Of a stretch of 64,000 nt of DNA, positions 1 to 64,000 are shown piece after piece. The notes under the pieces are model-generated. The model worked only from the letters and a program-made list of their open reading frames with translations. It did not search any database and had not been told where the DNA came from. Origin of the DNA: Bacteroidetes bacterium OLB10. Its GTDB lineage: Bacteria > Bacteroidota > Bacteroidia > AKYH767-A > OLB10. Position numbers and translations under genes: made by a program. Where the stretch lies: positions 1 through 64,000 of the forward strand of contig LNBX01000024.1 of the NCBI GenBank assembly GCA_001567275.1, read 5' to 3'. Each line of letters opens with the position of its first letter. Within the stretch, counting starts at the first letter, position 1.

Positions 1-206
1 GGGTTTATATATTGTATTCAGAAAAAGGCCAGCGTTATTATATCGGACAAACGCAGGATGTGGCCGAGCGGTTGGAGCGTCATAATTGTGGTTATGAGAA
101 ATCAACATCTCCATACAGGCCGTATAAATTGGTTAGCAAAATAGAAAAGCCGACACGCAGTGAGGCCATGCAGTTAGAGAACACTTTGACCATATATTTA
201 ATTTAA
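1..206 (+). CDS. GIY-YIG nuclease domain protein, 5' end outside window
   Basis: The reading frame is open from the first bases, so the true start lies upstream. The visible residues begin VYILYSEKGQRYYIGQT, matching the N-terminal core of the GIY-YIG fold, where VYIL takes the place of GIY and YYIG is the YIG element. The following Arg of the family is in VAERLERH. Small single-domain proteins of this kind (about 80-100 residues, UPF0213/YhbQ-like) are common in Bacteroidota; most have no proven role, though the fold cuts DNA in UvrC and homing endonucleases. The gene ends at a TAA and is followed at once by a hairpin terminator shared with the convergent histone-like gene. The family is clear; the biological role is not. 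Confidence 0.8.
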   Translation, partial: VYILYSEKGQRYYIGQTQDVAERLERHNCGYEKSTSPYRPYKLVSKIEKPTRSEAMQLENTLTIYLI

Positions 207-219
207 ACCCATAAAAAGT

Positions 220-250
220 AAAAAGCCACCCTGATACAGGATGGCTTTTT
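220..250. terminator. Bidirectional hairpin terminator between convergent genes
   Basis: An inverted repeat pairs AAAAAGCCACCCTG with CAGGATGGCTTTTT around a short loop, with one G-T wobble. A-runs lie on one side and T-runs on the other, so it can end transcription from both the GIY-YIG gene on the plus strand and the histone-like gene on the minus strand. Confidence 0.75.
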
Positions 251-270
251 CTAAAGAATTTCTAAGAAGA

Positions 271-639
271 TTATTTCTTCTTAGCAGCTGCTTTTTTCTT
301 AGTAGCTTTCTTTTTTGGAGCTGCTTTTTTCTTAGTAGCTGCCTTTTTTTTCGGAGCTGCTTTTTTCTTAGCTGCTTTCTTTTTCGGAGCTGCTTTTTTA
401 GCAGAAACTACTTTCTTTTTAGTAGCTTTCTTTTTGGTAGCTGCTTTTTTCTTAGTAGCTTTCTTTTTAGTAGCTGCTTTTTTCTTAGTAGCTTTCTTTT
501 TTGGAGCTGCTTTTTTCTTAGTAGCAGACTTCTTCTTAGTAGCTGCTTTTTTCTTTGCAGCTTTCTTTTTTGGTGCAGCTTTTTTAGCTTCCACCACTTC
601 AGCACCCGTAGTGCCAGTAATCATTGAATTGTTCATCAT
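271..639 (-). CDS. Histone H1-like Lys/Ala-rich DNA-binding protein
   Basis: This 122-residue protein has a short ordinary N-terminus (about 20 residues) followed by about 100 residues built almost only from Lys, Ala, Thr and Pro in units such as KKAATKKK and KKAAPKKK. Such tails resemble the C-terminal tail of eukaryotic histone H1 and bacterial H1-like proteins (chlamydial Hc2, Bordetella BpH1), which bind and compact DNA without sequence specificity. The start is the first of two consecutive ATG codons. It lies 66 bases downstream of the alpha-oxoamine synthase gene on the same strand and may be transcribed with it. The long ORF on the opposite strand is a by-product of the repeats. The number of units probably varies between strains by repeat slippage. 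Confidence 0.8.
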   Translation of the reverse strand: MMNNSMITGTTGAEVVEAKKAAPKKKAAKKKAATKKKSATKKKAAPKKKATKKKAATKKKATKKKAATKKKATKKKVVSAKKAAPKKKAAKKKAAPKKKAATKKKAAPKKKATKKKAAAKKK

Positions 640-705
640 GATGATTATTTATTTATTGGTTATTGAAATCGTTATACTTAATTGTTTAATATTTGTTTCA
701 TTTTA

Positions 706-1959
706 TCAGGAGTGATTCACATCTACAATTCTCTCTGCACGATATTCTCCATTCATCAGTTTGTTTTTTATGTTACTGAAAGACTCAATCGTGTACTTAA
801 CATCATCCAGTGTATGCACTGCTGTTGGAATAAGTCTTAATAAGATGATACCTTTTGGCACAACCGGGTAAACTACCATTGAACAGAAAACATCGAAGTT
901 TTCTCTTAAATCGTAAATCAGTTTGGTTGCCTCAGGTATAGAACCATTCAGATATACCGGTGTAACCGGTGACTGTGTGTTGCCAATTTCAAAACCTGCC
1001 GACTTCAGACCGTTTTGTAAAGCATTCACAACTTTCCACAAATTATTTTTAAGCTCAGGCTGCGATTTAAGCAGCTCTAAACGTTTCAATGCGCCAATTA
1101 CCAAAGGCATGGGAAGGCTTTTGGCAAATATCTGTGAACGCATATTATATTTCAGGTATTCTACTATCTGCGCATCGCTGGCAATAAATCCGCCAATCAA
1201 AGCCATTGACTTGGCAAAGGTTCCAAAGTAGATGTCAATGCCATCCTGCACACCTTGTTCTTCACCTGTTCCTGCACCTGTTTTGCCCATGGTACCAAAA
1301 CCATGTGCATCATCCACAAAAAGACGGAAATGAAATTTCTTTTTCAGAGCAACAATTTCTTTCAGTTTTCCCTGATCACCACTCATTCCGAAAACACCTT
1401 CTGTAATTACCAAAATTGCACCACCGGTTTCTTGGGCAAGTTTGGTTGCACGCTCTAATTGTTTCTCAAGATTGGCTATATCATTATGTGGGTAAACAAA
1501 ACGTTTGCCCATGTGCAGACGAACACCATCAATAATACAAGCATGCGATTCGGAATCATATACTATTATATCATGGCGGTCAACCAGGCAATCAATTGCA
1601 CTCACCATTCCCTGATAACCGTAGTTTAATAATATAGCATCTTCTTTATGTTCGAATGCTGCCAGTTCTTTTTCTAATCGAATATGGTTGTCTGACTCAC
1701 CGCTCATCATACGTGCACCCATGGGCAAAGCAAGCCCATATTGTTTGGCAGCATCTGCATCGGCCTTTCTTACTTCAGGATGATTGGCTAGTCCCAGATA
1801 ATTATTTAAACTCCAAACCAATTTCTCTTTTCCGCGAAAAACCATACGGTTTGAAATCTCTCCTTCCAACTTCGGAAAAGTAAAATACCCATGTGATTCT
1901 TTGGCATGCATCCCCAAAGGACCGCGGTTTTTACTAATCTTCTCAAACAAATCTGTCAT
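706..1959 (-). CDS. Alpha-oxoamine synthase family PLP enzyme (serine palmitoyltransferase-like)
   Basis: This 417-residue enzyme belongs to the fold-type I PLP family that condenses an amino acid with an acyl-CoA or acyl-ACP thioester (KBL, BioF, HemA, Spt). Visible marks are the substrate/PLP-binding segment around DSESHACIIDG, the DDAHGFGTMG motif with the Asp that contacts the PLP pyridine nitrogen, and FGTFAKSMALIGGF, whose Lys forms the Schiff base. Length is normal. In Bacteroidota the usual roles are serine palmitoyltransferase (first step of sphingolipids) or the cysteate acyltransferase of sulfonolipid synthesis; glycine C-acetyltransferase is also possible. No other lipid gene is adjacent, so substrate cannot be decided here. 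The ATG at 1959 is used; a weak -7-like box (TATTTTTC on the minus strand) lies just upstream. Confidence 0.8.
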   Translation of the reverse strand: MTDLFEKISKNRGPLGMHAKESHGYFTFPKLEGEISNRMVFRGKEKLVWSLNNYLGLANHPEVRKADADAAKQYGLALPMGARMMSGESDNHIRLEKELAAFEHKEDAILLNYGYQGMVSAIDCLVDRHDIIVYDSESHACIIDGVRLHMGKRFVYPHNDIANLEKQLERATKLAQETGGAILVITEGVFGMSGDQGKLKEIVALKKKFHFRLFVDDAHGFGTMGKTGAGTGEEQGVQDGIDIYFGTFAKSMALIGGFIASDAQIVEYLKYNMRSQIFAKSLPMPLVIGALKRLELLKSQPELKNNLWKVVNALQNGLKSAGFEIGNTQSPVTPVYLNGSIPEATKLIYDLRENFDVFCSMVVYPVVPKGIILLRLIPTAVHTLDDVKYTIESFSNIKNKLMNGEYRAERIVDVNHS

Positions 1960-2489
1960 AAAAAATCTGAAAAATATTTTTCGCTTTTTGTGTTTTTAAA
2001 ATGTTTCCGAAATATCAACACAATTTTTTTTTGAAGCAAACATGCAGTTAAATATTTTTCAACACAAAAATGTTAACTCATTTTTTCAATATACTAAAAC
2101 AAATTTAATTTGTCATGAAACTTTTTTTATTTCAATTAAAAAATCAAAACTATGATTTGTCAGAGGAGAAAACATTGAAATAATAAAAGAGCAATAAAGT
2201 TTTTTCAACTTCAAACACAATGTGTAGTTTGCAAAAACATTACATTAAGGTTGTGTTGCAGTTGTTAATATTTACAACAGGTATCAGAAATCAAGCATTG
2301 ATTTTTGTGTAACCGACAAAAAATGTTTGAGGAAAAGCGGGATGAAAATAGATTTAAAATTTAATCATAACCTGAAACCGGTTTAAGATTCTTTAGTTCT
2401 GCATCACACATTTTTTTCAAATCAAAATTCTGTTATGATAACAAAGTTTAGAGTGGGCAATGTTCATGGCAACAGACAAATTACTTTAA
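1960..2489. other. Long AT-rich intergenic stretch without a gene
   Basis: About 530 bases separate the hpf terminator from the start of the alpha-oxoamine synthase gene. I see no ORF with coding character, no tRNA-like TTCGA arm, and no exact -7 box. A short inverted repeat GTTGT/ACAAC with an AT-rich loop lies near 2257-2280. In many Bacteroidota tRNA genes and tuf follow hpf; none are present here. Confidence 0.5.
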
Positions 2490-2495
2490 ATAAAA

Positions 2496-2521
2496 AAGGC
2501 TGCATCATCAGTTACAGCCTT
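2496..2521 (-). terminator. Rho-independent terminator of hpf
   Basis: Read on the minus strand, AAGGCTG pairs with CAGCCTT across a 12-base loop and is followed by a run of T. It lies about 20 bases after the hpf stop codon. Confidence 0.8.
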
Positions 2522-2543
2522 ACGAATTTTATAGAGAAGTATT

Positions 2544-2843
2544 TTATATACCTCTTTGCTTTTGCTTATGTTTTGTAATTTGTTTTTTAAGTGCTTCAAC
2601 GGATTTATCGGCAGCCTGCTCAAAGGTTGCACATTGTTCACTGGCAAAAAGTATTTTGCCCGGTGTGCTGATTTTTATTTCTGCTATTTTGTTTTCCTGA
2701 GTTACGTTTTTGTCTAAACGTAAAAAAACTTCACCTTCCAGAATGTGCTCATAAAACTGTTTGAGTTTATCTACTTTTCCTTCCACAAACTGAATGAGTT
2801 TTTTGTCAGCATCAAAATGGATAGACTGCACTTTAATCTTCAT
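2544..2843 (-). CDS. hpf: Ribosome hibernation-promoting factor, HPF/YfiA family
   Basis: This 99-residue protein has the beta-alpha-beta-beta-beta-alpha layout of short HPF/RaiA proteins: an N-terminal strand (MKIKVQSIHFDAD), a Lys-rich first helix (VEGKVDKLKQFY), central strands, and a C-terminal basic helix (SVEALKKQITKHKQKQR). The family binds the 30S decoding centre in stationary phase and stabilises idle ribosomes. The long-HPF dimerisation domain is absent. It is the last gene of the rpsU-xerC-hpf group typical of Bacteroidota and is closed by a clear terminator. The gap of about 135 bases from xerC may hold its own promoter, but no exact -7 box was found. Confidence 0.88.
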   Translation of the reverse strand: MKIKVQSIHFDADKKLIQFVEGKVDKLKQFYEHILEGEVFLRLDKNVTQENKIAEIKISTPGKILFASEQCATFEQAADKSVEALKKQITKHKQKQRGI

Positions 2844-2978
2844 ACTCTTATTTTGTTTTTAGTACAAAACATGCACATTGCCCTTATGTGATGGTTTTGT
2901 GTTGTCAGTTATATTATATGTGGGCATTTTATTACAGTTTTTATATATTATCTCACCTGATGGAGTAAATATACTCAA

Positions 2979-3875
2979 TCAGGCTTTGGGATGTGCTTGT
3001 TTATAGATGTTTTTTAATTTATCAATGGTGTTGTGCGTGTAAACCTGTGTGGCTGCAAGGTTGCTGTGTCCAAGTATTTCTTTTATTGCATTTATTTCTG
3101 CCCCGCTGTTCAGCATTTCAGTGGCAAACGAATGTCGTAAAACATGCGGACTTCGTTTTGTGTTGGTGGTTACTGCTCTTAACATGGTATTTACTACCTT
3201 ATAAACGAATTTCGGGTAAAGTTTGTTACCATCATTTTTAATAAAAAAAGCTGTAACTGACTTTTCAGGGTTCAGATATGATTTTCGTTCATTCAGATAA
3301 TTTAAAATGTCGTTTTTCAATTCAGGTATGATGGGTATGATGCGTTCTTTGTTTCGTTTACCCAACACCTTTATTGAAAGGTTATATAAATCAATATCTT
3401 TATCGGTAAGGTTTATTAATTCTGATAAACGCATACCGGTTTGATAAAACATGTTAATGATGAGTTTATCCCTGATACCAGGAAATCCTTCTTCAAAGGG
3501 TACTCCATCCAACAGCATATCCATTTTTGTTTTGTCCACAAATACAGGAAGTTTCTTACTGACCTTAGGAGCTGTAATTTTGAGCATGGGATTATGAACA
3601 ATGGTTTTTTCTCTCAGAAAAAACTTAAATAAAGTTTTAAGCGAAGAGATTTTTCTGTTTACTGAACGTGCATCGAGTTTTTGTTCCAGAAGTGATACCA
3701 CCCAGCTGCGTATATAAAAATGGGTGATTTGTGTAGGTTCGTTAATCTGATAGGTGGTGGCTATAAAATCAAAAAACTGCTTAAGGTCCTTGCCATAAGC
3801 AGTTATAGTATGTTTTGAATAACGTTTTTCGTATTGGAGATAAAGTAAAAACTTTGCGTAAGGCATATTGTTCAT
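2979..3875 (-). CDS. xerC: Site-specific tyrosine recombinase XerC/XerD family
   Basis: The 298-residue protein has an N-terminal SAM-like DNA-binding domain (residues about 1-90) and a C-terminal catalytic domain with the full tyrosine recombinase set: Arg149 (GMRLSEL), Lys173 (LGKRNKER), His244 and Arg247 (HVLRHSF), His270 (LGHSNL) and nucleophile Tyr279 (VYTH). Xer recombinases resolve chromosome dimers at dif near the terminus. Length matches XerC/XerD. The position between rpsU and hpf is the usual Bacteroidota location of the gene called xerC, so it is more likely the housekeeping enzyme than an integrase. ATG at 3875 is used; a second ATG lies three codons on. Confidence 0.9.
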   Translation of the reverse strand: MNNMPYAKFLLYLQYEKRYSKHTITAYGKDLKQFFDFIATTYQINEPTQITHFYIRSWVVSLLEQKLDARSVNRKISSLKTLFKFFLREKTIVHNPMLKITAPKVSKKLPVFVDKTKMDMLLDGVPFEEGFPGIRDKLIINMFYQTGMRLSELINLTDKDIDLYNLSIKVLGKRNKERIIPIIPELKNDILNYLNERKSYLNPEKSVTAFFIKNDGNKLYPKFVYKVVNTMLRAVTTNTKRSPHVLRHSFATEMLNSGAEINAIKEILGHSNLAATQVYTHNTIDKLKNIYKQAHPKA

Positions 3876-3925
3876 TATGCCAAAGGTAAACGCATATTTC
3901 TGAATAAGATTTTACCTCACTGCCG

Positions 3926-3950
3926 CAAAAAGGCTTTTTATAAAAAGCCT
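3926..3950 (-). terminator. Hairpin terminator or attenuator between rpsU and xerC
   Basis: A perfect palindrome of two 10-base arms (AGGCTTTTTA and TAAAAAGCCT, 3931-3950) is followed on the minus strand by TTTTT. It lies directly after the rpsU stop codon and before xerC, so it probably ends most rpsU transcripts and lowers read-through into xerC-hpf. Confidence 0.7.
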
Positions 3951-3961
3951 GATGTTAAAAA

Positions 3962-4165
3962 TTACATCGCTCCCTCAGCTTCAATTCGCTGAAGATTGTT
4001 GCGGTGAATGGCTTTTTTAACGGTTGTTCTGCGTGTGATTGATGGCTTCTCAAATGCCTGACGTGCACGCAATTGTTTTACAATACCGGTTTTTTCAAAT
4101 TTCTTTTTGAATTTTTTCAAAGCCTTATCAATCGGCTCATTGTCTTTAATTTGTACAATTATCAT
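3962..4165 (-). CDS. rpsU: 30S ribosomal protein bS21
   Basis: This 67-residue basic protein matches bS21: an N-terminal strand followed by KALKKFKKKFEKTGIV and the ARQAFEKPSITRR region, with a helical basic C-terminus. bS21 sits on the 30S platform next to the 3' end of 16S rRNA; in Bacteroidota it helps sequester the anti-Shine-Dalgarno sequence. In Flavobacterium rpsU itself has been reported to carry a strong Shine-Dalgarno and to be autoregulated. Here the 20 bases before the ATG are A/T-rich with no AGGAGG-like element, so that control is not evident. An exact -7 box with a well-placed -33 TTG lies upstream, and a hairpin follows the stop. Confidence 0.93.
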   Translation of the reverse strand: MIIVQIKDNEPIDKALKKFKKKFEKTGIVKQLRARQAFEKPSITRRTTVKKAIHRNNLQRIEAEGAM

Positions 4166-4194
4166 TATGCTTTTTAAATTTTATAATGGGAGCG

Positions 4195-4227
4195 CAAATG
4201 TAAACAATTTATCAGCATATTTTTCAA
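4195..4227 (-). promoter_or_regulatory. Bacteroidota-type promoter of rpsU
   Basis: On the minus strand TTG (4227-4225) is followed after 22 bases by TACATTTG (4202-4195), an exact match to the TTG/TAnnTTTG consensus. The predicted leader before the rpsU ATG is about 25 bases. Confidence 0.65.
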
Positions 4228-4354
4228 GTATTTACTTGATTTTTTCATATTACCACTGCAACCACTTCTTTATGTCGGAAGCATCTCAGCAAATAATATG
4301 TAAAAAGCTGATAAACAGATTTTTAAATACTTACAAATAAGTGTAATAGCACAA

Positions 4355-5641
4355 TTATTTTTGATATTTCATCAAGTCAATGCCTATATCATTACGGAAA
4401 TAAACCTTGTCAAACTGCAAATGGGGCAATTCACTGTAAACTTTTTTGCGTGCTTCTTCAATTGTTGATGCTGATGTCTGCACAGCCAAAACCCTACCTC
4501 CGTTTGTAATTACATTGTTATCTTTTGATGCAGTACCGGCATGAAACACCTTAACATCTTTTATTTTATCCAACCCTGAAATTACTTTTCCTTTCTCATA
4601 ATTTTCAGGATATCCACCCGAAACAAGTATCACCACCAGTGATGTTCGTTCATCAACCCGATAAGGTACCGATTTCAAAGTTCCGTCACTGAGCGACATA
4701 AAAAGCTGAAGCAAATCTGTTTCCATTCTTGGCAGTATAGCTTCTGTTTCAGGGTCGCCAAGGCGACAGTTATATTCAATTACAAAAGGATTACCATCCA
4801 CATTCATCAGGCCGATAAATAAAAACCCTTTATAAGAAACGTTTTCCGACTGTAATCCTTTGAGTGTTGGCTGAATGATTCGCTCTTCAACTTTCTGCAT
4901 AAAGTTACTGTCGGCAAATGCCACAGGCGAAACAGCCCCCATGCCCCCTGTATTCAGTCCGGTATCATTATTTCCTATACGCTTATAATCTTTAGCTTCA
5001 GGTAATATAATATAGTGTGTTCCGTCAGTAAGAATGAAAACAGATAATTCTATTCCATGTAAAAATTCTTCAATAACAACTTTATTGCTTGCATTTCCAA
5101 AAGGCTGATCATTCAGTATATGATTCAGTTGTTGTTTGGCTTCCTTTATATTCTGACAAATTAATACGCCTTTTCCTGCAGCCAGCCCATCGGCCTTAAG
5201 TACATAAGGTGCGCTAAGTGTTTCGAGAAAACGATAGCCATCCTCAAGCGTTGCTTTATCAAAGGTCTGATAGCGTGCAGTAGGTATTTGATGCCGTTGC
5301 ATAAATGCTTTTGAAAAATCTTTACTGCCTTCGAGCATAGCTCCTTTTTTTCCGGGACCTATTACGGGTATTGTTTGCAATAATGGATCTGATAAAAAAT
5401 AATCTGCAATGCCATTTACCAAAGGGTCTTCAGGTCCTACCACAACCATTTGTACTGCATTCTCCAAAACAAAACGCTTAATAGCATCAAAGTCGTTTAC
5501 ACTTACAGGAATGTTCTGACCACATTGTGTTGTTCCTGCATTTCCGGGAGCGATAAATAATTTTTTGAGTAAGGGGCTTTGACAGAGTTTCCATGCAAGT
5601 GCATGCTCTCTTCCTCCTGAACCTAACAATAAAACATTCAT
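4355..5641 (-). CDS. purD: Phosphoribosylamine-glycine ligase (GARS)
   Basis: This 428-residue ATP-grasp enzyme joins glycine to 5-phosphoribosylamine, the second step of purine synthesis. It starts with the family N-terminus (MNVLLLGSGGREHALAWK), followed by the VVGPEDPLVNG segment, the ATP-binding GLAAGKGV loop, the IEEFLHGIELSVF segment, and the catalytic/metal region near FVIEYNCRLGDPETEA. Length is standard for monofunctional PurD. The gene stands alone; no other pur gene is nearby. A near-match to the -7 box (TATCATTG, 5665-5658) lies 16 bases before the ATG with a CAA/TTG element 16 bases further. About 190 bases separate its end from rpsU. Confidence 0.95.
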   Translation of the reverse strand: MNVLLLGSGGREHALAWKLCQSPLLKKLFIAPGNAGTTQCGQNIPVSVNDFDAIKRFVLENAVQMVVVGPEDPLVNGIADYFLSDPLLQTIPVIGPGKKGAMLEGSKDFSKAFMQRHQIPTARYQTFDKATLEDGYRFLETLSAPYVLKADGLAAGKGVLICQNIKEAKQQLNHILNDQPFGNASNKVVIEEFLHGIELSVFILTDGTHYIILPEAKDYKRIGNNDTGLNTGGMGAVSPVAFADSNFMQKVEERIIQPTLKGLQSENVSYKGFLFIGLMNVDGNPFVIEYNCRLGDPETEAILPRMETDLLQLFMSLSDGTLKSVPYRVDERTSLVVILVSGGYPENYEKGKVISGLDKIKDVKVFHAGTASKDNNVITNGGRVLAVQTSASTIEEARKKVYSELPHLQFDKVYFRNDIGIDLMKYQK

Positions 5642-5963
5642 TTAAGGCTTTTTGCTGCAATGATAGCTAAAAACAGGGATGCAATACTTAGCAGAGGAGG
5701 TAAACTTTATCTGATTGCAAGCTGAGTTGTTTTATATTTTATGATATGCGTGGATATTCTGTATTTTTAGCGTTTTATTTTATAGATGAAAGAGTTTAGG
5801 TTGTATCATATTCAATGGTTCATATTAAAGAACAGGAATTTTTTTTTCTGCAATCTGCTCATCATTACATGGTCTTATTACAAAGCGTTCATATTTTACT
5901 CTTAATTCATCACGTGCAAACCTTTTAAGGCATCAAGTTAATCCACTGCTTTTTAGTTTATCT

Positions 5964-6488
5964 TTGCTCATGATGATATCATGCGAAAACGATATAAAGA
6001 AAGTAAATCTTATCACCGGCAAAAACCAGGCTCCGGTAGAAAGTGCACAAGGTCTTGAAATATTGTATAGCGACTCAGGTATCATAAAAGTGAGTATTAA
6101 TACACCTGAGTTAAACCGATTTGTTCAGCCTAAACCGGTTACGGAATTACCCAAAGGAGTTTATGTTGAATTTTTTGATGATGCACAAAAAGTCACATCT
6201 ACACTTACCAGTAAATATGCATTGCGCAACGATGCCGATAAAACAATGGAAGCACGAAAAGATGTGGTGGTTGTAAACGAGAAAGGGGACAAATTAGAAA
6301 CAGAATATCTGAAATGGGATGAGAAATCAGGAATGATTTCCTCTCCGGAATTTGTAAAAATCACTACGCCAGATGAAATTATTTATGGCAATGGATTTGA
6401 ATCCAATCAGGATTTCAGCCGTTATCGTATATTTGACATCAAAGGCATTATTAACCTGAAAAAAGATGAAAATACTAAGGATTCTTGA
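5964..6488 (+). CDS. lptC: LptC-like LPS export lipoprotein; N-terminus uncertain
   Basis: The 174-residue product matches the periplasmic LptC/YrbK family (beta-jellyroll), which passes LPS from the LptBFG inner-membrane transporter to LptA. The repeating beta motif is visible in GLEILYSDSGIIKVSI and ARKDVVVVNEKGDKLETEYL. The window start is a TTG, with ATGs at 5970 and 5973. The open frame continues upstream through residues NPLLFSLSLLMMISC, a convincing lipoprotein signal with Cys lipobox, but contains no start codon back to a stop at 5826. One extra T in the run at 5923-5926 would join it to GTG 5914 and give a normal signal (MQTFLRHQVNPLLF...). A -7-like box TATCTTTG (5959-5966) also sits here and would instead give a leaderless start at 5970/5973 without a signal. 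The frameshift reading is favoured. It overlaps the next gene by 23 bases. Confidence 0.75.
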   Translation: MLMMISCENDIKKVNLITGKNQAPVESAQGLEILYSDSGIIKVSINTPELNRFVQPKPVTELPKGVYVEFFDDAQKVTSTLTSKYALRNDADKTMEARKDVVVVNEKGDKLETEYLKWDEKSGMISSPEFVKITTPDEIIYGNGFESNQDFSRYRIFDIKGIINLKKDENTKDS

Positions 6489-6663
6489 AGTTTCGTGGCT
6501 CCTGATAGCAATTGGTGCTGTATGTGCCGGTACGTATAAGTGTATTCATGATGGTCTTAATCAGGCGGTATTCATTTATGTCATTGCAATTATAGCAACC
6601 ATCTTTTTTCTCATTCGCAGAAAACAGCGTATAACCATGCAGAAGAAAAACTCTTCAAACTGA
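6466..6663 (+). CDS. Small two-helix membrane protein of unknown function
   Basis: This 65-residue protein starts inside the 3' end of lptC (23-base overlap) and ends 28 bases before the CNNM-like gene, so the three are almost certainly co-transcribed and perhaps translationally coupled. It has two hydrophobic segments, about residues 9-22 (WLLIAIGAVCAGTY) and 33-50 (AVFIYVIAIIATIFFLI), and a basic Lys/Arg-rich C-terminus (RRKQRITMQKK). I do not recognise a named family. The short hydrophilic link and basic tail predict a hairpin with both ends in the cytoplasm. Its position suggests a role at the envelope, but nothing in the sequence proves it. Confidence 0.65.
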   Translation: MKILRILEVSWLLIAIGAVCAGTYKCIHDGLNQAVFIYVIAIIATIFFLIRRKQRITMQKKNSSN

Positions 6664-6691
6664 TTTGGCGCATAAACTGTATTCTTTATAA

Positions 6692-7969
6692 ATGATTGCT
6701 GACTATCTTCCTGTAATTTTATCTTCACTAGCCTTTATTGCATTTTATTCAGGCATAGAGATTGCCTATCTTTCAAGTAATAAATTTAAGATTGAATTAG
6801 ACAGTAAACAGGGAAAATGGAGTGGCAGAATATTGTCTTTCTTCAGCAAATCACCCTCACGTTTTATATGTACCATATTGGTAGGGCTAAATATTTCACT
6901 GGTTGTTTATGGTACTTATATGAGTGAATTACTCAGGCCATGGATTATGCAATGGTTGCCTGAACGATTCGGTACTGAACCGGCAACTCTGATAATGGAA
7001 ACGGTGATAACAACTTTTTTTCTGCTGATTGCAGGAGAGTTTTTACCAAAGGTTTTGTTCAGCATAAACCCCAATGAGACGCTAACTTTTTTCAGTGGAT
7101 TTTTATGGCTGAGCTATATTATTTTGTTTCCGGTAGTATGGCTTATTCTCAAACTTTCTCACTTTTTATTGCGTCATCTTTTCAAAGTTGATTTTTCGGA
7201 GGAAAGCACCGGCTTTGGTCGTATTGATCTGGATAATTTTATTGGAGAGATAAGTGAAAAGTCAGGAGGTAAAGGTGAGTTTAATAAAGAAATTCAGATG
7301 TTTCAGAATGCACTCGACTTTGATAGCTTAAAGTTGAGACAATGTATGATACCAAGGAATGAAATCATCTCTATGAATGTGAACGATTCGGTGGAAGCGC
7401 TCAGAAAGAAATTTGTGGAAACCGGTTTATCAAAGATTATGATTTATCAGGGTACAAGAGATAACATTATTGGCTTTGTCCACAGTTACGAAATGTTTAA
7501 ACACCCAAAGGACATCATGTCTGTTTTGCTTCCTGTTTCTATTTTCCCTGAGACATTACCTGCGCGTCAGTTGCTGAGTCATTTTACTGCAAATCATCGC
7601 AGTGCCGCCATCATTGTAGATGAGTTTGGAACTACTTCGGGAATGGTGACGGTAGAAGATATAATGGAAGAAATTTTTGGTGAGATAAATGATGAGCATG
7701 ATGTGGACGAACTTTATGAAAAGAAAATTTCAGATACTGAGTTTTTGTTTGCAGGTCGCCTTGAAATAGATTTTCTGAATAAAAAATATAACCTCGAATT
7801 GCCTGAATCGGATGAATACACCACGCTTTCAGGTCTGATACTGTTTAATCTGGAAGACATCCCACATTTGCGGCAGCAACTTGTGGTAGGTAGTTACCAC
7901 CTTACTATTGAAGCTGTGAGCGGTAATAAAATCGAACAGGTAAGGTTAAAGATTCAGAACCCGGATTAA
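6692..7969 (+). CDS. CNNM/CorC-type membrane protein with CBS and transporter-associated domains
   Basis: The 425-residue protein has an N-terminal DUF21 (CNNM) domain with about four membrane segments (residues 1-160), a pair of CBS domains (about 195-320, with CMIPRNEIISMN and IVDEFGTTSGMVTVEDIMEEIFGEI), and a C-terminal CorC/HlyC domain (about 335-420). Family members transport or regulate divalent metals such as Mg2+ and were long misnamed hemolysins. GldE of Flavobacterium, linked to gliding and type IX secretion, has the same architecture and is a serious alternative; the presence of a type IX substrate in this window keeps it open. The gene follows lptC and the small membrane protein in a tight cluster. 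Confidence 0.85.
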   Translation: MIADYLPVILSSLAFIAFYSGIEIAYLSSNKFKIELDSKQGKWSGRILSFFSKSPSRFICTILVGLNISLVVYGTYMSELLRPWIMQWLPERFGTEPATLIMETVITTFFLLIAGEFLPKVLFSINPNETLTFFSGFLWLSYIILFPVVWLILKLSHFLLRHLFKVDFSEESTGFGRIDLDNFIGEISEKSGGKGEFNKEIQMFQNALDFDSLKLRQCMIPRNEIISMNVNDSVEALRKKFVETGLSKIMIYQGTRDNIIGFVHSYEMFKHPKDIMSVLLPVSIFPETLPARQLLSHFTANHRSAAIIVDEFGTTSGMVTVEDIMEEIFGEINDEHDVDELYEKKISDTEFLFAGRLEIDFLNKKYNLELPESDEYTTLSGLILFNLEDIPHLRQQLVVGSYHLTIEAVSGNKIEQVRLKIQNPD

Positions 7970-8062
7970 GACTTAATAATGAGAAGAAAAAATAGTCTCA
8001 TACAATAAACTTCCACTTATAAATGGAGAAAACATCTGCTTTAAACCTAAACCATAAAATCC

Positions 8063-8070
8063 TATCTTTG
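8063..8070 (+). promoter_or_regulatory. -7 promoter box TATCTTTG before the coiled-coil gene
   Basis: This is an exact TAnnTTTG match, 29 bases before the ATG at 8100. No good -33 TTG was found at the expected distance. Confidence 0.55.
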
Positions 8071-8099
8071 TAAGGTTGAATTTAATAATCTATTAAAAA

Positions 8100-8774
8100 A
8101 TGAAAAAGGTACTCTTAACAGTTTTTGTGAGTGGTTTGTTCTTTACTGCTCATTCACAAAGCATTAATGTGACAGAACAAAATGTATTGTTTTTAAACGG
8201 ACAACATCCTGCACTGGTAACAATGGTGTATAACAATTCCATGAGTGATGTTATGGAGAAATGGAAATCATTTTTGAAATCCTATAAGAATGAAAAAATT
8301 AAAGCAGATAAGAGCGGAGAAATTTTCGGAGATAATGTGCAGATAAAAGACTGGGGAAATAATCCTGTAGATATTTATGCACGTTTTGAAGAAAACAAAG
8401 CTGACCAGTCAGTGAAAGTGATGGCCGCTTTTGATCTTGGAGGAGCCTACCTTTCTTCAGCAGGCGATGCTGCAAAATATTCTTCTGCCGAAGGAATGAT
8501 TAAGAATTTTGCTATAGAAACAACTAAGGGACCATTAGCCGACAAAAAGAAAGAAGCTGAGAAATTGCTTTCACGTATGGAATCTGATAGAGACAGTCAG
8601 GAGAAAAATATAAAATCACTGAAAAGTGATATTGAAAGCTATAAAGACAAAATCAGCAAAGCAGAGAAAGATATTGAAAAAGGTGAAGCAGAACTGAGCA
8701 AAAAGAAATCTGAAATAGAAACACAAAGAACCAATGTTCAGCTAATAAACAGCCAGATTGAAGCAGTAAAATAA
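8100..8774 (+). CDS. Secreted protein with C-terminal coiled coil, unknown function
   Basis: The 224-residue product starts with a clear signal peptide (MKKVLLTVFVSGLFFTAHSQ, cleavage after HS or SQ). Residues about 20-140 form a mixed globular domain containing MEKWKSFLKSYKNEKI and an acidic stretch. Residues about 148-220 are a long Lys/Glu-rich heptad region predicted to form a coiled coil. I do not recognise a named domain. It has its own -7 box and ends 18 bases before rbfA, so rbfA and the methyltransferase may be read from the same promoter. It is probably periplasmic. Confidence 0.7.
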   Translation: MKKVLLTVFVSGLFFTAHSQSINVTEQNVLFLNGQHPALVTMVYNNSMSDVMEKWKSFLKSYKNEKIKADKSGEIFGDNVQIKDWGNNPVDIYARFEENKADQSVKVMAAFDLGGAYLSSAGDAAKYSSAEGMIKNFAIETTKGPLADKKKEAEKLLSRMESDRDSQEKNIKSLKSDIESYKDKISKAEKDIEKGEAELSKKKSEIETQRTNVQLINSQIEAVK

Positions 8775-8792
8775 TCAGTCAACATAAAGAGT

Positions 8793-9158
8793 ATGGACAG
8801 TACACGTCAGCAAAAGATTTCGCGGATGATTCAGAAAGAAATAAGCGAATTATTTCAGCATGAAGGGAAGGATATTTATGGAAATGCTTTTGTTACCGTT
8901 ACAAACGTAAGAGTGACACCTGACCTTGGAGTTGCCTATATCAGGTTAAGTCTTTTCAAGCAAAAAAATGCACAACAGGTTGTTGATGATATGAACAAAC
9001 ACATGCACGATATCAGAAGAAGACTTGGCAACCGTATCAAAAATCAGATCAGGCATATTCCTGAATTAAAGTTTTTCAATGATGAAAGTCTGGACTATGT
9101 AGATCATATGGAACAGTTGTTTAAAGAAATTCATAAAGACGATACAAAAGAAGATTAA
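8793..9158 (+). CDS. rbfA: Ribosome-binding factor A
   Basis: The 121-residue product has the RbfA KH-like fold. It shows STRQQKISRMIQKEISELF, then VTNVRVTPDLGVAYIRLSLF (the VTpDLs..kVyvS signature region), and the helix RRRLGNRIKNQIRHIPELKFFND ending in DESLDYVDHMEQLF. RbfA binds the 30S subunit near helix 1 and 28 of 16S rRNA and helps its maturation and cold growth. Length is normal. It lies 18 bases after the coiled-coil gene and 8 bases before the methyltransferase gene, which suggests one operon. Confidence 0.92.
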   Translation: MDSTRQQKISRMIQKEISELFQHEGKDIYGNAFVTVTNVRVTPDLGVAYIRLSLFKQKNAQQVVDDMNKHMHDIRRRLGNRIKNQIRHIPELKFFNDESLDYVDHMEQLFKEIHKDDTKED

Positions 9159-9166
9159 GCCAAACG

Positions 9167-9976
9167 ATGCATTACGATCCCATCAAACGCTCGCTTGGCG
9201 AAGTGTTTAATAAGACTCCTTTTTTAAGAAAGATTTTTTACCGTTTGCTCGATTTGTTACTCCTGCGGGCATGGCATATCCATAAAGAACTTAAGCCATG
9301 GTTGCGCCAGCATAATCAGGGAGCAGATGTGCTGGATGCAGGGGCAGGATTCGGGCAATATACTTATTGGCTGTCGCGCAAAAACAACAAGCTGAAAATT
9401 TATGCAGTGGATGTGAAGGAAGAGCAAGTACGCGACTGTAATAATTTTTTTAAAGCTATTGGATACAACAACGTATTGTTTGGAGTAGAAGACTTAGTTG
9501 TTTATCAGAAACCGGATACCTATAATCTGATTGTTTGTGTAGATGTGATGGAACACATTCTCGAAGATGAGAAAGTGTTTTCAAACTATGTTGCATCTTT
9601 AAAAAAGGGAGGTATGCTGATTATTTCAACGCCTAGCGACCAGGGTGGCAGCGATGTGCATGAAGGCGGAGATACGTCTTTTATTGAAGAACATGTGCGT
9701 GATGGATATAATATAAAAGATATTGAACAGAAACTTTTAAGAGCAGGTTTCAGCCGTGTAGATGCACGATACAGCTATGGAAGTCCCGGAAAAATTTCAT
9801 GGCGATTGTCAATGAAATATCCCATCTCATTACTCGGAGTATCAAAATTATTTTTTGTTGTATTACCATTTTATTACCTGTTGGTATATCCTATCTGTTA
9901 TGTGCTCAACTATGCTGACACTGCAGGAAATCATCCTACAGGTACAGGACTTATTGTAAAGGCATGGAAAGATTAA
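9167..9976 (+). CDS. Class I SAM-dependent methyltransferase
   Basis: The 269-residue protein has the Rossmann methyltransferase motif I (VLDAGAGFGQYTYWL), an acidic strand-2 end (YAVDVKEEQ), and motif IV-like YNLIVCVDVMEHILEDE, followed by KKGGMLIISTPS. These mark SAM binding of the UbiG/COQ5-like type. A hydrophobic stretch near residues 220-250 (LFFVVLPFYYLLVYPICYVLN) suggests membrane association, so the substrate may be a lipid or an undecaprenyl-linked sugar. It follows rbfA by 8 bases. The substrate is unknown. Confidence 0.8.
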   Translation: MHYDPIKRSLGEVFNKTPFLRKIFYRLLDLLLLRAWHIHKELKPWLRQHNQGADVLDAGAGFGQYTYWLSRKNNKLKIYAVDVKEEQVRDCNNFFKAIGYNNVLFGVEDLVVYQKPDTYNLIVCVDVMEHILEDEKVFSNYVASLKKGGMLIISTPSDQGGSDVHEGGDTSFIEEHVRDGYNIKDIEQKLLRAGFSRVDARYSYGSPGKISWRLSMKYPISLLGVSKLFFVVLPFYYLLVYPICYVLNYADTAGNHPTGTGLIVKAWKD

Positions 9977-10086
9977 GTGATGATCATGCACTTATAAGTG
10001 CAGTTATTACTCTGTTCTTTCCCACTTTGTTAAACATTATAATTTGCACCATTCTTTCATAAGTATTACCAAAATCAAATTACAAA

Positions 10087-13000
10087 ATGAAGTACATTAC
10101 TAATTTTTTCAGAGTATGTGTAATTACTCTGTTTGCTGTTGTAAACGTTAAAGCAGCTGACTCCCGTGGTTTCTGGAAAGATATTTCAGAATCAGAAATA
10201 GCAACTACAGGAGAGCGTTACACCATCCCTTCAAAATTCAGAGCACTGCGACTGGATTTAAATCAAATGAGACAATATTTGTCAGCCGCACCTATGGAGC
10301 CGGCACAAACGGCTAATCTAAAAAATGGTTTGCTGTTTGAAATGCCAATGCCTGATGGCAGTTTTCAGCGCTTTCAGATATTTGAATATGCTATGATGCA
10401 TCCTGATCTGGCTGCTAAATTTCCTTCTATAAAAACGTATACAGGTCAGGGAATTGACGATGCATCAGCATCCATTAAACTCGATGTAACACAATTGGGT
10501 TTTCATGCAATGACCTTGTCACCCAAAGGCAGTGTGTTTATTGATACATATAATAAAAACACAACTACAGAATATATATGCTATGATAAGAAGGACCTGA
10601 TGAGGACATCTTCTTTTACCTGTGAGTTTAATGATCTTACCAACGGGCTTATAAAAGTTCCTGATGCAACAAGTGCTCAGCGTTCCAGTGGTACGCAACT
10701 TAGAACTTATCGTTTGGCAATGGCTTGTACGGGAGAGTATGCAGCGTTTTATGGAGGAACAATTTCAGGTGCCATGGCTGGTATAATAACAACCGTTAAC
10801 CGGGTGAATGGTGTTTATGAAACTGAGTGCAGCATTAGATTGGTGTTGATTGCAAATAATAATCAGATAATTTATACCAATAGCTCAACAGACCCATATA
10901 CCAACAGTAATGGCTCTACAATGCTTGGACAAAATCAAAATAATATAGACAATGTGATAGGTTCAGCTAATTATGATATTGGCCACGTAGTGAGTACAGG
11001 TGGTGGTGGTGTTGCTTATCTCGGAGTGATATGTACTTCGGGAAGTAAAGCCAGAGGAGTAACAGGAAGTTCTGCTCCTACAGGTGATGCGTTTGACATT
11101 GACTATGTAGCTCATGAAATGGGTCATCAGTTTGGAGGTAATCACACCTTTAACAGTACGACAGGAAGTTGTAGTGGGAATCGAGCATCTTCAGCAGCTT
11201 ACGAACCGGGAAGTGGTATTACCATTATGGCTTATGCCGGAATTTGCGGTTCAGATGATCTTGCTCCACATAGCATAGCTTACTTCCACACAAAAAGTTT
11301 TGATGAGATTAATATTTATTCAACTACCGGAAACGGAAACAGCTGTCCTGTAAATACAAGTACAGGAAATAATCCTCCTGTTGTAACAAGTATGGGTAGT
11401 ACATATAGCATACCAATCAGTACACCTTTTGTATTAACAGGTGCAGCTACTGATGCAGACAGCGATCCTATATATTACAGCTGGGAAGAATATGACTTAG
11501 GCCCGGCAGGTGCATGGAATGTACAGTCAACCACAGCGCCACAATTCAGACCTTTTGAACCAACACTTTCACCATCGCGTACATTTCCACAAATGTCGGA
11601 TGTGGTGAACAATACAACTACTGTTGGAGAATTGTTACCCAATCAGGCACGCACATTAAAATTCAGACTCACGGTACGTGACAACAGATCAGGAGGAGGT
11701 GGAGTGATGCATCCTGACACAACTCTCAACATCAGTGTTGTAAACTCAGGAGGCGCTTTTGCTGTAACAGCTCCCAATACTGCAGTGACGTGGGCAGGAG
11801 GAAGCTCTCAAACTGTAACATGGAATGTAAGTGGTACAACAGGAAACGGAATAAACACTGCCAATGTAAAAATTTCATTAAGTACAGATGGAGGTTATAC
11901 TTACCCAACGGTTTTGTTAGCAAGCACACCAAACGATGGCAGCCAGAGCATAACTGTTCCTAACATAGCAACAACTACTGCACGTATAAAAGTTGAAGCT
12001 GTAGGAAATATATTTTTCGATATCAGCAATGTGAATTTTACAATCACACAATCAGTAGGTTTAACAACCATTACAACATCAGCGGTTTCTCCTCTGACTT
12101 ACTGTGCAGGTTCATCAGTTAATGTTTCATTTACAACAGATGCTGCAGCTAATTCAGGAAATATTTTTACTGCTCAACTTTCAAATGCCGCTGGGTCGTT
12201 TTCTAATCCAACAAACATTGGTACTATAAACTCAACTGCAGCAGGAACAATAGCATGTGTTATACCTGCAGGAACTTCTGCCGGAAATGGTTATCGAATA
12301 AGAGTGGTGAGTTCTAATCCAGTAGTAACGGGAAGCGATAACGGATCAAATATTACAATCAGTACAAACCCAACGCCATCCATCAGCGGAACATTAAGTT
12401 TCTGTCAGGGAAGTTCAACAACCCTGAATGCAGGAAGCGGTTACAGCAGTTATCTGTGGTCAACAGGAGCAAACACACAAACAATTAACGTAAACACAGC
12501 AGGAACATTTACAGTTACAGTTACCAATGCAAATGGTTGCAGCGGAAGTGCTTCTGCTACTACAAGTGTAAACGCATTACCGGTTGCCTCAATTACACCT
12601 TCAGGAACAGTTACTACATGTAATACTTCACAATTATTGTCAGCAACAACAGGAGCAGGTTATAACTATCAATGGCGTTTGAACGGAAGTAATATTAATG
12701 GTGCAACAGCAGACACTTATACAGCAACAGCATCGGGAGTATATGATGTAGTTGTTACTGCTAATGGTTGTTCAGCTACATCATCTCAAACAAATTTAAG
12801 TTTAGGAACAGGAACTCCGGTAATTACTACCAATGGCAGCACAACAATCTGTTCAGCATCATCAGTAGTTTTGACAGCACCTGCCGGTGCAAGTGCTTAT
12901 CAATGGTATAGAAATAATGTAGCACTTGCTACCGGTACTGGGCAGAATTATACAGCCAATTCACATGGAACATATTATTGTAATGTAACAGGAAGTTGCT

Positions 13001-14511
13001 CAGGAAACTCAAACTCTATTGTAGTTTCTGTAATCAATAATCCTACTCCGGTAATAAGTTCTACTACACCAAGAACATTTTGCTCCCCAGGTTATGTAGT
13101 GCTTACTGCAAATTCATTTCCCGGGGTAACATATCAATGGCAAAAGAACAGCGTAGATATTCAGGGAGCTACTTCGGGTACTTATACAGCATACGACCCG
13201 GGAAATTATAGTGTAGTTGAAACAGCGAACGGATGCTCTAAAACTGCAAAAGCAAAAGTTTTATCAGCGTCTGTAATTACAGCGCAAATAAGCACGAATG
13301 ACCCAACAACTATATGTGCCATGAACGGAACAGTTTTAATGAATGTAGATAATGTTATACCCGGTTATAGTTATCAATGGCAAAAAGATGGAGTTGCTAT
13401 CAGTGGAGCTACATCTACAAGTTACACAGCAACTTCTTCAGGAAATTATACCTGTCAGGTGAGTGCTTTATGCGGTACTAACATTTCAAATGTAATTGGT
13501 GTTTCAATAGGAACATTTGTTGCTTCAATTCTTCCTGCCGGCACTGTTTATGTTTGCTCTGGAGCAAGTATAGATCTTTATGCGAGTACAGGAACTGGGT
13601 TTACTTATCAGTGGAAATTAAACGGAACAGATATTCAGGGTGCTAATAGTTCTACACTCACCGTAAACACTGCAGGAAATTATTCTGTATATATGACATC
13701 GCCTTGCGGAAATGCACTTTCCAACACAGTTACAGTTAACAGTGCAACCGTGGTTGCATCTATAACACCTGCAGGTACATCCACAATTTGTGCTGCACAG
13801 TTTATACAATTTAGCACACCTGCAGATCCTGCATATACCTACCAGTGGTATCGTAATAATGTTATTATCCCTTCAGGAATAAATGACTCATATACTACAG
13901 GAACCAAAGGAACTTATAAAGTTGTTGTTTCACTTAATGGAATATGCCCTGTTACATCGAATGAAGTTGTGGTTAATGTAATTAATAACCCTACACCGGT
14001 GAATACAGCTTCAGGGCCTTTAACTTTTTGTGATGGAGATTCAGTTACATTAAATACAAATTTCTGGAATGGTGCCTCTTATCAATGGACTAAAAACAGT
14101 GTTGATATTCCCGGAGCAACAGCATTGAGTTATACTGCTACAACTAAAGGTTCGTACAGGGTGAGACAAACAGGCAATGGCTGTTCAAAATTATCGCCAC
14201 CTGCATCTGTTAAAGTAAACTCATGTCGTCTGGCAGCAGATGGAATTACTGAGTTGAACGAAGATGTTTCCGTTACAATTATTCCTAATCCGATAGTAAA
14301 TATTTCTGAAATTGTTGTTGATGGTGATATTACAATTAGCAATGCTCAGTTGGAAGTTTATGACCTGATTGGCAACAAAGTTATTTCCATTAAAAATATT
14401 CAAACCAACCGTTTGAGTTTTGAAAAAGGAAATCTCCGCCCCGGAATTTATATGATGAATTTTGTAAACGGAGATGGTGTTTCTGTGAGCAAACGTTTTG
14501 TAGTTCAGTAA
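10087..14511 (+). CDS. Secreted reprolysin-like metalloprotease with Ig-like repeats and T9SS sorting domain
   Basis: The 1474-residue protein begins with a signal peptide ending near VKAADS, then a propeptide-like region (about 25-200). The catalytic domain carries the HExxHxxGxxH zinc motif with His343, Glu344, His347 and His353 (HEMGHQFGGNH) and a downstream Met-turn (TIMAYAGIC), as in M12B reprolysin-like metzincins. After a cadherin/PKD-like part (about 430-660) come about nine Ig-like modules of 75-90 residues with recurring YQW and GxY/TATSSGNY motifs. The last about 75 residues (IPNPIV... GNKVISI... LRPGIYMMNF...KRFVVQ) are a type A sorting domain of the type IX secretion system, so it should be exported and fixed to the cell surface or released. 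The gene is monocistronic. A role in protein degradation outside the cell is inferred. Confidence 0.9.
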   Translation: MKYITNFFRVCVITLFAVVNVKAADSRGFWKDISESEIATTGERYTIPSKFRALRLDLNQMRQYLSAAPMEPAQTANLKNGLLFEMPMPDGSFQRFQIFEYAMMHPDLAAKFPSIKTYTGQGIDDASASIKLDVTQLGFHAMTLSPKGSVFIDTYNKNTTTEYICYDKKDLMRTSSFTCEFNDLTNGLIKVPDATSAQRSSGTQLRTYRLAMACTGEYAAFYGGTISGAMAGIITTVNRVNGVYETECSIRLVLIANNNQIIYTNSSTDPYTNSNGSTMLGQNQNNIDNVIGSANYDIGHVVSTGGGGVAYLGVICTSGSKARGVTGSSAPTGDAFDIDYVAHEMGHQFGGNHTFNSTTGSCSGNRASSAAYEPGSGITIMAYAGICGSDDLAPHSIAYFHTKSFDEINIYSTTGNGNSCPVNTSTGNNPPVVTSMGSTYSIPISTPFVLTGAATDADSDPIYYSWEEYDLGPAGAWNVQSTTAPQFRPFEPTLSPSRTFPQMSDVVNNTTTVGELLPNQARTLKFRLTVRDNRSGGGGVMHPDTTLNISVVNSGGAFAVTAPNTAVTWAGGSSQTVTWNVSGTTGNGINTANVKISLSTDGGYTYPTVLLASTPNDGSQSITVPNIATTTARIKVEAVGNIFFDISNVNFTITQSVGLTTITTSAVSPLTYCAGSSVNVSFTTDAAANSGNIFTAQLSNAAGSFSNPTNIGTINSTAAGTIACVIPAGTSAGNGYRIRVVSSNPVVTGSDNGSNITISTNPTPSISGTLSFCQGSSTTLNAGSGYSSYLWSTGANTQTINVNTAGTFTVTVTNANGCSGSASATTSVNALPVASITPSGTVTTCNTSQLLSATTGAGYNYQWRLNGSNINGATADTYTATASGVYDVVVTANGCSATSSQTNLSLGTGTPVITTNGSTTICSASSVVLTAPAGASAYQWYRNNVALATGTGQNYTANSHGTYYCNVTGSCSGNSNSIVVSVINNPTPVISSTTPRTFCSPGYVVLTANSFPGVTYQWQKNSVDIQGATSGTYTAYDPGNYSVVETANGCSKTAKAKVLSASVITAQISTNDPTTICAMNGTVLMNVDNVIPGYSYQWQKDGVAISGATSTSYTATSSGNYTCQVSALCGTNISNVIGVSIGTFVASILPAGTVYVCSGASIDLYASTGTGFTYQWKLNGTDIQGANSSTLTVNTAGNYSVYMTSPCGNALSNTVTVNSATVVASITPAGTSTICAAQFIQFSTPADPAYTYQWYRNNVIIPSGINDSYTTGTKGTYKVVVSLNGICPVTSNEVVVNVINNPTPVNTASGPLTFCDGDSVTLNTNFWNGASYQWTKNSVDIPGATALSYTATTKGSYRVRQTGNGCSKLSPPASVKVNSCRLAADGITELNEDVSVTIIPNPIVNISEIVVDGDITISNAQLEVYDLIGNKVISIKNIQTNRLSFEKGNLRPGIYMMNFVNGDGVSVSKRFVVQ

Positions 14512-14524
14512 ATGAGTAAGTTTA

Positions 14525-15202
14525 TTGAAACAACCTGAAATAATATTCGAAGACTATTACCTTGCCGTGCTGCATAAGCCGGCAGGGTTAATGGTCGAGG
14601 ATGATGGATTTGGCAATCCATCAGTTCAGCAGTGGATGCTTCAGCATCTTCAGAAAAAATTTCCTGACCATAAAACTTATTTCATTGCTTTCCCTCATCG
14701 CCTCGACAGGGTGACAGAGGGATTACTGCTGGTGGCAAAAACCAAAGCAGCCCTTACAACTCTGAATAAGCAGTTTGAAAACAAAACAGTAAGGAAAATT
14801 TATCATGCACTTATCCAACAGCCGTTGCGACATGCTTCAGGAACTTTGCGTCATTATCATAAGAAAGATGTCAAACTTAAGAAGGCAATAATATCACTGA
14901 AACCAAAAGAAGGTTTTTCACCCTGTGAATTGAAATATGAAACCGTTGTTTCAGATAAAACGAATTACTTTTTGTTAAAAATTGAATTACTCACAGGGAG
15001 ATATCATCAGATTCGTGCCCAACTTGCATTTGAAAAATCTCCTGTAATTGGTGATGTGGCTTACGGCTCTGATATTGCAAAAGGAAAAAACAGAATTGCT
15101 CTAGCGGCAACTGAATTATTATTTCATCATCCTAAATCAAACGAGCCTATGCTGTTTGAACTGGATTGGCAAAAGATATTTTCAGGATTTTTAAGTAAAT
15201 GA
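14525..15202 (+). CDS. RluA-family 23S/tRNA pseudouridine synthase
   Basis: This 225-residue enzyme has the RluA catalytic motif HRLDRVTEGLLLVAK with Asp61 as the predicted nucleophile, then ENKTVRKIYHALI and the C-terminal TGRYHQIRAQLA motif. It isomerises uridine to pseudouridine in RNA. The N-terminal S4 domain of RluC/RluD is absent, which fits the shorter RluA/TruC-type members. The start is a TTG at 14525; an out-of-frame ATG at 14512 stops after eight codons. It starts only 13 bases after the metalloprotease stop. The exact target nucleotide cannot be told from the sequence. Confidence 0.85.
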   Translation: MKQPEIIFEDYYLAVLHKPAGLMVEDDGFGNPSVQQWMLQHLQKKFPDHKTYFIAFPHRLDRVTEGLLLVAKTKAALTTLNKQFENKTVRKIYHALIQQPLRHASGTLRHYHKKDVKLKKAIISLKPKEGFSPCELKYETVVSDKTNYFLLKIELLTGRYHQIRAQLAFEKSPVIGDVAYGSDIAKGKNRIALAATELLFHHPKSNEPMLFELDWQKIFSGFLSK

Positions 15203-15223
15203 AACAGTGCACCATTACCTGAA

Positions 15224-15256
15224 TTGGCTATGGTTCTTCTTAACTGAGTATCTTTG
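15224..15256 (+). promoter_or_regulatory. Promoter of lipB (TTG-N22-TATCTTTG)
   Basis: TTG at 15224-15226 and TATCTTTG at 15249-15256 are both exact consensus matches with allowed spacing. The -7 box overlaps the most upstream in-frame TTG of lipB, so that codon cannot be the start. Confidence 0.7.
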
Positions 15257-15274
15257 TCATTTTATTTTTATCCA

Positions 15275-16018
15275 TTGCAAAAAATATTTTTTAGTGATTT
15301 AGGCAGGATTGATTACCTCAAGTCGTGGCAATTACAGGAGGATTTACTTCAGCAAATTGTTCAGATAAAACTTGAAGGACGTAATAACCATTTGGGTGAT
15401 AAAGCTCCTACGCCTCATTACCTTTTGTTTTGCGAGCATCCGCATGTTTATACATTAGGAAAAAGTGGAAGCAGCGAACATTTGCTGATTAATCAACATG
15501 AGCTATTAAAGCAACAAATCACCTTTGTCAAAACAAACCGTGGAGGTGATATTACCTATCATGGTCCCGGACAGATAGTAGGCTATCCCATTCTCAACCT
15601 CGATTTGTTTTTTAACGATGTGCATCTTTATGTGCGAAATCTGGAGGAAGTTATCATACGCACAATTGCTGAATATGGAGTTGTGGGCACAAGAATTCCC
15701 AAGCTTACCGGAGTGTGGATTGACGGTGGCACTTCTAAGGCAAGGAAAATTTGCGCATTTGGTGTGAGGTGCAGCCGCTGGGTAACAATGCATGGCTGGG
15801 CATTAAATGTGAATACACAACTGGAATATTTTAATCATATTGTTCCATGCGGAATCAGTGATAAATCGGTAACTTCCTTGCAACAGGAAACAGGAAAAGA
15901 ATTTGATGAGAAAGAGGTAAAAGCAAAATTACTTACTCATTTTACAGAGGTGTTTCAGGTGCAGGCTGAAACAATTCCTGCGGAACAGTTACTTTTGGCT
16001 AATCATATTATTTCCTGA
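15275..16018 (+). CDS. lipB: Octanoyltransferase LipB
   Basis: LipB moves octanoyl groups from acyl carrier protein to the lipoyl domains of 2-oxoacid dehydrogenases and GcvH, the first step of lipoate synthesis. The protein shows FCEHPHVYTLGKSG, the RGGDITYHGPGQIVGYPIL motif, and later KICAFGVRCSRWVTMHGWALNVN with FNHIVPCGISDKSVTSL, where Cys and Lys of PCG.....K are the expected catalytic pair. An earlier in-frame TTG at 15254 lies inside the promoter box, so TTG 15275 (LQKIFFSDLGRIDY) is preferred; no ATG is available. Length from there is 247 residues, near the family norm. It may support the odhB-encoded lipoyl enzyme also in this window. The serine hydrolase gene follows 3 bases later. 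Confidence 0.9.
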   Translation: MQKIFFSDLGRIDYLKSWQLQEDLLQQIVQIKLEGRNNHLGDKAPTPHYLLFCEHPHVYTLGKSGSSEHLLINQHELLKQQITFVKTNRGGDITYHGPGQIVGYPILNLDLFFNDVHLYVRNLEEVIIRTIAEYGVVGTRIPKLTGVWIDGGTSKARKICAFGVRCSRWVTMHGWALNVNTQLEYFNHIVPCGISDKSVTSLQQETGKEFDEKEVKAKLLTHFTEVFQVQAETIPAEQLLLANHIIS

Positions 16019-16021
16019 ATC

Positions 16022-17155
16022 ATGAGAAAGTTTTTTCGGGTATTTGCTGCCATCATTGTTGTTTTAACAATCATACTGTATGCCACAGGCAAATTATATT
16101 ATTATAAAGCCATTATTTATAATTATGTGGATATTGACGATTTGAATTTATTTTATAATCGCCCGGTTGAAGCAGAAAAGAGTCAGGAATGGAATATTTC
16201 AAAGTTTTACAACAGTGAAAAACTGAGTGACACACTCACTTCATTTCTTACAGCAAATAAAAGTGTGGCATTCATGATTATCAAAGATGATTCTATCCGA
16301 TACGAACAGTATTGGGAAGGTTATGGTGATTCTTCTCTTTCCAATTCTTTTTCAATGGCCAAAAGCATTGTAGGATTACTCATAGGAGTTGCAATAGATG
16401 AAGGGAAGATAAAAAGTATTGATCAACCGGTTGGTGATTATATTCCTGAATTTAAAGAGGGAGATAAATCAAAAATTACCATTCGTCATTTGCTGATGAT
16501 GAGTTCAGGATTAGACTGGAATGAAGGTTATGCATCACTTACATCACAGGTAACTGAAGCATATTATGGTTCGGATTTATACAAACTGGTTGCAAATCTG
16601 AAGGTAGCTTCACCCCCCGGCAAAGAATGGAGTTACAAAAGTTGCGATCCTGAACTTCTTGCTATCATTCTAACAAAAGCAACAGGTGTTCCTTTGGCAG
16701 AATATGCATCAGAAAAAATTTGGAAACAGGTTGGTGCAACACACACAGCACAATGGAGTCTCGATCATAAGGACGGATTGGAAAAGGCGTACTGTTGTTT
16801 TTACAGTAATGCACGCGATTTTGCACGGTTTGGCAAACTCGCTTTGAATGACGGTAAATGGAATGATAAACAGATAGTAGATTCAGCGTATGTTTCTCTG
16901 ATTACACATCCCAACGGTCTTATTGACCCTGAAACCAATCAGCCTGTGAAAGTCTATGGTTATCAGTGGTGGACGGATAACTTTTTGAATCATCGTGTAT
17001 TTTATATGCGTGGTATATTAGGCCAGTATGTTATTGTAGTGCCTGACATGAAACTGATAATTGTGAGGCTCGGACACAAACGAAGCACCGATGCCAATGG
17101 CAAAGCCAATGATTATCCATTTTATGCTTCAGAGGTGATTAAGATGTTTGAATAG
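16022..17155 (+). CDS. Class C beta-lactamase-related serine hydrolase, membrane-anchored
   Basis: The 377-residue protein has an N-terminal hydrophobic segment (about residues 4-22, VFAAIIVVLTIILYATGKLYYY) that is a signal anchor or uncleaved signal. The beta-lactamase fold follows with the SxxK motif at Ser111-Lys114 (FSMAKSIVG), a Tyr motif in EWSYKSCDPELL, and a C-terminal RGILGQY in place of the KTG/HxG triad. Members of this family (EstB, AmpH, 6-aminohexanoate-dimer hydrolase) cut esters, amides or muropeptides; they are rarely true beta-lactamases. Only 3 bases separate it from lipB, so both are probably read together. Substrate unknown. Confidence 0.8.
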   Translation: MRKFFRVFAAIIVVLTIILYATGKLYYYKAIIYNYVDIDDLNLFYNRPVEAEKSQEWNISKFYNSEKLSDTLTSFLTANKSVAFMIIKDDSIRYEQYWEGYGDSSLSNSFSMAKSIVGLLIGVAIDEGKIKSIDQPVGDYIPEFKEGDKSKITIRHLLMMSSGLDWNEGYASLTSQVTEAYYGSDLYKLVANLKVASPPGKEWSYKSCDPELLAIILTKATGVPLAEYASEKIWKQVGATHTAQWSLDHKDGLEKAYCCFYSNARDFARFGKLALNDGKWNDKQIVDSAYVSLITHPNGLIDPETNQPVKVYGYQWWTDNFLNHRVFYMRGILGQYVIVVPDMKLIIVRLGHKRSTDANGKANDYPFYASEVIKMFE

Positions 17156-17198
17156 AATTTCATTGAAACAAATTTTAAAAAAATCAGTTTAAGGAGTT

Positions 17199-17603
17199 AT
17201 GTTGAAAGATATTCCTGAGTTAAAGGTTGAGAATGTGGCTATAGCTGTTGTCAAGGAAACAAACAACAGTGGCAAAGAGGAATGGAATGCCTACATTCTT
17301 AATCTGAAAGAGGAGGAACTGGAAGGAGTGCTGATTACCAGCAAAGGATATGGCATACGTGAAGGCGAAAACATTAAAACTTCAACTTTACGACATTTTA
17401 TTGAGAATATTCCTGCACACTCTTTTATTAAAATAGAACCAATCATTGATAATGTGCTTGCACTGAACAACGAATACTGGGTCAGCTTTTATCTGAACAA
17501 TAATATGTACGACAGAAAATATGTTTTTTTACCAGGAGTAATCAACGAAGATTATTTTACAAATATTCCATTACTCAACAAACGTGGAGTAATGATTAAA
17601 TAA
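17199..17603 (+). CDS. Conserved Bacteroidota protein of unknown function
   Basis: The 134-residue protein has no signal peptide or membrane segment and a mixed alpha/beta composition with three visible strands (VAIAVVKETN, WNAYILNLKEEEL, EYWVSFYLNNNMYDRKYVFLPG). I recall proteins of this kind in many Bacteroidota genomes without assigned function, but cannot name a domain. An AAGGAG sequence at 17191-17196 lies only two bases before the ATG, too close for normal Shine-Dalgarno use; the second codon is a TTG. The gene sits 43 bases after the serine hydrolase and is convergent with the exonuclease gene. Confidence 0.65.
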   Translation: MLKDIPELKVENVAIAVVKETNNSGKEEWNAYILNLKEEELEGVLITSKGYGIREGENIKTSTLRHFIENIPAHSFIKIEPIIDNVLALNNEYWVSFYLNNNMYDRKYVFLPGVINEDYFTNIPLLNKRGVMIK

Positions 17604-17617
17604 TTTTTATTGCTGAA

Positions 17618-18655
17618 TTATTCATTATTCAGTTCCGGCATATTCATTACCATTTGCTCTGAAGTGTTGCTCATATTTTCCAGTTCTTTAGACTGAAGTC
17701 CGCACACACGAAGCCATTTCGAAAATTCTGAAGTATAACCATGCGTTGTATAAATACATTGTGCACCGGTTTCCCTTACAGCAGTATTCAATTCATCCCA
17801 GTCAGAATGGTCGCTTAATTCAAAACCTTTGTGATAAGCAGTATGTTTCTTTTTCTCTAACGCACCCACCCATCCGCTGCAAAAACCAACCTGATAGTTG
17901 GGTAATTTTCTCAACCATAAATTTTCTGTTGCAGAAGGTTGAGATAACACCAATGCTCCCTTTAATATTTCAGCAGGTAAGGTTTGTTTTAACGGAATTA
18001 CCGAAGGAAGCAGGAGTCCAGCTTCTGACAATCGCTCATGTAATTTAACTATGGAAGGATGTGCATAAACAGGAAAATCAAATTTCGGAAGATTCACTAA
18101 CAACCGTTGCATTTTGCCAAGAGCATATCCCATCAGCACACTGGTTATCCCTTCTGAATGATTTTTTGAAACCCAGTTTGTAATTTCATCTATTACGGTT
18201 TGTTGTGGTTTCCATTTAAATTTAGATAAACCGAAAGTTGTTTCTGTAATAAACACATTGCATTTAACCGGTTCAAAAGGAGCACTGAAATTATCATTTT
18301 GCATTTTATAATCTCCGCTCACCACCCACACTTCGCCTTTATGTTCTACCCGTATTTGCGCACTTCCGATGATATGCCCTGCAGGATGCAATGAAAACCT
18401 GACACCATTGATGGTAAACGATTCACCATATTCAACAGTGCGGAGGCTGATTTGCTCTCCAAGTCTCATCCTCAAAACCGGTTCAGAATGTTTATGTGCC
18501 AGATAATGTTTACTCCCGGGCCTTGCATGGTCGCCATGTGCATGGGTGATGATGGCATTTTCTACTCTGCGTGATGGGTCAATATAAATATCTGCCTGTG
18601 GGCAATAAATACCTTTTCGGGTGTACTCAAGTAAGTGACTCATGGACGATGTCAT
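17618..18655 (-). CDS. Ligase-associated DNA exonuclease, metallo-beta-lactamase fold
   Basis: The product carries the metal-binding HxHxDH motif (THAHGDHARPGS), a second metal site in HPAGHIIGSAQI and SGDYKMQNDNF, and the beta-CASP-like C-terminal His motif (SDHSDWDEL). These and the overall start (YTRKGIYCPQADIYID) match the bacterial exonuclease family encoded beside ATP-dependent DNA ligase and an Lhr-like helicase, a proposed repair cassette. Neither partner is present in this window. TTG 18661, ATG 18655 and ATG 18643 are possible starts; 18655 is chosen since a -7-like box (TATATTTA, 18681-18674) lies 18 bases before it. Length is normal. Confidence 0.85.
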   Translation of the reverse strand: MTSSMSHLLEYTRKGIYCPQADIYIDPSRRVENAIITHAHGDHARPGSKHYLAHKHSEPVLRMRLGEQISLRTVEYGESFTINGVRFSLHPAGHIIGSAQIRVEHKGEVWVVSGDYKMQNDNFSAPFEPVKCNVFITETTFGLSKFKWKPQQTVIDEITNWVSKNHSEGITSVLMGYALGKMQRLLVNLPKFDFPVYAHPSIVKLHERLSEAGLLLPSVIPLKQTLPAEILKGALVLSQPSATENLWLRKLPNYQVGFCSGWVGALEKKKHTAYHKGFELSDHSDWDELNTAVRETGAQCIYTTHGYTSEFSKWLRVCGLQSKELENMSNTSEQMVMNMPELNNE

Positions 18656-18742
18656 AATCAATTCTGATATGTGTAAATATAGATGATAAATAAATTCAAT
18701 TCAGGCATACACATCTGTTTTTTATCTTGTTTCTTTGCCTGT

Positions 18743-20129
18743 ATGAACAGGAATATACGATTACTCTTCATCGCACTTGTTGTACTTAGCAGCCGTCTGA
18801 TTTTTGTGGATGCCGGTTTTGGTTCAGAAGAAGATGCATGGGGTTATGCGGTAAACGCACAACTGATGGAGCAATCACATACCTATGAATATGCACGTAT
18901 GCCCGGACATCCTGTTGTAGAATATGTGTACAGTTGGTTGCCGGTAAAAGAAGCATGGATTTTTAACATTTGTACGGCATTGTTGAGCACCATTGCTGTT
19001 ATTTTCTTTTTTCTCATTCTTGACCGCTACAGGCTTCAGGCAGTTATTGGCTCATTGATGCTGGCCTTTACACCTGCTTTTTACATTCACAGTTCTGATG
19101 CTATGGACTATAACTGGTCCTTATGTTTTTTATTAGGCTCATTTTATTTTCTTGGTAAAAGATGGGTGTTATTATCGGCATTTTTTTCTGGCTCTTGCCA
19201 CAGGCTGCCGTATTACTGCAGCAGTTGCAATCATTCCTTTTCTGTATTATTTATTTCTTGCATCCGAAAGCAGAAAAAATATTTTTCAGTTTTTGTTGCT
19301 TACGTTGATACTTTTGTTTCTGATTTATGCACCTGCTATTAAACATTATGGTTTTTCATTCTTTGATTATGTGAATCAGTTTGGATATCCGCCACTCATC
19401 AAGTCGTTGTATAAAGCCTCCTTTGGAGTTTGGGGAACTTCCGGTCTGCTGGCAACCGGCATAGCAATTATTGTTTCGGCAATAGAATATTTCAGAAAAT
19501 CGTATTCAAGTGCATACCGCCCTTTGATTTCATCTATTATTCTGCTCGTCTTTCTGTTTGTTATATTGTATTTTTATGAGCCACATAAATCAGGATACCT
19601 GATTCCGGTTATTCCATTTGTAATAGTTTTTATTCTGCTTTTCGTAAAGAATGTCATCCATCAGATATGGATTTGCGCTATGTTGATTGCAGGATGTTTT
19701 TTTGCAGGAATTAATCTTGCTGACGACAACAGGAGCGCTACTCCTTCTGATTTTGCAATCATTAAAACCATACATCACCAAAAAGTAGCTTTTGATTTAT
19801 TGAGCGGAAGTGTGACGGACGACTATAAAAAACGATGGGCAAGAATAAATTATACCAATAAAGTTATTGATGCTGCCGGCCGTTTAGAGGGAAAGAGTGT
19901 TATCATAAGCGGATACTGGCTGAATAATATATTGATTCAGGTACAAGGAAGAGAGAAAGAAAATATCCTGTTTAAGCATTATCTGAATAGAGACGAAATG
20001 CAAAAACTCTCATTGGAAGGATTTAAAATTTACTATATCAAAGGTCAGGATAAAGATAACGACAGGTGTTACAAAGAAAATTTTACAAATGAAATGGCTC
20101 AGTTACTCAATACAGATATCCGTCAGTAA
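18743..20129 (+). CDS. Multi-pass membrane glycosyltransferase-like protein, frameshifted
   Basis: Two overlapping frames together encode one membrane protein of about 460 residues with about 9-11 hydrophobic segments. The first frame (to about 19187) gives SSRLIFVDAGFGSEEDAWGY with the acidic residues typical of the first periplasmic loop of GT-C (GT39/ArnT-like) enzymes, and MPGHP. The second frame continues LALATGCRITAAVAIIP. The join lies in a run of seven T at 19181-19187; six T would restore FFLALATG. The family attaches sugars from lipid carriers. Start ATG 18743 is preferred over an upstream in-frame ATG at 18683 because a near -7 box (TTTCTTTG) ends five bases before it. The C-terminal part (about 330 onward) looks soluble. 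Acceptor unknown. Confidence 0.65.
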
Positions 20130-20196
20130 CTTTAAAAGACCGAAACAAAGAATAGTTAAAAGAACACTGAACTTTTTCAGGAAATATTGGTTTATT

Positions 20197-20204
20197 TACT
20201 TTTG
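20197..20204 (+). promoter_or_regulatory. -7 box TACTTTTG five bases before DUF59 start
   Basis: An exact TAnnTTTG box ends at 20204 and the ATG begins at 20210. Transcription should begin at or next to the A of the start codon, so the mRNA is predicted to be leaderless. Confidence 0.6.
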
Positions 20205-20209
20205 CAACT

Positions 20210-20524
20210 ATGGAAGAGGTACAACCATTAATTGAAAGAATTGTAGAAGTTATCAGAACATGTTACGACCCGGAAATTCCGGTTAACATTTGTGAACTTG
20301 GGTTGATTTATGATATTCGCATCAGCGAGGGTAACGATTTATCTGTAAAAATGACTCTTACATCGCCAAACTGCCCTGTTGCTGAAACACTGCCTGCTGA
20401 AGTAGAGCAAAAACTGGAGAATATACCTGAACTGAACAGTGTAAAAGTGGAAGTTACTTTTGACCCTCCCTGGGAAAGAGAGATGATGAGTGAAGAAGCA
20501 AAGATGGAACTCGGAATGTGGTAA
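20210..20524 (+). CDS. DUF59/MIP18-family iron-sulfur assembly protein (SufT/PaaD-like)
   Basis: The 104-residue protein matches the DUF59 (FeS_assembly_P) family: IVEVIRTCYDPEIPVNICELGLIYDIRI holds the DPE and LGL motifs, and MTLTSPNCPVAETLPAEVEQKL the conserved Cys region, ending VTFDPPWEREMMSEEAKMELG. Members (SufT, human CIAO2/MIP18) help load iron-sulfur clusters onto target proteins. In Bacteroidota this gene and the DUF2480 gene that follows 4 bases later usually end the suf operon; here sufBCDS are not adjacent. A -7 box ends five bases before the ATG. Confidence 0.88.
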   Translation: MEEVQPLIERIVEVIRTCYDPEIPVNICELGLIYDIRISEGNDLSVKMTLTSPNCPVAETLPAEVEQKLENIPELNSVKVEVTFDPPWEREMMSEEAKMELGMW

Positions 20525-20528
20525 AATA

Positions 20529-21035
20529 ATGCAGGACGAAATCATTAACAGAGTTGCTCAAAGCGGACTGATACAAATAAGTCCGGCAGATTATCTCCCC
20601 ACCGGTGAGAGAATTCTACTCGACATCAAACCCTGGTTGTTTCAGGAAATCATTCTAAAGGAAAAAGATTTTCGCGAATATATAAAGTCCTGCAACTGGC
20701 AGCAATATAATCAGAAATATGTTGCTGTGCACTGCACTGCAGATGCCATTATTCCCACATGGGCATACATGATTATATCTTCAGCCCTGGAATCTGTTGC
20801 TGCGAAAATATTTTTTGGCACCATCGAAAACATGGAAGAATTTCTTGCCACCGAAAATATCAGAAATACTGACTTTGAAAAATTCAGAAACCAACGTGTA
20901 GTCATCAAGGGTTGTTCCGATTATGCATTTTCTCCTGCGGTGTATATGTTGCTCACCGAAAAACTAAGACCTGTAGCCAAAAGCATTCTCTTCGGAGAGC
21001 CATGTTCAACAGTGCCTGTATTTAAAGCAAAATAA
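20529..21035 (+). CDS. DUF2480 family protein
   Basis: This 168-residue protein matches the DUF2480 family found almost only in Bacteroidota, next to Suf genes. Visible family features are ILLDIKPWLFQEIILKEKDFREYI and the conserved CTADAIIPTWAYMII segment and VVIKGCSD near the C-terminus. Cys residues in these segments could bind a metal, but the function is unknown. ATG 20529 is chosen rather than an upstream in-frame ATG at 20490, which overlaps the DUF59 gene. Spacing of 4 bases to DUF59 indicates one transcript. Confidence 0.83.
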   Translation: MQDEIINRVAQSGLIQISPADYLPTGERILLDIKPWLFQEIILKEKDFREYIKSCNWQQYNQKYVAVHCTADAIIPTWAYMIISSALESVAAKIFFGTIENMEEFLATENIRNTDFEKFRNQRVVIKGCSDYAFSPAVYMLLTEKLRPVAKSILFGEPCSTVPVFKAK

Positions 21036-21114
21036 AAGCTAATTAACTTTTATTAACTCTGTATAAAGTTTAATTACAGATATTCGCATTTCTTTAAATA
21101 ATAACACTTAAATA

Positions 21115-23268
21115 ATGAGAAAATTACGTTTATGGATGACGGCAGTAGCTTTAGCCGTTTCAGGATTGGTACATGCCGATGAGGGTATGTGGTTGCTGTC
21201 AACACTTAAGCAACTCAATGAAGCTGATATGCAAAAGATGGGCTTTAAGCTTACTGCAGATGATATTTATAATATCAACAAAGCTTCTATGAAAGATGGT
21301 ATCGTTCACTTTGGCGGAGGATGTACCGGTGAGATTGTTTCACCTGATGGATTAATTCTTACCAACCATCATTGCGGACTTGATTATATTCAGTCGCTGA
21401 GTTCTGTTGAACATGATTATCTGCAAAATGGTTTTTGGGCTGCCACACGTGCGAATGAATTGCCCGCACCGGGGTTAACTGTACGTTTTCTGATTCGTAT
21501 GGAAGATGTAACCTCAAAAGTAAAAGCCGGGCTTGGTGATGTACAAAACGAATCTGATTTACAAACAAAACTTGTATCAGTATTTTCAAAGATTACAAAA
21601 GAAGCTACAGAAGGAACAGGATATATTGCTGATGTTAAATCCACTTTTGGTGGCAATGAGTATTACTTATTTGTTTACGAAAAATACGAAGATGTACGCC
21701 TGGTAGGCACTCCTCCAATGAGCATCGGAAATTTTGGAGGTGATACAGACAACTGGATGTGGCCACGTCACACAGGTGATTTCTCTATGTTCAGAGTTTA
21801 TGCTTCACCGGATGGTAAACCTGCTAAATATTCCAAAGACAATGTTCCTTTGAAATCAAAATTCTACTTCCCGGTAAGTATTAAAGGACTTCAGGAAGGA
21901 GATTTTACAATGGTGATGGGTTACCCGGGACGCACAGACCGCTACGCAACATCTTATTCAATTGAAAACTCATTGGATATTACCAGCCCTGCACTTGTTA
22001 AGATTCGTACCAAAAGACTGAATGTAATTAATGAAGCAATGGCTTCAAGTGACGAAATCAGAATCAAATATCAGTCCAAGAAAAACATAGTAAGCAACTA
22101 TTGGAAGTTTTTTATAGGTCAGCAAAAGCAGTTAAAACGTATGAAAGTAATAGACCAAAAACGTGATCAGGAAAATAAATTTAATGAATGGGTGAATGCT
22201 GATAAGAAAAGAAAACTGGAATATGGATTTGTGCTCAATGCATTGCAGAACTCTTATATGGAATCGCGTAAATACGCCAAGGTACGTGTGTATATGAGAG
22301 AAGCATTACAGGGAACAGAAATACTTCGTTATGCTAATTCGTTTAGTGCACTCGAAAAAGCATTGAATGAAAAGAATCCCAATCAGGAAGATATTAAAGC
22401 GAAAACAGCAGCGCTGAAGTCACAGGTGGACGATTTTTTTAGTGAGTATGATGCGGGAGTGGACAAGAAAGTATTTGCCGTACTGATGAAAACTTTTATG
22501 GATGACATAGCTCCTGAACAGCGGGCACCCGAACTGGCAAAAATGCTTAGTAAAAGTAAAGGCAATTATGAGAAATGGGCAGACCATGTGTTTTCAAAAA
22601 GCATATTTGCCGATAAAAACAAAGTGTTGGAATTTTTAGATAATCCTTCTGCAAAAACAATCAATAACGACCCTGCATTTCAAATTATAAACGATCAGTC
22701 AGTTTTTTATGCTGACAATTTCAGTGAGGCAGCAAGAAAATCTGAATTAGAGCAAGCGGCTAATAACAGAAAATATATTCAGGGTCTCAGAGAAATGATG
22801 CCGGAGAAAAAATTTAGTCCTGATGCCAACTCTACCATGCGCCTAACTTATGGTAAAGTAAAACACTACGACCCTGCAGATGCAGTGAAGTATGACTGGA
22901 CTTCGACAATTGAAGGTGTTATGCAAAAGATGGATAATGACAATCCTGAATTTGTTGTTCCTGAGAAATTGGTTGATTTATATAATCATAAAGATTATGG
23001 CCGTTATGCAAAAGATGGAGTGCTGCACACTTGTTTTATTACTGATAATGATATCACAGGTGGCAACAGCGGTAGCCCGGTGATTAATGGTAATGGTGAA
23101 ATTGTCGGTCTGGCTTTTGATGGCAACTGGGAAGCAATGAGTGGCGATATTAAGTTTGATGAAAACTTTAAGCGTACCATCGCTGTAGATATTCGTTATG
23201 TATTATTCTGTATTGAAAAGTTTGGCGGAGCCAAACATGTTGTGGATGAAATGAAAGTTATCGAGTAA
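21115..23268 (+). CDS. S46 family dipeptidyl-peptidase, DPP7-type
   Basis: The 717-residue protein starts with a signal peptide ending near LVHADEG and then MWLLSTLKQLNEADMQKMG, the mature N-terminus typical of S46 enzymes. The chymotrypsin-like catalytic elements are TNHHCGLD (His85 or His86; family His is the first after TN) and GGNSGSPV with Ser652. Eighteen residues after Ser652 lies Gly670 (AFDGNWE). In Porphyromonas DPP7 the equivalent position is Gly and in DPP11 Arg, which decides between hydrophobic and acidic P1 residues; this protein is therefore predicted to be DPP7-like. S46 enzymes release dipeptides in the periplasm and feed peptide-using Bacteroidota. It could process peptides made by the secreted metalloprotease. 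A strong terminator follows. Confidence 0.92.
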   Translation: MRKLRLWMTAVALAVSGLVHADEGMWLLSTLKQLNEADMQKMGFKLTADDIYNINKASMKDGIVHFGGGCTGEIVSPDGLILTNHHCGLDYIQSLSSVEHDYLQNGFWAATRANELPAPGLTVRFLIRMEDVTSKVKAGLGDVQNESDLQTKLVSVFSKITKEATEGTGYIADVKSTFGGNEYYLFVYEKYEDVRLVGTPPMSIGNFGGDTDNWMWPRHTGDFSMFRVYASPDGKPAKYSKDNVPLKSKFYFPVSIKGLQEGDFTMVMGYPGRTDRYATSYSIENSLDITSPALVKIRTKRLNVINEAMASSDEIRIKYQSKKNIVSNYWKFFIGQQKQLKRMKVIDQKRDQENKFNEWVNADKKRKLEYGFVLNALQNSYMESRKYAKVRVYMREALQGTEILRYANSFSALEKALNEKNPNQEDIKAKTAALKSQVDDFFSEYDAGVDKKVFAVLMKTFMDDIAPEQRAPELAKMLSKSKGNYEKWADHVFSKSIFADKNKVLEFLDNPSAKTINNDPAFQIINDQSVFYADNFSEAARKSELEQAANNRKYIQGLREMMPEKKFSPDANSTMRLTYGKVKHYDPADAVKYDWTSTIEGVMQKMDNDNPEFVVPEKLVDLYNHKDYGRYAKDGVLHTCFITDNDITGGNSGSPVINGNGEIVGLAFDGNWEAMSGDIKFDENFKRTIAVDIRYVLFCIEKFGGAKHVVDEMKVIE

Positions 23269-23291
23269 AAACAGAAGAGGTATTCAAGAGA

Positions 23292-23322
23292 AAAGGCCGC
23301 GCATCAGCGCGGCCTTTCTTTT
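23292..23322. terminator. Bidirectional terminator between S46 peptidase and odhB
   Basis: AAAGGCCGCGC (23292-23302) pairs perfectly with GCGCGGCCTTT (23307-23317) around a four-base loop, with T-rich sequence after it and A-rich sequence before it. It serves both convergent genes. Confidence 0.9.
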
Positions 23323-23353
23323 TGTTTATTGGTAAAAGAATAAATCCTTTCGG

Positions 23354-24617
23354 CTACAAATGTAATAATACTTTGATTGGGTCGTTGCCTTCAAACAACA
23401 TTTTTGTTGGGTCTTCCAACATTTGTTTTACCTTAACCAAAAAACTTACTGACTCGCGGCCATCAATAATCCGGTGATCATAAGATAAAGCAACATACAT
23501 GATTGGACGAATAACTACACTTCCGTTCACTGCTACAGGACGCTCTACAATATTGTGCATACCAAGTATTGCGCTCTGTGGAGGATTGATAATCGGTGTT
23601 GACAACATCGAACCAAACACACCACCATTGGTAATGGTAAATGTTCCTCCGGTCATTTCATCAATGGTAATTTTTCCGTCACGTGCTTTGCCTGCAAGTT
23701 CCAGTACCTGTTGTTCAATCTGTACAAGTGTCAGCGATTCGGCATTGCGAATCACCGGCACCATTAACCCTTTAGGTGCACTCACAGCAATTCCAATGTC
23801 ACAATAATTATTATATACTATTTCATCACCATCAATCTGAGCATTCACTGCAGGAAAAGATTTTAATGCAGCACAAACGGCTTTGGTGAAAAAAGACATG
23901 AAACCAAGTCCCACACCATGTTTTTCTTTAAACACATCTTTATACTGTTTGCGAATATTCATGATGGCACTCATGTCCACTTCATTAAAAGTGGTGAGCA
24001 TAGCTGTTTCCTGTTTCACTGCTACCAACCGTTGCGAAAGTTTTTTTCGCAGCATGGTCATTTTCTCTCTCCGCACTTCCCGTGAAACCACTCCGTCAGT
24101 TTTTGCAACTGTTGCAGGTGTTGTTACTACTGCAGGTTGCTTCATGGCTTCAAGTACATCGCCCTTGGTAATGCGTCCTGCTTTTCCTGTTGCTGATATC
24201 TGTGAAGGTTCAACTTTGTTTTCTTTCATCAGTTTTTCTGCAGCTACTGATGGTGTACCTGATGCGTAACTTTTAGTTTTCTTTTCGGAAGTTGCAGCAG
24301 GAGCAACAGGTTTAGTTTCGGTTTCTTTTTGTGATTTTGTTTCCTGTTTGGTTGCAGTAGCTGCAGCTGAAGGTTTTGCAGCATCGGTGTCAATGGTGCA
24401 GGCAACTGTGCCAACAGCAATGGTATCTCCTTCCTGGGCTTTTATATGCAACACACCATCTGCTTCGGCTGCAAGCGTAAGGGTTGCTTTGTCAGAATCT
24501 ATTTCTGCAATCTCTTCATCCTTCTCCACATAGTCACCATCTTTTTTTTATCCATCGTGCTATCTGCACTTCTGTGATGCTTTCTCCCGGACTTGGTACT
24601 TTTATTTCGACAATCAT
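23354..24617 (-). CDS. odhB: 2-oxoglutarate dehydrogenase E2 (dihydrolipoamide succinyltransferase), frameshifted
   Basis: E2 transfers succinyl groups to CoA in the citric acid cycle. The protein has an N-terminal lipoyl domain with the lipoylated Lys in EIDSDKAT, an Ala/Thr/Pro/Lys-rich linker, an E1/E3-binding domain ([20 protein letters not shown]), and a catalytic domain ending in [12 protein letters not shown] with the HxxxDG motif. The start ATG at 24617 gives [20 protein letters not shown], a typical N-terminus, but the frame breaks at eight T on the plus strand (24542-24549); seven would give [14 protein letters not shown] and restore the whole gene. Without the first 30 residues the lipoyl domain would be incomplete, so an indel error is likely. 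The E1 gene (odhA/sucA), usually next to it, is not adjacent. Confidence 0.88.
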
Positions 24618-24815
24618 TTTACTGATAAAATTGTTTCTGCAAAGGTATTGGTTATTTTGGATTTTACTGAATGAAATTATGTGTGTTGAATGTTATCAGT
24701 ATTATCAAGTCTGAATTGTTCTTCAAATTACATTCATTTGACAAATGTGTGTTCATCGGATTTAATTCACTGTTAAAATTGTTCAGCTGAAATCAACAGT
24801 GTTCAAAAGCAATTC

Positions 24816-24823
24816 TACTTTTG
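24816..24823 (+). promoter_or_regulatory. -7 box TACTTTTG before the DNA alkylation repair-like gene
   Basis: Exact TAnnTTTG match, 27 bases before the ATG at 24851. No -33 TTG at the usual distance. Confidence 0.5.
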
Positions 24824-24850
24824 TATCAACAACAATCAGAAACATCTGTG

Positions 24851-25544
24851 ATGAATACGAACGAAATAGTTCAGGCAATAAAATTGCAACGCAACGAAAA
24901 AAAACATCCTGGGGCAAAAAAGGTTTGGTATTACCGGAGCAGAATCATACGGACTGTCCATGCCTCAATTAAGAAGTATTGCAAAGAGTGTTGGAAAAAA
25001 TCATGCACTTGCTCAGGACTTATGGGCAACACAAATACGTGAAGCACGACATATAGCAGTGATGATTGCCGAAAAAGATAAGGTTACAGAAAGGCTGATG
25101 GAAAGATGGGTAAAGGATTTTGATTCATGGGACATTGTGGATAATTGTTGTTCAACATTATTTTGTCGCACACCTTTTGCTTACAACAAAGTGTTGGAAT
25201 GGAGTAACCGAAAGCGTGAATTCGAAAAAAGAGCTGCCTTTTCTCTGATGGCTTTTCTTGCAGTTCACGATAAGAAACAATCAGATAAAGCTTTTGATGA
25301 ATTTCTGGAAATCATCATTCGTGAATCTGACGATCAGCGCAATTTTGTGAAGAAGGCAGTCAACTGGGCGTTGAGACAGATAGGTAAACGAAACATTCGT
25401 TTGTGTAATAAGGCCATTGCCGCTTGCAAAACAATTCATGCCAAGGGTGATGCAGCTTCCCGCTGGATAGCCAATGATGCACTTCGTGAACTCGAAAAAT
25501 ATAAACAGGAAGGGCGGATAAAATCTGTTGGAAGCATAAGTTAA
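24851..25544 (+). CDS. DNA alkylation repair (AlkD-like) HEAT-repeat protein, frameshifted
   Basis: The joined product is about 230 residues and resembles the AlkD/DNA_alkylation family, a HEAT-repeat fold that excises or binds alkylated bases. The first frame gives MNTNEIVQAIKLQRNEK and the second frame continues NILGQKRFGITGAESYGLSMPQLRSIAK, where RFGI and YGLSMPQLR are family marks; EARHIAVMIAE, WDIVDNCC and NWALRQIGKRN follow. The break is at eight A (24897-24904); seven restore the frame. Residues normally contacting DNA (Trp, Asp and Arg of AlkD) could correspond to the W of SWDIVD and the R of LRQIG, but I cannot align them with certainty. Confidence 0.78.
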
Positions 25545-25570
25545 GTCATTTTTTTTAATAAGGTGATAGA

Positions 25571-25578
25571 TACTTTTG
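25571..25578 (+). promoter_or_regulatory. -7 box TACTTTTG inside the longest frame of the barrel protein
   Basis: The exact box is followed after five bases by GTG at 25584, in frame with the barrel gene. It rules out the upstream GTG at 25563 as start and predicts a leaderless mRNA. Confidence 0.6.
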
Positions 25579-25583
25579 TAATC

Positions 25584-26246
25584 GTGTATCAGCCGGGGTT
25601 TATAGCTAAAATATTTATCGCAACATTGGTATTAATGATTGCAGGAGAGTTGGTACAGGCACAGATTGGAAATACATTTGCTGAAGCATTCGAAAAAAAA
25701 CCAAAACCATTTTTTCAGTTAGACGGATATAATTCCTTTGTAAGAAAACGGGGAGCAAATGCCATTGGCGTAAAAGCAGGATTGGGTTTTAATAAGAAAT
25801 TGCGTTTTGGAATCGGGTATATGAAATTGTTTACCGATGTGGTTGACAGTATAGAAGTGAAGCCCGGAACTTACTATCGTGGCGAAGTAAAAAGCGGATA
25901 CTTTACCACAGGATTAGAATATATACTTTATGATAATGATCCCTGGCAACTAAGTTTCCCTGTACACCTTGGAATTGGTAACAGCTATTACGACTATCCT
26001 GATGGCAAACGCACACACAACAAAGCATTAAAAGGAAGTATTGTATTATTAGAACCTGCAGTTACCGGACATTATAAAGTAATACGATGGGTAGGAGTAG
26101 GATTTGGTGTTGGCTATCGCATCATGATAAAGAACAATACACAGATTACAGATAAACTATCATCACCATTATACGTTTTAAAGCTGAAAGTATTTCTCGA
26201 TGAGATTTACAAATCAATATTCGAGCCTGAAGACAATAAAAAATAA
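25584..26246 (+). CDS. Predicted outer-membrane beta-barrel protein
   Basis: From GTG 25584 the product is 220 residues with a good signal peptide (hydrophobic core IAKIFIATLVLMIAG, cleavage near VQAQ). The rest alternates hydrophobic and polar residues with many Gly and aromatic residues (GVKAGLGFNKKLRFGIGYMK, YFTTGLEYILYDN, WVGVGFGVGYRIMI), as in 8- to 10-strand outer-membrane barrels. I do not recognise a specific family. The upstream GTG at 25563 lies before the -7 box and is rejected. It follows the AlkD-like gene by 39 bases and precedes the thioesterase by 3. Confidence 0.72.
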   Translation: MYQPGFIAKIFIATLVLMIAGELVQAQIGNTFAEAFEKKPKPFFQLDGYNSFVRKRGANAIGVKAGLGFNKKLRFGIGYMKLFTDVVDSIEVKPGTYYRGEVKSGYFTTGLEYILYDNDPWQLSFPVHLGIGNSYYDYPDGKRTHNKALKGSIVLLEPAVTGHYKVIRWVGVGFGVGYRIMIKNNTQITDKLSSPLYVLKLKVFLDEIYKSIFEPEDNKK

Positions 26247-26249
26247 CAG

Positions 26250-26675
26250 ATGAAATCAATTTTTGGAAACTACACACTTGACCAGGTAAGAGGTATCGGA
26301 AACAAAACCATGTTCGAGCACCTGGGTATGGAAATTACCTCTATTGACAATAATAAGATATGTGGTAAAATGCCGGTAGATTACCGAACTGTTCAACCAA
26401 TGCAGATTTTGCATGGAGGAGCATCATGTGCATTAGCTGAAACACTTGCCAGTATTGGAGCATTTCTTACCGTAAACCCCGAAACACATTACTGTGTTGG
26501 AATGGTAATTAATGCCAATCACCTCAGGCCTGCCAAAAGTGGATTTGTGTATGGCGAAGCTTCACCTGTGCACATGGGCCGTACTTCTCAGGTATGGAGT
26601 ATTGAAATCAGAAATGAAGAGCAAAAATTAATTTGTATCAGCCGAATGACCATTGCTGTGGTAGCACGACAGTAG
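26250..26675 (+). CDS. Hotdog-fold thioesterase (PaaI / MenI-like)
   Basis: The 141-residue enzyme has the PaaI-family pattern: MEITSIDNNKICGKMPVDYRTVQPM, then ILHGGASCALAETLASIGAF, where HGG and the helix residue Glu (AETL) are the active-site elements, then NANHLRPAKSGFVYGEA and MGRTSQVWSIEI. Such enzymes cleave acyl-CoA thioesters; near relatives include 1,4-dihydroxy-2-naphthoyl-CoA thioesterase of menaquinone synthesis. No men genes are in the window, though the chorismate enzyme PabB is nearby. It begins 3 bases after the barrel gene. Substrate uncertain. Confidence 0.85.
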   Translation: MKSIFGNYTLDQVRGIGNKTMFEHLGMEITSIDNNKICGKMPVDYRTVQPMQILHGGASCALAETLASIGAFLTVNPETHYCVGMVINANHLRPAKSGFVYGEASPVHMGRTSQVWSIEIRNEEQKLICISRMTIAVVARQ

Positions 26676-26724
26676 GTGATAATGCTAAAATGATTAATTT
26701 AGCAGCATCTTAAATTTAAATAAA

Positions 26725-27378
26725 ATGAAAAAGACATTATTATTAGCGTTTGCATTATTTGCAACCACGAGCTTATTTGCTCAGTCAAAAGTAAAAGAAG
26801 GTACAGCAAAATATAAGATAGACTATGACCTTGATGCCGAAGCGCAGGAAATGAAAGCCATGTTGCCGACCGACCTGACTATTTATTTTAAAGGTGATAA
26901 GTACGCTGCAGAAACTTCTGGAGGAATGATGGATCAGAAAGCGGTTACTGATATGAAAACGCAGGAAACCACCATACTCATGGATATGATGGGCAATAAG
27001 GTTGCTATGAAAATTACCAAAGAAGATATTGAAAAGGAAAAGAATAAAGGTAATAAACCGAAAGTTGAAATCACCTCTGATACCAAAGATATTGCAGGTT
27101 TCAAATGTACCAAAGCAATTGTCAAATCTGATGAGGGAACCAATGTTGAAATTTGGTTTACCAAAGACATAGCAGTAAATAATGCTTTTAAAGAAGGTTA
27201 TGACGGTATTGATGGTTTGATGATGGAATATTCAGTTCCGCAAAAAATGTTTACCATGAAAATGACATGTACAGAAGTAAAACCCGGTACTGTGGATGAT
27301 AAAATTTTCGAAATTCCTTCAGATTATAAGTTGATGACCAAGGATGAACTGATGAAAATGAGTGGAGGAGGTCATTAA
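26725..27378 (+). CDS. DUF4412-type secreted protein
   Basis: The 217-residue product has a signal peptide (MKKTLLLAFALFATTSLFAQ, cut after AQ). The mature part matches DUF4412-like periplasmic proteins of Bacteroidota: KEGTAKYKIDYDLD, GDKYAAETSGGMMDQKAVTDMK, TTILMDMMGNKVAMKITKED, and CTKAIVKSDEGTNVEIWFTKDI. It is rich in Lys and Met. Its beta-rich design resembles LolA-like or lipid-binding folds, which I infer only from the pattern. The gene appears to stand alone and ends before a strong terminator. Confidence 0.75.
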   Translation: MKKTLLLAFALFATTSLFAQSKVKEGTAKYKIDYDLDAEAQEMKAMLPTDLTIYFKGDKYAAETSGGMMDQKAVTDMKTQETTILMDMMGNKVAMKITKEDIEKEKNKGNKPKVEITSDTKDIAGFKCTKAIVKSDEGTNVEIWFTKDIAVNNAFKEGYDGIDGLMMEYSVPQKMFTMKMTCTEVKPGTVDDKIFEIPSDYKLMTKDELMKMSGGGH

Positions 27379-27428
27379 TAAATTTTAACCGGAGAGTTTA
27401 CGAGGATTCTTCCCGAATTTAATTTTAA

Positions 27429-27474
27429 AAAAGCCTTTGTCTGAACTTTTTTCAAGTAAAAGACAAAGGCTTTT
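27429..27474. terminator. Terminator after the DUF4412 gene
   Basis: AAAAGCCTTTGTCT (27429-27442) pairs perfectly over 14 bases with AGACAAAGGCTTTT (27461-27474), loop 18 bases. T and A flanks allow use in both directions, though the tilS stop is 115 bases away. Confidence 0.85.
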
Positions 27475-27589
27475 CTGTTCTGTAATAAATTATTTTATCG
27501 GATTATCTTTTGGGTAAAAAAATAGACCGGAATAATTATGTACTAAAACCCGGTTACGCAAATTTTTAAAATTCTGTTGCTTTCTTCTC

Positions 27590-28878
27590 TCACTCTTGCT
27601 CTGTCACTGATTCGTTTGCCAACCACCCAAAAATTTCTTGGTTGCTTTCCATTAACCATTGATTTTCTTTTTCGGCAGCAGTGTATTTTAAATCAATAAA
27701 AAAATCACTGAGCTTCTTGTGATTGATCATTCCAAACGGCTGAAAGCGATCTCCGTCTTTTTTATTCCTTATAACAATTGGAAAGGATACTTCTCCGTCA
27801 TCAAACCATGCCTGATAAGGGTTGGTGTTTTTTGAAAGTTCTATTTCTTTCAGACTTTTTTCTTCGTACTTTACTGTTATAACTTTTCCATTATACTCAT
27901 ATACTCCACAATCAGTTATTTCAAAATAAACAGAGTTAATGTTTGTGTGAGGAAATATTACCAGCTCATTTCGGTTTTTGGTAATGCAATATTTTTCTGA
28001 ATGAAAATTTTTTGATTCAGTACTGCTAAGTGAATTAAAAAGTGAAACCGATTGTGTCATGCTGAAACCAAAAGGTTCAATCAGATGATATAAAATGGTC
28101 AATGGGGCCAGTGTATTTTTTAAATCAGCAATAGAAAGTATAACTTCTTTCTCTTTGTTGGTAACAATCTGATTACTTACATTTTCAAGATAACTTCTGA
28201 TAATTTTATCTTCACCATAAACAAATTCAGAATGCTCAACCAAATTGGTGCTGAAGGAAGGATTCATTTCCTGAAGTATCGGCAACAGATGCCTTCGTAT
28301 TTTATTTCGCTGATATGCATCTGAATCATTAGATGCATCTTCTCTCCATTTAAGCTGATGTTGCTGTGCGTATTGAAGAATTTCATTTTTTGTGGCAAAC
28401 AACAATGGGTGCACCCGGTTACCATCCTTCGGCAAAATACCATGAAGTGCAGCAGAGCCATACTGTCGGAGCAGTTTAATAATGACTGTTTCGGCAAAAT
28501 CATCAGCATGATGTGCTGTGACTATATACTTTAATTGATGCTGTTTACATATTTCATTAAAAAAAGTGTAACGCAAATTGCGTGCAGCCATCTGTATGGA
28601 GAGTTGATTTTCCTCAGCATACATTTTGGTATTAAAAGATGTTGAATAAAACTCAATTTGATTTTTTCGCACCATTGTTTTACCAAAAGCTCGTCCTGAT
28701 CAGAATCCTGATTTCGTAATTTGAAATTGCAATGCGCAACTGCAAACGTATAATCTGATTGCAGAAATAAGTCTGCCATCACCATGGAGTCAACGCCTCC
28801 GCTTACAGTTAGCAACAGTTTATCTGCTGAAGTAAATAAGGAGTGTCTGGCAATAAACCTTTTGAAGGAATCAATCAA
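27590..28878 (-). CDS. tilS: tRNA(Ile)-lysidine synthase, frameshifted
   Basis: TilS adds lysine to C34 of the tRNA-Ile CAU anticodon so that it reads AUA; it is normally essential. The N-terminal frame has the PP-loop SGGVDSMVMADLF and AVAHCNFKLR; the second frame continues NQIEFYSTSFNTK, IQMAARNLRYTFF, VTAHHADDFAET, and a C-terminal substrate-binding domain with RNKKDGDRFQPFGM and KKLSDFFIDLK. The frames meet at six T on the plus strand (28662-28667); seven would give WCEKNQIEF and restore about 430 residues. The start is a TTG at 28878; an ATG five bases upstream is out of frame. The gene lies 26 bases after pabB, the common Bacteroidota order. Confidence 0.9.
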
Positions 28879-28904
28879 AACATAAAATTTAGTGCTAAGA
28901 TAAA

Positions 28905-30176
28905 TTATCCTAACACATCAATCATGGCTTTGGCTTTGAGTAAACTTTCTTCGTACTCACTACCGGCATCCGATTGAATGGTGATGGCACCACCGGCTTG
29001 CACCGACAAATATCTTCGCTGTGCATTATATAATATAGTACGAATAATCACATTGAAATCGAAATCGCCTTCAGGGTCTATATAACCCACGCTACCTGAA
29101 AACGCACCACGTCTGGTTTTCTCAAATTCATCAATAAGTTTCATAGCACTTATTTTAGGAGCACCTGTCATACTGCCCATCGGAAAAGTTGCTTTAAGAA
29201 TATCGGTAAATGAAATGGAAGACGATACTTCGCAGCTGATGGTTGATATCAGCTGATGAACTGTTTTGAAAGAGTAAAGCCCTAACAACTCATCAACTTT
29301 TACACTTCCCGGTTGGGCAATGCGAGATAAATCATTTCGTACCAAATCCACTATCATCATATTTTCCGCACGCTCTTTTTCACTTTGCAACAGTTGTTCT
29401 TTTATGTAATCATCTTCTTCGGCTGAGGCACTTCGTGCTGCAGTTCCTTTGATGGGTTGTGAATATAACTTCGTGCCGCGTTTGCATAAAAAGCGTTCGG
29501 GACTTGAAGAGATGATGTGATGATTATCTTTTTTATAAAAACACGACATGGGAGCCCGCGATTTTATGCCTAACTTGATAAAAGTTTCGAAAGGATTTAT
29601 TTCAGCAGCATCGTTGTAAAATTCCTGACAAAAAGTAACCTCATAGATATCACCATTCTGCAAGAAATTTTTTAAGTGAGCAACAGCATCCATGTATTCG
29701 CTGCTTGAAAAACGTGGCGTAAGTTCCAGTGGATAGCTTTGTTTAAGCTGTCTTAATTCAACATCATCAGCCTTAAACTCATCAATCGTTTGTGCCTGCT
29801 GGTCAATAATTTTTAGCACACCCGCCTGCGAAGTCATTACTATTTGCGGAACAAAAAAGTGTAATGTTGGAAAATTAAGTTTGTCAGTATGCTTTGAATT
29901 CAGATTTTCAATTTCATTTTTCAGGTCGTATGCCAGAAAGCCAAACATCCATTTTCCTTTATTTCTTTCGGTAAACTGATGGAATTGTTCCAATGAATTC
30001 GAAGTAGCTTCTACACTGTCGAGGGAATTAATTCCTGCCAGGAAATCATATTTGCTCAAACCACAATAACTGCCGGGAGCAGCACCATTGGAAGTCAGAA
30101 ATACAAAGTTCTTGAATGCATTTCCGGTTTTCAGGATTTCTTCAAACTCCGAAGGGGTAACTTTCTTTTCGCTCAT
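28905..30176 (-). CDS. pabB: Aminodeoxychorismate synthase component I
   Basis: The 423-residue chorismate-binding enzyme makes 4-amino-4-deoxychorismate for folate. It carries YEVTFCQEF, the SSSPERFLC motif, PIKGTAARS and GSMTGAPKISAMKLI with RRGAFSGSVGY. The Lys in PIKGT is the mark of PabB-type enzymes, while anthranilate synthases have Ala at this place, so folate rather than tryptophan synthesis is preferred. No PabA or PabC gene is adjacent. An exact -7 box on the minus strand (30191-30184) ends seven bases before the ATG. tilS follows 26 bases downstream, probably on the same transcript. Confidence 0.9.
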   Translation of the reverse strand: MSEKKVTPSEFEEILKTGNAFKNFVFLTSNGAAPGSYCGLSKYDFLAGINSLDSVEATSNSLEQFHQFTERNKGKWMFGFLAYDLKNEIENLNSKHTDKLNFPTLHFFVPQIVMTSQAGVLKIIDQQAQTIDEFKADDVELRQLKQSYPLELTPRFSSSEYMDAVAHLKNFLQNGDIYEVTFCQEFYNDAAEINPFETFIKLGIKSRAPMSCFYKKDNHHIISSSPERFLCKRGTKLYSQPIKGTAARSASAEEDDYIKEQLLQSEKERAENMMIVDLVRNDLSRIAQPGSVKVDELLGLYSFKTVHQLISTISCEVSSSISFTDILKATFPMGSMTGAPKISAMKLIDEFEKTRRGAFSGSVGYIDPEGDFDFNVIIRTILYNAQRRYLSVQAGGAITIQSDAGSEYEESLLKAKAMIDVLG

Positions 30177-30183
30177 AATGAAC

Positions 30184-30191
30184 CAAAAATA
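30184..30191 (-). promoter_or_regulatory. -7 box TATTTTTG seven bases before pabB
   Basis: Exact minus-strand TAnnTTTG match; its end is seven bases from the ATG at 30176, predicting a leader of zero to three bases. Confidence 0.55.
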
Positions 30192-30353
30192 AAAGGCACT
30201 TTTTAAAAAGAATCAGTCCATCAGCCATTCTTTTAAACAATATAACATGGAAAATCTGACTGCTCCGGGAAAAGAATTCAACGGCATCTTTCATTTGATA
30301 ATCGCGATACTTCTCTCTGCAATTCAGTCACTTTCATCAAAAAGCATAAATAA

Positions 30354-30388
30354 TTTGCAGGTTGTAAGCGTTTTTTTTTATATTTTTG
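30354..30388 (+). promoter_or_regulatory. Promoter of the GlgA-like/DUF4270/glmS operon
   Basis: TTTG (30354-30357) and TATTTTTG (30381-30388) are spaced by 23 bases, and a second TTG lies 16 bases from the box. The predicted leader before ATG 30418 is about 25 bases. Confidence 0.55.
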
Positions 30389-30417
30389 CATCTTCAAACT
30401 CAAGGTAGAATTTGCAC

Positions 30418-31245
30418 ATGATTAAAAAGCCCAAAGTCCTGTTCATTTCGCAGGAGATAGCTCCTTATTTGGAAGACTCATCAATCAGTAAAATCGGACG
30501 TCACCTGCCACAGGGCACTCAGGAAAGAGGAAAAGAAATACGGACATTTATGCCACGTTTTGGTGTGGTAAATGAAAGAAGAAACCAGTTACATGAAGTA
30601 ATCCGTTTATCAGGAATGAATCTGATAATTGACGATAGCGACCATCCTTTGATTATCAAGGTGGCAAGCATTCAGGCTGCCCGTATGCAGGTTTACTTTA
30701 TAGATAATGAAGAATATTTTCAGCGTAAACACACCATTCGGGATGCCGATAATAAGTTCTTCAAAGACAATGACGACCGTACTATATTTTTCTGTCGCGG
30801 AGTTCTTGAAACGGTAAAAAAATTAGGATGGGCACCTGATATCATTCATTGCCACGGCTGGATGTCGAGCCTGATTCCATTATTCGTAAAAACTGCTTAT
30901 CGCGAAGATCCTATCTTTAAAAATGCAAGAGTAGTTTATTCTGTATATGATGATGAGTTTACTGAACCATTTGCAGAAAACTATTCTAAAAAGTTGATGA
31001 TGGACGGTATTTCCAATGCAGATATAAAGGACTTAAAAAATCCTTGTTTTGACAGCATAACCATTGCAGCCATCAATAAATCGGATGCCATCATAAAAGG
31101 AGCAGAAAAGTTGAGCACTAAGGTAGAAAATCATATCAAAAAATCAGGTAAAATGGTGCTTCCATACCAACCTGACGAATCTTACGTTGAGGCTTACAAT
31201 AATTTTTATGATGAAATTATGGAAGAAATTCCTGTAGAAGCCTGA
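30418..31245 (+). CDS. GlgA-like protein with only the N-terminal glycosyltransferase domain
   Basis: The 275-residue protein matches the N-terminal Rossmann domain of GT5 glycogen/starch synthase: VLFISQEIAPY, FMPRFGVVNERR, and DIIHCHGWMSSLIPLFVKT. The second domain, with the ADP-glucose-binding part of a normal GlgA of about 480 residues, is missing. The KxGGL motif that binds ADP-glucose near the N-terminus is also lost (SSISKIGRHLPQ takes its place), so catalysis is unlikely. Short GlgA-like genes followed by DUF4270 and glmS are a recurrent Bacteroidota arrangement, so this is a conserved divergent protein and not a local truncation. ATG 30418 is chosen over a TTG at 30412. Confidence 0.82.
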   Translation: MIKKPKVLFISQEIAPYLEDSSISKIGRHLPQGTQERGKEIRTFMPRFGVVNERRNQLHEVIRLSGMNLIIDDSDHPLIIKVASIQAARMQVYFIDNEEYFQRKHTIRDADNKFFKDNDDRTIFFCRGVLETVKKLGWAPDIIHCHGWMSSLIPLFVKTAYREDPIFKNARVVYSVYDDEFTEPFAENYSKKLMMDGISNADIKDLKNPCFDSITIAAINKSDAIIKGAEKLSTKVENHIKKSGKMVLPYQPDESYVEAYNNFYDEIMEEIPVEA

Positions 31246-31300
31246 TGGCTGTTATTATTAAACACAACAGTAAAACATTTCAGAAACCACCACATAATTG

Positions 31301-32605
31301 ATGGCAAAGTGTAAACTCTGGTTGGCTGCCCTGACGCTGATCGTTCTTGCAGGTTGTTCCAAACCTGATACCGTAGGATTAAATTTATTACCCGGTGATG
31401 ATGCTATAAATGTTGATTTTTTTGATACGCTCACACTGCATACTTCCTATATGCTGGAAGACAGTGTCCGTTCAGATGCAAAACTTTTATACGACTTGCA
31501 GCTATCCAATCATAATTTTATGATTGGCTCCTATGTTGACCCGATTTTCGGAGCTACCTCTGCAGAGTTGTTTACACAGCTGAAACCCACCGCTACTTTT
31601 ACAAAAGACAACCGTACTTATGACTCATTATTTCTGAATCTGGCTTATATTTCAAACTATGGCGATACTTCTGTTGATCAGACTTTTGAAGTGTATGAAC
31701 TTACAGAGGCCATGTATGATACTGCTTCATATTATACATTCAGCAGTTTGACTTATGGTGATAAAGTAGGAGAAATAACATTCAATGTAAAAAACATCAG
31801 GGACAGTATCCCTACATCTGATTCTACTAAAATAGCTCCGAGAATGCGCATCCGGCTGAGTGATGTGCTAGGTCAGAAAATTTTTGACGAAGCCGGAACC
31901 TATCTCAATGATGTAAATAATTTTAAAAATCAGGTAAAGGGATTTTGTATTAAGCCTGCTGCATCTTCAACTGGAAGCATTATCACTTTTGATGCAAAAA
32001 CTACTGCCACATCAATGGTGTTTTATTATTCCGACCCAAATACACCGGGAACTGACTCACTGCCATTTTATATATATAGCTCGGATGGAAGTATTGCTCG
32101 CTTCAGTCATTTTGTACATGATTATTCTGCCTTTGACTTCAACAATCCTGTTGCTGATAAGGCATATATTCAGACAATGGGTGGTATAAAAACCAAAATA
32201 GAAACGCCATTTATTGAAAACCTGAAAAGTTTAGGCCCCATAGCTATAAATAAAGCTGAGCTTATTATTAATATCGAACCCGGTACTGCAACTTCTTTGC
32301 TACCTGCCAATGATGAATTGAATTTATACGCTATTGACTCAGCCGGTGACATTCAGACCATGCCGGATTTGACACGTTCATCAACTCTGTTTGGCGGTTC
32401 ACTGAATAATAGTCAGTACAGGTTTAATATTGCACAATATTTGCAACAGATTTTATTCGAAAAACGTAAAAACTACGGAATGTTTCTAAGAATCAGAATA
32501 CCTGTTGCATATCAAACACCCAACAGGGTGGTTTTGGTGGGTGGTGACCCTTCATTACCTCTCCGTATGAAATTACAGATTACTTATACAAAATTAAAAC
32601 CGTAA
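31301..32605 (+). CDS. DUF4270 lipoprotein
   Basis: The 434-residue product has a lipoprotein signal with lipobox LIVLAGC (Cys about residue 19) and then the DUF4270 family start SKPDTVGLNLLPGDDAINVDFFDT. The family tends to share LLGSYxDPxFG (here FMIGSYVDPIFGATSAELFTQL) and a C-terminal NRVVLVGG segment. The mature protein is beta-rich and acidic and probably attached to the outer membrane. Function is unknown, but it constantly accompanies the GlgA-like gene and glmS. ATG 31301 is used; a TTG precedes it directly. glmS begins 4 bases after it. Confidence 0.85.
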   Translation: MAKCKLWLAALTLIVLAGCSKPDTVGLNLLPGDDAINVDFFDTLTLHTSYMLEDSVRSDAKLLYDLQLSNHNFMIGSYVDPIFGATSAELFTQLKPTATFTKDNRTYDSLFLNLAYISNYGDTSVDQTFEVYELTEAMYDTASYYTFSSLTYGDKVGEITFNVKNIRDSIPTSDSTKIAPRMRIRLSDVLGQKIFDEAGTYLNDVNNFKNQVKGFCIKPAASSTGSIITFDAKTTATSMVFYYSDPNTPGTDSLPFYIYSSDGSIARFSHFVHDYSAFDFNNPVADKAYIQTMGGIKTKIETPFIENLKSLGPIAINKAELIINIEPGTATSLLPANDELNLYAIDSAGDIQTMPDLTRSSTLFGGSLNNSQYRFNIAQYLQQILFEKRKNYGMFLRIRIPVAYQTPNRVVLVGGDPSLPLRMKLQITYTKLKP

Positions 32606-32609
32606 AAAT

Positions 32610-34445
32610 ATGTGTGGAATTGTTGCCTACATCGGACATCGTCAGGCATATCCAGTTGTTATTAAAGGCTTGCAGCGTTTGGAATACCGTGGCTATGACA
32701 GTGCCGGTGTTGCGTTATTAAATGGTGAGTTAAGCGTTTATAAAAAAGCAGGTAAGGTTGCCGACCTGGCTGCTTATGTTTCAGATAAAAACCTCAATGG
32801 AACTGTAGGTATGGGACATACGCGTTGGGCTACTCACGGAGAGCCTAATGACAGAAATGCCCATCCTCATTATTCTGAATCAGAAGAACTGGCTATAATA
32901 CATAATGGGATTATAGAAAACTATGCTACCATTAAACAGGAGCTGATTAATTCTGGACACACTTTTAAAAGTGATACTGATACTGAAGTCTTGATTCATC
33001 TGATTGAAGAAGTAAAAAATAAAACGCATGTGCCAACAGAAGAGGCGGTGCGGTTGGCATTAAGTGAGGTGATAGGTGCATATGCAATTGTGATATTGTC
33101 TAAGAAGGAACCTGAAAAAATTATAGCTGCCAGAAAAGGAAGTCCTATTGTAATTGGCGTAGGAAAAGACGAATATTTTATTGCTTCAGATGCTACTCCT
33201 ATTGTGGAATATACCAAGAATGTAGTTTACCTCAATGATAACGAAGTAGCTACCATCAATAATGGAGAGTTAACCGTAAGGACTATTGACAATGAGATGA
33301 AAGTTCCGTTCGTTCAGGAACTCGAACTCAAGCTTGAAGCCATTGAAAAAGGTGGTTACGACCATTTCATGATTAAAGAAATTTATGAGCAACCTCGTTC
33401 TATCTGGGATAGTATGCGTGGTCGCATTGATGCTCAGAATGGTCGTTTGCGTTTGGGTGGTATCAATGAGTTTGAGAAAAAACTTACCAATGCCAAAAGA
33501 ATAATTGTTGTAGCCTGTGGTACTTCATGGCATGCAGGTTTGGTTGCCGAATATCTTATTGAAGATTTGGCGCGTATTCCCGTAGAAGTAGAATATGCTT
33601 CAGAATTCCGCTATCGCAATCCTATTATTTCCGAAGAAGATGTGGTTATTGCAATTTCGCAAAGTGGAGAAACTGCCGATACCCTTGCCGCCATTGAGAT
33701 GGCAAAAGAAAGAGGCGCAACTATTTTTGGAGTATGTAATGTGGTTGGTTCATCCATACCGCGTGCTACACATGCAGGTTCATATACACATGCAGGTCCC
33801 GAAATTGGTGTAGCATCAACCAAAGCATTTACTGCTCAGGTAACTGTTCTCACACTGATGGCATTGCAAATAGCTCATAAAAAGGGAACAATTACACAAT
33901 CACGTTTCCGCTCCCTGTTGCACGAATTGGAAAATATTCCTGCAAAGGTTGAAATTGCACTTAAGTCAAATGATAAAGTAAAAGAAATTGCAGCGCGATT
34001 CAAAGATGCACGCAACTTCCTTTATCTGGGCAGAGGTTATGGTTTCCCTGTAGCTCTTGAAGGGGCTTTGAAACTGAAAGAGATTTCATACATTCATGCA
34101 GAAGGTTATCCTGCTGCCGAGATGAAGCACGGACCAATTGCATTAATTGATGAGGAAATGCCTGTTGTGGTTATTGCCACAAAAAATGCTTCCTACGAAA
34201 AAGTGGTATCCAATATTCAGGAGGTAAAGGCACGTAAAGGAAAAATCATTGCCATCGTTACCGAAGGCGATACTGTTGTGAAGAAAATGGCTGATTATAC
34301 CATCGAAATTCCGGAGACGGATGACATTCTTGTTCCGCTGGTAAGTGTAATTCCATTGCAATTACTCAGCTATCATATTGCAGTGATGCGTGGATGCAAT
34401 GTAGATCAGCCACGAAATCTGGCAAAAAGCGTTACAGTAGAATAA
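32610..34445 (+). CDS. glmS: Glutamine-fructose-6-phosphate aminotransferase (isomerizing)
   Basis: GlmS makes glucosamine-6-phosphate, the first committed step toward peptidoglycan and LPS amino sugars. The 611-residue protein starts MCGIVAYIGHRQA, with Cys2 as the glutaminase nucleophile, then GHTRWATHGEPNDRNAHPH, and two SIS domains with ACGTSWHAGLVAEY, SQSGETADTLAAI and FLYLGRGYGFPVALEGALKLKE, ending DQPRNLAKSVTVE. Length and all motifs are standard. It is the third gene of the operon after the GlgA-like and DUF4270 genes and is closed by a very strong terminator. No glmS ribozyme is present, which fits Bacteroidota. Confidence 0.97.
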   Translation: MCGIVAYIGHRQAYPVVIKGLQRLEYRGYDSAGVALLNGELSVYKKAGKVADLAAYVSDKNLNGTVGMGHTRWATHGEPNDRNAHPHYSESEELAIIHNGIIENYATIKQELINSGHTFKSDTDTEVLIHLIEEVKNKTHVPTEEAVRLALSEVIGAYAIVILSKKEPEKIIAARKGSPIVIGVGKDEYFIASDATPIVEYTKNVVYLNDNEVATINNGELTVRTIDNEMKVPFVQELELKLEAIEKGGYDHFMIKEIYEQPRSIWDSMRGRIDAQNGRLRLGGINEFEKKLTNAKRIIVVACGTSWHAGLVAEYLIEDLARIPVEVEYASEFRYRNPIISEEDVVIAISQSGETADTLAAIEMAKERGATIFGVCNVVGSSIPRATHAGSYTHAGPEIGVASTKAFTAQVTVLTLMALQIAHKKGTITQSRFRSLLHELENIPAKVEIALKSNDKVKEIAARFKDARNFLYLGRGYGFPVALEGALKLKEISYIHAEGYPAAEMKHGPIALIDEEMPVVVIATKNASYEKVVSNIQEVKARKGKIIAIVTEGDTVVKKMADYTIEIPETDDILVPLVSVIPLQLLSYHIAVMRGCNVDQPRNLAKSVTVE

Positions 34446-34460
34446 TTATTAATCCAAATA

Positions 34461-34503
34461 AAACGAGAGAGGCTGACCATCCGGTCAGCCTCTCTCGTTT
34501 TAT
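34461..34503. terminator. Very strong bidirectional terminator after glmS
   Basis: Two perfect 18-base arms, 34461-34478 and 34483-34500 (core GAGAGAGGCTGACC), enclose a four-base loop and are flanked by A and T runs. It separates glmS from the convergent DUF2723 gene. Confidence 0.93.
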
Positions 34504-34530
34504 TTATGTGATGTATTTTAACTCCACATT

Positions 34531-37500
34531 TTAATTCATGTATTTTGCTTCAAGCTGGTCGTATCGCTTCTGCAAATCATCTGTAATAGCTTTTTGATTA
34601 TCTATTTTTGATAACCTCAGCAACTCCTGAAATACTGCCATCCCCTGGTTGGTTTCGCGCTCAACACCTTTGGCATATGATGTACCTTTCAAAGAGAGAT
34701 AATAATTCAAATCATTCTCATAAATATCGGCTAATCGTTTTACAATAGCATTGCCTTTTTCAATATCGGCTTTATCAGGCGCTGATTTTTCAACATCACC
34801 TGCGAGAGCAACACCATTTTCGTTGTATTGAGCTCCTCTGTAATATAATTCGGCAATACGCAACATCATCAGATTGTATGGAACGGTTTTGTCAGGCATT
34901 ACTTCCGTACATTTATCCAGTACTTTCATAGCAGAATCACGTTTTCCTTCCTGCAAAAGTGTTTCGCTTAATCGTGCAAAATTATTTCTGAAGTTCATAG
35001 TCATGTTCAGATTATTCTGATCAAGATATACGCGGGGATCACTCATGTTACCCCATAAAAATTTGTTCATCATGTTGTCGTACATCCTGGTGGAAGCAAC
35101 ACCACCTGTCTGACCTGATGGGTCAGCGTTAGCTTTAATAGGAACAAAGCGATAAGCCAATCCTTCTATCTGGAAATAATTTTCAAGGTTCATGTATGAA
35201 TCATTCCCAACGGTGACTGCAAAATAAATGGGTCTTGTCCAGTCGTTATGAGCAATGAGGTCAAGAATCATCAAATCAGCTTTCAGCAAATAAGTTTTAT
35301 CAAGTTCAAACTCTATGTAATCAACAATGCGTGAAGTGTCTTTAGGCTCCACCACATGATTACGAATCACAGCTTCTTTGTCAACCTTAATTCTGAATTT
35401 TTTTGTTGGCAGATAATTAAACTCATCACCACCTTCACTACGCACTTTAGCTTCGGGGTTGTCACTTCCGATAAATTCAATGATATCTTTCAAATCACTG
35501 TATCCCTGAATTTTTCTGTCATAAAACGGAATATAATCACGTGTTCCCTGAATATATTGTTTTGTTTTCAGTGAGAAAGGAACAGGGTCTGATTGATATG
35601 CTTTACGTTTTATCTGATCAATATACCAATCGGTATTCAAAAGACTAAGATTAATAATGCGAACATCAGTACGCACACCTTCCACATCCTGAATGTACCA
35701 CAGTGGGAATGTATCATTATCGCCATTGGTAAAAATTATTGCATTGGGTGCACAGGAATTCAGATAGTCATAAGCAAAATCACGTGAAGTATAGCGATAA
35801 GAACGGTTGTGATCATCCCATCCTTCTTTGCCCATTACTCCCGGCACTATCAGGCAAACCAATCCGGCAATCATTGCTGCAGTAGCTGCAGGCATTCGCT
35901 TTTTCAGCACATCCGTTAGCGCAACAACTCCTATACCTATCCAAATACAAAATGCATAAAACGATCCTGCATAAGCATAATCCCGTTCACGAGGCTGATA
36001 AGGCGTCTGATTCAGATATACAACAATAGCTATACCGGTCATCACAAACAACAACATAACGATGTTGGCATTATTTACATCTTTCTTATAATGATAAAAC
36101 AATCCAACAAGTCCAAGAATCAGAGGCAGAAAATAAAATGTATTTCTTGCCTTGTTGTTTTTCATACTATCGGGTATCTTACTCTGTGGACCAAGAAACA
36201 TGCTGTCTATAAAATTAATTCCGCTCAGCCAGTTTCCTTTCAATATGCTTCCATGTCCCTGAACATCGTTTTGTCTTCCTACAAAGTTCCACATAAAATA
36301 CCGCCAGAACATAAAGTTCATCTGATAAGAAAAGAAATATTTCAGGTTGTTTCCAAAGTTAGGTTTTTGTTCTCCCTTTATGCCCGACCATTCTTTATAT
36401 GCAGAAATATGATTGGGTTCGCGGCTGTACATACGTGGAAAAATGGTACATCGTGCAGGATCATATTCCGGAATAATTTTGGCACCTGTTGCCACATATT
36501 TCCCATTAAGGTCTGTGTAGCTCATGGCTCCTTCTTTTTGCCCAACTACTTTTGCATCATAATACTGCCCATAACCTAAAGGTCTGTCACCATACTGCTC
36601 ACGGTTCAGATAACCTAAGAGACCAAAAGCATTTTCAGGATTGTTTTCGTCCATAGGAGGGTTGGCCATTGAGCGAACAACAATTTGTGCGTACGATGTA
36701 TATCCCAACAACAAGAATGCAGCACTCAGCAAAATAGTGTTGAGTAAAGGTTTATGATTTTTCTGAGAGTAATAAATACCAAATGCTATTAAAGCAAGAA
36801 TGATTAAAGAGTAAATTGCGAAACCAGTCCATATTTTCATACCTGATTCGTTTGCCATTAAATCCATCTGAGCACCAATACTTACAAACCATGCAATAAT
36901 ACCATACTGCACCACAAGCAGAATAATCAATGAAATGCCTAATGCTTTAGCAACACCGGCCCATGAGAATGGATATTTGCGGAAATAATAGATGAGAGCA
37001 AGAGCAGGAATACACAACAGGTTAAGTAAGTGTACACCTATAGAAAGACCCATCAGATAAGCAATAAGAATAATCCATCGGATGGCGTGTTTCTCATCGG
37101 CCACCTGATCCCATTTAAAAGCAGCCCACACAACGATACAGGTAAAAAACTGCGATGTTGCATATACCTCACCTTCAACAGCCGAAAACCAGAATGAATC
37201 TGTAAAAGTAAATGCCAACGCACCTACCACTCCTGCAGCCATCACGGTGATAATCTGACTCAGATCGGCTTCGTTATTTTTTATTACAAGTTTGCGGGCA
37301 ATAGCTGTTATGGTCCAGAAGGTAAACAACACTGCCAATGCACTTGCTATAGCACTGAACGAATTCACCATAATGGGAACCATCTGCAGGTTGTCGCCTG
37401 CAAAAAGTGTCATGATGCGCGACATCATCAAAAATAATGGTGCTCCGGGAGGGTGACCTATCTGAAGTTTATAAGCAGCAGCAATAAACTCACCACAGTC

Positions 37501-37602
37501 CCAAAAACTTCCAGTCATTTCTATGGTAGATAAAAACACCCAGGCAGCAAAACCAAACACAGCCCAGCCGGTAATGTTATTAATTTTTCTATACTTGTTC
37601 AT
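34531..37602 (-). CDS. DUF2723 (GT117/TMEM260-like) multi-pass membrane protein
   Basis: The 1023-residue protein begins with the DUF2723 domain: GSFWDCGEFIAAAYKLQIGHPPGAPLF, then about 12 membrane segments up to about residue 600, with WFSAVEGEVYATSQFF. DUF2723 is a GT-C glycosyltransferase fold; human TMEM260, which shares it, is a protein O-mannosyltransferase, so a role in protein glycosylation outside the cytoplasm is a fair inference. After residue 620 the protein is soluble, with NGDNDTFPLWYIQDVEGVR and later helical TPR-like repeats. Start ATG 37602 is chosen: the upstream in-frame ATG at 37641 overlaps the exact -7 box. The gene is common and large in Bacteroidota and stands alone here. 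Confidence 0.88.
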   Translation of the reverse strand: MNKYRKINNITGWAVFGFAAWVFLSTIEMTGSFWDCGEFIAAAYKLQIGHPPGAPLFLMMSRIMTLFAGDNLQMVPIMVNSFSAIASALAVLFTFWTITAIARKLVIKNNEADLSQIITVMAAGVVGALAFTFTDSFWFSAVEGEVYATSQFFTCIVVWAAFKWDQVADEKHAIRWIILIAYLMGLSIGVHLLNLLCIPALALIYYFRKYPFSWAGVAKALGISLIILLVVQYGIIAWFVSIGAQMDLMANESGMKIWTGFAIYSLIILALIAFGIYYSQKNHKPLLNTILLSAAFLLLGYTSYAQIVVRSMANPPMDENNPENAFGLLGYLNREQYGDRPLGYGQYYDAKVVGQKEGAMSYTDLNGKYVATGAKIIPEYDPARCTIFPRMYSREPNHISAYKEWSGIKGEQKPNFGNNLKYFFSYQMNFMFWRYFMWNFVGRQNDVQGHGSILKGNWLSGINFIDSMFLGPQSKIPDSMKNNKARNTFYFLPLILGLVGLFYHYKKDVNNANIVMLLFVMTGIAIVVYLNQTPYQPRERDYAYAGSFYAFCIWIGIGVVALTDVLKKRMPAATAAMIAGLVCLIVPGVMGKEGWDDHNRSYRYTSRDFAYDYLNSCAPNAIIFTNGDNDTFPLWYIQDVEGVRTDVRIINLSLLNTDWYIDQIKRKAYQSDPVPFSLKTKQYIQGTRDYIPFYDRKIQGYSDLKDIIEFIGSDNPEAKVRSEGGDEFNYLPTKKFRIKVDKEAVIRNHVVEPKDTSRIVDYIEFELDKTYLLKADLMILDLIAHNDWTRPIYFAVTVGNDSYMNLENYFQIEGLAYRFVPIKANADPSGQTGGVASTRMYDNMMNKFLWGNMSDPRVYLDQNNLNMTMNFRNNFARLSETLLQEGKRDSAMKVLDKCTEVMPDKTVPYNLMMLRIAELYYRGAQYNENGVALAGDVEKSAPDKADIEKGNAIVKRLADIYENDLNYYLSLKGTSYAKGVERETNQGMAVFQELLRLSKIDNQKAITDDLQKRYDQLEAKYMN

Positions 37603-37638
37603 GTAGTATGAATAGTGGTTATGAGCGTGCGAATTTAG

Positions 37639-37646
37639 CAAAATTA
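37639..37646 (-). promoter_or_regulatory. -7 box TAATTTTG of the DUF2723 gene
   Basis: Exact minus-strand match that overlaps the upstream in-frame ATG (37641-37639) and lies 36 bases before the preferred ATG at 37602. Confidence 0.55.
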
Positions 37647-37686
37647 TATCCTGCTGATTTCAACTTCTTTATTTCATTTATTAAAA

Positions 37687-37723
37687 GAAAGGATTCTTGA
37701 ATTTGATTTTACCCAATCCTTTC
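37687..37723. repeat. Perfect 9-base inverted repeat in a divergent intergenic region
   Basis: GAAAGGATT (37687-37695) and AATCCTTTC (37715-37723) are perfect inverted copies separated by 19 bases. They lie between the divergent DUF2723 and nucleotidyltransferase genes. This could be an operator or an RNA hairpin; no T-run marks it as a terminator. Confidence 0.45.
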
Positions 37724-37864
37724 AATAAAACGAGGATTTTTGTTGAGTTACACCAGCTACTGATAAGGGAATTTTGAAATGTTAAGAAATTATGAGTATG
37801 CAATGCCAAAGCACCGAATTATGATTCATAATGGCAGCATTAAATCAATTTTACTTAATTTCAT

Positions 37865-37872
37865 TACTTTTG
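37865..37872 (+). promoter_or_regulatory. -7 box TACTTTTG before the nucleotidyltransferase operon
   Basis: Exact TAnnTTTG match, 39 bases before ATG 37912. No clear -33 TTG. Confidence 0.5.
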
Positions 37873-37911
37873 GCATCTTATTAAAAAACAGACTGTTTTT
37901 AGCTTTTATTT

Positions 37912-38913
37912 ATGAAGATAATAATCCCCATGGCAGGTATGGGCAAACGTATGCGCCCACACACTTTAACTGTTCCAAAACCATTAATTCCCGTAGCCGG
38001 AAAACCTATAGTGCAGCATCTGATGGAAGATATCATTGCCGTATGTCCTGAGAAAGTTGACGAAATAGCTTTTGTGGTAGGACGTTTTGGTGCAGAAGTG
38101 GAAAAAACACTCGTAGATATTGCAGCTTCGCTGGGAGCCAAAGGAACCATCCATTATCAGGATGAACCATTGGGAACAGCTCATGCCATTTTGTGTGCAT
38201 CATCAGCATTAAAAGGAAAAGTAATCCTTGCCTTTGCTGATACCTTGTTTCGAAGTGACGTAAACATTGATCCTGACAGTGACGGAACTATTTGGGTAAA
38301 ACAGATTGAAGATCCAAGACAGTTTGGTGTTGTTAAGGTGAACGATGCCAATATAATTACTGACTTTGTAGAAAAACCTTCAACCTTTGTATCCGATTTG
38401 GCAATCATAGGAATTTATTATTTTAAAGACGGAGAGAATCTGAAATCAGAATTGCAATATCTGATTGATAACAACATCAAGGACAAAGGAGAATTTCAGC
38501 TGACCAATGCCATGGAGAATATGAAAAACAAAGGCAAAAAGTTAGTGCCCGGAAAAGTAATAGAGTGGCTCGATTGCGGAAATAAAGATGCAACAGTTTA
38601 TACCAATGGAAGGATGCTGGATATAAAATATCCTGAAAATTATATTGCACCTACAGCTAAAATTACATCATCTGTAATTCAAAAGCCATGCTTTATTGCT
38701 GATGGTGTTCAAATCAGTAACAGCGTGATAGGTCCGGGAGTAAGTATTGGAAAAAACTCGCAGATAAATAATACTATTATCAGCTCAAGTATTGTACAGT
38801 CAAATACTGTTGTGAATACAGCTGTTGTTACAAATTCAATGATTGGCAATTATTGCCGTTACAGCGGTCAGGCAGATGATCTGAGCATGGGAGATTACAG
38901 TACACAGGAATAA
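37912..38913 (+). CDS. Sugar-phosphate nucleotidyltransferase
   Basis: The 333-residue enzyme has the nucleotidyltransferase signature MKIIIPMAGMGKRMRPHTLTVPKPLIPVAGKPI, with the GxGxRx(6)PK nucleotide-binding loop, DEPLGTAHAI, a FADTLF metal site and FVEKPST. The last about 90 residues form left-handed beta-helix hexapeptide repeats (NSVIGPGVSIGKNSQINN). It couples NTP and sugar-1-phosphate, as in RmlA or GlmU-like enzymes; the exact sugar cannot be told. In many Bacteroidota it precedes the TPR, DUF4292 and EnvC genes, as here, so a link to cell-wall or envelope assembly is likely. Confidence 0.88.
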   Translation: MKIIIPMAGMGKRMRPHTLTVPKPLIPVAGKPIVQHLMEDIIAVCPEKVDEIAFVVGRFGAEVEKTLVDIAASLGAKGTIHYQDEPLGTAHAILCASSALKGKVILAFADTLFRSDVNIDPDSDGTIWVKQIEDPRQFGVVKVNDANIITDFVEKPSTFVSDLAIIGIYYFKDGENLKSELQYLIDNNIKDKGEFQLTNAMENMKNKGKKLVPGKVIEWLDCGNKDATVYTNGRMLDIKYPENYIAPTAKITSSVIQKPCFIADGVQISNSVIGPGVSIGKNSQINNTIISSSIVQSNTVVNTAVVTNSMIGNYCRYSGQADDLSMGDYSTQE

Positions 38914-38932
38914 TTAAAACAGAAGAAGGTTT

Positions 38933-40675
38933 ATGCGTAAAGAATTAAAAGGAATTGTTATTGTTTTATTGGCAGTGCTTTTATTGCAGCCTGCAAATCC
39001 GGTGAAAAAAGCATAACCTCTTCAAATACAAAATCCAGCCGGCTTACCGAAGAACAAAGTACTAAGCTGATGTACTTTTTTGTGAATGCCAATAAGGAAA
39101 AAAATTTTAGGAAATGACAGTCGTGCAATGGAACTTTTTTCTGAATGTCTGAAAATAGATCCGCGCAATGATGCTTCTTTATATGAGATTTCGCAGTTGT
39201 ATGCCAACAACAAGAAATATTCTGAAGCCATTAATTTTGCTTTACGTGCATCAGAGATTAATCCAAACAATGAATGGTACAAACTTTTGCTTGGAGAATT
39301 ATATCAGAGAACTGGTCGGTATGATGATGCAGCTTCAATTTATGAAAAGCTTACAGCTCAATACCCTAACCGTATAGATTATCAATACCAGTGGGCCGAA
39401 GTGCTGATATATGCAAATAAGCTGAATGATGCTATAAAAGTGTATGATAAAATCGAAACAGTTATTGGTTTGGATAAAGAAATTACACTTCGTAAAGAGC
39501 AGATTTACCTTAAGCAAAACAAAGTGGATAAAGCTGCACAGGAACTGGAAAATTATCTGGCGAAAAATCCTGACAGTATGGATATTTATTCCATGCTCTA
39601 TGAAGTATATTCAGTAAATAATATGCCGGATAAAGCCTTGGCAGTTATTGAAAGGATGAAGGCCGTTAATCCGAATGAACCGCGTATCAATTTAAATCTG
39701 TCCGACTATTACAGAAATGCCGGTGATAAAGAAAAATCATTTGAATATCTTAAAAAAGCTTTTGCCAACCGCGATCTCGATACAGATATAAAAGTCAAAA
39801 TCATTTCGTCCTATATTCCATTGTTGCAACGCGACAGTACGATGATGACGCAATGCCTGGAATTGTGCAAAACACTTGCTGACACACATCCTGACGAAGC
39901 ACGTGCTCAGGCTATTTATGGCGACTTGCTTACCATGAATAAAGAGTACGAAAAATCAGCTGATTACTACAGAAACTCCCTCAGCCTTGAAAAAAATAAT
40001 CTCAACGTATGGCAGCAATATATCATCAACTTATCGGAGTTGAAACAATATAGCCTGATGGACTCTGCCAGCACCGAAGCTATTACATATTTTCCTAATG
40101 AATCTTCGCTTTATCTGTTAAATGGTATTGCAAAATCGCAATTGGATAAAAACGCTGAAGCCATCGAAATTTTAAATCAGGGTATCAAACTGGTGGTGGA
40201 CAACGATGCACAACTGGTGCAGTTTTACAGCAACCTGGGCGACAACTATAATAAAATAAAAAAATACGAAGACTCGGATAAAGCATTCGACAAAGCACTG
40301 GAACTTGACCCTAAAGATGCTTATGTGCTCAATAACTACGCGTATTATCTGTCACTGCGAAAAGATCAGTTGGAGAAAGCAGAGAAAATGTCGAAAACAA
40401 GTAATGACCTGCAACCTAACCAGTCGTCATTTTTAGATACGTATGGATGGATTTTGTATCAGGAGAAAAAATATGATGATGCATTGATATGGCTCGAAAA
40501 AGCTTTGGAAAATGGTGGCAACAGCAGCGGTACCATCTTAGAACACTATGGAGATGTTTTGTTTCAGAAGGGAAATACCGATAAGGCAATGGAGTACTGG
40601 CAGAAAGCAAAAAAAGCCGGTGATGCTTCTGATATGCTTGATAAAAAAATAAAAGACCGCAAACTGTATGAATAA
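38933..40675 (+). CDS. TPR-repeat lipoprotein, two frameshifts near the 5' end
   Basis: The main frame (from 39086) encodes about 530 residues of tetratricopeptide repeats, such as SRAMELFSECLKIDPRNDASLYEIS and DKAFDKALELDPKDAYVLNNYAYYL. Upstream, ATG 38933 starts MRKELKGIVIVLLAVLL, then a one-base loss near the T runs at 38979-38985 is needed to reach AACKSGEKS, a lipobox. That frame runs through TKLMYFFVNANKEK, where one extra A in seven A (39098-39104) breaks it from ILGNDSRAMELF. Repairing both gives a lipoprotein of about 580 residues, probably in the periplasm. TPR proteins act as protein-binding scaffolds. It overlaps the DUF4292 gene by 8 bases. Confidence 0.83.
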
Positions 40676-41500
40676 AAGGCTGCGACTATTTTTTTAGTTG
40701 GAGGCCTTCTGATTATTTTCTCTTGTAAAACAACTCGTAAGGCGGAGAAGCCTATTGTGATAAAGCATGGAAAAAGTCTTGAAGAAATAGGTGCGGACAT
40801 GCTCCTCAAGAATATTCATGACAGTGCTTTTTATGGCAAGTGGATTAGTGCAAAGGCTTCTGTAAACGCAACTATTGACAACGATAAGAATTCATTCAAT
40901 ATAAATATGAGGATGTGCCGCGACAGTGCCATCTGGGTTTCAGTTTCGCCATTACTTGGCATTGAAGCAGTAAGAGTTTTGCTTACACCTGATACAGTTC
41001 GTTTTCTTGACCGTATCAACCACGAGTATAAAGTTTCAGGTTATAAACTCATCAACGATTTGTTGAATTCCGGAAATCTTGATTTTGAAATTATACAAGG
41101 TGTGCTCACCGGAAATTTGTTTGCTTACAAAAAGAATAAATTCAACTCTGTTTATCTCGAAGAACAGTCTTACATTTTAAGTACACTGAGCAAACGAAAA
41201 CTCAAACGCTCGCTCGAAGAGAAAGACCCAAGCAAACCTGTGATACAGGATTTTTATGTGGACGGTAACACTTTCAGAATAACGAAACTTGCAATTGATG
41301 ACCAGCGCATTCAAAAATCGCTGCTCACCGAATATTCCGGCTTCAAAGAAACTCCTGAAGGATATTTCCCTTACAAATCTGTTACGCATCTTAAAGCTGA
41401 AAAAGATATCACCATAGTGATAGATTACTTCAAAGTGTCTGTTGGTGAAATTCTTGAATTTCCATTCAGCATACCCAAAAACTACAAAGAATCAAGATAG
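40668..41500 (+). CDS. DUF4292 lipoprotein, frameshifted in the signal peptide
   Basis: The C-terminal 247 residues match DUF4292, a LolA/LolB-like family of Bacteroidota: SAKASVNATIDNDKNSFNINMRMCRDSAIWVSVSPLLGIEAVRVLLTPD is its core. The true start is ATG 40668, which overlaps the TPR gene and reads MNKRLRLFF before a stop. The following bases in another frame read LVGGLLIIFSCKTTRKAE, a lipoprotein signal. Eight T instead of seven at 40689-40695 would join them. The fold suggests lipid or lipoprotein binding at the outer membrane. It lies between TPR and EnvC genes, the usual order. Confidence 0.83.
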
Positions 41501-41563
41501 AAGTCGTGCATAAAACTGTCGAAAAGTAATTCGGAAGGGAATATAGCCTCTGTATGACGGTTT

Positions 41564-41571
41564 TACTTTTG
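41564..41571 (+). promoter_or_regulatory. -7 box TACTTTTG five bases before the envC-like start
   Basis: Exact TAnnTTTG ending at 41571; ATG starts at 41577, so the mRNA is predicted to be leaderless. It shows that the EnvC-like gene has its own promoter apart from the upstream operon. Confidence 0.6.
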
Positions 41572-41576
41572 CATGA

Positions 41577-42818
41577 ATGCGATTCAGGTTACACCATATT
41601 GTTGCTTTGCTTTTTATTATCGGAGGAGTATTCACTCTTCAGGCCATATTTGCCCAGCAGTCTAAACGTGACCTTGAAAAAAAACGAGAGAAATTACTGA
41701 AAGAAATTGCTGAAACCAACCGTCAGCTTAAGCAAACTGAGAAAAATAAAAATGCAACACAGGCGCAGTTAGAGATGCTTCGCAAAAAAATTAATCTGCG
41801 TAACGACCTTATCAACTCCATTAATACAGAGATACGTTCACTGAACGGTGAAATAAGCCGTACCGACAAAAGCATTGATTCACTGGAGAGTCAGCTAAAA
41901 CAACTTCGTTCCGACTATGAGAATATGATTTTGTTTGCTCAACGCAACAGTAATAAATATCAAACGATGATGTTTGTTTTTGCTGCTGACGATTTCAATC
42001 AGGCGTATAAAAGATTGAAGTATCTGCAGCAGCTTACTGAAAACAGGCGGAATCAGGCAGAGATGATTACTGCAACCCAAACAGAATTGTCGGGGAAGAA
42101 GAAAGATCTTGAACAGAAAAAAACAGAAAAAACAGGTTTGAAAATATCGCAGGAAAGTCAGAAAAAAGAGCTGGTAACTGAAAAAGAGAAGCACGATAAA
42201 CTGATGGCTAACCTTCAGGTGAGTGAGAAAGCATTGCGCAAAAGGTTAGATGAAAAAATGAAGGCAAAGAAACGCCTCGAAAACAGTATAGCTGCATTGG
42301 TAAGAAAAGAGATAGAAGCAGCCAAAAAGAAAGCGGTGAAAGCAGGGAAGAAGAATGTTACTTCTGAAAATGTATTTACACTCACTCCTGAAGCACAAAA
42401 ACTAAGTAACAGTTTTGCTTCCAACAAAGGTCATTTGCCCTGGCCGGTAGAGAAGGGAACGATTTCCGAAACTTTTGGAGAACATCAGCATCCGCAATTG
42501 AAAAATGTAACCACCAAGAATGATGGTATTGATATTCGAACTTCAAAAGGAGGTACGGTGCGCAGTATTTTCAATGGTGAAGTCACAGGTACGGTTCATT
42601 TGCCAACAGGCTCAGCAGTTATTGTTCGACATGGGGAATATTTTTCTGTCTATTCAAATCTGGATGATGTATATGTGAAAAAAGGTGATAAAGTAACCAC
42701 CAAACAGAATATAGGTACCGTCAAAACTGATTCAGAAACCAATAATGCTGACCTTAACCTACAGATTTGGAAAGGGTTTACCAAAATGAATCCTGCCTCC
42801 TGGCTGGCTCAAAAATAA
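41577..42818 (+). CDS. EnvC-like murein hydrolase activator with degenerate LytM domain
   Basis: The 413-residue product has a signal peptide (HHIVALLFIIGGVFTLQAIFAQ), a long coiled coil (about residues 28-245, rich in Lys, Glu, Gln) and a C-terminal M23/LytM domain (about 290-410). In active LytM enzymes zinc is bound by HxxxD and a later HxH. Here the first His is Asn315 (NDGID, Asp319 kept) and the later YxHL segment reads YSNL, so two ligands are lost. E. coli EnvC has the same architecture and also lacks the zinc site; it activates AmiA/AmiB amidases during division. The same role is likely. Its -7 box ends five bases before the ATG. Confidence 0.88.
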   Translation: MRFRLHHIVALLFIIGGVFTLQAIFAQQSKRDLEKKREKLLKEIAETNRQLKQTEKNKNATQAQLEMLRKKINLRNDLINSINTEIRSLNGEISRTDKSIDSLESQLKQLRSDYENMILFAQRNSNKYQTMMFVFAADDFNQAYKRLKYLQQLTENRRNQAEMITATQTELSGKKKDLEQKKTEKTGLKISQESQKKELVTEKEKHDKLMANLQVSEKALRKRLDEKMKAKKRLENSIAALVRKEIEAAKKKAVKAGKKNVTSENVFTLTPEAQKLSNSFASNKGHLPWPVEKGTISETFGEHQHPQLKNVTTKNDGIDIRTSKGGTVRSIFNGEVTGTVHLPTGSAVIVRHGEYFSVYSNLDDVYVKKGDKVTTKQNIGTVKTDSETNNADLNLQIWKGFTKMNPASWLAQK

Positions 42819-42829
42819 TTCATTGAAAA

Positions 42830-42861
42830 TTTGTCTGAATATTAAAAACATTCTATATTTG
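42830..42861 (+). promoter_or_regulatory. Promoter of tatA (TTTG-N20-TATATTTG)
   Basis: TTTG at 42830-42833 and TATATTTG at 42854-42861 are exact with 20-base spacing, the best promoter match in the window. The leader before ATG 42880 is about 14 bases. Confidence 0.72.
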
Positions 42862-42879
42862 TAGCATATTTTAAAGACA

Positions 42880-43074
42880 ATGAATTCCGTTATTTGTTTG
42901 CTGCTGTGGAGTTTGGGTGGATCAGAAATTCTTCTGATTGTATTGGTGTTATTGCTTTTCTTCGGAGGCAAAAAACTACCTGAACTGGCAAGAGGCCTTG
43001 GAAAAGGAATAAAAGAATTTAAAGATGCATCATCCGGCATCGAAAAAGAGGATGAGAAAAAAGAAAATAAATAA
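42880..43074 (+). CDS. tatA: Twin-arginine translocase subunit TatA/TatE
   Basis: The 64-residue protein has one N-terminal membrane segment ([16 protein letters not shown]) followed by the [21 protein letters not shown] amphipathic helix typical of TatA, and a charged Lys/Glu tail. TatA forms the protein-conducting part of the Tat system for folded proteins. TatB is unlikely since the FG hinge and short tail fit TatA/E. No tatC is in the window. The gene has its own strong promoter and a terminator directly after it. Confidence 0.92.
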
Positions 43075-43100
43075 TCCCGTAAAGATAGTTTTCATGGCTT

Positions 43101-43133
43101 CGGGACGTTTGCGCAAGCAGCGTCCCGTTTTTC
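43101..43133 (+). terminator. Terminator of tatA
   Basis: CGGGACG (43101-43107) pairs with CGTCCCG (43121-43127), 13-base loop, followed by TTTTTC. Confidence 0.8.
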
Positions 43134-43217
43134 TTTTTATCCTCTGTCATATATCCTGAAGCATTATCAGTATTTTTTTCTTTCCTTTACATAGCTTTAC
43201 TTCCTGAAAATATATTT

Positions 43218-44174
43218 ATGTCAAGAAATTTCCTTTTCATTCTAATCTTCTCATTATTGTTTTCGGCATGCAGCAACACTGATAATGTTCCTTCGGTGGG
43301 GTTTTTGGATGTTGCCGAAGATGCTACACTTGCCAAAGCACGTAAGGGATTTTTTGATGCCATGCGGCAACAGGGCTTTTCCGAACAGCAAAAATCGTTA
43401 CGTATATACGAAGCCAATGCACAGGGTGATATTGCCATGCTCAACCAGTCATGCGACTATCTGATAGCAAAAAATCCTGATGTGATTGCTGCCAACGCAA
43501 CTTTGTCAACCATTACTGCTGTAAAGCGAACCAAAACCATACCTGTATGCATGATGGTAGCGCCAAGTCCTGAGTTGGCAGGATTGAAAAGTGAAAGAGG
43601 AATGGCACCCGCAAATCTCTTCGGAGTATATGAAACCCTCAGTTACATTGATACTTCTGTGGCTATCATACAACAGTTTTTTCCGCAGGCTAAAATCATT
43701 GGTACCATTTATAATTCCAGCGAACCACAGTCGGCAAATGCACTCAACCGGTTGCAGTTGGCAGCACAGCGATTAGGCTTGTCCATAATTCCTATGCCGG
43801 TAACAACATCGTCAGAAACTCAACTGGTGGCTCAGGCATTAGTGGCTAAGAAGCCTGATGTTTTTTTTGCATTGCCCGACAATGTGATTTTTGCTTCCTT
43901 TGAAACTATTGCCAAAGTATGCAATGATGCACATATCCCTGTTTTTACTTCAGAAGCAGGTTTGGTGAGTAGAGGAGCAATAGCATCTTACGGAGCCGAT
44001 TTTTATCAATGGGGTTTTCAGGCAGGATTGCAGGCAGCATCCTATCTTAAATCCGGAAAGAAAACGATTCCTCATCCCGAAGAAGTGAAGACTCGTAACT
44101 TCGTTTATAATCCGAAAGCTGCAGAACAATATCATCTTATTTTTCCTGATAAATTTAAAAAAGCAGACGAATAA
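43218..44174 (+). CDS. ABC importer substrate-binding lipoprotein (ABC_sub_bind family)
   Basis: The 318-residue product has a lipoprotein signal with lipobox LFSAC (Cys about 17), then NVPSVGFLDVAEDATLAKARKGFFDAMRQQGF, typical of the PF04392 group (periplasmic type I fold). Further marks are IAANATLSTITAVKRTKTIPVCMM and KPDVFFALPDNVIFASFETI. Related systems (TrpXYZ-like) import aromatic amino acids; other members are uncharacterised. The permease gene begins 3 bases after it. The group is more familiar from Firmicutes and Proteobacteria, so gene transfer into this lineage is possible. Confidence 0.87.
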   Translation: MSRNFLFILIFSLLFSACSNTDNVPSVGFLDVAEDATLAKARKGFFDAMRQQGFSEQQKSLRIYEANAQGDIAMLNQSCDYLIAKNPDVIAANATLSTITAVKRTKTIPVCMMVAPSPELAGLKSERGMAPANLFGVYETLSYIDTSVAIIQQFFPQAKIIGTIYNSSEPQSANALNRLQLAAQRLGLSIIPMPVTTSSETQLVAQALVAKKPDVFFALPDNVIFASFETIAKVCNDAHIPVFTSEAGLVSRGAIASYGADFYQWGFQAGLQAASYLKSGKKTIPHPEEVKTRNFVYNPKAAEQYHLIFPDKFKKADE

Positions 44175-44177
44175 AAA

Positions 44178-45029
44178 ATGGATGCACTCTTTGCTGCCAT
44201 CACGCAGGGACTTGCTTATGCCGCACTGGCACTGGGAATTTTTCTCACACTTAAAATTTTTAATATTCCCGATATCACCACCGATGGAAGCTATACGCTG
44301 GGAGGTGCCATCACGGCTGTTGCACTGTCGGCACATGTGCCGGTGGTGTGGGTGTTTCCAATGGCTTTTGCAGGAGGTGCACTGGCAGGTGTTGCCACAG
44401 GAGTCATTCATACACGACTGAACATTAATCCGCTTCTTGCAGGAATACTGGTAATGATTGCTCTTTACTCCGTCAATTTATTTATTATGGGGCGCTCCAA
44501 TATCCCACTCACTGATTTATCTTCTTTTTTCAGCGATTCGTCTGTCACAAACTTTATAAAAGCTTTTGCCTTTGCACTCGTACTTATTTTGTTAATTACA
44601 CTGCTTCTTAAGACTGATTTCGGAATTGCCATGCGAGCATCAGGCAACAGTGAGAGTATGGTACTTGCCATGGGAGTGAATATTGAAAAAATGAAAATCA
44701 CAGGGCTTGCATTAGCCAATGCACTTACTGCATTAAGCGGAAGTCTGATGGTGCAGTATCAGGGTTTTGCCGATATCAATATGGGAGTGGGCATTGTTAT
44801 ATCAGGACTTGCTGCTGTAATATTGGGCGAATCGTTCATCAGACTTGCAAAAAAATCTTCGCTGTTACTGAACATTGTAATGGCTGTGGCAGGGTCAGTA
44901 ATATTCAGAGTGTTGCTGGCACTTGCACTGCTTGCAGGATTACCGCCTCAGGCGCTCAAACTGGTTACAGCACTGATTGTACTGAGCATAATTGCTGTTC
45001 TTAAAATTTCTTTTCGCGAAAGAACATGA
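44178..45029 (+). CDS. ABC importer permease (BPD_transp_2 type)
   Basis: The 283-residue protein has about eight membrane segments, from AITQGLAYAALALGIFLTLKIF to ALIVLSIIAVLKISF. It contains FNIPDITTDGSYTLGGAITA and GNSESMVLAMGVNIEKMKITGLALANALTALSGSLMVQYQGFADINMGVGIV, where the latter carries the EAA-like loop that contacts the ATPase. This type also occurs in LivHM and RbsC. It overlaps the ATPase gene by 4 bases (ATGA). Confidence 0.9.
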   Translation: MDALFAAITQGLAYAALALGIFLTLKIFNIPDITTDGSYTLGGAITAVALSAHVPVVWVFPMAFAGGALAGVATGVIHTRLNINPLLAGILVMIALYSVNLFIMGRSNIPLTDLSSFFSDSSVTNFIKAFAFALVLILLITLLLKTDFGIAMRASGNSESMVLAMGVNIEKMKITGLALANALTALSGSLMVQYQGFADINMGVGIVISGLAAVILGESFIRLAKKSSLLLNIVMAVAGSVIFRVLLALALLAGLPPQALKLVTALIVLSIIAVLKISFRERT

Positions 45030-45772
45030 TAAAGATTGATGGGTTAACCAAAATATTTAACAGCAACGGTCATGACATTGTCGCAGTTGATAATATTGAT
45101 TTAACCATACAACCTGCAGAGTTTGTAATAATTCTGGGCACAAACGGATCAGGAAAGTCAACACTGCTAAATCTGCTGGCAGGATCGCTTGTGCCAACAG
45201 CAGGCAGCATATTTTTTGATCAAAAAGAAATTACTTCGCTCAAGGAATATCAGCGCAGTGCATTCATAGCGCGGCTGTTTCAGAATCCGCTTGCCGGAAC
45301 AGCTTCCGAGTTAAGTATCATTGATAATTTCAGATTAGCCGCTTTGCGTTCCAAATCGAGAAAGCTGATATTGGGTAACACCAAATCTTTTGAAGAAAAA
45401 GTTAAACACAAAGTATCGTTGTTGCAACTTGGTCTGGAAGAAAAATTGCATCAGCCTATAGGCTCGCTGTCGGGAGGGCAACGACAGGCACTCACCTTGC
45501 TGATGGCAACCATGGACAACATGCAACTGCTACTGATGGACGAACCAACATCGGCATTGGACCCTAGAAGTGCTGAACGTGTAATGGAACTTGCAAGCCG
45601 GTTTATTGGGGAGCTTGGAATTTCAGCCATCATGGTAACACATAGCCTGAAAGAAGCACACCGCTACGGGAACAGAATCATTCAGATGGATCAGGGAAGA
45701 ATTATAAAAAACTTCAACGAGTCCGAAAAAAGGCAAATAAGCCTTCAGCAAATGATAGAATGGTTTGCTTAA
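45026..45772 (+). CDS. ABC importer ATP-binding protein
   Basis: The 248-residue ATPase contains Walker A GTNGSGKST, a Q-loop (LFQNPLAG), the signature LSGGQRQAL, Walker B LLLMDEPTSALD and switch His in MVTHSLKEA. It powers the importer formed with the two upstream genes. Length is normal. The three genes form one operon (spacings of 3 and -4 bases). No other gene is needed for a complete importer. Confidence 0.93.
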   Translation: MIKIDGLTKIFNSNGHDIVAVDNIDLTIQPAEFVIILGTNGSGKSTLLNLLAGSLVPTAGSIFFDQKEITSLKEYQRSAFIARLFQNPLAGTASELSIIDNFRLAALRSKSRKLILGNTKSFEEKVKHKVSLLQLGLEEKLHQPIGSLSGGQRQALTLLMATMDNMQLLLMDEPTSALDPRSAERVMELASRFIGELGISAIMVTHSLKEAHRYGNRIIQMDQGRIIKNFNESEKRQISLQQMIEWFA

Positions 45773-45820
45773 TAAAATCTTTTTAAGACGATACTCATCG
45801 TTCTTACACGCTCGCAATCC

Positions 45821-45913
45821 ATGAACGGTGGCATCGCAAGTGGAATTGTCGGAGCGATTGTGCTCTTTGTAGCCAATGCTGTCTGCAGGAAAGCTTCTGC
45901 ACTTAAAATTTAA
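45821..45913 (+). CDS. Possible 30-residue membrane peptide or gene remnant
   Basis: A short frame after the ABC operon encodes MNGGIASGIVGAIVLFVANA followed by a Lys/Ala-rich end. It is a single hydrophobic segment rich in Gly with a basic C-terminus. The frame is open upstream to 45776. It may be a small membrane protein or the tail of a lost gene; there is no promoter, ribosome-binding site or family match to decide. Confidence 0.25.
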   Translation: MNGGIASGIVGAIVLFVANAVCRKASALKI

Positions 45914-46030
45914 CTATTAAACACTTAACTGATTAATGCATATCGTAATTCAGGAAGCTTAATAGTGTGTAGCTCCACAACATCCTGTATCTTATTTGAA
46001 TAAAGCATTCTTCCTTTGCTACTTTTTCAT

Positions 46031-46038
46031 TAAATTTG
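46031..46038 (+). promoter_or_regulatory. -7 box TAAATTTG before dxs
   Basis: Exact TAnnTTTG match, 16 bases before ATG 46055. Predicted leader about 12 bases. No -33 TTG at the expected distance. Confidence 0.55.
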
Positions 46039-46054
46039 CCACACTTTTATCATA

Positions 46055-47992
46055 ATGGAAACAAAAGCAGGAGATATTCTTAAAACTATTCAATCGCCTT
46101 CAGATTTAAGAAAACTTGCACCGGAAAAACTGCAGCAGGTTTCGGATGAACTAAGACAGTATATTATTGATGTCGTTTCGGTACATGGTGGTCATTTTGC
46201 CGCCAGTCTTGGTGTTGTAGAACTTACCGTTGCACTGCATTACGTGTTCAACACTCCTTACGATCAGCTTGTGTGGGATGTTGGTCATCAGGCTTACGGC
46301 CATAAAATTCTTACAGGAAGACGGGATGTTTTTCATACCAACAGAATCTACAACGGTATCAGCGGTTTTCCAAAACGCAGCGAAAGTGAGTACGATACTT
46401 TTGGTGTAGGTCATAGTTCCACTTCAATTTCAGCTGCATTGGGAATGAGTGTGGCCAGCCGCCTTAAGAATGATAAAAACAGACAACACATTGCAGTAAT
46501 TGGTGATGGTGCCATGACGGCAGGACTTGCCTTTGAAGCATTGAATCACGGAGGTGTGGAAAATACCAATATGATTGTTGTGCTCAACGACAATTGCATG
46601 AGCATTGACCCCAACGTTGGTGCTTTGAAAGAATATTTAACAGGAATTACTACTTCACCAACCTACAACAAGGTGAAAGACGAAGTATGGAAAGCATTGG
46701 GTGTGGTAAGCAAGTTCGGACCTAATGCACAGGTAATCGCTCAGAAAATTGAAAACGCATTTAAATCTGTATTACTCAAACAAAGTAATTTGTTCGAGTC
46801 GCTGCGCTTCAGATATTTCGGGCCTATTGATGGGCATGATGTGGGAAATATGGTAAAAGTGCTTGAAGATTTAAAAAATATTCCGGGTCCTAAAATTTTG
46901 CATTGCCTTACCGTAAAAGGTAAAGGTTTTAAAAAAGCAGAGGAAGATCAGACTAAGTGGCATGCTCCCGGTTTGTTCGATAAAATTTCGGGTGAGATTT
47001 ATAAACCTGCAAACGATAAACCACAGCCTCCGAAATATCAGGATGTGTTTGGACATACTATAGTGGAGCTGGCAGAAAAAAATTCGAAAATAGTAGGTAT
47101 CACTCCTGCCATGCCTTCGGGTTGCTCGCTGAACATTATGATGAAAGCAATGCCCGAAAGAGCATTTGATGTAGGTATAGCCGAGCAACATGCAGTTACT
47201 TTTAGTGCAGGTCTTGCCACACAGGGCATGATACCGTTTTGCAACATTTATTCTTCGTTTATGCAGCGTGGTTATGATCAGGTGATACATGATGTGGCAT
47301 TGCAAAAACTAAATGTGGTTTTTTGTCTGGACAGAGGTGGTCTTGCAGGTGCAGACGGACCAACACATCATGGCGCATTTGACCTTGCTTATATGCGATG
47401 TATTCCCAACATGATTGTAAGTGCACCCATGAACGAAGAGGAATTGCGCAACCTGATGTACACTGCACAGCATGACAATATGGGACCATTCAGCATTCGC
47501 TATCCGAGAGGTAATGGTGTGATGACAGAGTGGCGTACTCCTTTTAAAGCTATTTCAGTAGGCACGGGACGTAAACTAAGAGGCGGAGAACATATTGCAA
47601 TATTAACCATTGGTCATCCCGGAAATTTTGCAGTTGCAGCCTGTGATGAGCTGGCACATGAAAATATTTATCCTGCGCATTACGATTTACGTTTTGTAAA
47701 ACCACTCGATCAGTTGTTGCTGCATGAGGTATTTGCCAACTACAAAAAAATAATCACTGTGGAAGATGGTTGCCTCATGGGTGGTATGGGAAGTGCTGTA
47801 GCCGAGTTTATGATAGATAATAATTACAGTGCAGAAATAATTCGTCTGGGAATTCCGGATAAATTTATTGAACATGGCGAGCAGAGTGAACTGTATAACG
47901 AATGTCATTTTGATAAAGCGGCCATTATGGATACGGTAAGAAAACTCAGCGCATACGTAAGTGAAAAATCACCTCAGAATATTAAAAAATAA
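46055..47992 (+). CDS. dxs: 1-deoxy-D-xylulose-5-phosphate synthase
   Basis: The 645-residue TPP enzyme joins pyruvate and glyceraldehyde-3-phosphate in the first step of the MEP isoprenoid pathway. It shows GGHFAASLGVVELTVALHYVF, DVGHQAYGHKILTGR, the TPP motif GDGAMTAG with LNDNCMSIDPNVGA, DGHDV, and GIAEQHAVTFSAGLA with the catalytic Glu. The C-terminal transketolase domain includes YPRGNG and ITVEDGCLMGGMGSAV. Length is standard. It stands alone with a close -7 box and a hairpin terminator. Confidence 0.97.
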   Translation: METKAGDILKTIQSPSDLRKLAPEKLQQVSDELRQYIIDVVSVHGGHFAASLGVVELTVALHYVFNTPYDQLVWDVGHQAYGHKILTGRRDVFHTNRIYNGISGFPKRSESEYDTFGVGHSSTSISAALGMSVASRLKNDKNRQHIAVIGDGAMTAGLAFEALNHGGVENTNMIVVLNDNCMSIDPNVGALKEYLTGITTSPTYNKVKDEVWKALGVVSKFGPNAQVIAQKIENAFKSVLLKQSNLFESLRFRYFGPIDGHDVGNMVKVLEDLKNIPGPKILHCLTVKGKGFKKAEEDQTKWHAPGLFDKISGEIYKPANDKPQPPKYQDVFGHTIVELAEKNSKIVGITPAMPSGCSLNIMMKAMPERAFDVGIAEQHAVTFSAGLATQGMIPFCNIYSSFMQRGYDQVIHDVALQKLNVVFCLDRGGLAGADGPTHHGAFDLAYMRCIPNMIVSAPMNEEELRNLMYTAQHDNMGPFSIRYPRGNGVMTEWRTPFKAISVGTGRKLRGGEHIAILTIGHPGNFAVAACDELAHENIYPAHYDLRFVKPLDQLLLHEVFANYKKIITVEDGCLMGGMGSAVAEFMIDNNYSAEIIRLGIPDKFIEHGEQSELYNECHFDKAAIMDTVRKLSAYVSEKSPQNIKK

Positions 47993-47994
47993 AA

Positions 47995-48020
47995 AACCCG
48001 GCTCTCTGAACCGGGCTTTT
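47995..48020. terminator. Terminator between dxs and the PKD giant
   Basis: CCCGG (47997-48001) pairs with CCGGG (48011-48015), flanked by an A-run and TTTT, and lies between the convergent stops. It ends 25 bases from the stop of the giant gene. Confidence 0.7.
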
Positions 48021-48045
48021 GGGCATACACAATGAATAATTTTAA

Positions 48046-51000
48046 TTACTCATCGACATTAGTTTCTGTAGCATTGCCGGGAACGGTTTTCACTTTTTCC
48101 CATTGACCGGTGCTCCAGTTATATTTTTCTATTTCATAACGCTCTACGCCTGTATCCCATTTATCGTATTTAGTCCAACGTAAGCGACTGCTCTCATTTT
48201 CCCATTTTGCTTTGAGTAAAATGGACGAACTGTTAGAGCTTAACTTACCTGCCATATCACAATCACTCACCACTTCTACTTTGTAGTAATAGTTTTGCTC
48301 ATTGACATTAACATCATAATCATCGTAGCTGGTAACATTGGCTGATACTGTGGCTATGAATGAATAGAACGTGCCTGTGGTATCTGTACTTCTGTAAATG
48401 TTATACTCTTTCACTCTTTCGGGATGAACCTGCGGCTCTGACCATTCTGTAAGTACATATTGATTGTTGACAACAGTAGAACGTACAATGATGGCTTGCT
48501 GATCCTGTAAGCTGTAATCAGGACGTGCAGCAGCAGTATCACTCAGTGAAGTATAGAGTAATCCGCATAAGTCATACGCTTTAATTCGATAGCTGTAATC
48601 ACCCGGGCATAACATCATGGTATCGAGATAACTTAATTGTGTTCCGGGTACGGTTGCAATTACTGCTGTGCTTCCGTTTGCAACTTCTGTTCTCGTAATT
48701 TCATAAGTTGATACAGGGCAACCACCATAAGGAGTCCAGTTAACGTTGATTGAAGTTCCAACTTTATGTGCACTTACGTTAATGGTAGTATGTGCTTTCA
48801 AAACATTTAATGGTAATGCCATTGAACAACGGTCAAGTGTTTGTAACTTGTAAGTGTAAGTGTTGGACAATGTATTCAATCCATTTTCTATATAAGAAGA
48901 CTCAGGATTCATGGATGCATTCGTTGGATTATTGTCTGTATAAACATTTACATAATTACCGCTTGCATTATCCAGTCGCCATAATTTATAGGCACCAAGG
49001 TCAAGAGCAGAGCTGTTTTGCCATTTGATTTCAACCTGAGTATCTGACAACACACTTACGCTGTAAATAGGATCCTGTGGAGGAGGTAATGTGTCGTACA
49101 CCTGTATGAAGTTATTTTTGATTTCAGTGTCGGAACAGCCATTGCTGTTGGTAACAGTTAATGAAACTGTATAGAATCCCGGACTCACCAAAGGAATACT
49201 TACGGATGGTGACGCTGTTGAGAATCCACCTACAGTCCACTGATATACCGGTGAAATTGTGTCGGACGAAAGATTGCTGAAGTCGAAAGTTGTTCCTGCA
49301 CAACCTGCAGTTTGCGATGCACTGAAATTGGCTACCGGACTTAAATTAACCCGTACTGTTTTTGGCAGGTAGAACGTGTCTGTACATCCTGTAGAATTTA
49401 TTGTAACCAGATAAGGCTGATAAATTCCAGGTTGTGTATAGGTGTATTGTGTCACAGCACCGGATGCGGTTTGCCCATTGCCGAAGTACCATACAACAGA
49501 ATCACTGCTGGTAGAAGTAGAGGTAAACGTTACGGTAAACGGAGTACATCCTATAGTATCATTGGTAAATCCATTAGCTACAGGAGTAGATAATACATTC
49601 ACACTGTGAGTTGCAGTATCACTGCATCCACCCGTGTTGGTAACAATGAGTGTTACGTTATAACTTCCTGAATTGACAAACTGCGCTGACGGATTTGAAA
49701 GTGTTGATGTGGAGCCATTATCAAAATTCCAGTTGTAGGTTGCATTCACTTCCTGTAAAGAAGTGTTGTTAAAATTAACCGACAGTGGTGCACAACCTGT
49801 AGTTGCCGATTGTGTAAATGACGCAATAGGTGTTTGATGAATGGTAATTGTTTGAGGCAGTACAAGTGTATCACTGCAACCTGCAGCATTGAATGCAATC
49901 AGCGTTACAGTATAATTTCCTGCAGTATTGTAAGTATGCGAAGGTGTTGCTGCTGATGAAGTAACTCCATCACCAAAGTTCCAAAGATAACCTGTAGCAT
50001 TGGTTGAATTATTGACAAAGGTGCTGAGGTAAGGAGTACAACCAGTAGTATCTGCTGTGGAAGCTATGGCTACAGGAGTTGCATTTACCTGAACTGTCTG
50101 AGAAGTTGTATCCGTACAGCCTGAAGCATTGGTTACCTGAAGTTGTATGGTGTAAGTTCCTGCAGTATTATATGTCACATCAGGACTTGCATCTGTTGAT
50201 GTAGAACCATTTCCGAAATCCCACAGATAAGATGCACCATTGGTATTTGCTGAAGTATTATTTAAGTGTACAGTAAGTGGTGTACATCCTGATGATACCG
50301 ACTTGGTAAACGATGCAACCGGAGTTTGATTTACTTGTATCGTGTATGGGAAAATCAATGTGTCCAGACATCCTGCACCTGATGCAGCAATTAAGGTTAC
50401 AGTATAATTTCCAGGTGTGGTATAAATATGACTTGGAGAAACAGTGGATGACGTAATACCATCACCAAAGTTCCAGCTGTAAGCCGTTGCATTTATTGAG
50501 TTGTTGGTAAACACTGCCGTCATCGGATTACATCCAACTGTATCAGTTGTTGATGCAATAGCTGTTGGCGACAAATTAACCTGTATATTTCTGATGGTGT
50601 CGTCCATACATCCGTTGCTGTTCATCACCTGCAACTGCACAGCATAATATCCTGAATCGGTGTAAATCGTTGATGGATTTTCTATTGGAGATGATGAACC
50701 ATTTCCAAAATTCCAGTTATAAGAAGCACCATTGGTATTTGTTGAAGTGTTTGCGAAATTTACAGTAAGCGGTGTACATCCTGATTGGGAAGATGGACTG
50801 AATGATGCCAGTGGTGATTGCAATGCCTGTATTACATAAGGGAATACAAAAGTGTCTTTGCAACCGTTGGAGTTTGTAGCAATTAGTGTTACTGTGTAAT
50901 TGCCCCCTGTAGTATAAGTATAGGAAGGTGTTGCAGCAGTAGAGGTTGCTCCATTACCAAAGTTCCACAAATAAGATGTTGCATTTAAAGAATTATTGCT

Positions 51001-54000
51001 GAACTGTACAGTGTGAGGTGTACAACCTAAAGTATCTGTTGTAGCAGCAGATGCTGTTGGAAGAGCATAAACAGTTATTGTTTGAGAAATACTATCAACA
51101 CATCCCTGAGGACTTGTTACTGTTAACCATACAGTATAATTACCGGCAGTGGTATATGTTGTAGATGTATTAGAAGATGTTGAAGTTTGTCCGTTACCAA
51201 AATCCCAGAAAGCGGAAGCTCCTGTTGCATTGGAAGAAGTATTGGTAAAGTTAACTGTTAACGGAGCACATCCTGAAGTTTTTGATTTAGTAAACGATGC
51301 TGTCGGAGTCTGATTCACATGTACAGTTGCGGGTACGATAAATGTATCCTTACATCCATTGGAGTTGGTAGCAACCAATGTTGCAGTATAATTTCCTGCT
51401 ACTGTATAAGTATGGGCAGGTACAGAATCCGTTGATGTTGATCCGTCACCAAAATTCCACAGATAAGAAACTGCATTTGTAGAATTGTTAGTAAAGTTCA
51501 CAGTGTAAGGCGTACATCCTGAAGTATCGTTAGTTGCAGCTAAAGCAGTTGGTGATAAGTTGGCACGAACAGTGCGCACAGTATCATCAAAGCAACCATT
51601 ATCATTGGTTACGAGTAAAGTCACATTGTAATAACCTGAGTCGGTGTAAACGGTAGAAGCATTAGGAGTTGTAGCAGTGTTACCGTTACCGAAGTTCCAG
51701 GAGTAAGTCGGATTACTCAGATTGCTCGATACACTTGCAAAGGTTACATTCAGTGGAGTACAACCTACAGTTGGAGTGAAATTAAACCTTGCACTTGGTG
51801 TCTGTTTAACATGAATGCTGTAAGGGAATGTAAATGTATCCTGACAACCGTTGGAATTGGTAGCAATCAGTGTTGCAGTAAAATTACCTGCACCATAGTA
51901 AGTATAAGTCGGATTTGCCTGAGTAGAAGTATTGCCGTTGCCAAAATTCCACAGATAAGAAACTGCATTTGTAGAATTGTTTGTAAAGTTCACAGTGTAA
52001 GGCGTACATCCTGAAGTATCGTTAGTTGCAGCTAAAGCAGTTGGTGATAAGTTGGCACGAACAGTGCGCACTGTATCATCAAAGCAACCATTGTCATTGG
52101 TAACAAGTAAGGTCACATTGTAATATCCTGAGTCGGTGTAAACGGTAGAGGCATTCGGAGTTGTAGCAGTGTTACCGTTACCGAAGTTCCAGGAGTAAGT
52201 CGGATTACTCAGATTGCTCGATACGCTTGCAAAGGTTACATTCAGTGGAGTACAACCTACAGTTGGAGTGAAGTTAAACCTTGCACTTGGTGTCTGTTTA
52301 ACATGAATGCTGTAAGGGAATGTAAATGTATCCTTGCAACCGTTGGAATTGGTAGCAATCAGTGTTGCAGTAAAATTACCTGCACCATAATAAGTGTAAG
52401 TCGGATTTGCCTGAGTAGAAGTATTGCCGTTACCGAAATTCCACAGATAAGAAACAGCATTTGTAGAATTGTTAGTAAAGTTCACAGTGTAAGGCGTACA
52501 TCCTGAAGTGTCGTTAGTTGCAGCCAAAGCAGTTGGTGATAAGTTGGCACGAACAGTGCGCACTGTATCATCAAAACAACCATTGTCATTGGTAACAAGT
52601 AAGGTTACATTGAAATATCCTGAATCTGCATAAACTGTAGAAGCATTAGTAGTTCCGGCAGTATTTCCATTACCAAAGTTCCATGAGTACACCGGATTGC
52701 TGGTATTGGTAGAAGTATTGGTGAATGAAACTGTAAGCGGTGTACAACCTGATGAAGGTGTGAAATTAAATCTTGCACGAGGTGTTTGTTTCACAATAAC
52801 CGGGAAAGGTAACTGGAAAGTATCTTTACATCCTGATGCATTTGAAGTTATTAATGTTACAGTGAAACTTCCTACAGTGTTGTATGTGTGTGATGGACTT
52901 GCCTGAGTTGAAGTAGAGCCGTCACCAAAATTCCACAGATAAGAAGTAGCATTGGTTGACAGATTGGTGAAGTTTGATGTATAAGGGCTGCAACCTGCTG
53001 TATCCGCAGTTGAAAACAATGCAGTTGGAGATAAGTAACTTGTAATGGTTGTTGTAGCAGTATCGCTGCAACCGGCACCATTGGTTACAATTAATGAAAC
53101 CGCAAATTGTCCTGAATCAGCATAGGTAACCTGTGGTGAAGCATCAACTGAAGTTGTACTATTACCAAAATTCCATAAATAAGTTGGATTATTTAAACTG
53201 GTTGAAGTATTATTGAACGATACTGTCAGAGGTGTACATCCTGATGAAGGAGTGTTGGTAAATTGTGCTACAGGAGTTTCTTTTACATTAATATTTGTAG
53301 GTAACCAGAAAGTATCGCTGCAACCATAACTGTTAGTAGCAACCAGATAAACCTGAAACAAACCTGGTGTAGCATAAGTATGAGTTGGCGCTGTAGTAGT
53401 ATCTGTGTTTAATGTCCCTGAAGCAGGATCGCCAAAGTTCCACAAGTAGGAAGTAGCATTGGAGGAATTTTGAGTAAATGAAGCTGTGAATACATTACAG
53501 CCCACCGTATCCTGAGTAGAAGCATTTGCTGTTGGCACAGGATGAACCACAATGGGGTTGTTAAAAATGTAATGCGATGAACACCCAAGTGTGTCACTGG
53601 TAATGAGTGAAACTATATAACTTCCGGTTGAAGAATAGAGGTGTGTTGGATTTTGTAATGTTGAACTGTCACCGTCACCAAAATTCCACAGCCAGAATTG
53701 TGCATTTAGAGAGCTGTCTGTAAATTGTACAAGATTTCCAACGCAACTTTGTAAGCTTGTCAGGTTGAAGTAAGAAGATGTCCCGGGTACATGAAGATAG
53801 TTTACTTTTTTCATTGTATCGCGACAACTTCCATTAATTGCAATAAGCGTTACTGTGTAATCTCCGGGAATGTTATACACATGTGAAGGTGTGGCTGCAA
53901 CTGAAGTTGTACTATCGCCAAAATCCCACAGATAAGAGGTTGCATTCGTAGATAAATTATTAAAGTTTACTAATGCAGGAGCACAAAATGCCACTGTAGG

Positions 54001-57000
54001 AGCATTAAAGTCTGCATGAGGACTTGATATGTTGACTGCATTCGGAACAACAATAGTGTCCTTACATCCTGATGAAAAGGTAGTAATCAGTGTTACGGTA
54101 TAAGAACTGTCGGCAGTGTAAGTATGGCACGGGTTGCGTGTTGTCGAAGTGCTTCCATCACCAAAATTCCATTGCCAAGAAACAGCGGTAGTATCACTTG
54201 AATCTGTAAAACAGATGGTGGCAGGAATACAACCTGCAGAAGAAGCAACTGTAAAGTGTGCTTGTTTGTATTTTATTCCTTCTAACTTCTTAGTGGCAGT
54301 ACATCCATTTGTATCTCTCACCCAAAGTGAAATGCTGTCAGAGGCAGGAGGGGACAGATAAGTGTATGTTGGATTTTGAGTTGAGTCAGTAACCCCATTG
54401 AAAAAATTCCAACCCCATTGTACAGCAGGGGCAGGTCCTGTTAAATCGGTAAGTTGTATGGTAATAGGAAAACACTGACTGTTTTGGGTGAAACTGAAAT
54501 TAGGCTTGGCAACATAAATGCTGATTAATGCCGGATAGGTTACAGAGCGAGAACATGCACCGTTTGTTGCAGTAAGAGTTATGGTATAATCCTTAGGAGT
54601 TGTAAATTTTCTTGATGGGTTGACTGAAGTTGAAAATCCTGTTGATGACGTAGGATCACCAAAATCCCATAAGTATGAAGTGGCACCGGTGGAGGTATTG
54701 GTGAAGTAAACAATTAGTTTATCACAACCTGATGTAGGCCCGTTCACAACAAACGATGGTTGTGGATTGGTGGTAACAACAGTGTCCTGAAAAGTATAAG
54801 AGCATCCATCAATTCCGGTGGCATTTAATGTAACTATAAAATTACCTGCTACATTATAAACGTAAGTGGGCGTTTGAGAAGTGGAAGTTCCTACACCATC
54901 ACCAAAATCCCAGCTGACATTTGTCCATGGCCCACCTGTGAGACCAAACGTAAACGGATCATCACTGCATCCCTCATCTTTATTTACAGTAATAGGATTA
55001 CTTTGTCCCAAGGTAATAACTGTGCTAAGACTTGTCATACATCCTGTGGAGAGTACAATGTTGAGTGATACAGTATAAGTTCCCGGTTGCGCATAAGTAT
55101 GTGATGGAAACTGAGTGGTGTCATGAGGTGTTCCATCACCGAAATCCCAATCCCATTGAACTACATCTAAAGTAGTATCGCTAAAATGTATCAGATAGGG
55201 TGCGCAAGGTGTTGCTTGTACATAGGTGATAGGAGATACTATCATCGGAAAGATTTGTACATAAGCAATTGGATTGAATACCTGAGTACAACCTGCGCCA
55301 TTATTGCCAGCCATAGTAGCCGTTAACGTTACGGTATAAACACCGGCTGAGTCAAACACAAAGGTTGGGTTTGCTTTGTTGCTGGTATCATTAGTTAACC
55401 ATGGAACACCAAAATCCCAATGAAATAAAGTTGCTCCTGTTAATGGGTTGGTAAAAGATACAGGATATGGCTGACAGCCTTCAATCGTATCAGGTACAGT
55501 ATAAACAACAGATGATGCAGCAACTGTTACGGCTGATTTTCTGACTGTATCAACACAACCATCAGCAGAAGTTACTATCAGCTGAACGTAATAATTTCCC
55601 TGTGTTGTATAGGTATGTGTAGGATTTGGAAGAGTTGAAGTGTTGGCAGCACCTGAAGCAGGATCGCCAAAATCCCATAACCAACTTACGCCTCCAAGTG
55701 AACCACTTGAGTTAAAAGAAACAGGTAGAGGAGCACATCCTGACCGGGGAGTAGAATTGTATTTAGCTACAATATCATTTACAGTGATATAATTTATTTT
55801 TTCTTCTATTGTTTCGCAACCATTGGCTGAATAAGCATGAAGTCTTACTGTGTATGTTCCAGCAGCTGTATATGTGGCAGTTGGTGATGCAAGAGTGGAT
55901 GTGGTACCATTACCAAATTCCCATAAATAAGTAGTTGCTCCACTCGAAGCATTATTAAACTGAACCGTGAAAGGACTACATCCTGTTCTTGGATTTGCAT
56001 TAAAAGCAGCAACTGGAGGCTGATCAACAGTGATGATATTGTTTAAAGTTACACCACCATTGCAACCACTGGAGGTTGTGATGAATAACGAAACAGAATA
56101 TGTTCCAGCGGTATTATAAGTATGCGTTGGACTTGCTGCGGTAGAAGTGTTGGCAGCACCTGAAGCAGGGTCACCAAAATTCCATGAATAACTTGTAACA
56201 CCTGTGATAGAAGGAGGAGTGAATTTAACAGTTAACGGTTCACATCCTGCACTTTTGTTCCAGGTAAATGTTGGTGTTAAAGCAGCTCCAATAGAAATAA
56301 GATTATTTACTACAGCAGTATCGCTGCAACCATTTGCATCTTCAACTATAAGGCTAACCGTAAAAGTTCCCTGCGCGCCATAAACGTGAGTGGGATTAGG
56401 AAGTGTTGAAGTGTTTGCAGCACCGGATGATGGCTGACCAAAATTCCATGAATAATTAGTAATACCGGTTGACGATGATGAAAACTGAAACACCTCGTTC
56501 TGATCACACGAACTGGATGGAGTTACTGAAAGCTGAGCATTCGGTTTATCATAAATTCGTATATAATTCAATTTGGTTTTTACGTTACTGCAACCGAAAG
56601 CTGAATATGCAACCAGCTTCACAGTATAAAACCCGGGTACTGAGTAAGTATGACTTGGGTTGGTTTGTGTGGACGAAAACCCATCACCAAAATCCCAAAC
56701 ACATGATGTGTAATCTACAGAGTTGTTGGTGAAGTTAACCGTTAGCGGGCTGCAACCCGATGTTACATTCGAACTGAAGTCTGCCGTAGGAAATGAAACC
56801 ACAGTAATATATGCCGGCATAGTCAGCGTATCTGATTTGCCTGAAACGGAATTATGTGCAATGAGTGTTACTGTGTATGATCCGGGACTCAGATATACGG
56901 TCTGAGGATTCGGTAAAGTGGAAGTATTTCCATTACCAAAATCCCAGAAAAAACTGGTTGCTTGAAGAGAAGTGTTCGAAAAGTGAACAGTCAGAGGAAC

Positions 57001-57141
57001 ACAGCCTTCTGTTGAATCTGCTGCAAACGATGCAGTAGGAATCTGCGCTTTCGACTGTAATGTGCTGCATAACACCAGGAGTGCTGCAACACAAAATGCT
57101 CGAAAATAGCTCTGACATTTTCCGGTCGTTGAGTTTTTCAT
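48046..57141 (-). CDS. Giant secreted PKD-repeat protein (3031 aa) without sorting domain
   Basis: The protein begins with a signal peptide (hydrophobic core FCVAALLVLCSTLQS, cleavage near SKAQ). Residues about 35-2640 hold about 31 PKD domains, each about 83 residues with the motif WxFGxG...S...P.H.Y and the next-unit start GC.PLTV.F. Later comes a degenerate unit and, from about 2680 to the end, fibronectin-III-like domains (WQNSSALDLGAYKLWRLD, YEITRTEVANGST, YNIYRSTD). Proteins of this build normally end with a T9SS or gliding-motility C-terminal domain, but this one stops at NATETNVDE in the middle of the last domain. A nearly identical 492-bp block is repeated within it. It lies 54 bases downstream of a small membrane-anchored gene. 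Adhesin or surface filament is the best guess; PKD repeats bind proteins or sugars. Confidence 0.88.
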   Translation of the reverse strand: MKNSTTGKCQSYFRAFCVAALLVLCSTLQSKAQIPTASFAADSTEGCVPLTVHFSNTSLQATSFFWDFGNGNTSTLPNPQTVYLSPGSYTVTLIAHNSVSGKSDTLTMPAYITVVSFPTADFSSNVTSGCSPLTVNFTNNSVDYTSCVWDFGDGFSSTQTNPSHTYSVPGFYTVKLVAYSAFGCSNVKTKLNYIRIYDKPNAQLSVTPSSSCDQNEVFQFSSSSTGITNYSWNFGQPSSGAANTSTLPNPTHVYGAQGTFTVSLIVEDANGCSDTAVVNNLISIGAALTPTFTWNKSAGCEPLTVKFTPPSITGVTSYSWNFGDPASGAANTSTAASPTHTYNTAGTYSVSLFITTSSGCNGGVTLNNIITVDQPPVAAFNANPRTGCSPFTVQFNNASSGATTYLWEFGNGTTSTLASPTATYTAAGTYTVRLHAYSANGCETIEEKINYITVNDIVAKYNSTPRSGCAPLPVSFNSSGSLGGVSWLWDFGDPASGAANTSTLPNPTHTYTTQGNYYVQLIVTSADGCVDTVRKSAVTVAASSVVYTVPDTIEGCQPYPVSFTNPLTGATLFHWDFGVPWLTNDTSNKANPTFVFDSAGVYTVTLTATMAGNNGAGCTQVFNPIAYVQIFPMIVSPITYVQATPCAPYLIHFSDTTLDVVQWDWDFGDGTPHDTTQFPSHTYAQPGTYTVSLNIVLSTGCMTSLSTVITLGQSNPITVNKDEGCSDDPFTFGLTGGPWTNVSWDFGDGVGTSTSQTPTYVYNVAGNFIVTLNATGIDGCSYTFQDTVVTTNPQPSFVVNGPTSGCDKLIVYFTNTSTGATSYLWDFGDPTSSTGFSTSVNPSRKFTTPKDYTITLTATNGACSRSVTYPALISIYVAKPNFSFTQNSQCFPITIQLTDLTGPAPAVQWGWNFFNGVTDSTQNPTYTYLSPPASDSISLWVRDTNGCTATKKLEGIKYKQAHFTVASSAGCIPATICFTDSSDTTAVSWQWNFGDGSTSTTRNPCHTYTADSSYTVTLITTFSSGCKDTIVVPNAVNISSPHADFNAPTVAFCAPALVNFNNLSTNATSYLWDFGDSTTSVAATPSHVYNIPGDYTVTLIAINGSCRDTMKKVNYLHVPGTSSYFNLTSLQSCVGNLVQFTDSSLNAQFWLWNFGDGDSSTLQNPTHLYSSTGSYIVSLITSDTLGCSSHYIFNNPIVVHPVPTANASTQDTVGCNVFTASFTQNSSNATSYLWNFGDPASGTLNTDTTTAPTHTYATPGLFQVYLVATNSYGCSDTFWLPTNINVKETPVAQFTNTPSSGCTPLTVSFNNTSTSLNNPTYLWNFGNSTTSVDASPQVTYADSGQFAVSLIVTNGAGCSDTATTTITSYLSPTALFSTADTAGCSPYTSNFTNLSTNATSYLWNFGDGSTSTQASPSHTYNTVGSFTVTLITSNASGCKDTFQLPFPVIVKQTPRARFNFTPSSGCTPLTVSFTNTSTNTSNPVYSWNFGNGNTAGTTNASTVYADSGYFNVTLLVTNDNGCFDDTVRTVRANLSPTALAATNDTSGCTPYTVNFTNNSTNAVSYLWNFGNGNTSTQANPTYTYYGAGNFTATLIATNSNGCKDTFTFPYSIHVKQTPSARFNFTPTVGCTPLNVTFASVSSNLSNPTYSWNFGNGNTATTPNASTVYTDSGYYNVTLLVTNDNGCFDDTVRTVRANLSPTALAATNDTSGCTPYTVNFTNNSTNAVSYLWNFGNGNTSTQANPTYTYYGAGNFTATLIATNSNGCQDTFTFPYSIHVKQTPSARFNFTPTVGCTPLNVTFASVSSNLSNPTYSWNFGNGNTATTPNASTVYTDSGYYNVTLLVTNDNGCFDDTVRTVRANLSPTALAATNDTSGCTPYTVNFTNNSTNAVSYLWNFGDGSTSTDSVPAHTYTVAGNYTATLVATNSNGCKDTFIVPATVHVNQTPTASFTKSKTSGCAPLTVNFTNTSSNATGASAFWDFGNGQTSTSSNTSTTYTTAGNYTVWLTVTSPQGCVDSISQTITVYALPTASAATTDTLGCTPHTVQFSNNSLNATSYLWNFGNGATSTAATPSYTYTTGGNYTVTLIATNSNGCKDTFVFPYVIQALQSPLASFSPSSQSGCTPLTVNFANTSTNTNGASYNWNFGNGSSSPIENPSTIYTDSGYYAVQLQVMNSNGCMDDTIRNIQVNLSPTAIASTTDTVGCNPMTAVFTNNSINATAYSWNFGDGITSSTVSPSHIYTTPGNYTVTLIAASGAGCLDTLIFPYTIQVNQTPVASFTKSVSSGCTPLTVHLNNTSANTNGASYLWDFGNGSTSTDASPDVTYNTAGTYTIQLQVTNASGCTDTTSQTVQVNATPVAIASTADTTGCTPYLSTFVNNSTNATGYLWNFGDGVTSSAATPSHTYNTAGNYTVTLIAFNAAGCSDTLVLPQTITIHQTPIASFTQSATTGCAPLSVNFNNTSLQEVNATYNWNFDNGSTSTLSNPSAQFVNSGSYNVTLIVTNTGGCSDTATHSVNVLSTPVANGFTNDTIGCTPFTVTFTSTSTSSDSVVWYFGNGQTASGAVTQYTYTQPGIYQPYLVTINSTGCTDTFYLPKTVRVNLSPVANFSASQTAGCAGTTFDFSNLSSDTISPVYQWTVGGFSTASPSVSIPLVSPGFYTVSLTVTNSNGCSDTEIKNNFIQVYDTLPPPQDPIYSVSVLSDTQVEIKWQNSSALDLGAYKLWRLDNASGNYVNVYTDNNPTNASMNPESSYIENGLNTLSNTYTYKLQTLDRCSMALPLNVLKAHTTINVSAHKVGTSINVNWTPYGGCPVSTYEITRTEVANGSTAVIATVPGTQLSYLDTMMLCPGDYSYRIKAYDLCGLLYTSLSDTAAARPDYSLQDQQAIIVRSTVVNNQYVLTEWSEPQVHPERVKEYNIYRSTDTTGTFYSFIATVSANVTSYDDYDVNVNEQNYYYKVEVVSDCDMAGKLSSNSSSILLKAKWENESSRLRWTKYDKWDTGVERYEIEKYNWSTGQWEKVKTVPGNATETNVDE
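51440..52610 (-). repeat. 492-bp near-identical tandem repeat, about 2.3 copies, in the PKD gene
   Basis: Plus-strand sequence near 51789 recurs at 52281, and sequence near 51482 recurs at 51974 and 52466, always 492 bases apart with only scattered differences. The unit encodes two PKD domains (164 residues). Other PKD units in the gene differ far more at DNA level, so this block was duplicated recently. Confidence 0.85.
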
Positions 57142-57195
57142 TTTTTGTATGGTTAAATATTATTCAATGTGTAATGCCTGCCCTTTGTTTTTTAT

Positions 57196-57816
57196 CTACT
57201 GTTTTCGCAGTTCATCCGACTTTTTGCCGGCTGCGTAATTTGAATTTGGATCATAACTCGAATCCATATTGATTACGGTGTTGGTAGCACTGTAATATTG
57301 TGAACCATCACGCGCAATTTTTTTAACACGATAAAAAGCATATCCGTTTGGAGGAGTTTGGTCCATCCATGAATAAAATAATTCAACAGCTGTTCCTAAT
57401 CCTTCTTTAATACCAACTGATTCATAAACTTTGCCATCTACTGATCGCTCTACAATATATAAACAATCTGCAGCTTCATTTTTAGCTGTCCAGTTAAGGA
57501 ATACCTTTCCGGAGTTGTATATAGTAGTATAGTTGGCTATGGTACCATTGGCACCTGCATCTGCCATCACAACAGGTTGTGTGGACACTGCCTGGCCAAC
57601 TGCAGATCTGATACTAATCATCATCAGAAGAAAAATAATTGCCTGAACGAAGAACAGGAATTTAATAGCCGATCCTTTTATACCATCGCGGTTGTAATAT
57701 CTGCGCGGTTTTGAATACATCGCGAAGCGATTTTGTCTGACCATTTTATAAAACTCCATTGAGTTCATGGTATCCATTGTTGTATCTTCCATATCGTTGT
57801 AATTTTTAATATGCAT
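57196..57816 (-). CDS. Membrane-anchored small protein with Fn3-like domain, upstream of the PKD giant
   Basis: The 206-residue product has a charged N-terminus of about 50 residues (YKMVRQNRFAMYSKPRRYYNRD), a membrane segment at about 52-72 (FLFFVQAIIFLLMMISIRSAVGQA), and an outer part of about 130 residues with VFLNWTAKNEAADCLYIVERSVDGK, a fibronectin-III-like pattern also seen at the end of the giant protein. The long N-terminal segment before the hydrophobic part is unusual for a signal peptide; a later in-frame ATG (57792) is possible. The gene ends 54 bases before the giant, on the same strand, and is likely its operon partner. I do not recognise a named family. Confidence 0.6.
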   Translation of the reverse strand: MHIKNYNDMEDTTMDTMNSMEFYKMVRQNRFAMYSKPRRYYNRDGIKGSAIKFLFFVQAIIFLLMMISIRSAVGQAVSTQPVVMADAGANGTIANYTTIYNSGKVFLNWTAKNEAADCLYIVERSVDGKVYESVGIKEGLGTAVELFYSWMDQTPPNGYAFYRVKKIARDGSQYYSATNTVINMDSSYDPNSNYAAGKKSDELRKQ

Positions 57817-58161
57817 AATTTACGAGCCAATGCCGGCATTGTTTGATGGATTTTTCTGAATTATTACATCACATTTTGCAAACATCTGGCGTGATTTTTT
57901 CTGAATTTTTACGCTTCAGTTCTTTTTAGGTTTCATTTATTTTAAAAAAAGGTTCTTAACTTCGGGTTTTGGAGGGTTTTGTATTAAAAATTGATATTTC
58001 TTACAGGGTTTTTTGATCACGTATATATTATATAACTAAGGGGAAATGTTTTGTCCTGTCAGAAAATTAGCTGATACATTAAAAAAAATAAAAGAAACTA
58101 AAACCTTACAGAAGTTTATGCGTAACAAGGAGAGATTTTATAATTAAATAGTCTTCAATCT
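57817..58161. other. AT-rich intergenic region between divergent genes
   Basis: This 345-base stretch separates the PKD operon (minus) and the helical protein gene (plus). I see no coding frame and no exact -7 box, only a near match on the minus strand (GATGTTTG near 57890). AAGGAGAG near 58126 lies about 30 bases before the ATG at 58162, too far to be a normal ribosome-binding site. Confidence 0.5.
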
Positions 58162-59622
58162 ATGGATATTTTACGCAAAACAATTAAGAAGCTGACAGAG
58201 GAAGAGTATCAGGCTTTGCTTGAACAGGTGTCAGGAAACAGAAAGAATAAACCTTTCATGGTGTTGGAAGCAAGCAGAAGTAATGATTTTGTTAGCGACA
58301 ATGAAATGATGGAGAAACTGCAGGTTAATCCCAGTGCATATTACACTTTAAAATCACGACTCAATTCAAAAATTGCGGAAGTGCTTTCAAAGAAAGTAGA
58401 GAATCCTATTAGAGAACTTATGGAAGAAGTAGTAAGGGTACCGGCTACACTATATGCTACCAATCGCGAGTTTTCCATACGATCTTTAAAGGAATTAGAA
58501 AAGCGATTGAAGGAATATGATATGAGCAATGAATTGATTACTGTTTACAAAACGCTTGCTTTACTTCACCTGCATCACGAAGATTACGATCATTATATTA
58601 AATTATATAACCGCCATGTTGCATATTCTCTCGCTGTAACCAAGGCCGAACAGTTATTTGCACGATTTTTTCAGAAAATGGGATACTATCAGCTTACCAT
58701 GGAAGATGCAATTCTTGATGATGCAGTAAAAATTAAACGTGAACTATCCAACATAACGGACATGTACGATTCGCATCGCCTGTTTGTACTTTATAATATT
58801 GTGCGTGTTTATTATTTGTGCAATGTTCCTGAAAAGCAACTGGAGTTGAAATCGCTCGAACTGGAAATGGAAACCGTGCTGAAGCGAATGAATGAAATAT
58901 TTGAGTCTTATCCTTTGGATACATTTTATAGCAACATCAGACCGCTTACTAATATTCTGCAATATGAGTATTTCCAGAAAATAAAAAATCAGGTAAGGGC
59001 CAACAGTTATCTGGCAGGAACGGAAGATGTAATTATTGACTGGAGCGAGAAAAATGCTTTGCATTATTTCATCATTCAGTACCTCAACTCCCGTGTTGAG
59101 AAATTTTTGGAAGATGGTGAAATGCACAAATTGATGGACTTCAATAATAAAATTGAAAAAACATTTGAGCTAAACATCAATGAACCTTACCATTATATCT
59201 CTTTCAGAAAATACATCAGTATCTGCAAGTTTTACAACAAAGATTATCAGGGTGCTGCCCGCACTATTTATGATCTGAGAAATAATATTTCTTTAAAACA
59301 ATTTACACATACCGATATTGAATGTAAGCTGTTTCAGGCATTATGTTATTGCATAATGGGTGAAGACCGACTGACACAACAGATTATTGCAAGTATCAAA
59401 CGTCAGACAGCAGATGCGGATCAGGATTTTGAAGCAGCAGCAATATTTATTAAAATATTGAAAACAGCGCTGAAGCCTTCCGATTTCCGTAAAAAGATTG
59501 CAAGAATTAATGATTTACTTGTTCATTTTAACGAAGTAAACAAAGGCTCACAACCATTATTGAAATTCCTGCGAATAGACGATGCTCTCATTCGCAAGAT
59601 GACCAACCCCATCAAAGATTGA
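58162..59622 (+). CDS. Conserved helical protein of unknown function
   Basis: The 486-residue protein has no signal or membrane segment and is almost all alpha-helical, with regular hydrophobic spacing like that of TPR or PCI/HEAT repeats. Residues about 1-90 hold a possible small winged-helix (VNPSAYYTLKSRLNSKIAEVLSKK). Middle parts contain repeated aromatic helix pairs (YKTLALLHLHHEDYDHYIKLYNRH, LFVLYNIVRVYYLCNV). I do not recognise a family and cannot assign a function. It is flanked by the long AT-rich region and a strong terminator, so it is monocistronic. Confidence 0.7.
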   Translation: MDILRKTIKKLTEEEYQALLEQVSGNRKNKPFMVLEASRSNDFVSDNEMMEKLQVNPSAYYTLKSRLNSKIAEVLSKKVENPIRELMEEVVRVPATLYATNREFSIRSLKELEKRLKEYDMSNELITVYKTLALLHLHHEDYDHYIKLYNRHVAYSLAVTKAEQLFARFFQKMGYYQLTMEDAILDDAVKIKRELSNITDMYDSHRLFVLYNIVRVYYLCNVPEKQLELKSLELEMETVLKRMNEIFESYPLDTFYSNIRPLTNILQYEYFQKIKNQVRANSYLAGTEDVIIDWSEKNALHYFIIQYLNSRVEKFLEDGEMHKLMDFNNKIEKTFELNINEPYHYISFRKYISICKFYNKDYQGAARTIYDLRNNISLKQFTHTDIECKLFQALCYCIMGEDRLTQQIIASIKRQTADADQDFEAAAIFIKILKTALKPSDFRKKIARINDLLVHFNEVNKGSQPLLKFLRIDDALIRKMTNPIKD

Positions 59623-59640
59623 TTTGAGATGATTATACAA

Positions 59641-59673
59641 AAAAGGGGAGTGACAAATCACTCCCCTTTTTGT
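59641..59673. terminator. Bidirectional terminator after the helical protein gene
   Basis: AAAAGGGGAGTGA (59641-59653) pairs perfectly with TCACTCCCCTTTT (59658-59670) around CAAA. It is followed by T residues and separates convergent genes. Confidence 0.92.
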
Positions 59674-59678
59674 TTTAC

Positions 59679-60218
59679 TTATTCACGAACTATTGAAATA
59701 TTATTGTCATCAACGTTGTATAACATGGGTGTAACAAGAATTTTTGGATAACGCAATCGGATGCGCTTGGCTTCAGCTGATACAAAATCAATTTCATCTC
59801 CAATTTCATGCACCGGTTCGTAATGATAGAAATGTTCTTCAGCTTCAGCTCTGTCCCAACCGGCATTTTTCACCAGCCCATCAACGAAAATATTTCTTCT
59901 GTCCATCAGATTTACCATGCCACAATTATTATGACCTATTAATACAATCGTTTTGATTCCACCTACTGCAATTGCATAACTTACCCTGAATTCGCTGTAG
60001 CGCAGATTGGCTCCTCCGGTTCGGATGATATAAGCAAAGTTATCAGGGATACGCAGATGCTTGCGGTGATCCATACACATACCTACCAATATTTGAGCTT
60101 GTGCGTATTTATCAAATGGAATGTTGAAGTTATGATACCTGAGCAACATTCCTGCCGGAGTCTTGCTTAATTCAGCAGGGATATCAGCCTCGCTGTTGAT
60201 TGCTAAAAGTCGTTCCAT
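59679..60218 (-). CDS. Beta-class carbonic anhydrase-like protein
   Basis: The 179-residue protein has the beta-carbonic anhydrase zinc pattern: CMDHR (CxDxR) in VGMCMDHRKHLRIP and HNNC (HxxC) in IVLIGHNNCGMV, with RTGGANLRYSEFRVSYAIAVGG between them. The enzyme converts CO2 and bicarbonate. It is a little shorter than classical members and the region after HNNCG diverges, so a related non-classical member is possible. ATG 60218 is chosen: an upstream frame start at 60245 lies before the exact -7 box (60232-60225), which ends six bases from the ATG. It is divergent from the MmcQ/YjbR gene. Confidence 0.82.
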   Translation of the reverse strand: MERLLAINSEADIPAELSKTPAGMLLRYHNFNIPFDKYAQAQILVGMCMDHRKHLRIPDNFAYIIRTGGANLRYSEFRVSYAIAVGGIKTIVLIGHNNCGMVNLMDRRNIFVDGLVKNAGWDRAEAEEHFYHYEPVHEIGDEIDFVSAEAKRIRLRYPKILVTPMLYNVDDNNISIVRE

Positions 60219-60224
60219 AGTGAA

Positions 60225-60232
60225 CAAATGTA
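60225..60232 (-). promoter_or_regulatory. -7 box TACATTTG six bases before the carbonic anhydrase start
   Basis: Exact minus-strand match (TACATTTG). It sets the start at 60218 and predicts a leaderless transcript. The divergent near match TAACTTTA at 60233-60240 could serve the MmcQ/YjbR gene. Confidence 0.6.
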
Positions 60233-60263
60233 TAACTTTACACATTCAACGACAGAAACTTTT

Positions 60264-60617
60264 ATGAACATTGAACAAATCCGAGAATATTGTTTGTCAA
60301 AGAAAGCTGTGACAGAGAGTTTTCCGTTTGATGAAGATACGCTGGTTTTTAAAGTAGCCGGAAAAATTTTTGCTTTGATTTCAATTTCTGAAAGACCTTT
60401 AAAATTGAATCTAAAGATGAATCCTGAAATAATAAACGAATGGAGAGAACAGTCTGAAGACGTGCAGCCGGGATATCACATGAATAAAGGTCACTGGAAC
60501 ACCGTAACAACAGAAAGCAACTTGCCTGCAGAAAAAATTTTCTGGATGATAGACCACAGCTATGATGAAGTAATCAGCAAACTGACACGTAAAGCAAAGA
60601 ATGATTTCGGATTGTAA
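60264..60617 (+). CDS. MmcQ/YjbR family DNA-binding-like protein
   Basis: The 117-residue protein matches the MmcQ/YjbR family: IREYCLSKKAVTESFPFDEDTLVFKVAGKIFALI, then LKLNLKMNPE and YHMNKGHWNTVTTE and WMIDHSYDEVISKL. The fold resembles CyaY-like DNA-binding proteins, and function is unproven. ATG 60264 starts the conserved N-terminus; the frame is open upstream, but would overlap the divergent promoter region. Confidence 0.87.
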   Translation: MNIEQIREYCLSKKAVTESFPFDEDTLVFKVAGKIFALISISERPLKLNLKMNPEIINEWREQSEDVQPGYHMNKGHWNTVTTESNLPAEKIFWMIDHSYDEVISKLTRKAKNDFGL

Positions 60618-60632
60618 TATTTAAAGGAGATT

Positions 60633-60959
60633 TTACTTCTCCGGTTTTTTGGTAAATGGTAAAACCAATCTGCTCACCGGGCGATTGTTTAATATATGTT
60701 CGTTGAAAATTTCTTCCACATCTTCCTGTTGAACATTGCCATAAAAAACACCTTCAGGATATACAGCAATGTTAGGTCCGTATTCGCAAATATCAAAACA
60801 CCCTGTTTTTTGTGCCCTTATGGTATTTTGTAAACCATGTTCCTTGATTTTTTTCTTAAACGCATCAACCAATGCCAAACCATGTACTTCGCCACAGCAT
60901 TTGCGTGCGCCTTCTTTGCGTTGATTGGTGCAGATGAAAATATGTTTTTCGTAAATCAT
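60633..60959 (-). CDS. Thioredoxin-like [2Fe-2S] ferredoxin
   Basis: The 108-residue protein has the thioredoxin-like ferredoxin pattern: HIFICTNQRKEGARKCCG and KTGCFDICEYGPNIAVYPEGVFYGNV. The first pair of Cys and the C-x3-C pair bind the [2Fe-2S] cluster, as in NuoE-related and Aquifex ferredoxins. It may carry electrons or bind cluster proteins. A near -7 box (TTATTTTG, minus, near 60981-60974) lies about 14 bases before the ATG. It is convergent with the MmcQ/YjbR gene, with 15 bases between the stops. Confidence 0.85.
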   Translation of the reverse strand: MIYEKHIFICTNQRKEGARKCCGEVHGLALVDAFKKKIKEHGLQNTIRAQKTGCFDICEYGPNIAVYPEGVFYGNVQQEDVEEIFNEHILNNRPVSRLVLPFTKKPEK

Positions 60960-61100
60960 ATCATTAATTGTCTGACAAAATAAACTATTTCAGAAGTGGA
61001 TAACAACAAACGCTTTTAAAATGTTATGTCAAGGATGAAAATATAATTTGCAGCGTTACAGAACTGTGTCTTAAATTTTTATAGTGAAGCACTATTTTAT

Positions 61101-61108
61101 TAATTTTG
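61101..61108 (+). promoter_or_regulatory. -7 box TAATTTTG before frr
   Basis: Exact match, ending 22 bases before the ATG at 61131; the upstream TTG at 61119 remains possible but the conserved protein start favours the ATG. Confidence 0.5.
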
Positions 61109-61130
61109 CACTGATAAATTGGATAACAAT

Positions 61131-61694
61131 ATGAATGAAATAGCAAAAAAGACCATTGACAATATGCAGGCACAGATGAATAAATCAATATCTCATCTTG
61201 AAGTGGAGTTGGCAAAAATAAGAGCAGGCAAAGCCAATCCTCAGATGCTTGAGACCATACATGTGGACTATTATGGCTCACAAACTCCATTGAATCAGGT
61301 GGCCAATGTCAATACTCCTGATGCACGTACTATTGTTATTCAGCCTTGGGAGAAGGGGATGTTAGGGCCAATTGAAAAAGCAATTCAGGCTGCCAACCTT
61401 GGTTTCAATCCGCAGAATGACGGAACAATTATTCGTATTGCAGTGCCACCACTTACCGAAGAAAGAAGAAAAGACCTGGTAAAAAAATGTAAAGCTGAAG
61501 GTGAAACAGCAAAAATTGGTATTCGCTCCTCACGCAAGGAGGCGAATGATGCAATCAAAAAAGAACTGAAAAAAGGTATTACTGAAGATGAAGCTAAAGA
61601 AGCTGAAACAAAGATTCAGCAACTTACTGATCAGTTCACACAGAAAATTGACAAACACCTTGAAACCAAGGAAAAGGAAATCATGACGGTTTAA
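61131..61694 (+). CDS. frr: Ribosome recycling factor
   Basis: The product (187 residues from ATG 61131) splits post-termination ribosomes together with EF-G. It shows family features: MNKSISHLEVELAKIRAGKANPQML, VDYYGSQTPLNQVANVNTPDARTIVIQPWEK, and ERRKDLVKKCKAEGETAKIGIRSSRKEANDAIKK. Both the three-helix bundle and small domain are complete. The upstream in-frame TTG at 61119 would add four residues not usual for the family. It is followed 150 bases later by prfA. Confidence 0.96.
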   Translation: MNEIAKKTIDNMQAQMNKSISHLEVELAKIRAGKANPQMLETIHVDYYGSQTPLNQVANVNTPDARTIVIQPWEKGMLGPIEKAIQAANLGFNPQNDGTIIRIAVPPLTEERRKDLVKKCKAEGETAKIGIRSSRKEANDAIKKELKKGITEDEAKEAETKIQQLTDQFTQKIDKHLETKEKEIMTV

Positions 61695-61831
61695 GTTCTG
61701 TCAACAAAGATTTTTTTGTTACCTATTCCTTTATTCATTCTTAATCTATAGAACGCCCGCACCAAAAGCGGCATTTAATTTTTTTTTCGCAGAACACTCC
61801 TGTGCTGACAACAGATACCCAATAGATTGCC

Positions 61832-61839
61832 TATTTTTG
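61832..61839 (+). promoter_or_regulatory. -7 box TATTTTTG five bases before prfA
   Basis: Exact match ending at 61839; ATG starts at 61845. It overlaps the longer frame start at 61827, which is therefore rejected. A leaderless mRNA is predicted. Confidence 0.62.
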
Positions 61840-61844
61840 CCACA

Positions 61845-62933
61845 ATGACCACGAAGGAAATTTTAGAAAAACTGGAAGCATTAAAGCATCGCTTTGAAGA
61901 GTTGGGGCAGCAATTGAGCGACCCTTCTGCCACTGCTGATATGAAACGTTTTCAGCAACTCAGCAAACAGTATAAGGAGTTGGAAGAAGTTGTTGAGAAA
62001 TATAATCGTTATAGCAAGGTGGTTAACAATTACGACCAGGCATATCAGGTACTCAATACTGAAAAAGATGCCGACCTGAAGCAAATGGCAAAGGAAGAAA
62101 TGGAAATGCTTGAAGCAGAGAAAACAAAACTGGAAGAAGAAATTCGTGTGTTGCTAATACCCAAAGATCCCGTTGATGAAAGAAATGCCGTAGTTGAAAT
62201 AAGAGCAGGAACAGGAGGTGACGAAGCAAGTATTTTTGCCGGAGATCTCTTTAGAATGTATTCGCGTTACTGCGAAAAGAAAGGATGGAAAACCGAAGTT
62301 GTTGACGAAAACGAAGGTACTGCAGGTGGTTATAAAGAAATAATTTTTGAAGTGACGGGTGATGATGTTTATGGCACACTGAAATATGAAAGTGGCGTGC
62401 ACCGTGTGCAGCGTGTACCCGATACCGAAACCATGGGGCGCGTGCACACCTCTGCGGCTACGGTAGTAGTGTTGCCCGAAGCAGATGATGTGGATGTGGT
62501 AATCAACCCTGCTGATCTGGAATTTCAGACAGCAAGATCCAGTGGTGCAGGAGGACAGAACGTAAACAAGGTTGAAACAAAGGTGCAACTCACGCATAAG
62601 CCTACAGGCATCATGGTTACCTGTCAGATTGAACGCTCGCAACATGGCAACCGCGAACGTGCATTGCAAATGCTTCGCACCAAACTTTACGAGATAGAAT
62701 TGCAAAAACACGAATCGGATATTGCAGCACGCAGAAAAACAATGGTATCAACCGGTGACCGCTCTGCAAAAATCAGAACATATAATTATCCGCAGAGCCG
62801 TGTAACAGACCATCGCATTGGATTATCAACCTATAACCTGCCAACATTTATGAATGGAGATATACAAGAATTTATAGATGCATTGCAGTTGGCCGAAAAT
62901 GCTGAGAAAATGAAAGAAGCTTCACTGGCATAA
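61845..62933 (+). CDS. prfA: Peptide chain release factor 1
   Basis: RF1 reads UAA and UAG and releases the peptide through its GGQ motif. The 362-residue protein has an N-terminal helical domain, [27 protein letters not shown], the PDT stop-codon motif in [18 protein letters not shown] (PxT type, so RF1 rather than RF2), and [20 protein letters not shown]. Start ATG 61845 gives [13 protein letters not shown]; an upstream TTG overlaps the promoter. Length is normal. pyrF follows after 11 bases. Confidence 0.96.
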
Positions 62934-62944
62934 TTTTTTTTAAG

Positions 62945-63764
62945 ATGAACTATAGTGAACTTGTAGCTGAAAATAAAAAGAAAAAAATCTTTTTTATGTG
63001 TAGGGTTGGATACCGATTTGAACAAAATTCCAAATTCACTCCTGTCACTTAGTGACCCTGTATTTGAATTTAACAAACAAATTATTGAAGCAACACTTCC
63101 ACATACAGTTGCTTATAAATTAAACTTTGCATTTTATGAAGCACGCGGACCACAGGGTCTTGTTTCGATGGAACGCACCATGCAGTTTTTGAACAACAGG
63201 GCATTTACTATTGCCGATGCCAAACGTGGCGATATAGGTAACACTGCCACCATGTATGCTCAGTCTGTTTTTGATTATTATAAATTCAATGCCATCACAC
63301 TTTCGCCTTATATGGGTGTGGATACGGTTGAACCTTTTCTGAAATATAAAAATCACTGGAGCATTGTGCTGGCTCTTACTTCAAACCCCGGAGCTGACGA
63401 TTTTGAAATGCTCGAAACAGGAGAAGGAAAAGTTTATGAAAGAGTCATAAAAAAATTTGCTACTTCGCAAATGTCAGAACAGGTGATGTTTGTGGCAGGA
63501 GCTACCCGCCCTGAAACTTTCGCTATAATCAGAAAACATGCACCTGACCATTTTCTGTTGGTTCCCGGTGTAGGTGCTCAGGGAGGAAGTCTGGAGGAAG
63601 TTTGCCGATATGGAATGAATAGTTCTGTGGGATTGCTTATCAATTCTTCTAGGCAAGTAATATATGCTTCGTCAGGAAATGATTTTGCTGCAAAGGCCGG
63701 TGAGCAGGCACAAATCATACAGAAGCAAATGCAACAGATTATGCTGGACAAAGGAATTATTTAA
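62945..63764 (+). CDS. pyrF: Orotidine 5'-phosphate decarboxylase (type 2), frameshifted near the start
   Basis: PyrF makes UMP from OMP, the last step of pyrimidine synthesis. The main frame has VGLDTDLNKIP upstream of the track start, FYEARGPQGLVSMERTMQFL, DAKRGDIGNTA with the catalytic Lys and Asp, FVAGATRPETF and FLLVPGVGAQGG. These match the type 2 (about 270-residue) PyrF. ATG 62945 begins MNYSELVAENKKKK, but the frame breaks at seven A (62981-62987); six would give KKSFLCVGLDTDL. The gene follows prfA by 11 bases and precedes the DUF4184 gene by 1. Confidence 0.92.
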
Positions 63765-63765
63765 C

Positions 63766-64000
63766 ATGCCTTTTACATTAGCACATCCTGCAGCAATAGT
63801 TCCGCTTTATAAAATTTTTAAAGGCAGATTGTCATTAACAGGTTTAATCATAGGCAGTATTGTTCCCGATACTGAATATGCAGTCAACACTGTAACAAGA
63901 AGTGTAATAAGCCACACAACAAAAGGTATATTCTACTACGATTTACCAATGGGAATTTTAATAGCAGTGTGTTATCATGCATTCATCAAGCAGGTGTTCA
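63766..64000 (+). CDS. DUF4184 family membrane protein, 3' end outside window
   Basis: The visible 78 residues start MPFTLAHPAAIVPLYK and continue LSLTGLIIGSIVPDTEYAV and GILIAVCYHAFIKQVF. The FTLAHPA and GSIxPD motifs mark the DUF4184 family, whose members have several membrane segments and conserved His/Asp resembling metal-dependent hydrolases. The function is unknown. The ATG follows the pyrF stop after one base, so it is likely co-transcribed with prfA-pyrF. Confidence 0.82.
   Translation, partial: MPFTLAHPAAIVPLYKIFKGRLSLTGLIIGSIVPDTEYAVNTVTRSVISHTTKGIFYYDLPMGILIAVCYHAFIKQVF

Follow-up and report, generated by a model that had tools for sequence, protein, structure and literature searches.

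A giant PKD/FN3 protein of Bacteroidota predicted to end within an FN3 domain, and a small partner proposed to supply the remaining strands and a type IX sorting domain in trans

The giant gene and its end point

The window analysed here (the whole stretch of 64,000 nucleotides) encodes a giant secreted repeat protein that converges on dxs. The features at this locus are listed below with the evidence for each.

48046..57141, reverse strand: giant PKD/FN3 secreted protein, 3031 aa, without a sorting domain (ORF, translation, CTD model search)
57046..57141, reverse strand: signal peptide region of the giant (MKNSTTGKCQSYFRAFCVAALLVLCSTLQSKA|Q) (by eye from the translation)
48217..48489, reverse strand: last complete FN3 domain, with F strand, preceding the half domain (AlphaFold2 strands 59-133; FN3-tandem matches)
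48049..48225, reverse strand: half FN3 domain, strands A-B-C-C'-E only, with a family-wide conserved end (orthologue tails, alignment, AlphaFold2)
48046..48060, reverse strand: split point, ..NVDE-stop, in the E-F loop (junction column in the concatenated-half alignment)
47992..48020, no strand assigned: terminator-like hairpin between the giant and the convergent dxs (sequence)
46055..47992, forward strand: dxs, convergent with the giant only in the own genus, and outside the system (ORF, relatives' loci)
57196..57816, reverse strand: FN3-like secreted protein, 206 aa, without a sorting domain, whose position just upstream of the giant is conserved in relatives

The giant starts with a Sec-type signal peptide, contains about 31 PKD stretches together with a few FN3-like domains, and stops at the TAA at 48046-48048. 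Signal peptides of the giant and of the small partner described below were assigned by eye from the sequence. We observed no match of the giant to the type A or type B model of the type IX (T9SS) sorting domain (CTD), in agreement with the original prediction that such a domain was lacking. A cut about halfway through the last FN3-like domain had also been proposed. We ran AlphaFold2 on the last 205 residues of the giant with 18 orthologues, and the final domain was predicted to consist of five of the seven strands (model residues 150-155, 158-163, 175-182, 187-195 and 200-204; block pLDDT mostly 73-93), which bears this out. The preceding FN3 domain has an F strand too in the same model (residues 126-133), and the best Foldseek matches of the tail were FN3 tandems, such as titin A77-A78 (E about 8e-4). 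The last FN3 chain of the giant therefore falls short of the seven-strand A-B-C-C'-E-F-G set, with F and G located on the partner. The model places the end of the giant in the E-F loop of its last FN3 domain, with F, G and a sorting domain absent.

The stop had been described as lying within 25 bases of a terminator hairpin shared with dxs, and exactly 25 bases separate it from the hairpin stem; the end of dxs is 53 bp away. We compared both sides of this junction in relatives, as had been suggested, and found a constant end and a differing neighbour. When the last 384 residues were used as a query, 30 tails from 60 relatives (98 to 45% identical) all ended in the same column, and three congeners (98, 92 and 81% identical) ended at the same residue as the giant. 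Overall, 58 distinct orthologous tails from about 13 families stopped at one structural point, an agreement well beyond what chance would give. In 55 of the 58, the stop came 15-19 residues, most often 17, after the conserved Trp of strand C'. Downstream of the giant lies dxs in the own genus and, in other genera, a sensor-kinase-like membrane protein followed by gpmI (L053-L056, L058). Because the downstream gene varies in this way, the end of the giant is no accident of the dxs junction.

A deletion, frameshift or assembly error that lost the end would make the giant a truncated, pseudogene-like protein. The mid-domain cut with no CTD after it fits such a loss, and the giant of one congener (G001) has a frame break elsewhere. 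Against it stands the end shared by all 58 orthologues in about 13 families with differing downstream genes: the truncation is not private to one genome or clade. The deletion raised in the original prediction, which was to be given up if orthologues all stopped at the same point, is thus highly improbable, and the comparisons indicate that the stop of the giant is not damage. Readthrough or programmed frameshifting would also give a conserved stop position, but it can be dismissed as next to impossible, since only the 53 bp before the end of dxs are available in the window and no frame past the stop carries F-G or CTD sequence in the window or at 29 other loci.

The giant of the 98%-identical congener is read as two overlapping frames (L050, G001:C9; oriented 5833-10731 and 10676-14683). 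The break falls within near-identical PKD repeats and is either a frameshift or an assembly error.

The small partner protein and its fused homologues

Architecture was common to 51 distinct partner sequences: a signal peptide followed, after about 5-10 residues, by FN3 strands F and G and then a complete type B T9SS CTD. The proteins are ~145-170 aa long, the mature N-terminus lies about 5-10 residues ahead of the F-strand aromatic, and the sequence after the linker reads, for example, YRVTAFKKGNNKILSQSNTVEITPGFTLYIPDAFTPN... The genome of the window has a single partner gene (G000:C31:23948-24391, 148 aa), on a contig other than that of the giant. Its product exceeded the cut-offs of both CHU_C (70 bits) and TIGR04131 (58.6 bits). 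If a T9SS type B substrate is taken as a protein with a C-terminal TIGR04131/CHU_C CTD on the same chain, the partner belongs to the class and the giant does not. The only PDB sequence match of the partner CTD was GhpA of Aureispira (9flp). AlphaFold2 run on the partner alone from two sequences gave a pLDDT of 41.

The partner gene occupies different loci in different lineages. In the own family, it stands alone, adjoining lpxD-lpxC-lpxA and an ABC gene. At six other loci (L059, L060, L062, L067, L111, L117), the giant or its operon follows directly after the partner gene. In one genome (G322), the partner gene lies directly downstream of the giant; judged from gene order, giant-then-partner is the arrangement to be expected soon after fission. 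LamG proteins adjoining the partner were considered as further truncated clients and rejected, as they have a C-terminal sorting-like end of their own.

The original prediction had also offered a second explanation, in which the giant leaves the cell by another way with the help of its upstream neighbour. Exit with a partner agrees in outline with the model given below. The upstream gene (P0002, 57196-57816) is not the CTD carrier, as its product has no CTD and, by eye, a complete FN3. This protein forms triads with the partner and the giant in two genomes (G041 and G046), and it may act as a chaperone or as a third component of the system. Ahead of its hydrophobic stretch is a conserved segment of unusual length, FYKxxRxNRxxMYSKPxRYxNRD.

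A search for CTD-bearing orthologues, also proposed at the outset, yielded fused homologues. In 20 of 20 test tails (19 from partner-less genomes and one fused paralogue in a genome also holding the pair), translation continued in the same frame for 93 or more residues, taking in F, G and the CTD. About ten further fused homologues were found, one of them a 789-aa protein that the own genome encodes (L001). We concatenated the giant tail with the mature partner for 47 genome pairs and aligned these with 29 fused proteins. The junction mapped to the E-F loop, and for 43 of the 47 pairs it occupied one alignment column or the column before; a strand was neither missing nor duplicated. The Pfam fn3 model gave no usable signal on the halves or on the concatenation, and the fused control was weak too. 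The alignment indicates that the giant and the small partner correspond to two halves of what is one chain in related proteins.

Most fused FN3 domains have a cysteine in each of strands F and G (YCYR...SNExC), and the two probably form a disulfide. Both of these are missing from the split partners.

We assessed the co-occurrence of the two genes in two genome sets. Both were present in 36 of 61 relatives and neither in 22; the truncated giant alone was found in 2 and the partner alone in 1, and these three exceptions are MAGs that are 79-85% complete. Among the matches listed for 296 class genomes (requested completeness at least 90%; very divergent members may be absent from the counts), the short-frame partner and the truncated giant occurred in the identical 29 genomes. 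The giants of 28 of these read as intact truncated ends, and that of G122 has internal stops. In this genome the giant tail with its internal stop codons (L197, G122:C3) lies about 6 kb from an intact partner, reflecting decay or an assembly error. Short CTD frames in three other genomes were rejected as partners: those in G194 and G299 are contig-edge pieces of fused proteins, and that in G117 is an unrelated contig-edge PKD protein. All Bacteroidota records with titles were metagenome-assembled or from uncultured bacteria.

Fisher values for the co-occurrence take no account of phylogeny. A single branch of the tail-region tree parts split from fused proteins; the split state thus arose once and, given this single origin, most of the co-occurrence is shared descent. 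Only switches within families count as independent support. In six families (f1, f5, f9, f25, f37 and f61), some genomes had both genes and others neither; f61 includes a split member (G140) and a fused member (G217).

Proposed export in trans and competing explanations

The conserved position of the split, the make-up of the partner, its co-occurrence and operon linkage with the giant, the fused homologues and the T9SS genes, all read from sequence, lead us to consider it likely that strand complementation restores the divided FN3 in trans, coupling the giant both to export through the T9SS and to anchoring at the cell surface. The giant and the partner would cross separately to the periplasm by Sec, where physical binding would occur, the F-G hairpin of the partner completing the open FN3 of the giant by strand complementation. 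The CTD, attached non-covalently, would then dock on the SprA translocon and a PorP/SprF-type carrier. Once docked, it would draw the giant out CTD-first and then anchor it at the surface, where the giant may act as an adhesin.

This order of export is modelled on Flavobacterium, where the pore of SprA binds the CTD and the substrate, borne by a carrier protein, emerges CTD-first (PMC10994853). For type B substrates the carriers are PorP/SprF proteins, which also anchor the substrates (PMC9143113; PMC10202324). The genome of the window has a SprA match of 507 bits and seven PorP/SprF proteins above cut-off. A PorP/SprF gene usually clusters with a type B substrate gene (PMC10202324). We observed no such gene (PF11751) on the contig of the partner (C31), and the sole PF11751 match on the contig of the giant lies about 105 kb from it.

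The same genome encodes two truncated giants (C24 and C46) versus one partner, which suggests a shared adaptor. We lean towards the view that the one small protein serves as an exchangeable T9SS sorting and anchoring adaptor for two or more giants. If so, one adaptor gene controls the export or anchoring of several giants.

Of the competing explanations, the one that fares best has the giant as a scaffold that stays in the periplasm or envelope without ever being exported and the small CTD protein as an independent type B substrate, their co-occurrence being due to shared descent. The single origin of the split clade and the unlinked genes in the own genome are compatible with this reading. 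Covariation between the halves is also weak (46 of the top 80 column pairs vs 37.6 expected, barely above a control domain). However, the strands missing from the giant are exactly those on the partner, the two genes adjoin in many genomes, both were gained or lost jointly within at least six families, and fused homologues of both halves exist. We regard this scaffold reading as unlikely.

Less probable still, and in our judgement very unlikely, is that the five-strand end is a new sorting domain read directly by the T9SS, with the partner otherwise employed, for example in capping. The C-terminus of the giant is conserved in sequence and position, and type C CTDs provide a precedent for unusual CTDs (PMC10202324). 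However, the end of the giant aligns as the first half of the ordinary FN3 that precedes the CTD in fused proteins, and a new sorting domain would leave the F-G half of the partner without a role. Complementation in trans, with the CTD supplied by the partner, remains the reading that we prefer.

Relation to known systems

Like SprB-SprF of Flavobacterium johnsoniae and PG1035-PorP of Porphyromonas gingivalis, the system described here has a giant Sec-exported repeat protein and T9SS genes in the genome. Its CTD is of the CHU_C/TIGR04131 family, as in type B substrates, of which the fused homologues are ordinary members. Unlike in SprB-SprF and PG1035-PorP, the CTD is on another polypeptide, the giant ends in a half FN3, and no PorP/SprF gene was found on the contig of the partner.

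The arrangement also recalls donor-strand complementation in chaperone-usher pili and in the Mfa/FimA-type fimbriae of Bacteroidota, where an Ig-like domain without strands can be completed by another protein. It differs in that an FN3 lacks two strands (F and G), to be supplied by the proposed complementation, and in that the donor would be the CTD carrier, neither a chaperone nor the next subunit, with no usher. In hitchhiker export, a protein is carried by a partner bearing the signal, as is the case for some Tat substrates. Here too, a signal-less protein would be borne by a signal-bearing one, whereas the step concerned is the outer-membrane step of the T9SS and one structural domain is divided between two genes. 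By analogy, the proposed arrangement resembles donor-strand complementation combined with hitchhiker export, and may belong to either class. The grappling hook protein GhpA of Aureispira (PDB 9flp) is comparable in that it comes from Bacteroidota, is of giant size and has a type B-like C-terminus, but it keeps its CTD in cis on one 5898-aa chain.

Our searches of the open-access literature turned up no report of a CTD acting in trans or of an FN3 domain divided in this way in the T9SS. By definition, a T9SS substrate carries its CTD in cis, and searches for this domain are the basis of substrate lists. If the proposed model is correct, a widespread class of giants with the CTD in trans escapes every such list. 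Type B CTDs alone have been reported to be insufficient, with over 200 residues needed (PMC10202324), and a natural FN3 split with a fixed cut point offers a way to probe what portion of a type B substrate has to be visible to the translocon. The split FN3 could also serve as a handle for controlling the export of giant adhesins.

We also scanned viral contigs for a natural fused FN3-CTD; only other CTD proteins matched. Type B T9SS CTD proteins were encoded at 119 places in IMG/VR viral contigs (L234-L313, e.g. L236, L241, L247). Some were small (182-222 aa), with one Ig-like domain followed by the CTD and, in L236, an apparent signal peptide. Judging from their sequences, these proteins are possibly phage-borne T9SS substrates.
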